A stretch of DNA of 32,238 nucleotides. Source: Acidiferrobacteraceae bacterium. Lineage in GTDB: Bacteria; Pseudomonadota; Gammaproteobacteria; Arenicellales; UBA868. Made by a program: the position numbers and the translations under genes. The stretch lies in NCBI GenBank assembly GCA_018698075.1, contig JABINT010000092.1, forward strand, positions 1-32,238, in the 5' to 3' direction. How positions within the stretch are numbered: the stretch's first letter is position 1; the number at the start of each line of letters is the position of its first letter. The notes under the pieces were generated by a model that saw nothing but the letters and a program-made list of their open reading frames with translations, did no database searches and was not told the DNA's origin. Of this stretch, positions 1 to 32,238 are shown piece after piece.

Positions 1-1
1 T

Positions 2-256
2 GCTCTTACAGAACGGACACCCGCCGAACGCCATGTCGTCATGACCTGGGCGCAGCGCCTCAAGCGCGTGTTCAACATCGATATCAAGACTTGCCAGACC
101 TGCGGCGCTACCATGAAGGTCATCGCCTGCATCGAAGATCCTGAGGTCATCCGGAAGATACTCACCCACATGGACGCCATCGCGCCGGCAACCGCACCCG
201 CAGCATTACCCAAACCCCGGGCGTCGCCCCAGACCGGGGTGTTCAACACTATCTGA
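2..256 (+). CDS. IS91-family transposase, C-terminal end (5' partial)
   Basis: The reading frame is open from base 2, so the gene starts outside the window; 84 codons and a TGA stop remain. The translation contains RLKRVFNIDIKTC, a CxxC pair (TCQTCGA), then KVIACIEDPEVIRKIL. This is the characteristic tail of IS91-family (HUH/Y2 rolling-circle) transposases, where the conserved block precedes a Pro/Ala-rich end. The first ATG, at 41, is internal to the family sequence and is not a credible start. The catalytic HUH and tyrosine motifs would lie outside the window, so whether the element is intact cannot be judged. Its orientation, reading toward the low-G+C operon, puts one end of the element between here and about base 700. 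Confidence 0.85.
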   Translation, partial: ALTERTPAERHVVMTWAQRLKRVFNIDIKTCQTCGATMKVIACIEDPEVIRKILTHMDAIAPATAPAALPKPRASPQTGVFNTI

Positions 257-711
257 ACTGCCCCGCTCTCCCATAGATGTCGTTCCTCAATACAGCAGAG
301 CCTTGTTCGGTCTGACGCCAGAAAACAACCGGAACTCCAGTTCCAGGCATCAACCATAGTGCATGATTTCGCCCCCATCCTCCCCGGACCATGTCGCTAA
401 CAGCCTCAGCTCCCCCAACAGCAATCCCCCAATACCTTGGTCATTTATCGAAGACCGCGTTTATACTTCCTATACGCTTAAACCAGAATATTGATCGGCA
501 TCTATCTTCACAATTGGCTCCCTGAAACCTTCGCTAGCATCGAATTATGTCGCTTGACCAGTTAATCATGCCCGATCCAGTAGCCTGTTACAATTTGATA
601 CCATTCGGAAAAACTTGGGACAAAATTGACTCTCACACAAGGTCAACTGCAGTCTGTGCCGATTCTGCATCAACGTAGAATTGCTCCAAACTAAATACCG
701 GGGGACATAAA
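257..711. mobile_element. Non-coding flank of the IS91-type element; 455 bases without a gene
   Basis: No convincing gene lies here. The left part, to about 400, resembles the non-coding tail that follows the transposase stop in IS91-type elements, which carries one terminus of the element. It contains a short palindrome at 331-344 (GGAACT, CC, AGTTCC). I cannot place the terminus exactly, because IS91 elements have no long terminal inverted repeats and do not duplicate their target. The right part contains the probable promoter and leader of the acyl-CoA synthetase operon. Confidence 0.45.
586..594 (+). promoter_or_regulatory. Possible extended -10 promoter for the ligase/Liv operon
   Basis: TG-T-TACAAT fits an extended -10 element (TGnTATAAT, one mismatch) about 120 bases before the first gene. 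The correctly spaced -35 position (566-571) does not match TTGACA, and the nearest TTGACC (554-559) is too far upstream. This is a weak inference from sequence only. Confidence 0.25.
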
Positions 712-2673
712 TTGACATCAGCAACCCTTGCTGCCCAACTCGATACAATTCCGAAACTGCTTGCACGAAACGCAACGACATTCGGCGAAAAACCCGCAAG
801 TCGAGAAAAAGAGTTTGGAATTTGGCAAAGTTGGAACTGGGCGGAAGTTCATGCCAATGTTGAGGAAATCGCTCTTGGAATGTTGGCAATCGGGGTCAAA
901 GCCGGGGATCACATTGTGATCGTCGGCAAAAACAGACCTGCGCTCTATTGGTCTATGGTTGCGGCTCAGTCAGTCGGTGCGGTGCCTGTGCCTCTCTATC
1001 AAGATGCGGTTGCTGAAGAGATGGCCTATACGCTTGATCATTGCGGCGCCAAGTTTGTCATTGTTGAAAATCAAGAGCAAGTTGACAAGATTTTTGAAAT
1101 TCCGGGTCAGACTGAATCGATTAAAAAGGTTATGTATCTGGATCCACGCGGCCTGCGAAAGTACGACCACAGGAACTTACATTCTTTTGAAGACATCCGT
1201 ACTCTTGGCAAAGAAGATCAAAGTAGGCTGCAGAGTATGCTGGCAGAACGCCAGAAAGTCCAAAATTATGACACGACTTGCGTCATGCTTTACACTTCTG
1301 GAACGACCGGCAAGCCCAAGGGTGTCGTTCTTTCCAATCGCAATATAATTGAAAGTGCGAAATCATCCTCTGAATTTGATGATTTGAAAGTCGGAGATTC
1401 TGTTCTGGCTTATCTTCCAATGGCCTGGGTCGGAGATTTCATTTTCTCAATAGGCCAGTGCTATTGGGCAGGGTTTTGCGTTTCTTGCCCAGAAAGCGAA
1501 GAGACTATGCAAAATGACTTGCGGGAAATCGGCCCAAGTTACTTTTTTGCGCCGCCAAGGTTTTTTGAAACCGTGCTGACAGCCGTAATGATCCGCATGG
1601 AAGACGCGTCCAAAACGAAACGTCGGATGTTCAAATTTTTTATGGATGTGGCAAAAAAAGTCGGGCCCGATCTTTTGGTTGGAAAGCCGGTTGGATTTAT
1701 GGATCGGTTGAAATACCGGCTTGGCACAATACTGGTTTATGGACCGCTGAAAAACAGAATGGGCATGACCCGCGTGCGGGTAGGTTACACGGCGGGTGAG
1801 GCTATCGGTCCGGAAATATTTGAATTTTACCGGTCACTTGGCATTAATCTAAAGCAACTGTACGGACAAACAGAAGCAAGTGTATTCATCACGCTTCAGC
1901 CAGACGGTGAAGTAAGACCAGATACCGTTGGCGTACCTGGACCCGGGGTTGAGATTAAAATCGATGACGACGGCGAGGTTCATTATCGCTCCCCGGGCGT
2001 CTTTATTGAATACTTCAAAAACCCCGAAAGTACGGCCTCAACGAAAGATCCTGATGGATGGGTTGCGACTGGCGACGCTGGGTTTATTGAAGACGATACT
2101 GGGCATTTACGTATCATAGACCGGGCAAAGGACGTAGGGAAAATGGCCGACGGCAGTCTGTTCGCACCAAAATATGTTGAGAACAAACTGAAGTTTTATC
2201 CAAATATCCTGGAAGCCGTAGTGTTTGGTGCCGATACAGATTCTTGTACCGCTTTTATCAACATAGATATTTCGGCCGTAGGTAACTGGGCCGAACGCAA
2301 CAACATTGCTTACGGTTCCTATCAGGAACTTGCGGGCCACGAACGTGTGCTTGATGTCATCAGCGGGCATGTCAAAGAGGTGAACCAGTCAATCGCCAGT
2401 GATCCGATGTTATCGGGCTGCCAAGTGCACAGATTCCTTGTTTTACACAAAGAACTTGACGCCGACGATGGCGAGATGACGCGAACACGTAAAGTCAGAA
2501 GACGGATTATCGGCGAGAAGTATAACGATTTAATCAAGGCGCTGACCGACGGCTCTAAAGAAATTTTTACCGAAACAGAAGTTACGTATGAAGATGGCCG
2601 CAAGGGATCAATCTCGGCGACGCTACAAATTCGGGATGTTGAGGTTGTTGCGCGAAAGGCCAAAGCAGCATGA
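712..2673 (+). CDS. Long-chain-type acyl-CoA synthetase (AMP-binding)
   Basis: Adenylate-forming ligase that activates a carboxylic acid to its CoA thioester through an acyl-AMP. The 653-residue protein has the size and motif order of FadD15/long-chain acyl-CoA synthetases: P-loop YTSGTTGKPKG (about 194-204), YGQTEA (384-389), the ATP-ribose aspartate in TGDAGF (about 453-458), and DRAKD (470-474). The start is TTG, chosen because GGGGGA at 700-705 is well spaced and no upstream in-frame ATG fits. The stop overlaps the livG ATG (ATGA), so the two are probably translationally coupled. Long-chain synthetases next to Liv-type transporters usually act on the imported acid; the true substrate (fatty, branched or aromatic acid) cannot be read from the sequence. 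Confidence 0.9.
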   Translation: MTSATLAAQLDTIPKLLARNATTFGEKPASREKEFGIWQSWNWAEVHANVEEIALGMLAIGVKAGDHIVIVGKNRPALYWSMVAAQSVGAVPVPLYQDAVAEEMAYTLDHCGAKFVIVENQEQVDKIFEIPGQTESIKKVMYLDPRGLRKYDHRNLHSFEDIRTLGKEDQSRLQSMLAERQKVQNYDTTCVMLYTSGTTGKPKGVVLSNRNIIESAKSSSEFDDLKVGDSVLAYLPMAWVGDFIFSIGQCYWAGFCVSCPESEETMQNDLREIGPSYFFAPPRFFETVLTAVMIRMEDASKTKRRMFKFFMDVAKKVGPDLLVGKPVGFMDRLKYRLGTILVYGPLKNRMGMTRVRVGYTAGEAIGPEIFEFYRSLGINLKQLYGQTEASVFITLQPDGEVRPDTVGVPGPGVEIKIDDDGEVHYRSPGVFIEYFKNPESTASTKDPDGWVATGDAGFIEDDTGHLRIIDRAKDVGKMADGSLFAPKYVENKLKFYPNILEAVVFGADTDSCTAFINIDISAVGNWAERNNIAYGSYQELAGHERVLDVISGHVKEVNQSIASDPMLSGCQVHRFLVLHKELDADDGEMTRTRKVRRRIIGEKYNDLIKALTDGSKEIFTETEVTYEDGRKGSISATLQIRDVEVVARKAKAA

Positions 2674-3482
2674 GTTCAGACCAATCCACACAAACCGCTG
2701 ATGGCCGCACAATTGGCGGACCGATTATGGAAGTCAAAGACATCTCTTTGAAATTTGGTGGTGTTACTGCGATTAAGAATATCTCATTTGATATAAACGA
2801 AGGCGAAATCCGCGCGATCATCGGGCCAAACGGCGCCGGAAAAACGTCGATGCTCAACGTCATTAACGGTTTTTATCATCCTCAAGAGGGACAGATTGTT
2901 TTTCGCGGTGAAGCCCGGACGGCAATGCGGCCGTATGTTGCTGCAAGTCAGGGAATTTCCCGCACATTTCAAAATGTTGCGCTGTTTGAGGGCATGTCCA
3001 CACTAGATAATATTATGGCTGGTCGAACTCTGAAAATGAAGAAGAATTTCTTTTGGCAGATGCTGCGGTTTGGCCCGGCGGAAGTTGAGGAATTTGAACA
3101 TCGAAAGGTTGTCGAAGAAATCATTGATTTCCTTGAAATTCAAGCCATTCGGAAAACACCAGTAGGGCGGTTGCCGTACGGGTTGCAAAAGCGCGTCGAG
3201 CTCGGGCGGGCACTTGCCGCTGAGCCGTCCCTTTTGCTGCTAGATGAGCCTATGGCAGGTATGAACGTTGAAGAAAAAGAAGATATGAGCCGGTTTATCT
3301 TAGATGTGAACGACCAGTTCGGCACAACGATTGCATTGATAGAACATGACATGGGTGTTGTGATGGATATCGCTGACCGTGTTGTTGTTCTGGATTACGG
3401 TCAAAAAATTGCCGACGGGCTACCCGCCGAAGTCCAAGCCAACCAAGATGTAATTGACGCTTATCTGGGGGTGGCGCACTGA
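2670..3482 (+). CDS. livG: Liv-type ABC transporter ATP-binding protein (LivG-like)
   Basis: Cytoplasmic ATPase of a branched-chain-amino-acid-type (HAAT) importer; it powers transport through the LivH/LivM channel. The 270 residues show Walker A GPNGAGKTS (52-60), the Q-loop SRTFQNVALF, an ABC signature in the LivG style (LPYGLQKRVELGRAL, where most ABC proteins have LSGGQ), Walker B LLLLDEP and the switch histidine in EHDMGVV. An N-terminal extension of about 19 residues precedes the domain. The start ATG overlaps the ligase stop, and the stop TGA overlaps the livH ATG, so this is the second gene of a tightly packed operon. Family assignment is firm; substrate is unknown. Confidence 0.93.
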   Translation: MSSDQSTQTADGRTIGGPIMEVKDISLKFGGVTAIKNISFDINEGEIRAIIGPNGAGKTSMLNVINGFYHPQEGQIVFRGEARTAMRPYVAASQGISRTFQNVALFEGMSTLDNIMAGRTLKMKKNFFWQMLRFGPAEVEEFEHRKVVEEIIDFLEIQAIRKTPVGRLPYGLQKRVELGRALAAEPSLLLLDEPMAGMNVEEKEDMSRFILDVNDQFGTTIALIEHDMGVVMDIADRVVVLDYGQKIADGLPAEVQANQDVIDAYLGVAH

Positions 3483-4438
3483 TGGATCTTTTATACGATA
3501 TTTTCGCTGACCCGTTCGTTCAAATGGCTGGAATGCCCGACTTTTTTGTTCAGGTCCTTTGGGAGGGTTTTGTTACCGGCACCCTCTATGCATTGATTGC
3601 TCTGGGTTTTGTTTTGATATTCAAAGCGTCGGGGGTATTTAATTTTGCCCAAGGCATCATGGTGGTTTTCGCTGCACTTACTTTGGTAGGGCTATACCAA
3701 GCGGGCGTGCCAGCTCTTTTGGCGCTCGTCCTTTCTCTTGGAGTTATGGGAACGTTGGCGGTCTCTGTCGAGCGACTGGTTTTGCGACATCTGGTTAATC
3801 AGCCCGACATCATTCTTTTCATGGCGACGATCGGCCTGTCTTATTTTTTAATCGGATTTGGAGAGTTCATATTCGGTGGTGAGACAAAATCTATGATTAC
3901 GTCTGAACTGGGGCTTCCTACTGGTTCCAGCGTTGTTGATTTTGCAGGTGGAATTGTGATTTTTCAGCATATCGACATTGCTGCCGTGGTCATTGCGGGA
4001 ATTCTTGTCACCAGTCTTGCATTGTTTTTCAGCAAATCTCGTATCGGTCGAGCGTTGCGCGCAGTTGCGGATGACCATCAAGCGGCACTGTCCGTCGGTA
4101 TTTCGTTGAACCAAATTTGGGTGATCGTTTGGTTTGCAGCCGGCATAGTTGCTCTGGCAACGGGGATCATGTGGGGTGCGCGTTCTGACGTTTCTTTCGC
4201 GCTTCAAATTGTTGCTTTAAAGGCGCTACCGGTTTTGATTTTAGGCGGATTTACTTCAGTTCCAGGCGCCATCGTCGGTGGATTGATCATCGGGTTTGGT
4301 GAAAAGATATTTGAAGTTTACTGGGGTGGGCTACTTGGCGGCGGTGTTGAAGGCTGGTTTGCCTATGTCATTGCGCTGATCTTCCTGCTTTTCCGACCCC
4401 AAGGCCTGTTTGGCGAAAAAATCATCGAGAGGATATAG
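3482..4438 (+). CDS. livH: Liv-type ABC transporter permease (LivH-like)
   Basis: Inner-membrane permease, 318 residues, strongly hydrophobic with about eight membrane segments. The stretch GTLYALIALGFVLIFKASGV near the N-terminus (followed by FNFAQG) is the hallmark of LivH proteins, as are RAVADDHQAALSVGI in the cytoplasmic ATPase-contact loop and LGGFTSVPGAIVGGLIIG near the C-terminus. It ends with FRPQGLFGEKIIERI, again typical of LivH. It pairs with the LivM-like protein encoded directly downstream. The start ATG shares its A with the livG TGA. The ligand is decided mainly by the binding protein, so the permease gives no substrate clue. Confidence 0.93.
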   Translation: MDLLYDIFADPFVQMAGMPDFFVQVLWEGFVTGTLYALIALGFVLIFKASGVFNFAQGIMVVFAALTLVGLYQAGVPALLALVLSLGVMGTLAVSVERLVLRHLVNQPDIILFMATIGLSYFLIGFGEFIFGGETKSMITSELGLPTGSSVVDFAGGIVIFQHIDIAAVVIAGILVTSLALFFSKSRIGRALRAVADDHQAALSVGISLNQIWVIVWFAAGIVALATGIMWGARSDVSFALQIVALKALPVLILGGFTSVPGAIVGGLIIGFGEKIFEVYWGGLLGGGVEGWFAYVIALIFLLFRPQGLFGEKIIERI

Positions 4439-4442
4439 CGCT

Positions 4443-5519
4443 ATGATTTATCGCGAAACCGGGCAGTTCAAAACAAATTACAAAGCCGACAACTCTATTT
4501 TTCCGATCCTGCAAGATCGGATAGCGATTATTTTTTACTTGTTTGTCGCCTTTATCGTCATTCCGGCTTTTGGGTCAGATTTTTTCATAAACTCCATGAT
4601 GATCCCGTTTTTGATCTTTGCGCTGGCAGCCATCGGATTGAATATTTTAACTGGCTTCACAGGGCAAATATCGCTTGGAACAGGCGCGTTTATGGGAGTT
4701 GGAGCCTACTCCTGTTATAAGCTGGTCACCATATTTCCCGACACCAACGTTATTTTTCTCATAGTAATTTCAGGGTTTTTCAGTGCGGCCATCGGCATGG
4801 TATTTGGCCTGCCGTCGTTACGGATCAAGGGATTTTACCTTGTGGTGACAACCCTTGCTGCCCAGTTCTTTTTGGAGTGGTGCTTTATTCGCATTGAGTG
4901 GCTTTACAACTACAACACGTCAGGTGCGATCGAAGTTCCTCGGCGTGAAGTTTTTAATGTAATTGTCACAGGACCAGAGGCCGCCGCGGTCACTCAGTAT
5001 CTGGTTGTTTTGAGTATCGTTGTTGCGATGACCTGGATTGCCTCTAACCTTATTCATGGCCGAATTGGCAGGTCGTGGATGATGATCCGTGACATGGATA
5101 TTGCAGCCGAACTCATGGGGGTTCGTCCACTTTATGCCAAATTATCGGCTTTTGCAGTTTCTTCGTTTTACGCGGGCGTTGCTGGTGCAATGATGGTGTT
5201 TATGTGGCTTGGGGCGGCTGAAGTTGAAAGTTTTGATGTCAATCACTCGTTCCTCATTTTGTTTATGGTCATCATCGGTGGGCTTGGCAGTATTAAAGGG
5301 TCGTTCCTTGGCGCTGCTTTTATCTGGATGTTGCCCGTTGTTCTCAGAGCATTTCCAAAAGCTCTTGGGCTGGATGTTCCGGTTGCCACGGTTGAGCACG
5401 TCAATTTCATGATTATTGGCGGGCTGATCATCTTTTTCCTTATTATAGAACCGAACGGGTTGGCCCGTATTTGGGCATTGTTAAAACAGAAATTACGCGT
5501 GTGGCCTTTTCCATATTAG
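4443..5519 (+). CDS. livM: Liv-type ABC transporter permease (LivM-like)
   Basis: Second inner-membrane permease of the Liv-type importer, 358 residues. Family blocks include GLNILTGFTGQISLGTGAFM, GLPSLRIKGFYLVVTTLAAQ, RSWMMIRDMDIAAELMGV (the loop contacting the ATPases), and VIIGGLGSIKGSFLGAAF. About eight to ten membrane segments are evident. I chose ATG 4443 rather than an upstream TTG at 4410 because GAGAGG (4427-4432) sits about 10 bases before it and the longer form would overlap livH by 29 bases. The C-terminus IEPNGLARIWALLKQKLRVW is the usual LivM ending. G+C is low here: a hand count of 4501-4560 gives 24 of 60. Confidence 0.93.
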   Translation: MIYRETGQFKTNYKADNSIFPILQDRIAIIFYLFVAFIVIPAFGSDFFINSMMIPFLIFALAAIGLNILTGFTGQISLGTGAFMGVGAYSCYKLVTIFPDTNVIFLIVISGFFSAAIGMVFGLPSLRIKGFYLVVTTLAAQFFLEWCFIRIEWLYNYNTSGAIEVPRREVFNVIVTGPEAAAVTQYLVVLSIVVAMTWIASNLIHGRIGRSWMMIRDMDIAAELMGVRPLYAKLSAFAVSSFYAGVAGAMMVFMWLGAAEVESFDVNHSFLILFMVIIGGLGSIKGSFLGAAFIWMLPVVLRAFPKALGLDVPVATVEHVNFMIIGGLIIFFLIIEPNGLARIWALLKQKLRVWPFPY

Positions 5520-5591
5520 GCTGCTGTCAAAATTGGTCAGGGATGAAACCACCCCGGCCCAACAAAGCAAGACTGGTTTCAATATCGTGAA

Positions 5592-5615
5592 GCAAGCAAC
5601 AGTTGGGTTGCTTGC
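5592..5615 (+). promoter_or_regulatory. Perfect hairpin between livM and livK
   Basis: GCAAGCAAC, loop AGTTGG, GTTGCTTGC: a perfect 9-bp stem with a 6-base loop, ending 8 bases before the GGGAGGA ribosome site of the binding-protein gene. No T-run follows, so it is not a classic terminator. Hairpins at this place in ABC operons often mark RNA processing or stabilise the binding-protein message, which fits a need for excess LivK; that role is inferred. Confidence 0.55.
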
Positions 5616-5635
5616 ATAACTTGGGAGGAACAGAA

Positions 5636-6937
5636 ATGTTCAAGAAAGTAACGACAGGGGCGGTTGCACTAGCAATCGTATCAACTCTGCAGATTGCACC
5701 GGTAAGCGCGCAAGAAACGCTATATGTACCGTTGCTGACATATCGTACTGGTCCATTTGCCGGTGGTGGTATTCCTATCGCCAATGGCTCGGCTGATTAC
5801 TATGCGATGCTTAACGAGCGCGACGGTGGTATTGGTGGCCTGAAAATTGTCACTGAAGAGTGCGAAACAAGCTACAACTCACAAAAAGGCGTTGAGTGTT
5901 ATGAAGCCACCAAGGGCAACGGCGCTCTTGTTTATAACCCATACTCAACCGGCATTACGCTTCAGCTTATTCCAAAAGCTCCAGTTGACGAAATTCCGGT
6001 GCTGTCGATGGGCTACGGTCTTTCTGCTGTTGCTGTAGGTGAAAAGTTCCCTTGGACCTTTAACTATCCTGCGTCTTATTGGGACCAAATGTCTTCGATT
6101 ATCAGCTTTATTGATACTCAAGACGGCGGCATCAAAGGTAAGAAAGTCGGATTTATCTACCTTGATGTTGGATACGGCAAAGAGCCTATTCCACTATTGG
6201 AATCACTGTCAGAATCCATGGGCTTTGAAGTTGTGAAGTTCCCGGTTGCTGGTAAAGAAATGCAGACGCAATCATCGCATTGGCTGAACGTTCGTAAAGA
6301 AAATCCTGATTGGATGATCATGTGGGGCTGGGGTGCAATGAACCCAACCGCGATCAAAGAAGCGGCCAAAATCAAGTACCCAATGGATCACTTCATTGGC
6401 AACTGGTGGTCAGGCGCTGATGTTGATCTAAAACCGGCTGGCGAAGCTGGCAAAGGGTACCGTTCAGCTAATATGGCTGCATCGGGCACGCATTTCCAAG
6501 CACTTCAAGACGTCATTAAGTATGTTGTTGAACCTGGCAACAGTCAGGCAGATCCCGACACAGTCGGAAGCGTTCTTTACAACCGTGGTCTCTATAACTC
6601 GGTTGTTGTTGCAGAAGCCATTCGCACTGCGCAGGAAATTGCGGGTCACGCAAACATTACCGGCGCAGAAATGCGCGCTGGTCTTGAAGCACTTGATCTT
6701 ACTGCTGAGCGTCTGGCCGAACTGGGCCTTGCTGACTTTACTGCTCCGATCAAAGCAACATGCGAAAACCATGGTAGCGGCGGTTCGATCTTCATGCAGC
6801 AGTGGGATGGATCAAAATGGGTTAGAACATCCGATTTGATTGCGCCGATGACAGATCTGGTGCGTGCAGAACTAGAAGCTGCTGCTGATCAGTACGTGTC
6901 AGACAAGCCTAATTGGAAAACCCAGTCCTGTAACTAA
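5636..6937 (+). CDS. livK: Liv-type periplasmic substrate-binding protein (LivK-like)
   Basis: Periplasmic ligand receptor of the Liv-type importer, 433 residues, of the type-I periplasmic binding fold (Peripla_BP_6 type). The N-terminus MFKKVTTGAVALAIVSTLQI plus APVSA-QE is a Sec signal peptide with likely cleavage after SA at about residue 23. The mature protein begins ETLYVPLLTYRTGPFAGGGI, the usual first strand and ligand loop. ATG 5636 was chosen over a TTG at 5603 because GGGAGGA (5623-5629) precedes it and the signal peptide starts exactly here. It is longer than amino-acid-binding LivK/LivJ (about 345-350 mature residues) and belongs to the larger group often found beside acyl-CoA ligases, which favours a carboxylic-acid ligand. 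It is bracketed by two perfect hairpins. Confidence 0.92.
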   Translation: MFKKVTTGAVALAIVSTLQIAPVSAQETLYVPLLTYRTGPFAGGGIPIANGSADYYAMLNERDGGIGGLKIVTEECETSYNSQKGVECYEATKGNGALVYNPYSTGITLQLIPKAPVDEIPVLSMGYGLSAVAVGEKFPWTFNYPASYWDQMSSIISFIDTQDGGIKGKKVGFIYLDVGYGKEPIPLLESLSESMGFEVVKFPVAGKEMQTQSSHWLNVRKENPDWMIMWGWGAMNPTAIKEAAKIKYPMDHFIGNWWSGADVDLKPAGEAGKGYRSANMAASGTHFQALQDVIKYVVEPGNSQADPDTVGSVLYNRGLYNSVVVAEAIRTAQEIAGHANITGAEMRAGLEALDLTAERLAELGLADFTAPIKATCENHGSGGSIFMQQWDGSKWVRTSDLIAPMTDLVRAELEAAADQYVSDKPNWKTQSCN

Positions 6938-6952
6938 GTCGGATCAATAAAA

Positions 6953-6982
6953 GTGGCCAACCCCTTCATTGGGGTTGGCCAC
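6953..6982 (+). terminator. Strong hairpin after livK (terminator or attenuator)
   Basis: GTGGCCAACCCC, loop TTCATT, GGGGTTGGCCAC: a perfect 12-bp stem starting 15 bases after the livK stop. A short T-run (ATTTTTA, about 6992-6998) lies ten bases beyond the stem, farther than in a textbook terminator. It probably protects the upstream livK message and lowers read-through into livF. Confidence 0.75.
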
Positions 6983-7014
6983 CCGAACGATCATTTTTAG
7001 CATGGAAGCACGAA

Positions 7015-7848
7015 ATGAGTATGTCTGAAGAAACTCAAACAAGCCAAGACTGCCTGCTTGAAGTGAATAATATTGAAGTCCTTTATAATCACGTCATTCT
7101 GGCCCTAAAGGGCGTCAGTCTCTCCCTTCAAGAAGGCGGAATTACAGCCATTCTGGGCGGCAACGGCGCTGGGAAAACAACTACTTTAAAGGCCATTTCA
7201 AATCTTCTTCACTCCGAAAGAGGCGAAGTTACCAAAGGTGTAATTTCGTATCGAGGAGAACCAATTGCTGATCTCAACCCGGCCGCACTTGTCAAAAAGG
7301 GTGTAGTCCAGGTGATGGAAGGTCGGCATTGTTTTGAGCACCTGACCATTGACGAAAACTTGCTGACAGGTGCATTCACCCGAAAGGATGGAAGCGGTGC
7401 TATCAACAGCGACATCGATCTGGTTTATTCATATTTTCCTCGCCTCAAAGAAAGGCGGAAAAGTCTTGCCGGGTATATCTCCGGTGGCGAACAGCAGATG
7501 TGTGCCGTTGGTCGCGCGCTGATGAGCCGCCCAGAGACGATTTTACTAGATGAGCCGTCTATGGGCCTGGCGCCACAGCTTGTTGAAGAGATTTTTGATA
7601 TCATCAAGGACCTCAACGAAAAAGAAAAAGTGTCCTTCCTGTTAGCCGAGCAAAATACCAGCGTGGCACTGCGTTATGCCCACCACGGCTATATTTTGGA
7701 GAGCGGACGCGTGGTTATGGATGGACCGGCGGAGGAGTTGGCCCAAAATCCTGACGTTAAGGAATTTTATCTTGGCATCTCGGATGAAGGTCGGAAGTCA
7801 TTTCGTGACACACGGTCGTATCGGCGCCGCAAGCGCTGGCTAAATTAG
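7015..7848 (+). CDS. livF: Liv-type ABC transporter ATP-binding protein (LivF-like)
   Basis: Second ATPase of the Liv-type importer, 277 residues. Walker A is GGNGAGKTT, the signature ISGGEQQMCAVGRAL (LivF style), Walker B TILLDEPSMGLAP, and the switch region LLAEQNTSVALRYAHHGYIL. There is an N-terminal extension of about 14 residues and an unusually basic C-terminal tail (RKSFRDTRSYRRRKRW) of about 25 residues after the normal LivF end (KEFYLGI). The tail is typical of the LivF subgroup found with AMP-ligases and aromatic or fatty acid clusters, though that association is from memory. An in-frame second ATG at 7021 could also be the start. It follows the strong hairpin downstream of livK, so its expression may be set apart from livK. 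Confidence 0.92.
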   Translation: MSMSEETQTSQDCLLEVNNIEVLYNHVILALKGVSLSLQEGGITAILGGNGAGKTTTLKAISNLLHSERGEVTKGVISYRGEPIADLNPAALVKKGVVQVMEGRHCFEHLTIDENLLTGAFTRKDGSGAINSDIDLVYSYFPRLKERRKSLAGYISGGEQQMCAVGRALMSRPETILLDEPSMGLAPQLVEEIFDIIKDLNEKEKVSFLLAEQNTSVALRYAHHGYILESGRVVMDGPAEELAQNPDVKEFYLGISDEGRKSFRDTRSYRRRKRWLN

Positions 7849-7935
7849 GACATAATTTATGGGCCGTTAATGGGCCGGAAAAATGCAAGGAAAACGCAGT
7901 TGCGAAAGCTCGGAATTGATTTGGGAACGAACTGA

Positions 7936-9162
7936 ATGTCGGATTTTCTAAACGATCTGGAAGGACGATCTTCTGATCAGCGGGATCAGGACATTGCGAT
8001 GGCGTTACCCCAGCAAATCGCTTTAGCTCAGGCACGTGCCACAGGTTTTTCAGATCATTTAAAAGGTGTTTCCCCACGCGGTATTTTGTCCGCAGCCGAT
8101 TTGGCCAAATTGCCAGTTTTGCGCAAATCTGACATTGGCCAGGCCCAATCAAAAAACCCGCCATTTGGAGGTTTTACAACAAAGCCTGCTAACAAATTTC
8201 GACACGTGTTTCAGTCTCCGGGTCCAATCTATGAGCCTGGAGAAATATCTGACGACTGGTGGCGAATGGCACGGTTCTTGAACGCGTGTGGCGTAACCGA
8301 AAACGACATTGTTCAGAACTGCTTTTCATATCACATGACGCCTGCTGGCATGATTTTCGAAAGCGGGGCGCATGCCATAGGGGCAACAGTATTTCCGGCG
8401 GGTACAGGGCAAACCGAATTGCAGGTGCGAGCAGCGCGTGCATTAAGTGTTACAGCCTATGCCGGCACACCGGATTATCTAAAAACAATCCTGGACCGCG
8501 CCGATGAGATGGGTGTTGACCTTTCAGGGATCACTAAGGCAGGCGTCGGCGGAGGCGCGTTATTTCCGTCGCTGCGTCAGGAATATGCTGATCGGGGTAT
8601 TAGGTGTCTTCAGTGTTATGCTACGGCAGATGTTGGCAATATTGCCTACGAGTCCTCTGCAATGGAGGGCATGATCGTTGACGAAGGCGTTGTTATTGAG
8701 ATTGTGACGCCGGGCACTGGAAACCCAGTCGCTGAGGGCGACGTTGGCGAAGTACTAGTGACAACACTCAACACGGATTACCCCCTTATCAGATTTGCAA
8801 CCGGCGATATGTCGGCGGTTCTACCCGGGCAAAGTCCCTGCGGACGAACGAATATGCGGATAAAGGGCTGGATGGGCCGCGCGGACCAGACAACTAAAAT
8901 TAAGGGTATGTTCGTTCGGCCCGAGCAGGTCGCAGCTTTGGTTGCTAAAAACGACTCAATAACCAAGGCACGTGTGATCGTCAGCCGTGAAAACGAGAGC
9001 GATATCATGACTGTTCAGGTTGAAAGTGAGAAGCAAGGTTCACAGGATATTGAGGCAAGCGTACTTGAAACTCTGAAAATGCGTGGCACTGTGATAGTCA
9101 TGAAGCCAGGCTCTTTGCCTAACGATGGCAAAGTCATCGAAGATCAAAGGAGCTATGAATAG
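7936..9162 (+). CDS. PaaK-like adenylate-forming ligase with atypical P-loop
   Basis: 408-residue member of the phenylacetate-CoA ligase family, slightly shorter than PaaK (about 430-440). Recognisable blocks are KLPVLRKSDI near the N-terminus, NCFSYHMTPAGMIFESGAHA, the aspartate of RFATGDMSAV, GRADQTTKIKGMFVRPEQV and a C-terminal lysine in NDGKVIEDQR. The usual Gly-rich SSGTTGKP loop is replaced by FQSPGPIYEPG at about residues 94-104, so ATP handling may differ or adenylation may be lost. It lies 87 bases after livF with no strong ribosome site, and probably closes the operon. With the first-gene synthetase it gives two CoA-ligase-type proteins for one transporter. Likely substrate is an aryl or other carboxylic acid; catalysis is not proven by sequence. 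Confidence 0.8.
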   Translation: MSDFLNDLEGRSSDQRDQDIAMALPQQIALAQARATGFSDHLKGVSPRGILSAADLAKLPVLRKSDIGQAQSKNPPFGGFTTKPANKFRHVFQSPGPIYEPGEISDDWWRMARFLNACGVTENDIVQNCFSYHMTPAGMIFESGAHAIGATVFPAGTGQTELQVRAARALSVTAYAGTPDYLKTILDRADEMGVDLSGITKAGVGGGALFPSLRQEYADRGIRCLQCYATADVGNIAYESSAMEGMIVDEGVVIEIVTPGTGNPVAEGDVGEVLVTTLNTDYPLIRFATGDMSAVLPGQSPCGRTNMRIKGWMGRADQTTKIKGMFVRPEQVAALVAKNDSITKARVIVSRENESDIMTVQVESEKQGSQDIEASVLETLKMRGTVIVMKPGSLPNDGKVIEDQRSYE

Positions 9163-9175
9163 CGAGGGGGTGTTC

Positions 9176-9568
9176 ATGCCGCAATTTTTCAAAAGCCTAT
9201 TCGCAGCACCTGCTCTTTTATTCCTGATTTCGCTTCCGCTTTTCGCTCAGGATTTGTCACTGGTAATCGGGAACAAATCTTACCGTCACGCGGGATGGAT
9301 GTACGAGGCCGAGACGGCGCTAAATTCTGAGACCAAGCTTAGAAACATAGGTTTTACCGTTGTTTCCGGTCGCGACATGGATCACCTAAAAACGCGGCAA
9401 GCTTTGGAAGAGTTTGTTGATCGACTGCCGGACGCCGGAGCTATTGTTGTGCTGCTGAGTGACCATTTTGTTCACGCAGACCATTTGTCGGCCCGCAATG
9501 CCTTTCGACCGAACCATAGATGTGCGTATCGGTCATCTGCGGCGCCGACTATCAAATGGCGTAACTGA
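9176..9568 (+). pseudogene. Caspase-like (peptidase C14) gene, 3' truncated by recombination
   Basis: A signal peptide (MPQFFKSLFAAPALLFLISL, cleavage near FAQ-D) is followed by LSLVIGNKSYRHAG, a stretch with TKLRNIGFTVVSGRDMD, an amphipathic helix and GAIVVLLSDHFVH. This is the N-terminal half of a secreted caspase-fold domain: the first strand, then the strand that carries the catalytic histidine. The normal small residue before that histidine (usually Gly in GH) is Asp. The cysteine half is absent. At about 9475-9492 the similarity ends and the same DNA, one frame over, encodes a response-regulator tail, so the last 25 or so residues are out-of-frame junk. ATG 9176 is preferred because GAGGGGG (9164-9170) precedes it; earlier ATGs overlap the ligase gene. 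Confidence 0.65.
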
Positions 9569-9650
9569 TGGCAAACAACTGCTTAAGACGGTGCGCGGTG
9601 CCGGCTATATGCTAGCCAGTGAAGTAACCTACAAGGACCTGGCAGTCTGA
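9489..9650 (+). pseudogene. OmpR-family response regulator, C-terminal DNA-binding remnant
   Basis: In the frame of 9489-9650 the translation reads FDRTIDVRIGHLRR, then LLKTVRGAGYMLA, then a short tail and TGA. These are the recognition helix and wing of OmpR/PhoB-type winged-helix response regulators, which normally end exactly this way. The receiver domain and the start of the DNA-binding domain are missing, and no start or ribosome site belongs to it. Upstream DNA encodes a caspase-like protein in another frame. I therefore read it as the 3' remnant of a backbone regulator gene cut off by the insertion to its left. G+C rises from this point onward. Confidence 0.8.
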
Positions 9651-9669
9651 TGGGCAATCTTAACGGTCC

Positions 9670-9698
9670 GGCCTTGGCTAAAGAGCTTAGCCAAGGCC
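9670..9698. terminator. Perfect inverted repeat between regulator remnant and ssb (bidirectional terminator candidate)
   Basis: GGCCTTGGCTAA, loop AGAGC, TTAGCCAAGGCC: a perfect 12-bp stem with a 5-base loop, in the space between a plus-strand remnant and the 3' end of minus-strand ssb. Neither side has a clear T-run, so Rho-independent function is uncertain, but the convergent setting suits a shared terminator. Confidence 0.65.
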
Positions 9699-9754
9699 CA
9701 CAGACCTCGATCTTTGCTGATTAGCCGGGCAGGCCCGCCCGATACGACACCTTC

Positions 9755-10207
9755 CTAGAATGGGATATCATCGTCAAAATCACCATCTTGGCCTCCACCC
9801 CCACCTCGACTCGCCGGCGCTGCCTCAGCCTGACTGTAATCGGGTGGTGAGCCGCCCTGCGAATCGCCGCCACTGCGGCCTCCCAGGAAGGTCATATCCC
9901 TCGCAACAATATCGGTTGACCATCGATCAACACCTTCTTTATCCTGATATTTAGTTGTCTGAAGCCTGCCCTCTATATAAACCTGCGACCCTTTCTTTAA
10001 ATACTCGCCTGCAAGCTCTGCCAGCCTGCCAAAAAGCTTGACCCGATGCCACTCTGTTTTTTCCTGCTGCTCACCAGTGTTCTTGTCCTTCCACCTTTCG
10101 GAGGTCGCGATAGAAATACTGGCAAACGCATTGCCATTTGCTGAATAGCGAATCTCAGGATCCCGCCCCAGATTCCCAACAATAATCGCTTTGTTAACCC
10201 CTGCCAT
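9755..10207 (-). CDS. ssb: Single-stranded DNA-binding protein
   Basis: 150-residue SSB. The N-terminal OB-fold domain starts [20 protein letters not shown] and contains [28 protein letters not shown] and [16 protein letters not shown] Gly/Ser/Gln-rich linker follows, and the acidic tip DFDDDIPF binds partner proteins of replication and repair. Length is normal for a proteobacterial housekeeping SSB (E. coli 178). In many Gammaproteobacteria ssb sits beside the MFS gene and uvrA; here both lie about 8 kb away on the far side of a transport/hydrolase block. No CTGT-N8-ACAG LexA box is visible upstream. Confidence 0.97.
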
Positions 10208-10226
10208 TTTTCACACCTCTTTATAT

Positions 10227-10249
10227 GCTGCGACAAATCTGTCGGGGCA
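10227..10249 (-). promoter_or_regulatory. Hairpin in the ssb 5' leader
   Basis: CGACA, loop AATC, TGTCG (10231-10244), extended outside a 2-base mismatch by TGC/GCA, lies about 20 bases upstream of the ssb start codon. Such a stem could modulate ssb translation or be part of an operator. The evidence is structural only. Confidence 0.3.
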
Positions 10250-10340
10250 TGAATCCGGCCACAGTACAAAAAATTGTTGCCCGATCCTGCTCCCGCCACT
10301 CGATCAGACGAGTATACCGCTGTTTCTACCGCCTGTTGGT

Positions 10341-10367
10341 GTGCAAATTACCCTTGACTTTTTGCAC
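10341..10367. promoter_or_regulatory. Operator-like inverted repeat upstream of the Pot operon
   Basis: GTGCAAA and TTTGCAC form a perfect 7-bp inverted repeat with a 13-base spacer that contains TTGACT (10354-10359). The spacing puts the arm centres 20 bases apart, about two helical turns, as expected for a dimeric regulator. No regulator gene is adjacent, so the binding protein is unknown. Confidence 0.4.
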
Positions 10368-10471
10368 AACTATTATTGGCAGAACATCCACTACAGGCGT
10401 GAACACACATCAAATACACCGCCAGCAAAGTTGCAGCTCCTATCGATCAAATCCATCCAGCAACAGCTTTT

Positions 10472-10501
10472 TTGAGTTCAATTGACAGTCACAAATAGAA
10501 T
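10472..10501 (+). promoter_or_regulatory. Possible sigma70 promoter for the potA-like operon
   Basis: TTGAGT (10472-10477), an 18-base spacer, and TAGAAT (10496-10501) match the consensus at 4 of 6 and 5 of 6 positions. Transcription would start near 10508, leaving a leader of about 87 bases ending in GAAAGGAG before the potA-like ATG. Confidence 0.3.
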
Positions 10502-10594
10502 CCGCCAGTATAGGCCCCAGCGCGGAAAGAAAAAAATGAATGCCGAGCTAATTCACTGCCGTCGACTAATATCAGTTTAAGAAAGGAGACATAC

Positions 10595-11689
10595 ATGAGC
10601 GACGATGTCGCTGTTGAGGCCCGTGGTGTCTCGAAAATCTTCGGAGCATCGACAGATCAGGAAGTTAGGGCTCTGGATCATGTTTCTGTCTCGATAGCCC
10701 AGAACGAATTCTTCACCCTGCTTGGGCCGTCAGGCTGCGGCAAAACTACCCTGCTGCGATTGATTGCGGGGTTCGAGCACCCAACCGATGGTGCAATCTT
10801 GCTCGAAGGTAAGGACATCAGTGCCTTACCACCGTTTCAAAGACCGGTTAACACCGTTTTTCAGAACTATGCACTTTTCCCGCATATGACGGTTGCGCAG
10901 AACATCGGCTTTGGTCTGGAGATGCAGGGTCAATCTAAAGACGAAGTGGCAAATACCGTTGGCGCAATGCTGGTCCTGGTCAAGATGGAGAACCTCAAGA
11001 ACCGGCGGATAGATCAGATATCCGGTGGACAGCAGCAGCGGGTGGCGCTGGCACGTGCGCTCGCGCCACGTCCTAAAGTCCTACTGTTAGACGAGCCACT
11101 TTCCGCGCTCGACCTGAAACTCCGAAAGGAGATGCAGGTTGAACTCAAACGACTACAACATGAAACAGGTATCACCTTCATCTTCGTCACTCACGATCAA
11201 GAAGAGGCGCTGACCATGTCTGATCGGGTCGCCGTCATGAACGAAGGCAGGATTCTGCAGGTCGGCGCACCACATGAGATCTATAACCGGCCCAACGATC
11301 GGTTCGTCGCCGACTTCATTGGAGACACCAACTTCATGCCGGCTGAAGTTATCGAACACGATGAGAGTGAGGTCCGGATACGACTACCGAGCGGTATCGA
11401 GATAACAATCCCTGCGCCGCCGGGCCTGCCTCAGGGCAGCGAGGTCACGCTTGCCATACGGCCGGAACAAGCACGCATCGTCACTGACGCCGATGCCATA
11501 TCGATTCAGGGTTCTCTGACCGATGAAATCTATATCGGCACCGATACCCAGTACCGTGTCGACATTGGGATGACCTCCCCCTTCGTTGTCCGGGTACAGA
11601 ATGCCAATGGTGAAAGAGCACGTATTCCGCTGGGCTCTAGGGTCGGTATCGCTGTTGACCCAAGGACGATACAGATTCTCCAGGACTGA
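10595..11689 (+). CDS. potA: Polyamine-type ABC transporter ATP-binding protein (PotA-like)
   Basis: 364-residue ATPase of a spermidine/putrescine-type importer. Walker [10 protein letters not shown] (44-52), Q-loop [11 protein letters not shown], signature [16 protein letters not shown], Walker [13 protein letters not shown] and switch VTHDQEEAL are all intact. A C-terminal TOBE/OB-type domain of about 120 residues ([10 protein letters not shown]... [10 protein letters not shown]) is typical of PotA/PotG. A strong GAAAGGAG ribosome site precedes the ATG. Three bases separate its stop from the potB-like start. Pot-family transporters import polyamines but related ones carry other cationic or amino-acid-like compounds, and the hydrolases downstream make such a substrate plausible. 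Confidence 0.93.
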
Positions 11690-11692
11690 GCT

Positions 11693-12640
11693 ATGAGCGC
11701 CGAGCAGGACAGCAGTACCGAGTCTTTCGAGAGCCTCGAAGCGCATGCGTACCAGCTAGAGGTCCGTCGGAATCTGCTGCTTTCCACACCGGCACTGATC
11801 GTTCTTTTCTGTGCTGCGTCTGGGCCTTTACTCATCATGCTGGTCTTTTCCTTTCTGACGCCAGGCGACTACGGAGGAATCAAATGGCAGTTCTCTACTG
11901 AGGCGTGGTTCCAGGTCGCCTTTTACCGGGATATCTTTGATGAGACTGTATCTATCGCAGACGCCCACCTCTCGATCTTCTGGCGCTCGGTCAAGCTGTC
12001 GTTCCTGACGACTCTGGTGGCTTTTGTGCTGGGCTTTCCCACCGCCTACTTTATTGCGACCCGATCACCGGAGACACGCAATCTCTGGCTCTTTCTGGTG
12101 ACGATTCCGTTCTGGACAAACCTACTGATCCGTACCTTCGCGATTCTTGAAATCATCCGTAACCAGGGTCTTGTGAACAATGTTCTCATTGCACTTGGAG
12201 TGATCGATCAACCACTCGACATGCTTTACACCGACATCGCGATCCTGCTCGGCATGACATACGTGTATATCCCGCTCATGATCCTGCCGATTTATGCCTC
12301 GATGGAGCGCTTTGATTTCCAGCTGGTCGAAGCAGCTTATGATCTGTACGCGACACGCTGGCGGGTTCTGGTTCGCGTCATTGTGCCTCTGGTTAAGCCA
12401 GGCGTGATTGCGGGATCGATCCTCGTCTTTGTCCCGTCACTGGGCGCCTATGTGACACCACGTGTCCTTGGCGGAGGCAAACATCTGATGATCGGCAACC
12501 TGATCGAACTGCAGTTTGGTCAAGGTCGCAACTGGCCATTGGGCGCGGCACTTTCACTGTCCCTGCTGGTCATCGTCATGGTGGCACTCATTTTCTATGT
12601 CAGATCAGCGCAGAAAGAAGGTGGAGCCCATGGCCACTAG
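11693..12640 (+). CDS. potB: Polyamine-type ABC transporter permease (PotB-like)
   Basis: 315-residue inner-membrane permease with six or so membrane segments and a hydrophilic N-terminus of about 25 residues. The cytoplasmic EAA loop LVEAAYDLYATRWRVLVRVI plus VPLVKPG contacts the PotA-like ATPase. LRTF-like NLLIRTFAILEII and the final VPSLGAYVTPRVLGGGKHLM are PotB hallmarks. The gene overlaps the next one by 11 bases, indicating coupled translation of the two permeases. Confidence 0.93.
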   Translation: MSAEQDSSTESFESLEAHAYQLEVRRNLLLSTPALIVLFCAASGPLLIMLVFSFLTPGDYGGIKWQFSTEAWFQVAFYRDIFDETVSIADAHLSIFWRSVKLSFLTTLVAFVLGFPTAYFIATRSPETRNLWLFLVTIPFWTNLLIRTFAILEIIRNQGLVNNVLIALGVIDQPLDMLYTDIAILLGMTYVYIPLMILPIYASMERFDFQLVEAAYDLYATRWRVLVRVIVPLVKPGVIAGSILVFVPSLGAYVTPRVLGGGKHLMIGNLIELQFGQGRNWPLGAALSLSLLVIVMVALIFYVRSAQKEGGAHGH

Positions 12641-13439
12641 TTCACGCCCGTTCTCCATCGAGCGAATGCCGGGGTTCAGTCTGCTCGCCCTCACCTGCTT
12701 TTTTGCCCTCTACATGCCCCTTGCCCCACTGGTCGTCTATTCATTCAACGCCGGTGACAACATTGCTCTATGGGAAGGTTTGTCACTTCGCTGGTACGTC
12801 GCCGCGTGGGAAAACGACCTCGTCCAAAGTGCTGCGATCCGGTCCGTTGTCGTAGCCGTGATAGCGTCGGTAGTTGCGACTTCGCTGGCAACGATGGTCG
12901 CGCTTGGCACAACGCGCACACGACCCTACCGGGGTCAGACTTCAATTTATGCGATGGTCAATCAGCCACTGATGGTGCCCGAGATTGTGACCGCAGTCGC
13001 GCTGTTGATCTTTTTTGCACTTATCAAGGAGTCAACCGGATACCATGGCTACGCTTACCTCATCAGCGCGCACACCGCATTCTGTATACCATTCGCTTAT
13101 CTACCTATCCGCGCTCGTCTTGAGGGTATGGACCGTGTTCTGGAAACTGCTGCGGCTGATCTTTACGCAACGCCGTGGCGCTCATTTACAAGGGTTACCC
13201 TGCCTCTATTACTTCCGGGTATTCTTGCAGGTGCCATGCTGGCTTTTGTGATTTCACTGGACGACGTGGTGATTACCGAATTTGTCAAATCGGCCGGCCA
13301 GGATACCCTGCCAACTTACATGCTTGGCCAGTTACGGCGTACAATCACTCCGGAGATAAATGCAATTTCCACTGTACTGCTGGGTGTTTCTGTCGTAATG
13401 GTCACGATCATCTTTTTCTTAAGTCGCAAGAAAGCCTGA
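12630..13439 (+). CDS. potC: Polyamine-type ABC transporter permease (PotC-like)
   Basis: 269-residue second permease. The EAA loop is VLETAAADLYATPWRSFTRV with TLPLLLPGILAGAMLAF after it, and SLDDVVITEF is the standard PotC/PotI signature. The first membrane segment is followed by PLAPLVVYSFNAGD, also typical. I chose ATG 12630, preceded by GAAGGTGGAG, over longer frames that run back into potB. The tail ends VVMVTIIFFLSRKKA. Confidence 0.93.
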   Translation: MATSSRPFSIERMPGFSLLALTCFFALYMPLAPLVVYSFNAGDNIALWEGLSLRWYVAAWENDLVQSAAIRSVVVAVIASVVATSLATMVALGTTRTRPYRGQTSIYAMVNQPLMVPEIVTAVALLIFFALIKESTGYHGYAYLISAHTAFCIPFAYLPIRARLEGMDRVLETAAADLYATPWRSFTRVTLPLLLPGILAGAMLAFVISLDDVVITEFVKSAGQDTLPTYMLGQLRRTITPEINAISTVLLGVSVVMVTIIFFLSRKKA

Positions 13440-13491
13440 AACTGAAAACAACGTATATTTCGACAATCACTACAAACCTAAGGAGGAGAAA

Positions 13492-14523
13492 ATGAAGTTA
13501 ATGTTCAAAGCGGTTCTCTCAAGCCTGATGTTGGTCTTCAGCGGCATAGCAATCGCGGCAGGGGAATTAAATCTCTACAACTGGGGTAACTACACAAGCC
13601 CAGAACTCATCGAGAAGTTTGAAAAAGAAACTGGCATCAAGGTCACCATCACAGACTACGACTCCAATGAAACAGCGCTCGCTAAAGTGCGTGCCGGGGG
13701 TCATGGATTTGACCTTGCCGTGCCTTCCCACAGTCATCTGCCTATTTGGATCTCTGAAGGATTAATCGCAAACCCGCGAGTGGATCAGATGTCGAACTTT
13801 AAGAACGTTGCAGAAGAATGGCGTAATCCTGACTGGGACCCGGGTCGCCAATACAGTGCACCATGGCAGTGGGGAAGCGTCGGCGTTATGGTAGATACTT
13901 CTGTTTATGACGGCGACATCAACACTTTCGGAATCATTCTGGATCCGCCTGAAGAATTGATTGGCAAAATCAATGTTGCGCCTGAAATGAACGACGTCAT
14001 CAGCTCAGCCCTTCTCTATCTTGGAGGAGAAGCGTGCTCAGGAGACAAAGAGTTGCTGAAAAAAGCTCGTGACAAATTGGTTGAAGCTAAACCCAAGTGG
14101 AAATCAATGGACTATGGCGTCATTGAGAAGTTCGCAGGACGTGATCTTGCCGCCTCTCTCTACTGGAACGGCGCCGCCTTCCGTGCACGACTTAAGAATC
14201 CTGATGTCCGGTACGGTTACCCGAAGGAAGGTTACTCACTTTGGGCAGATGCGGTTGTACTTTTAAAGGATGCTAGGAATGTCGAGGAAGCTAAAACCTT
14301 CATGAACTTCATCATGACACCGGAGAATGCAGGGCTGATGTCTGCGTTCGCCCGATATGCCAACAGCATTGTCGGATCAGAGAAGTACATGCCTGAAGAT
14401 ATGGCAACAGCCCCTGAGGTTGTTGTTCCGCAAGAGTTCATCGGAGCTGGGAAGTTCTATCCCACTTGCTCACCGGAAGTCCAAAAGATCTATGCAGCAA
14501 TCTGGACCGAACTTCTGAAGTAG
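13492..14523 (+). CDS. potD: Polyamine-type periplasmic binding protein (PotD/PotF-like)
   Basis: 343-residue periplasmic receptor. The signal peptide ends near SGIAIAA, followed by GELNLYNWGNYTSPELIEKF, the standard first strand and 'NWxxY' loop of PotD/PotF proteins. Further blocks are DYDSNETALAKVRAGGHGFD, YSAPWQWGSVGVMVD and EGYSLWADAVVLLKDARN. Two cysteines (GGEACSGD and YPTCSPE) could pair. The ribosome site AAGGAGGAG is very strong, in keeping with high binding-protein output. Base composition is lower in G+C than potABC (26 of 60 at 13561-13620 against 34 of 60 at 10681-10740 by hand count). Ligand specificity cannot be assigned; polyamine or a related cationic amide is plausible. Confidence 0.92.
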   Translation: MKLMFKAVLSSLMLVFSGIAIAAGELNLYNWGNYTSPELIEKFEKETGIKVTITDYDSNETALAKVRAGGHGFDLAVPSHSHLPIWISEGLIANPRVDQMSNFKNVAEEWRNPDWDPGRQYSAPWQWGSVGVMVDTSVYDGDINTFGIILDPPEELIGKINVAPEMNDVISSALLYLGGEACSGDKELLKKARDKLVEAKPKWKSMDYGVIEKFAGRDLAASLYWNGAAFRARLKNPDVRYGYPKEGYSLWADAVVLLKDARNVEEAKTFMNFIMTPENAGLMSAFARYANSIVGSEKYMPEDMATAPEVVVPQEFIGAGKFYPTCSPEVQKIYAAIWTELLK

Positions 14524-14529
14524 CCACCC

Positions 14530-14558
14530 CACCCAGGCCGACCAGGCCGGCCTGGGTG
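14530..14558 (+). terminator. Rho-independent terminator after the Pot operon
   Basis: CACCCAGGCCG, loop ACCAGGC, CGGCCTGGGTG: a perfect 11-bp G+C-rich stem followed at once by ATTCTTTTCCTT. It begins 7 bases after the potD-like stop and ends 16 bases before the first hydrolase gene, so the hydrolases depend on read-through or on their own promoter. Confidence 0.85.
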
Positions 14559-14574
14559 ATTCTTTTCCTTAATT

Positions 14575-15762
14575 ATGAAAACCATGCGGGGTTTTCCCGT
14601 TACCCCTGACACACGAGTCCCCCGGGACGCATGGGATCGCGCTCCCTGGAATCGCTGGTCTTTTCAGCACATCCGCGAGATTCTGCCAACTGTTGAAGTC
14701 TGGCGGGGCAACGGCTCCGTCTGGCAGTTTCAGCAAAATCCGACCGATCTTGATTCTGTAACCTTCACCAGCCACTCGGGCGAGTCCACCAGCGTAATCG
14801 ACTGGCTCTTGCAGAACTATGCCGACGGCATTCTGGTTATGCATCATGGCGAGATTCTCTATGAGCGCTACTTTAACGAGATGACCGAGCGCACGCTGCA
14901 CCTGTCCCAGTCGATGGCCAAGTCGGTAACATCGGCAGTCGCAGGGATCTTGGTTGCGCGAGGTCTGCTTGATCCTGAAGAACGCATCAGCACTTACCTT
15001 CCGGAGTTGGAAAAGACCGGATGGAAAGACGCCAGACTGCGTCATGCGCTGGATATGACCTCGGGCGTACGTTATGTCGAGGACTATGAGGCACTAGACT
15101 CGGACATCGCGGCAACCGATGTCGCCTCCGGCTGGCGGTCCCCAAAACCCGAGATTCCCTACTTTCAGTGCATGTGGGACCAGATCCTGAGCCTCAAGGA
15201 AACCGTTCGTGAACATGGTGCAGCCTTTGAGTACCGCTCGATTGAGACCGATGTGTTGGCCCACTGCATGGAGCGAGTGACACAGACCCCACTTGCAGAA
15301 CTCATCAGCCGAGAACTCTGGCAACCGCTGGGGGTACAGGAAAGTGCCTGCTTTACGGTGGATGCAGCAGGCTACCCGCTGGCGGATGGGGGTTTCAATG
15401 CCACGCTATGCGACTATGCTCGTTTCGGCCAGATGCTCTGCAACGGGGGTGTCGGAAACGGCCGGCAGATCGTGCCGCAGGAATGGCTGCTGGATACCTT
15501 CGACGCGAATCCATCGCTTTTTAGCGATAAAAACAATATGGATCTGGACAACGGGGCTTATCGAAACCAGTTCTGGATCAGGGACATCGACCGTCGAATT
15601 CTGATGGCAAGAGGCGTTTTCGGACAGATCATCTATGCCGATATGGACAACAGTCTAGCTATCACCCGTCTTGCGAGCTGGCCCGAGTTTGTTTCCAGCG
15701 AGCGCAAAACTGATGATCTTCGGGCATTCGATGCCATCACCCATTTCCTCACGGATCACTAG
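14575..15762 (+). CDS. NylB-like serine hydrolase (beta-lactamase fold), copy 1
   Basis: 395-residue cytoplasmic hydrolase (no signal peptide) of the class-C beta-lactamase/6-aminohexanoate-oligomer-hydrolase fold. The nucleophile motif is SMAK (Ser113, Lys116), and the tyrosine motif is YRS (Tyr220) in place of the usual YxN; these positions closely match Ser112, Lys115 and Tyr215 of the nylon-oligomer hydrolase NylB. The third motif region reads ARGVFGQIIY. Family members hydrolyse amides or esters, so a linear amide or an ester are both possible substrates. No ribosome site is visible before ATG 14575 and a strong terminator lies just upstream, so initiation is uncertain; ATG 14584 is an alternative. 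The amidase gene starts two bases after its stop codon ends. Confidence 0.85.
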   Translation: MKTMRGFPVTPDTRVPRDAWDRAPWNRWSFQHIREILPTVEVWRGNGSVWQFQQNPTDLDSVTFTSHSGESTSVIDWLLQNYADGILVMHHGEILYERYFNEMTERTLHLSQSMAKSVTSAVAGILVARGLLDPEERISTYLPELEKTGWKDARLRHALDMTSGVRYVEDYEALDSDIAATDVASGWRSPKPEIPYFQCMWDQILSLKETVREHGAAFEYRSIETDVLAHCMERVTQTPLAELISRELWQPLGVQESACFTVDAAGYPLADGGFNATLCDYARFGQMLCNGGVGNGRQIVPQEWLLDTFDANPSLFSDKNNMDLDNGAYRNQFWIRDIDRRILMARGVFGQIIYADMDNSLAITRLASWPEFVSSERKTDDLRAFDAITHFLTDH

Positions 15763-15763
15763 C

Positions 15764-17200
15764 ATGAGCGATCTTGAACTTTGTTACCTGCCTGCCACCG
15801 AAGCGATTGCCCGGTTCAAGGCCAAAACCCTGTCCCCTGTTGAACTGCTGGAAGCGCTGATCCACCGAGCCGATCAGGTAGAGCCCGTCATCAACGCATT
15901 TACCTACCGTCACTTTGACGAAGCGATGGCAAATGCAAAAAAGGCCGAAGCGAAATACGCCTCTGGCCAGCGCACCCGGGCGCTTGAGGGACTGCCGATC
16001 GGCATTAAGGACGAGAATTTCATCAAGGGTAAGCCCACATCGAGCGGCTCACTTATCATGAAAGACTTTGTGGCCGACAACACCTCGGTCGGTAATGAGC
16101 GGATACTTCGCGCCGGGGGCATCGTCCATGCCCGAACCGCAACACCAGAATTTTCATCCGCAGGATATACAAACTCCCGGTTATGGGGGGTCACCCGAAA
16201 CCCCTGGAATCCTGAGTTCACGCCCGGAGGGTCGTCTGGTGGCTCAGCCGCCTCGTTGGCATCCGGCACCAGCGCAATCGCCACCGGCTCTGATATCGGC
16301 GGTTCCATCCGCATCCCGGCAGGAACCTGTGGACTGGTTGGGTACAAACCGCCATACGGCCGCAACTCGGATGACCCGCCGTTTAACCTGGATTTTTACT
16401 GCCATACCGGGCCTCTGGCGCGAAACGTCAGTGATGCCATCGCGCTTCAGAATGTCATGTGCGGCCCCCACCCCAAGGACGTGGCGAGCCTTCGGCCCAA
16501 ACTGCGCCTGCCTGCGCAGTACCCGCCGATCAAAGACTGGAAGATTGCCTTTTCAATGGACCTTGGCTTCTTTGAGGTTGATCCTGATGTACAAAAGAAC
16601 ACACTGAATGCCCTCGATGTTTTCCGGGATCTCGGGGCAACGGTGGAAGAAGTTGATATCGGGTGGGATCACCGGGTGCTCGATGCAGGACTTGCATACC
16701 TTTCCCATATTTTCGGTGCTTACATGGCGACTTACCTCAAAGACCATGCCGACAAGATGACAAACTATGTACGTCAGTGGGCCGAAGAAGCGCAGAAATC
16801 AACGGCGGCGGAATTTCTCCACACACTGGAGGTGGTTAACGAGATGTATGCCACAGTGGGTCCGCTACTTGAGAGGTACCGAGTGCTCGTCTGCCCCACC
16901 AACGCACTTCCCGCAGTGCCGGCCGACTTTGACCACTCACGGGACACGATCAGTATTAACGGCAAGAGTGTGAACCCTGCGCTAGGCTGGGTAATGACAA
17001 CGCCGTTTAATTCCTTAAGCCGATGTCCGGTACTGACGGTACCCACAGGACACGCCAGTAATGGTGTTCCAACCAGTATTCAGATTGTGGGTCGAACCTA
17101 CACTGACAAGGATGTTTTCCAGGCCGGCATGGCTTATGAGTCAGCTGCCCCAAAGTGGTTTTCAGATGCTGGTCATCGTCCTGGTCTTGCCGGTTCATGA
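15764..17200 (+). CDS. Amidase-signature family amidase
   Basis: 478-residue Ser-cisSer-Lys hydrolase acting on C-N amide bonds. The triad is visible: Lys82 in GIKDENF, cis-Ser157 in GGSSGGSAA, nucleophile Ser181 in GSDIGGSIRIPAG; the 75 and 24 residue spacings equal those of fatty acid amide hydrolase. No signal peptide, so cytoplasmic. ATG 15764 was taken because it follows the preceding stop directly and starts the family's usual N-terminus (the frame is open further upstream inside the hydrolase gene). Its stop overlaps the next start (ATGA). NylA, the 6-aminohexanoate cyclic dimer hydrolase, is of this family and similar length, so a NylA-like role beside NylB-like genes is possible, but many substrates fit. 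Confidence 0.9.
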   Translation: MSDLELCYLPATEAIARFKAKTLSPVELLEALIHRADQVEPVINAFTYRHFDEAMANAKKAEAKYASGQRTRALEGLPIGIKDENFIKGKPTSSGSLIMKDFVADNTSVGNERILRAGGIVHARTATPEFSSAGYTNSRLWGVTRNPWNPEFTPGGSSGGSAASLASGTSAIATGSDIGGSIRIPAGTCGLVGYKPPYGRNSDDPPFNLDFYCHTGPLARNVSDAIALQNVMCGPHPKDVASLRPKLRLPAQYPPIKDWKIAFSMDLGFFEVDPDVQKNTLNALDVFRDLGATVEEVDIGWDHRVLDAGLAYLSHIFGAYMATYLKDHADKMTNYVRQWAEEAQKSTAAEFLHTLEVVNEMYATVGPLLERYRVLVCPTNALPAVPADFDHSRDTISINGKSVNPALGWVMTTPFNSLSRCPVLTVPTGHASNGVPTSIQIVGRTYTDKDVFQAGMAYESAAPKWFSDAGHRPGLAGS

Positions 17201-18369
17201 CCAAGGCAAACTCGCCGTCGTCGCGGACCGGTATTACGCTGGCCAACTGGCGTCATGCGCCGCATAACCGTTTTGCTTTTCATCGCGTCAGTGAGTTTAT
17301 CGGTACAGCACCGATCAGAAAATCCAGGCAAACGACGCCACTGCACCGTAACCTTGCTAGGCCGGAGGACTTTCCTGGTGAAATCACCAGCTCCTCGCTG
17401 GAGGCCTGGCTAGCACGCAGCGATACCGATGCCTTTGTGGTTCTCAAAGAAGGCGAGATTGTGCTTGAGTGGTATGCGCCTCACTATGAAGGCGTCGAAC
17501 CTCATATTCTGTTTTCAATCAGTAAATCCGTAACCGGCGCCCTGGTTGGCATTCTCAACGCCAACGGTATATTTGATCCAGCGGCCAGAGTAATGGACTA
17601 CCTTCCAAAAGCCGCTGCTTGTGGCTACGGCGAGTGCACAGTTCAACAGTTACTGGACATGCAGGCGGCAATTGCCTTTGACGAAAACTACCTCGACCAA
17701 ACTGGGCAGTTTGCCCGCTACCGTATGGCAACAGGATGGAACCCGCCACAGGCCGGAGTAACGCCTACCGAGGGGCTGGCGGAATTCCTGATGACATTGA
17801 CGGCAGACGACAAGCCTCATGGAGAGACTTTTCGCTACCTTTCTCCAAACTCCGATCTGCTGGGAATCATTTTGGAGCGGGCAACTGGAAAACGCTATGC
17901 GGACCTACTCTCGAAATATCTATGGCAACCGCTAGGCTGCGAGCACGACGGGTATGTCACCGTGGATTGCGTGGGCACTGCGCGCTCGGCCGGGGGTGTG
18001 TGTGTGCATCCCCACGACCTTGCCAGGCTCGGCCAGGCAATTAGTGTCGCCGCTTCAGGTAAGGGTAACGGAGTTATTCCAGATCGATGGATTGACGATA
18101 CCTTAACCGGTGGTAATCAACAGGCATGGCAAAACGGCGAGTTTGCTCCTTTATTCCCCCAAGGCAACTATCGTAACCAGTGGTACCTGACTGGAGGACA
18201 GGCCCAAGCGATATGCGCTATCGGCATTCACGGCCAGTGGCTGTATATCGACCCCAGGCGCAACATCACCATTGTCAAGCTGTCTTCCCAGCCCGACCCG
18301 CTTAGTGAATCTGTGGATATGGAATCGATCGAAACTTTTGAGCGTATCGCAACGCAGTTCCAATCCTGA
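17197..18369 (+). CDS. NylB-like serine hydrolase (beta-lactamase fold), copy 2
   Basis: 390-residue relative of the first hydrolase, but divergent enough that it is not a recent duplicate. Motifs are SISK (Ser107, Lys110), YLS (Tyr214, again Ser where YxN enzymes have Asn) and a terminal GIHGQWLYID, which supplies the HxG-type element. No signal peptide is seen. ATG 17197 overlaps the amidase TGA, so the two genes are translationally coupled; a longer frame opening at 17155 is unlikely. Together the three genes give two amide/ester hydrolases of one fold around a third of another fold. It ends 39 bases before the 3' end of the convergent MFS gene, with no clear terminator between. Confidence 0.85.
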   Translation: MTKANSPSSRTGITLANWRHAPHNRFAFHRVSEFIGTAPIRKSRQTTPLHRNLARPEDFPGEITSSSLEAWLARSDTDAFVVLKEGEIVLEWYAPHYEGVEPHILFSISKSVTGALVGILNANGIFDPAARVMDYLPKAAACGYGECTVQQLLDMQAAIAFDENYLDQTGQFARYRMATGWNPPQAGVTPTEGLAEFLMTLTADDKPHGETFRYLSPNSDLLGIILERATGKRYADLLSKYLWQPLGCEHDGYVTVDCVGTARSAGGVCVHPHDLARLGQAISVAASGKGNGVIPDRWIDDTLTGGNQQAWQNGEFAPLFPQGNYRNQWYLTGGQAQAICAIGIHGQWLYIDPRRNITIVKLSSQPDPLSESVDMESIETFERIATQFQS

Positions 18370-18407
18370 CCGGCTAAAACGATCAGCCCTTTGGAGAACG
18401 ACATTGA

Positions 18408-19772
18408 TTACGAGGCCGACAGAACACCTCTGAGCGCATAAACCTGGCTTGATTCAAAATGCTCGTCGTCGACCTTAATATAAGCGACCCGGTCCGCGGG
18501 CAGCACGGTCACATCATGCACACCGGTGATCACCCGCAAGCGACGCTCAAGTTCCTGTAGATCAAGCCCTGGCTCCTCTTCAAGTTGTAGCGTAATGCTG
18601 TTGCGCAATGGCGGTGTTCGACCGACCCAGGCAATCGCCAGCCACAGTGCGGTGGCCGCAGCGCACAAACCAAACACACCACCTGCTCCCCACGCCCCAT
18701 ACGACAGGCCGCCCAGTGCGCCGCCGACAAAAACCCCGGAAAATTCGAAGGTATTGTAGATGCCCATTGCGGTTCCTTTGGCATACCCGGGGGCCAAACG
18801 GCTCATCATCGACGGCAGCATTGCTTCTAGAAGATTGAATCCGACAAAAAATAGTCCCAGGCCTACCACCAACGGTACCGTTTCAGCAGACCAGCCAAAC
18901 AGGAGTACTTGCGCAGCCAACAGGATCGCAATTGCCAGCCGAAAAACCAGAAAAGTCCAACCCCGGCGCATTCCAAGAATCAGTAAAGGCGCCATCACAA
19001 CCACCGAGGCGACGAGCACCGGAACGTACACCTGCCAGTGGGCATCACGTGCCAGACCCAAAATACTGATCAGTTCGAAAGGAATCGCCACAAACAATGC
19101 GGTCAATACCATATGCAAAATAAAAATACCAATATCCATGCGCAATAACTGGGGATCGAAGAAGGCCTCGCGCAAACGTTCACGGCTCGGCCGCACACCT
19201 GGATCACGAACCATGCGCTGCGGTGTTGGGACCACCCAGATAACCACTGCTGCTGCTGCGATAGCAAGCACCATAGTCAGCCAGAACAAACCGCTGACGC
19301 CTACCCACCGGTCCACTACCGGACCGGCCATCAGAGCGACTAGAAAAGAGGCGCCAATACTCATCCCAACCAGCGCCATAGCCTTGGTCCGCTGCTGCTC
19401 ACGGGTGAGATCTGCCAGAAGGGCCAGTACCACGGCAGCAATCGCCCCACTGCCCTGCAACGCCCGACCGAGCACTACCCCGGTAATGGTATCAGCCATC
19501 GCGGCCACCACGCTGCCCAGAGCAAAGATTGCCAGTCCTATCACGATCAGTGGTTTTCGGCCAAAGCGGTCAGAGAGCATGCCGAACGGTATCTGCAGCA
19601 AAGCCTGGGTCAGGCCGTAAGCGCCCAATGCCATGCCAACCATCAGCGGTGTTGCCCCATCCAGAGCGCTCGCATATAAAGCCATGACGGGCAGCACCAG
19701 GAATAACCCGAACATACGCAGGCCAAACACCGCGGCAAGAGCCGTTACCGCGCGGCGTTCCGATCCATTCAT
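18408..19772 (-). CDS. yajR: MFS transporter with C-terminal YAM-type domain (YajR-like)
   Basis: 454-residue major facilitator transporter of the inner membrane, the same length as E. coli YajR. About twelve membrane segments; motif A GMLSDRFGRKP follows segment 2, and the N-terminal half has RALQGSGAIAAVVLALLADL. After the last membrane segment come about 65 residues (LEEEPGLDLQELERRLRVIT... YIKVDDEHF) forming the ferredoxin-like YAM domain of YajR. The start is ATG 19772, giving MNGSERRAVTALAAVFGLRM as in relatives; a frame 36 codons longer exists upstream but is not conserved in character. It is divergent from uvrA, as in many Gammaproteobacteria, and in those genomes ssb commonly follows directly; here it does not. 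Substrate is unknown, drug or metabolite efflux being usual guesses. Confidence 0.9.
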   Translation of the reverse strand: MNGSERRAVTALAAVFGLRMFGLFLVLPVMALYASALDGATPLMVGMALGAYGLTQALLQIPFGMLSDRFGRKPLIVIGLAIFALGSVVAAMADTITGVVLGRALQGSGAIAAVVLALLADLTREQQRTKAMALVGMSIGASFLVALMAGPVVDRWVGVSGLFWLTMVLAIAAAAVVIWVVPTPQRMVRDPGVRPSRERLREAFFDPQLLRMDIGIFILHMVLTALFVAIPFELISILGLARDAHWQVYVPVLVASVVVMAPLLILGMRRGWTFLVFRLAIAILLAAQVLLFGWSAETVPLVVGLGLFFVGFNLLEAMLPSMMSRLAPGYAKGTAMGIYNTFEFSGVFVGGALGGLSYGAWGAGGVFGLCAAATALWLAIAWVGRTPPLRNSITLQLEEEPGLDLQELERRLRVITGVHDVTVLPADRVAYIKVDDEHFESSQVYALRGVLSAS

Positions 19773-19972
19773 AGGGTCACGATTCAGGTCTGACTCCAAA
19801 AGTGGTCTATTTACAAAGGCAATTAGGGAGGTCTGCCCGCACAATCGAGCAAAACCCCAGCCGTGAACTAAAACCGACAATACACCTGTCTAACGAAAAT
19901 AAAGAACAAAGACTTTGAATACAGGCGCTCAAGACACGTAATATTAACAGTTTGCTTTTTCGCGACCTACCT

Positions 19973-22822
19973 ATGCGTACCATCAAGATCCGCGGCGCTC
20001 GAACGCACAACCTGCAAAGTGTCGACCTAGACCTGCCGCGCGACCGATTGATCGTCATTACCGGGCTGTCGGGCTCGGGTAAATCTTCACTCGCTTTCGA
20101 TACGATTTATGCCGAAGGGCAACGCCGCTATGTCGAGTCACTATCAACCTATGCCCGTCAATTCCTGTCGCTGATGGAAAAACCCGATGTGGATCTGATC
20201 GAAGGGCTGTCACCGGCGATCAGTATTGAGCAAAAAGCGGCCTCTCATAACCCCCGCTCTACCGTGGGCACAGTTACTGAAATCTACGATTACCTCAGGC
20301 TGTTGTACGCTCGGGTTGGAGAGCCGCGTTGCCCAGACCACGGGGTAACACTCGCTGCCAGCACTGTAAGCGAAATGGTTGATCGAGTGTTAGGCTTGCC
20401 TGAGGGTACCCGCATCCTGCTGCTGGCACCTGTGGTGCAGGATCGCAAAGGGGAATACCAACAATTGTTACGCGCCCTGCTTGCGCAGGGATTCATCCGC
20501 GCCCGTATCGATGGCGCTGTTTGTGAGTTGGATACACCTCCAGATCTCGATCGCAAACGCAAACACAGCATCGAGGTTGTAGTCGATCGGATCGTCGTTC
20601 AGTCCAGCGATGCCCAGCGGTTGGCTGAATCCTTCGAGACAGCACTCGCTGTGGCCGATGGTCTCGCCCTGATTGAAGTGCTGCCAGACGAAGGGCACGA
20701 CCGAGGCGCCGACCTGCTGTTTTCGGCACGCTATGCCTGCCCGCACTGCGGCTACAACCTGACTGAACTGGAACCGCGCCTTTTCTCGTTCAATAACCCG
20801 GCTGGCGCCTGCCCGGATTGTGACGGCCTTGGCGCGCGTCAGTTTTTCGATCCAGATCGCGTCATTCATGACGACAGCCTCAGCCTCGCGGCAGGTGCTA
20901 TCGCCGGTTGGGACCGACGCAATGCCTTCTACTTCCAGATGCTGAGTTGTCTGGCGGAACATTACGACTTTGATATCGACAAGCCATTAAATCAGCTGCC
21001 CAAGAAAACCCGCGAGGTCATTCTTTACGGCAGCGGCAAGGAAAAGATTCCGTTTGCTTACCTGCGCTCCCATGGCCGGCGCCCGCGCAAACGGAATCAT
21101 ACTTTCGAGGGGGTCATCCCCAATATGGAGCGTAGATACCGGGATTCGGAATCCAATACCATTCGTGAAGAGCTCGCACGCTATCGCAATACCCAGGCCT
21201 GCGACAGTTGCTCCGGCAGCAGACTTCGCACCCAAGCACGTAATGTTTTTATTGGGAAGCAACCGATTCACCATGTGACCGCCATGCCGATCGAAAGATC
21301 ATTGGCCTTTTTTGAATCGCTTTCATTACCCGGACAGCAAGGAGAGATCGCGACGCGCATTGTGCGTGAGGTTGGCGAACGCCTTCGATTCCTGGTTAAT
21401 GTTGGTCTGGAGTACCTCACCTTGGATCGAACGGCCGAAACCCTTTCCGGGGGCGAAGCGCAACGCATCCGCCTCGCATCCCAGATCGGATCTGGTCTGG
21501 TTGGGGTGATGTATGTCCTGGATGAACCATCAATTGGGCTACATCAGCGCGACAATCAGCGCTTGATCGAAACTTTGTTTCATCTACGCGATCTGGGTAA
21601 TACGGTGATCATGGTTGAGCACGATGAGGAAGCCATTCGTAGCGCCGACCATATCGTTGATATTGGGCCAGGCGCTGGCGTTCACGGCGGCCACATTGTG
21701 GCTCAAGGTTCTGTCGATGAAATTCTCCGATGCCCAGAATCAGTCACCGGGCAATATCTATCAGGCAGCAAAGCCATAGCAATTCCTGCCAAGCGCGTGC
21801 GCCCTGACGCAAAAAGGAACCTGCAGATTCGCGAGGCCAGCGGCAACAACCTCGACAAACTCACGGTGTCTATTCCCGTCGGACTTTTTACCTGCGTCAC
21901 TGGCGTATCGGGTTCAGGAAAATCGACACTGATTAATAATACGCTTTACCCTGCCATGGCCCGGCACTTACACGCAGGTCGCCACCAGGCAGCGGCCCAC
22001 GCCAGCATTGAAGGGCTGGATCACTTTGACAAAGTGATTGATATTGACCAAAGCCCGATCGGCCGCACCCCCCGCTCGAATCCGGCGACCTACACGGGTC
22101 TTTTCACACCGATTCGGGAGCTCTTTGCCGGAACACCTGAATCCCGGGCGCGAGGCTACAAGGTTGGACGCTTTTCCTTCAATGTACGCGGTGGGCGCTG
22201 CGAAGCCTGTCAAGGTGATGGCCTGATCAAGGTTGAAATGCATTTCCTGCCTGATATCTACGTCCCTTGCGATACCTGTCAAGGCAAACGCTACAACCGC
22301 GAGACCCTGGACATCCGCTACAAGGACCGCAGCATCGACCAGGTACTTGGGATGACAGTAGTCGAGGCTGTAGAGTTCTTTGCCGCGATCCCAGTCATCA
22401 AGCGCAAACTGGACACCTTGCTCGATGTCGGCCTGGGGTATATCGGCCTAGGGCAAAGCGCAACCACGTTGTCCGGGGGTGAGGCGCAGCGGATAAAACT
22501 GGCGCGCGAATTATCCAAGCGTGACACCGGGCGCACCCTGTACATCCTTGATGAGCCCACTACCGGGCTGCATTTTCATGATATCCGCCAGTTACTGACA
22601 GTACTGCACCGCCTACGTGACCACGGGAACACCGTGGTGGTCATCGAACACAACCTTGATGTCATCAAGACCGCCGACTGGATTATTGATCTTGGCCCAG
22701 AGGGTGGCCAACGGGGCGGTCAACTGGTAGCCGCCGGTTCGCCCGAACAGGTTGCCCTGATCAAAAAATCCTATACCGGCCAGTTTCTCCAACCATTATT
22801 TAATAAAACCTCCGTCGATTAA
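19973..22822 (+). CDS. uvrA: Excinuclease ABC subunit A
   Basis: 949-residue damage-recognition ATPase of nucleotide excision repair, which loads UvrB onto lesions. Two ABC modules are complete: Walker [10 protein letters not shown] (31-39, Lys37) with signature [18 protein letters not shown], and Walker [10 protein letters not shown] (644-652, Lys650) with [18 protein letters not shown]. Zinc-binding cysteine pairs appear as CPHCGYN/CPDCDG, CDSCSG, and [19 protein letters not shown] 19973 starts the conserved [14 protein letters not shown]; a TTG 21 bases upstream would add residues not seen in the family. No LexA box of the form CTGT-N8-ACAG is evident between uvrA and the divergent MFS gene, so SOS control is not supported by this sequence. 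Confidence 0.97.
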
Positions 22823-23036
22823 GCTTGCGCTTTGGTCACCGCCACGAAGGCTTAGACGATTCAGCTTCCGGTTTAAGATCCTTGGCCTGACCATCAGACC
22901 ACAAAAACCGGTCCAAAAATTAGTGCTGTGGTATTGTTTTCACGCCATGGGTAACTATTGTATTGACGCCTTAGATCAGAGGACCAAACCAACGATTTGG
23001 CCCCACTGCCAGATCATCTAACAAAGGGATTGATTC
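22823..23036 (+). promoter_or_regulatory. Intergenic region with presumed aceE promoter
   Basis: 214 bases without a gene between uvrA and aceE. TTGACG at 22963-22968 is the best -35-like element but has no good -10 at 17 bases; AAAGGGA before ATG 23037 is the ribosome site. I see no clear terminator after uvrA. The promoter is placed only by position. Confidence 0.4.
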
Positions 23037-25709
23037 ATGGCCCACTCAACGCCTCACACTGACATTGACCCACTGGAGACGAGCGAGTGGCAGGATGCTT
23101 TGACTTCGGTAATCGAACGCGAAGGAGAAGAGCGAGCCCACTTTCTTCTGGAAACACTGATCGACCAGGCACGGCGCTCAGGCACACATATTCCTTATCG
23201 ACCCACCACCGCTTACCTCAACACCATACCGGCGGCGCATGAATCCCGCAGTCCCGGAGACGCAGAGATCGAGTGGCGAATCCGCTCACTGATACGCTGG
23301 AACGCCTTGGCCATGGTGGTTCGCGCCAACCAAATCAGTAGCGAACTGGGTGGCCATATTGCCAGTTACGCCTCGGCTGCGACACTGTATGACGTCGGTT
23401 TCAACCATTTCTGGCGTGGACCCGATGCTGAAAATGGCGCTGACCTGGTCTTTATGCAGGGACACTCAGCACCCGGTATCTATGCTCGAGCTTTTCTCGA
23501 GGGACGCCTTAGTGAAACGCAGTTGGAGAATTTTCGCCAAGAGGTCGATGGCAAAGGCCTGTCGTCCTATCCCCACCCCTGGTTGATGCCGGGATTCTGG
23601 CAGTTCCCGACGGTATCTATGGGTCTTGGGCCGATCCAGGCGATTTATCAGGCGAGGTTCATGAAATACCTGCAGCACCGCGAATTCATCCCGATGTCGG
23701 ATCGCAAGGTGTGGGCTTTCATGGGCGACGGCGAGATGGACGAACCAGAATCGATGGGCGCGCTGGGCCTGGCCGGTCGCGAAGACCTGGATAACTTGAT
23801 CTTTGTGATCAACTGCAACTTGCAACGCCTCGATGGCCCAGTGCGCGGCAACGGCAAAATTATCCAGGAACTCGAAGGGGAGTTCCGTGGTGCCGGCTGG
23901 AACGTTATAAAAGTGATCTGGGGCTCCTATTGGGACCCTCTTCTCATGCGTGATACCAAGGGCCTTTTGAAACAGCGCATGGAAGAGGCCCTTGATGGTG
24001 AATACCAGGCCTTCAAAAGCAAAGATGGCGCTTTCGTTCGCGAGCACTTTTTCGGCAAGTATCCGGAGCTCGCCGCGATGGTGGCCAACATGACCGATGA
24101 GGATGTCTGGCGCTTAAACCGGGGTGGCCACGACCCGCACAAAGTCTATGCCGCCTACGCTGCCGCAATGACGCATAGTGGCCAGCCGACCGTAATCCTG
24201 GCAAAGACTGTAAAAGGCTACGGCATGGGCGAATCCGGCGAAGGGCAGAACATCACCCACAGCCAGAAAAAAATGGCCGATGAGTCGTTGCTGGCTTTTC
24301 GCGACCGTTTCCGCATACCGCTTAATGATGACGATGTGTTGGCTTGCAAGTTCTATCACCCGGGAGAAGACAGCCCGGAAGTGCGCTACCTCAAAGACCG
24401 CCGCACGGCGCTCGGCGGCAGCCTTCCAGCACGCACTGATAGCGCACCCAGTCATCCCACACCAGATCTTTCGATATTCCAATCGCAGCTGGATGGCACT
24501 GGAGAACGCGAGATATCGACCACCATGGCTTTTGTACGCATCCTGACGGCACTGACGCGGGACAAGGTTATCGGGCCTCACGTGGTTCCGATAGTGCCCG
24601 ATGAGTCACGGACTTTCGGTATGGAAGGCATGTTTCGGCAGTTGGGTATCTATGCCCCTGAAGGCCAGTTATATATCCCCGAAGATGCAGATCAATTAAT
24701 GTACTACCGCGAAGATATCCAAGGACAGGTATTGCAAGAAGGCATCACCGAAATGGGTGCTATGTCTTCGTGGATAGCGGCCGCAACCGCGTATGCTAAC
24801 CACGGGATTGCCATGATCCCTTTTTACATTTTTTACTCAATGTTCGGTTTGCAGCGGGTCGGTGATCTTGCCTGGGCTGCGGGGGACCTGCAGGCACGAG
24901 GGTTTCTGATCGGCGGTACCGCAGGACGCACCACCCTGGCCGGTGAAGGATTGCAACACCAGGATGGGCACAGTCTGTTGCTTGCCTCAAGTATTCCTAA
25001 CTGCATCTCCTATGATCCAGCCTTTAATTTTGAGCTCGCGGTCATTATCCAAGATGGTTTGCGAAGAATGTTTACCGATAAGGAAAACATTTTTTATTAC
25101 ATCACTGTGATGAACGAGAACTATTCACACCCGGCGCTACCGGACAATGTGAACGATGGCATTCTCAAGGGCATGTACCCGCTGCTTTCTTCAAAGCGAG
25201 GGCGCAAGGCCGCACCCCGGGTGCAACTTCTCGGCAGTGGCGCGATTCTGCGGGAATCACTCGCTGCAGCGAAGTTGCTGGAACAGGATTTTGGTGTCCT
25301 ATCCGACGTCTGGAGTGTAACCAGTTATAACGAATTAGCCCGCCAAGGTCGAAACGTTACGCGGTGGAATCGCCTGCACCCAGACGAACCGCCACAGATC
25401 GCCTACGTCACGGAACAACTGACAAAAGCAGGCGGCCCCGTCGTCGCTGCCACTGACTACACTCAGACCTATGCCGATCAGATTCGCGAGTTTGTTCCGG
25501 GACGCTACGTGGTGCTGGGCACTGACGGCTTTGGGCGCAGCGGTACCCGTGAACAATTGCGGGGTTTCTTTGAGGTCAACCGCTACCATATCGCACTTGT
25601 GGCTTTGACTGCGCTTGCCGACGAAGGGGCCTTACCCCGCTCAACGATTTTGGACGCGATCAGCCGTTACCCGGTCGATCCCGAAAAACCTAACCCGGCG
25701 ACAGCCTGA
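23037..25709 (+). CDS. aceE: Pyruvate dehydrogenase E1 component, homodimeric type
   Basis: 890-residue thiamine-diphosphate enzyme that decarboxylates pyruvate and acetylates the lipoyl group of E2. The ThDP-binding block GDGEMDEPESMGALGLAGR starts at residue 230. VINCNLQRLDGPVRGNGKII, the AceE-specific YFPTVSMGLGP-type block (WQFPTVSMGLGPIQAIYQAR) and C-terminal GTDGFGRSGTREQLRGFFEV are all present. Length matches the single-chain homodimeric E1 of Gammaproteobacteria (about 886-890), not the alpha2beta2 type. It is the first gene of the aceE-aceF-lpd operon, with 13 bases between it and aceF. No frameshift or truncation is visible. Confidence 0.97.
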   Translation: MAHSTPHTDIDPLETSEWQDALTSVIEREGEERAHFLLETLIDQARRSGTHIPYRPTTAYLNTIPAAHESRSPGDAEIEWRIRSLIRWNALAMVVRANQISSELGGHIASYASAATLYDVGFNHFWRGPDAENGADLVFMQGHSAPGIYARAFLEGRLSETQLENFRQEVDGKGLSSYPHPWLMPGFWQFPTVSMGLGPIQAIYQARFMKYLQHREFIPMSDRKVWAFMGDGEMDEPESMGALGLAGREDLDNLIFVINCNLQRLDGPVRGNGKIIQELEGEFRGAGWNVIKVIWGSYWDPLLMRDTKGLLKQRMEEALDGEYQAFKSKDGAFVREHFFGKYPELAAMVANMTDEDVWRLNRGGHDPHKVYAAYAAAMTHSGQPTVILAKTVKGYGMGESGEGQNITHSQKKMADESLLAFRDRFRIPLNDDDVLACKFYHPGEDSPEVRYLKDRRTALGGSLPARTDSAPSHPTPDLSIFQSQLDGTGEREISTTMAFVRILTALTRDKVIGPHVVPIVPDESRTFGMEGMFRQLGIYAPEGQLYIPEDADQLMYYREDIQGQVLQEGITEMGAMSSWIAAATAYANHGIAMIPFYIFYSMFGLQRVGDLAWAAGDLQARGFLIGGTAGRTTLAGEGLQHQDGHSLLLASSIPNCISYDPAFNFELAVIIQDGLRRMFTDKENIFYYITVMNENYSHPALPDNVNDGILKGMYPLLSSKRGRKAAPRVQLLGSGAILRESLAAAKLLEQDFGVLSDVWSVTSYNELARQGRNVTRWNRLHPDEPPQIAYVTEQLTKAGGPVVAATDYTQTYADQIREFVPGRYVVLGTDGFGRSGTREQLRGFFEVNRYHIALVALTALADEGALPRSTILDAISRYPVDPEKPNPATA

Positions 25710-25722
25710 CAGGGGTTAGCCA

Positions 25723-27066
25723 ATGAGTGAACCCCTGAAGATTACGATACCCGACATTGGAGATTTCGAGAGTGTCGATGTGATTGAGGTGCTGATCGTG
25801 TCGGGGGAGTCTGTCCAGGCTGAGGATCCACTCATTACGCTAGAGAGCGACAAGGCCACCATGGATGTGCCATCCCCTGCAGCCGGGCGTATTACCGAGG
25901 TGTTGGTTGCGGTGGGTGACAAAGTGTCTCAAGGCGGCCTAGTGGCATTGCTGGACCCGGCTGAAATGGATGTAGCCGATATAACACCTGTCGAGGGTAT
26001 ACCCCAAGCTCAGCCAACAGAAGCTATAGCAACACCAACCGCCGTGACAACTCCGGAATCCGCCGCCTCACCGGCAGGGCCCGAGACGGCCACCCAATCA
26101 TCGCTGCAGTCGCTGGCACCCCCGAGCACGCTGCCACCACCGCTCGAAGGAGGCAGTAAGCTACCCCATGCGAGCCCAGCTGTGCGCCGCTTTGCCCGGG
26201 AGCTCGGTGTTGATCTTTCCCAGATAAATGGCACCGGTGCGCGGGGACGCATCCTCCAGGATGATGTTCGCCAGTTTGTTAAAGCCGCTCTGATCAGACC
26301 CGTCTCCGACTCAAGGCCTATGGAAGGTGCCGGTATACCCCCTATGCCCGAGATCGACTTCTCTCGCTGGGGGACCATCGATACCAAACCGCTTTCACGA
26401 ATCCAGCGCCTCTCGGGGCGTTATCTGCATAGAGCCTGGCTGAACATCCCGCATGTCACTCATCACGATGATGTCGATATCACCGAACTGGAATCCTTCC
26501 GCCAATCCCTGAAACAGGACAAGGCGCACAGCGGTACACGCATTACGATCCTGTCCTTCTTGATGAGAGCAGTGGCCAGTGCACTGAAAGCCTTTCCGAC
26601 CTTCAACGCCTCATTATCACCGGACGGTGAGAGCCTGATTCTCAAACAGTATTTTCACATTGGTGTCGCGGTGGATACCGATAACGGTCTGGTCGTACCG
26701 GTCATTCGAGACGTAGACAGCAAAGGCATTGTGCAGCTTGCGAAAGAGCTCGCTGAAATCAGTGCGCGGGCCCGTGATGGAAAACTCAAACCGGGCGAAA
26801 TGCAAGGTGGCTGCATGAGTATTTCCAGTCTCGGTGGCATCGGCGGCACCGCCTTCACACCCATTGTCAATGCGCCGGAGGTAGCTATTCTGGGCGTTAC
26901 TCGCTCGCGGATGACTCCGGTCTGGAACGGCACTGAATTCCAACCGCGGTTGATGCTGCCACTGGATCTTTCCTATGACCACCGGGTCATCGATGGAGCA
27001 CAAGCTGCGCGCTTTATGGCCTTCCTCAGTGCTGCACTGGAAGATGCCCGGCGGTTGCTGCTGTAG
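25723..27066 (+). CDS. aceF: Dihydrolipoamide acetyltransferase (PDH E2), single lipoyl domain
   Basis: 447-residue core of the pyruvate dehydrogenase complex, transferring acetyl from lipoyl-lysine to CoA. One N-terminal lipoyl domain carries the target Lys44 in ESDKATMDV. A Pro/Ala/Thr-rich linker follows, then a peripheral-subunit-binding domain (ASPAVRRFARELGVDLSQIN, about 150-187) that docks E1/E3, and the CoA-acyltransferase domain with active site SYDHRVIDG (His420, Asp424). E. coli AceF has three lipoyl domains and is about 630 residues; this short form with one domain is common elsewhere and is matched here by an extra lipoyl domain on E3. The gene is 22 bases upstream of the lpd start. 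Confidence 0.96.
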   Translation: MSEPLKITIPDIGDFESVDVIEVLIVSGESVQAEDPLITLESDKATMDVPSPAAGRITEVLVAVGDKVSQGGLVALLDPAEMDVADITPVEGIPQAQPTEAIATPTAVTTPESAASPAGPETATQSSLQSLAPPSTLPPPLEGGSKLPHASPAVRRFARELGVDLSQINGTGARGRILQDDVRQFVKAALIRPVSDSRPMEGAGIPPMPEIDFSRWGTIDTKPLSRIQRLSGRYLHRAWLNIPHVTHHDDVDITELESFRQSLKQDKAHSGTRITILSFLMRAVASALKAFPTFNASLSPDGESLILKQYFHIGVAVDTDNGLVVPVIRDVDSKGIVQLAKELAEISARARDGKLKPGEMQGGCMSISSLGGIGGTAFTPIVNAPEVAILGVTRSRMTPVWNGTEFQPRLMLPLDLSYDHRVIDGAQAARFMAFLSAALEDARRLLL

Positions 27067-27088
27067 GCGTCTGAAAAGAGATTATTCT

Positions 27089-28843
27089 GTGAGTGATACC
27101 CCTATCACCATCAACGTGCCTGATATCGGAGATTTTCGTGATGTCGATATCATAGAGGTACTCATCGCCCCTGGCGACACCGTTAACATCGAAACGCCGC
27201 TGATTACGCTGGAAACCGACAAAGCCACCATGGATGTCCCGTGCCCGGTTGCTGGCAAAATCATCGAAGTCCTGGCTCAGGTAGGCGGCCAGATATCTGA
27301 AGGTGATCCCGTTGCCATCGTGGCGTCGACCAACGAATCCACAACGCTTTCGCCCCCTCCAACCGATGCCACAAAAACAACAACACCCCCTGAAGCAGCC
27401 GCTCTGGAGAGCGCACCACCGGTCATAAAAAACGATGATACTGATGTAGATCTTGTGGTGCTGGGCTCTGGCCCGGGCGGGTACACCGCAGCCTTTCGCG
27501 CCGCCGATCTTGGCCTTAAAGTGGCCCTGGTTGAGCGTTACCCGACTCTCGGCGGCGTCTGTCTGAATGTAGGTTGTATCCCGTCCAAGACATTGCTGCA
27601 TGCAGCGCGCGTTATTGAGGAGGCTCACGAGATGCGTCCCCATGGCATCGATTTTGGGGAGCCGACCATTAACGTGGTGCAACTGCGCGAGTGGAAAGAC
27701 CAGGTTGTTGGCCAGTTGACCGGCGGCCTTGCCGGCTTGGCCAAAAAACGCCGGGTCGAAGTCATCACAGGCATTGGCGAGTTCATCTCATCACACAACA
27801 TAAGTATCCGCGGGTCTGCGGGTGAACGAACCGTAGGTTTTTCTCAGGCGATTATCGCCGCCGGCTCGCAAGCGATTGCATTACCCGGGCTTCCAGAGGA
27901 TCCACGCATCATCGACTCGACCGGAGCATTAGCGCTTGACCATATTCCGGATCACTTGCTGGTTATCGGCGGCGGCATCATCGGTCTGGAACTGGCTACG
28001 GTATTTCGAGCACTGGGCAGCCAGGTCAGTATTGTAGAGATGTCCAGTCAACTGATTCCCGGCGCCGATCCTGACCTGGTCAAGCCGCTCGCCAAACGGC
28101 TGGCGAAACAGTGCCATGGCATCTATCTGAATCCCCGGGTCATCAGTGCACAACCACAGGACGATGGCTTGCTCGTCAGTTTTGCGGGTGACAACACCCC
28201 CAGCGAAACCCGTTATGACGCTGTTTTGGTTGCGGTGGGGCGCACACCGAATGGCCATCACATCAATGCACCAGCGGCGGGCGTCGCGGTTGATGAGCAG
28301 GGCTTTATTACAGTGAATGCTCAGCAACAAACCAACGTCGCCCACATTTTTGCCGTTGGCGATATTGTGGGCCAGCCCATGCTGGCCCACAAAGCAACCC
28401 ACCAAGCTAAGGTAGCGGCCGAGGTGGCCGCCGGGCACAAAAGCGCGTTCGACGCTCGGGTCATCCCATCGGTTGCCTATACAGACCCGGAAATCGCCTG
28501 GGTGGGACTTACCGAGACTGAGGCAAAAAACCGGAATATCGAGTATGAGAAAGGCGTCTTTCCCTGGGCTGCCAGCGGCCGGGCGCTGTCGCTGTCTCGA
28601 AGCGAAGGCTTTACCAAGTTGCTTTTCGAACCGGTGACACAGCGAATTCTTGGCGCCGGCATTGTCGGGTCCAACGCTGGCGAACTGATTGCCGAGATCG
28701 GCCTTGCCATTGAAATGGACTGTGTCGCTCAGGATATCAGCCTTACTGTGCACCCACACCCTACGCTGTCCGAGACCACGGCTTTCGCGGCAGAAGCCTT
28801 CGAAGGCACAATCACCGATCTGTATCTGCCACGCAAGCGCTAG
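27089..28843 (+). CDS. lpdA: Dihydrolipoamide dehydrogenase (PDH E3) with N-terminal lipoyl domain
   Basis: 584-residue flavoprotein that reoxidises dihydrolipoyl groups with NAD+. An N-terminal lipoyl domain (Lys45 in ETDKATMDV) and a Pro/Thr/Ala-rich linker precede the classic E3: FAD site VVLGSGPGGYTAAFRAADLG, redox disulfide Cys158/Cys163 in GGVCLNVGCIPSK, NAD site VIGGGIIGLELATVFRALGS and C-terminal histidines in HPHPTLSE (His555/His557). GTG 27089 is taken as start because AAAAGAG (27074-27080) precedes it; the frame is open further upstream inside aceF. The lipoyl domain closely resembles that of the E2 gene next to it, pointing to domain capture by duplication. Lipoyl-E3 of this kind is known from Neisseria and other proteobacteria. 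Confidence 0.96.
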   Translation: MSDTPITINVPDIGDFRDVDIIEVLIAPGDTVNIETPLITLETDKATMDVPCPVAGKIIEVLAQVGGQISEGDPVAIVASTNESTTLSPPPTDATKTTTPPEAAALESAPPVIKNDDTDVDLVVLGSGPGGYTAAFRAADLGLKVALVERYPTLGGVCLNVGCIPSKTLLHAARVIEEAHEMRPHGIDFGEPTINVVQLREWKDQVVGQLTGGLAGLAKKRRVEVITGIGEFISSHNISIRGSAGERTVGFSQAIIAAGSQAIALPGLPEDPRIIDSTGALALDHIPDHLLVIGGGIIGLELATVFRALGSQVSIVEMSSQLIPGADPDLVKPLAKRLAKQCHGIYLNPRVISAQPQDDGLLVSFAGDNTPSETRYDAVLVAVGRTPNGHHINAPAAGVAVDEQGFITVNAQQQTNVAHIFAVGDIVGQPMLAHKATHQAKVAAEVAAGHKSAFDARVIPSVAYTDPEIAWVGLTETEAKNRNIEYEKGVFPWAASGRALSLSRSEGFTKLLFEPVTQRILGAGIVGSNAGELIAEIGLAIEMDCVAQDISLTVHPHPTLSETTAFAAEAFEGTITDLYLPRKR

Positions 28844-28882
28844 CGACGCCAGGCGACACTGGCCGGCATCTGAAACTCCACC

Positions 28883-29650
28883 GTGCAGACCTCACTCAGT
28901 TTTAACGTCACGGGCAGCGGACCGGCACTGGTTATCCTGCATGGTCTTTTCGGTTCGGGAACCAACTGGAGGCGTATTGCCGATAACCTGAAACATCACT
29001 GGCAGGTTTTTACCCCGGACCTGCCCAACCATGGCAAATCGCCCTGGGTAACTAACATGAGCTATCCGGCACAGGCGCGGGCAGTAGTGCAGTTTATTCA
29101 GCAACACGCACTGGAGAGGCCCGTTCTTCTGGGACACAGCATGGGCGGCAAAACAGCCATGACAGTGGCACTGACCACTCAAATCAAACTGCGCGCTTTG
29201 GTAGTCGCAGATATTGCCCCGGTCACCTACCAGCACTCGCACGGACCCTTGGCTCGAACTCTGCAACAGCTTGACCTCACCAACTTAACTAGCCGCCAGC
29301 AGGCCGATCAGGCGCTCGCAGGAGACATTCCTGACCGGACCCTGCGCCAGTTTCTATTACAGAACCTGGAGCTTCGAAACAACACGCTTCACTGGCGATT
29401 GAATCTCGACGTGATCAATACACAAATAGATTCTCTTTCTGGTTTTCCTGAAGTGGTGGCGCCATACGATGGGCCAACCCTGTTTATATATGGGAGTCGT
29501 TCCGACTACATCGACGCGACGCATACCTCAACCATCAAATCGCTGTTCCCCCAATCGCAGATGCACGCGATCGCGAATGCTGGGCACTGGCTGCAAGCGG
29601 AGCAGCCTGAAGCTTTCCTGTCAGCGCTCGAAGATTTTCTAAGCAGTTGA
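28883..29650 (+). CDS. ybfF: Alpha/beta hydrolase, YbfF-type esterase
   Basis: 255-residue cytoplasmic alpha/beta hydrolase. The oxyanion motif HGLFGSGTNW begins at residue 20, the nucleophile elbow is GHSMGGK (Ser86), and Asp208 in SRSDY and His235 in AGHWL complete the triad. This pattern matches YbfF, which hydrolyses short acyl esters including acyl-CoA thioesters. The start is GTG 28883; no strong ribosome site is seen, and the gene begins 39 bases after lpd, so it may be read from the PDH operon. The physiological substrate is unknown. It converges with the FkbM-type gene with 23 bases between stops and no obvious terminator. Confidence 0.9.
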   Translation: MQTSLSFNVTGSGPALVILHGLFGSGTNWRRIADNLKHHWQVFTPDLPNHGKSPWVTNMSYPAQARAVVQFIQQHALERPVLLGHSMGGKTAMTVALTTQIKLRALVVADIAPVTYQHSHGPLARTLQQLDLTNLTSRQQADQALAGDIPDRTLRQFLLQNLELRNNTLHWRLNLDVINTQIDSLSGFPEVVAPYDGPTLFIYGSRSDYIDATHTSTIKSLFPQSQMHAIANAGHWLQAEQPEAFLSALEDFLSS

Positions 29651-29673
29651 TCCTGTCTTGCCGCGCCTATCAG

Positions 29674-30525
29674 TCAATTAGCAGAGTACGCCTGGTAATT
29701 TTCGGTGGGCTTGATTACGCCCGATGGCCGAGGCACGTGCCGGATAGCAAAGCCGCAATCCCCCAGCAACTGGGAGATTCTTGGGTCTAGAATTTGGCCC
29801 TTCGCATCGCACTCGGACTCGAAAACGACCAGCCGAACACTGCCGCCGCCTAAAGTCTGCTCAGCGCCGCGTAATACCGGATATTCCCAGCCTTCCACAT
29901 CGATCTTAAGGACTGTCGGCAACATGTTGGCTTGTTGGCAGAAATAATCCAGGGTCTGAACGCCTACCTCGACCTGACCCACTACCTGACGGTATGGCCA
30001 AGACCCAAAACCACTCTCACCAGAATCGCTGGCACGGATAAACGTCTGCGTCCCGACACGGTCTGACAACCCCAGCGATTCAATACGAAGATTCGCACGC
30101 GACCAGTTATTCAGTTGTTGCTGCTGCGCCAACACCGCACAGGTGTTAGGGTCGGGCTCAAATGCGACGACACCCTTGACTTCACATGACAAGGCCAGAC
30201 AACTGAAATATCCCGAATTCGCACCGATATCAAAAAAAACGTCGTCAGGGTTCAACGACTCCCGCAGTAACGCTGTGATTTCCGGTTCGTGGACTCGATT
30301 ACACAACAGATTACGCTGTAGCCAATCCTGCTGATCACATGCGAAAAGAAAGCCCGGTTCGGTGCGAACCACAATACGGCGTCTGCCGATAACGCGCTCA
30401 AGGGACGTGAGATGCCGAGCCTTACCCGGCGGAATACGCGGACGAAAAAACAGCGCCCGCAAAACAATCCCCAGTGCCGGATGGTACGTTCCAGGCAATA
30501 ACTGACAACGCGGGTCCAAGGTCAA
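29674..30525 (-). CDS. FkbM-family SAM-dependent methyltransferase
   Basis: 283-residue methyltransferase. Motif I is FFDIGANSGYFS (97-108), the SAM-adenosine acid is in AFEPDPN (121-127), and LKIDVEGWE (206-214) is the FkbM family signature. About 90 N-terminal residues precede the fold and have no recognised domain. The start is TTG 30525, supported by AGGGGAAG seven bases upstream; no in-frame ATG lies near the start of the domain. FkbM enzymes O-methylate sugars or other small molecules, and the substrate here is unknown. It lies 33 bases after mce on the same strand and may be the last gene of that operon, though its function has no evident link to propionyl-CoA. Confidence 0.85.
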   Translation of the reverse strand: MTLDPRCQLLPGTYHPALGIVLRALFFRPRIPPGKARHLTSLERVIGRRRIVVRTEPGFLFACDQQDWLQRNLLCNRVHEPEITALLRESLNPDDVFFDIGANSGYFSCLALSCEVKGVVAFEPDPNTCAVLAQQQQLNNWSRANLRIESLGLSDRVGTQTFIRASDSGESGFGSWPYRQVVGQVEVGVQTLDYFCQQANMLPTVLKIDVEGWEYPVLRGAEQTLGGGSVRLVVFESECDAKGQILDPRISQLLGDCGFAIRHVPRPSGVIKPTENYQAYSAN

Positions 30526-30558
30526 GAATTCTTCCCCTGTGCAAACCCTGGTCGCCGG

Positions 30559-30963
30559 TCAGGCTTGTTCCAGTTCAACCAGCGTGCCACAAAAATCTGC
30601 CGGGTGCAGGAACAGCACCGGCTTGCCATGTGCGCCAAGGCGAGGTACCCCATCCCCCAGCACTCGGGCCCCTTGAGCGGTTAACTGGTCTCGAGAGGCC
30701 AGAATATCGATTACCTCGTAACAAAGATGGTGTACCCCACCCGAGGGGTGACGCTCAAGAAACCGTGCAATAGGCGAATCCTCGCCCAGCGGATGCAGTA
30801 GTTCAATTCGGGTATTGGCTAAATCCACGAACACGGTTGTCACCCCGTGATCCGGCAATGGCTCGGGCAACGAGACATTGGCACCCAGCGTATCGCGGTA
30901 AAGCGCCGATGCCGCTTCGATATCCGGCACGACGATAGCCACATGGTTCAAACGGCCAATCAT
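30559..30963 (-). CDS. mce: Methylmalonyl-CoA epimerase
   Basis: 134-residue vicinal-oxygen-chelate (glyoxalase-fold) enzyme that interconverts (S)- and (R)-methylmalonyl-CoA after propionyl-CoA carboxylation. It begins NHVAIVVPDI and has IELLHPLGEDSPIARFLE and GVHHLCYEV; likely metal ligands are His7, Glu54 or a neighbour, His78/79 and Glu130, in the family's order. Length is normal (about 130-150). Its ATG overlaps the meaB TGA (ATGA), so the pair is translationally coupled. Genes for the cobalamin-dependent mutase are not in the window but would be expected nearby or elsewhere. Confidence 0.93.
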   Translation of the reverse strand: MIGRLNHVAIVVPDIEAASALYRDTLGANVSLPEPLPDHGVTTVFVDLANTRIELLHPLGEDSPIARFLERHPSGGVHHLCYEVIDILASRDQLTAQGARVLGDGVPRLGAHGKPVLFLHPADFCGTLVELEQA

Positions 30964-31958
30964 TCTTGCGCTCCCGCTTTAGGGTTATGCTCGTCAAGCA
31001 ACTGTTGCGCGCCAACCGCCGGTATCAACCGGCCCGCAGCAACCTCTGTGCGGACCGCCTCAATTTTCTGTGCGGCTATGGGGTTTTTGATGAAACGTTC
31101 CAGCAGGCCCTCACGCAGCGCCTGTCCTAACGCCTCCCGGGCTTGATCGGCACGGCGTGCTTCAAAGATGCCCTGCGCCCTTGAATGCTGGTAAAAACGC
31201 TCGATGGCATCCGGCACAGCGCTGACGCCTTCTCCTGTACGCGCTGAAATCGCCAGCACCGGCACCTGCCATCCCGGGGTACGGGACTGCATCAACCGCA
31301 ACGCCGCTGTGTAATCGCCAACCGTTCGCTGCGCTGCGCTCAGCAGTTCGCCGTCACACTTGTTAACCAGAACAATGTCCGCAAGCTCCATAATGCCCCG
31401 CTTGATTCCCTGTAGTTCATCTCCGGCGCCTGGTGACAGCAATAGCATGAAAATATCGGTCATTTGCGCAACCCGCAACTCAGACTGACCCACGCCAACC
31501 GTTTCAACGATCACAAGCTTGAAACCAGCCGCCTCACACAGATGGATTGCCTCACGAGTGTGGCGCCCAACACCACCCTCGCTGCCTGCCGACGGAGAGG
31601 GGCGTATAAAAGCACCGCTACTCGCGGCAAGTTGCGGCATACGGGTTTTGTCTCCCAGGATAGAGCCACCACTGATAGCCGAACTTGGATCGACAGTCAG
31701 TACAGCGACTGATTCGCCCTTGCCGATCATTTGCAGACCCAAAGATTCGATAAATGTCGACTTGCCCGCTCCGGGTACCCCGGTGATGCCAATACGTAGT
31801 GCTTGCCCGGCCTGCGCCGTGAGTTGTGTCAGTAACTCATGTGCCTGTGCCCGGTGCTGGTCACGGGTTGATTCCACCAGAGTGATGGCCTGTGCCAAAG
31901 CCCGGCGGTCCCCACTGCAAAGGGCATCAGCCAGACTAGAAACCGTATCCTCGCTCAT
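30960..31958 (-). CDS. meaB: Methylmalonyl-CoA mutase-protecting GTPase (MeaB/ArgK)
   Basis: 332-residue G3E-family GTPase that gates cobalamin loading and protects methylmalonyl-CoA mutase. Walker A GVPGAGKST (60-68), the switch block DPSSAISGGSILGDKTRM, ETVGVGQSE, the MeaB-specific LLLSPGAGDELQGIKRGIME and the base-specificity motif NKCD (199-202) are all intact. A C-terminal helical arm of about 60 residues, used for dimerisation, is present. The start ATG overlaps the pccA TGA and the stop overlaps the mce ATG. Its presence argues strongly that a B12-dependent methylmalonyl-CoA mutase is encoded in the genome. Confidence 0.95.
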   Translation of the reverse strand: MSEDTVSSLADALCSGDRRALAQAITLVESTRDQHRAQAHELLTQLTAQAGQALRIGITGVPGAGKSTFIESLGLQMIGKGESVAVLTVDPSSAISGGSILGDKTRMPQLAASSGAFIRPSPSAGSEGGVGRHTREAIHLCEAAGFKLVIVETVGVGQSELRVAQMTDIFMLLLSPGAGDELQGIKRGIMELADIVLVNKCDGELLSAAQRTVGDYTAALRLMQSRTPGWQVPVLAISARTGEGVSAVPDAIERFYQHSRAQGIFEARRADQAREALGQALREGLLERFIKNPIAAQKIEAVRTEVAAGRLIPAVGAQQLLDEHNPKAGAQE

Positions 31959-32238
31959 GCCGACTGCTCAAACTCAAGTATCGCCTGGTCGACCTCAAGG
32001 ACCTCACCGTCACGGACATGGACCGCAGCCACGGTGCCATCGCGTGGTGCGCGAATCACATTTTCCATTTTCATCGCCTCGATCACCCCAAGTTCCTGGC
32101 CTGCCTTGACCACGTCGCCTGTTTCTACCGACAGTGATACCAACAAACCTGGCATGGGAGAAAGCACCAGATGGGACAGGTCCAAAATGATCTTACGGGG
32201 CATCAGTTCATACAGTCCCGCGCTGTAGGATTCAAGCA
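31955..32238 (-). CDS. pccA: Propionyl-CoA carboxylase alpha subunit, C-terminal biotinyl domain (5' partial)
   Basis: The frame is open to the right edge of the window, so only the last 94 codons are present. They encode the biotin carboxyl carrier domain with the biotinylated lysine in EAMKMEN and the VLSPMPGLLVSLSVETGDVV block. The residues just before (SYSAGLYELMPRKIILD) match the linker region of PccA rather than a free-standing carrier, and the following genes (meaB, mce) fit propionyl-CoA metabolism. A methylcrotonyl- or acetyl-CoA carboxylase alpha subunit would be the alternatives. The internal ATG at 32203 is not taken as a start. Confidence 0.85.
   Translation of the reverse strand, partial: LESYSAGLYELMPRKIILDLSHLVLSPMPGLLVSLSVETGDVVKAGQELGVIEAMKMENVIRAPRDGTVAAVHVRDGEVLEVDQAILEFEQSA

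Follow-up and report, generated by a model that had tools for sequence, protein, structure and literature searches.

How did a gammaproteobacterial genome come to carry the beginning of one gene joined, out of frame, to the end of another? The window (the whole 32,238-nucleotide stretch of DNA that was analysed) has two partial genes in different frames, a caspase-fold start and the tail of an OmpR-type regulator. The features around the join are as follows.

9176-9478, + strand: caspase-fold gene, N-terminal fragment, best read as the cut last gene of an incoming operon (from alphaproteobacterial relatives behind paaK).
9479-9495, no strand: junction, bases assigned to neither side (caspase similarity stops before it, identity to the regulator of genome G005 begins after it).
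9496-9650, + strand: native OmpR-type regulator, 3' remnant, residues 200-249 of 249 (G005 identity; Trans_reg_C).
9670-9698, no strand: hairpin separating the regulator tail from ssb, the two being convergent (fold z-score -3.4; none of 200 shuffles scored as well).
9755-10207, - strand: ssb, native right flank (Pfam SSB 2.5e-39; adjoins the native locus in relatives).

The left-hand frame is the N-terminal part of a caspase-like gene. From the ATG at 9176 it encodes MPQFFKSLFAAPALLFLISLPLFAQDLSLVIGNKSYRHAG..., which reads by eye like a predicted signal peptide, and then the start of a caspase fold. The match to Pfam Peptidase_C14 was 18.1 bits (E 0.0023), under the cut-off of 21.4. Two alphaproteobacterial loci (L043 and L044) matched the fragment with 48-52% identity across 80-87 residues, and in the alignment the similarity was recognisable up to about 9478 (HFVHA), in agreement with the first-pass annotation, made from the sequence alone, which had followed a caspase-fold N-terminus to about 9475. 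The longest frames of these relatives are 580 amino acids (L043) and 567 amino acids (L044); a profile scan found two PG_binding_1 stretches in each and C14 over the cut-off in L043 alone. Only the N-terminal fragment is present in the window, from which the whole caspase fold and PG-binding domains of the L043 and L044 kind are absent. The fragment resembles the prokaryotic caspase homologs and metacaspases surveyed in PMC3501461 in its N-terminal Peptidase_C14-like fold, and differs in being truncated: roughly the first 101 residues are left, and it has lost the remainder of the fold together with the PG-binding C-terminus seen in the relatives.

The right-hand frame is the end of a regulator that is intact elsewhere in the genus. 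Read from 9498, which is 322 bases from the caspase start and so out of frame with it, the last 50 codons encode MPFDRTIDVRIGHLRR...GAGYMLASEVTYKDLAV up to a stop at 9650. This tail matched Trans_reg_C (E 6.5e-8, 33 bits against a cut-off of 26.2) at profile positions 42-77 of 77, and DNA identity to the intact G005 regulator begins at 9496, with 152 of 155 bases identical over 9496-9650. The last 50 residues are thus those of the 249-residue G005 protein almost base for base. In contrast to G005, which has both domains, the tail has neither a receiver domain nor the opening half of the DNA-binding domain, and it has no known start of its own. The earlier assignment of the second frame to the end of an OmpR-type regulator therefore stands, as does the statement that both genes are incomplete. 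The hairpin that follows is likely a terminator; it probably serves ssb, which may be the reason that this stretch escaped loss.

The boundary between the two halves was located to about 17 bases (9479-9495). The first-pass annotation had claimed a near base-exact breakpoint; a boundary is indeed there, although not resolved to a single base. The five bases CGGCC occur on either side of the junction, close to it, but so short a match carries no meaning. The annotated shift in base composition is real as an average, with 48.2% G+C in 480-9478 versus 55.0% in 9496-32238, but there is no sharp step at 9489, since the G+C content around ssb is near 50% too.

The two halves of the join have different distributions among related genomes. 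Matches to part of 9001-9760 (E <= 0.001) were found in 9 of 41 genomes (the window's own genome, G000, and 40 relatives), G000 being one of the nine. Among the relatives, one match ran over the whole stretch, contig C184 of genome G006, at 94% identity and with zero differences over 9403-9513. G005 and G018 matched rightwards only, from 9496 and 9502, respectively. The left half is therefore confined to G000 and G006, and the right half belongs to the backbone that the relatives share. The caspase segment was found in 2 of the 33 genomes of the window genome's family, G000 and G006.

In genus relatives, the regulator lies between ssb and a native transport operon. A tblastn walk with 12 native proteins against 13 stretches gave the native order as ssb, then the regulator and kinase, then ligase-livG-livH-livM-SBP-livF-paaK-speB-SPT. 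On contig C44 of G005, ssb is followed by the intact regulator, a 562-residue histidine kinase with PAS, HisKA, HATPase and receiver matches, and then the acyl-CoA ligase, livG, livH and livM heading away from ssb. An intact regulator and kinase between ssb and the native operon were found in G005, G013 and G015, so that the regulator that the first-pass annotation proposed to look for next to ssb does exist. G015 additionally has a second, paralogous regulator-kinase-ligase locus on contig C25 (L122) besides the one adjoining ssb on C50. The regulator-kinase pair is labile at this locus. Two genomes (G010 on contig C49 and G019 on C168) carry ssb through SPT on a single contig without the pair, and on contig C29 of G006 it is likewise missing between ssb and the ligase. 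In G018 (L011 1194-1442, contig C315; L010 7836-10115 missing) a deletion independent of the event in the window has removed the kinase and two thirds of the regulator, counted from its start, and has left the native operon in place.

The DNA to the right of the junction is that of the native site. From 9496 it was 95.9% identical to G005 across 7.7 kb. The SSB protein of G000 is 97% identical to that of G018 and 77% identical to that of G005, even though the surrounding DNA is closest to G005, and from these comparisons ssb alleles seem to have been exchanged between species. Between ssb and the MFS-uvrA genes (10595-18369) there are, by eye from the open reading frames, a spermidine/putrescine-type ABC transporter, two serine-hydrolase-like proteins and an amidase. 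The homodimeric type of aceE and the gene order uvrA-MFS-ssb would fit a gammaproteobacterial host.

To the left of the junction is an operon with the native gene order, running in the opposite direction.

1-477, + strand: IS91-family element, 3' end; transposase C-terminus at 2-256, then the non-coding end (tblastn; copy in genome G001).
478-9478, + strand: foreign segment of alphaproteobacterial kin (collinear DNA matches, relatives, tree).
712-2673, + strand: AMP-binding acyl-CoA ligase (Pfam PF00501 4.3e-68; same place as the native ligase).
2670-3482, + strand: LivG-like ABC ATPase (NCBIfam LivG 5.9e-71, under the curated cut-off).
3482-4438, + strand: LivH-like permease (NCBIfam LivH 5.6e-22, under the curated cut-off).
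4443-5519, + strand: LivM-like permease (50% identity to G005 LivM; start codon not fixed, frame open from 4410).
5603-6937, + strand: transporter substrate-binding protein (42% identity to the native G015 copy; start codon not fixed).
7015-7848, + strand: LivF-like ABC ATPase (NCBIfam LivF 3.6e-58, under the curated cut-off).
7936-9162, + strand: PaaK-like AMP-dependent CoA ligase (Pfam PF00501; relatives and tree).

The proteins of this operon, ligase-livG-livH-livM-SBP-livF-paaK, are 42-69% identical to those of the native genes, and its DNA is about 66% identical to the native operon. Sequence comparisons indicate that the incoming operon has alphaproteobacterial (Rhodobacterales) kin. Two alphaproteobacterial contigs were collinear with the window: L041 over 1966-7841 and 8098-9024 (71-72% DNA identity) and L044 over 1918-7841 and 8095-9158 (70-72%). 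We searched for relatives of the PaaK-like protein among one genome per species (84,980 species), and the best 80 of 591 confirmed relatives were all alphaproteobacterial by title and 67-74% identical. A PaaK-like gene is present in 13 of the 20 genus genomes; the native copies are 50-56% identical to the window's, and G006 has both kinds. A tree of 94 rows placed the copies of the window and of G006 with the 80 alphaproteobacterial relatives, and the 12 native copies apart from them, with a support of 100, so the resident PaaK groups with a distant lineage, away from the copies of its own genus. Its place near L042, L043 and L044 within the tree had supports of only 85-87. The G+C content of the alphaproteobacterial relatives (55-65% in the seven loci measured) contrasts with the 48% of the segment, and the exact alphaproteobacterial donor was not found among the relatives compared.

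The caspase fragment is most readily interpreted as the truncated final gene of this operon. In 22 of the 80 alphaproteobacterial loci (L042-L044 included) a caspase-like match, partial in a few cases, starts 26-244 bases past the paaK match; 78 of the 80 have at least 1 kb behind paaK. The longer caspase-like gene that the first-pass annotation expected elsewhere was thus found behind the same operon in alphaproteobacteria. The two Rhodobacterales loci, L043 (7148-8887) and L044 (7187-8887), encode secreted-looking caspase-like proteins with PG-binding domains directly behind the liv/paaK operon. By the survey figures in PMC3501461, prokaryotic caspase homologs are common in Alphaproteobacteria, at 0.41 per 1000 proteins, and rare in Gammaproteobacteria, at 0.03.

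The left edge of the foreign DNA is at an IS91-family element. The element was identified by tblastn against plasmid records, in which 3 of the 8 matches listed were annotated as IS91-like ISVsa3 family transposase. A copy of 148-477 is present at a different place in G001 (contig C110); the similarity stops at 477, and from about 478 the foreign DNA follows immediately on the 3' side of the element. In the account of IS801 in PMC3189936, the replication origin is at the right (3') end and copies of the element are suggested to act mainly as recombination regions. The window resembles that IS91-family case in that the 3' end of the element abuts foreign DNA. It differs from what IS91 one-ended transposition would give with the origin at that end, since this would carry DNA beyond the other end, whereas the operon in the window is on the origin side; one-ended transposition is not supported as the carrier since DNA behind the 3' end is on the wrong side. 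We also rejected a native left flank at 275-353 (suggested by G018 contig C414): the same stretch occurs at two other places in G001, once within an IS end.

The native sequence beyond the left edge appears to be on another contig of the same genome. G000 is a 203-contig draft that is 89% complete. Its contig C37 runs from an IS piece (154 bases common to contig C36) through 396 unassigned bases into paaK residues 331-414, speB and SPT, that is, a 3' remnant of native paaK together with speB and SPT. The only match to bases 155-550 of C37 in the retrieved loci was L155, an overlapping locus from that contig. Bases 1-115 of the window are common to C36 and C37, and we infer that C37 adjoins the window from this 115-base IS overlap, which C36 also offers. 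Given that link, native remnants would flank the foreign operon of G000 at both ends, the tail of paaK at one and the tail of the regulator at the other. The right side of the locus (ssb and the regulator tail) is the native site, and the left side (paaK-speB) is so through the inferred contig link. Searches of the G000 assembly found neither a native ligase or liv gene nor a complete native paaK; at 89% completeness, the assembly may be missing the native operon. In G006 the left neighbour is different. A TRAP-like transporter region, its genes named by eye from open reading frames, is joined at the IS end, probably by later recombination at the repeat found there. Beside these genes on C184 (L014 3314-3438) is a dispersed repeat, about 125 bases long, of which G005, G006, G018 and G001 carry copies.

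These comparisons show that the foreign operon and the caspase start now lie beside ssb, at the locus of the native operon in genus relatives. We think it very probable that the join is the right-hand scar left when the native operon was displaced in situ by a xenologous one. Points against this are the incomplete G000 assembly, the C37 link through an overlap common to C36, the native operon pieces in the G006 bin, the different left neighbours of the two carriers, the higher G+C content of the alphaproteobacterial relatives with no exact donor among them, and the low supports for the window's place inside the alphaproteobacterial part of the tree. The interpretation in the first-pass annotation, that this is the right boundary of an incoming low-G+C segment that replaced the start of a regulator, is supported by the genus, alphaproteobacterial and G006 comparisons, which agree. 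The loss appears to extend beyond the regulator start to the histidine kinase and the whole native operon of the same gene order, which that annotation did not see; it also missed the reversed orientation of the incoming operon and the native remnant on C37. Inversion of the native operon was rejected since inversion alone does not explain about 66% DNA identity in the operon versus 95.9% in the flank, and clean insertion into an empty site was rejected since the site no longer has the kinase, the native operon or the greater part of the regulator. In the mechanism that we propose, incoming DNA would have been broken inside the caspase gene and joined at 9479-9495 to the regulator at its codon 200, through recombination with little homology. 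On the left, the incoming DNA would be tied to the IS91-family element as a recombination site, the role suggested for IS801 in the account cited above (PMC3189936). The incoming operon would have taken over the role of the native operon without the two-component control, leaving the two stranded fragments functionless and decaying.

The replacement may also have occurred in two steps, in which the foreign operon landed beside the native one and later deletions removed the latter. We give this possibility somewhat less than an even chance. It is favoured by the lability of the regulator-kinase pair (part-deleted in G018, absent from G010, G019 and C29 of G006) and by the G006 bin, which contains native and foreign operons together. 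The native pieces in that bin, which also count against displacement, are on contigs C11 and C29, of which C29 also carries part of a second ssb, and the bin has 6% contamination. Against two steps, no haplotype was seen with both operons side by side on one contig, and the G006 bin may be two strains mixed, in which case C184 could belong to either. Such a mixture does not weaken C184 as a second haplotype with the join.

The incoming operon has been maintained. Between G000 and C184, the operon genes had pS values of 1.3-4.5% and pN/pS ratios of 0.07-0.45; the low ratios mean that these genes are under purifying selection and are therefore kept. We compared this with the divergence around the operon. 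Across 423-12394, C184 is 97.9% identical to the window with 225 mismatches and is thus a separate haplotype. A fit of two change points to the differences over 275-12394, which was given search ranges only (285-1500 and 9000-10300) and not the junctions, placed them at 471 (468-705) and 9513 (9228-9549), near both junctions. There were 16 differences in 205 bases at 275-479, 105 in 8999 at 480-9478 and 98 in 1099 at 9496-10594, the last including ssb with a pS of 18.6%. The differences fell again on C184 at 10595-12394 (44 in 1800; pS of 5-7% in potA and potB). Parts of MFS, uvrA, aceE and aceF, compared on a different G006 contig, had a pS of 15-23%.

This pattern raises the possibility that the foreign segment is a mobile unit that was inserted twice at the same place or lately exchanged between two lineages, which we consider unlikely. 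The fitted change points, the low divergence inside with higher divergence on both sides, and the low pS of the operon relative to MFS, uvrA, aceE and aceF are what it would produce. However, C184 is close to the window again to the right of ssb, so the right-hand step is largely a local peak around ssb, the gene with exchanged alleles; the left-hand step may stem from a different IS copy, since that of G006 is 98.5% like that of G001; and the MFS-to-aceF values come from another contig, and C184 may belong to a strain nearer to G000. We favour recombination of the flanks with island-free relatives up to the edge of heterology. Recent exchange of the island also fits, and double insertion is least likely. 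The stronger version, that the 9.0-kb segment is a discrete unit transferred from one species of the genus to another long after those species had separated, evicting the native operon and its two-component control beside ssb, is more doubtful still; if it were true, a complete alphaproteobacterial transport operon would be spreading through the recipient genus.

An assembly or binning chimera of two unrelated contigs joined at about 9480, the alternative given by the first-pass annotation, would suit a draft in 203 contigs and two halves that match different relatives, but is highly improbable given that the non-identical G006 haplotype carries the same join. Equally improbable is a working gene made of the fused frame or of either fragment: the frame at 9125-9568 is open in the window and the regulator-tail frame is open in G006 too, but the G006 caspase frame is broken by a stop and a one-base insertion that shifts the frame, and the tail, without its receiver and half of its DNA-binding domain, differs between G000 and G006 by 7 nonsynonymous and 5 synonymous changes over its 50 codons. 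The caspase fragment has 4 nonsynonymous changes and 1 synonymous change, counts that are too small for a test; with its broken frame in G006, it is decaying.

Based on these results, we believe that the locus records a kind of event that is already known and ordinary, and that its merit is its clarity, not its strangeness. Such events have been termed xenologous gene displacement or gene displacement in situ, in the usage found in PMC1274311, which cites Omelchenko et al. 2003. The locus is like the events so described in that a foreign gene set replaces the native version and the flanks are native, and it differs in that a whole seven-gene operon was replaced and reversed, native two-component genes were apparently lost, and the cut ends are still readable. 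Whole-operon replacement has often been argued from trees alone; here the old and new locus, the cut ends and several island-free relatives can be compared side by side. Regulator genes were apparently lost as collateral, and the decaying last gene is an age marker. The locus makes testable the case of an operon that was swapped and reversed, is without its two-component regulator, and would still be working.
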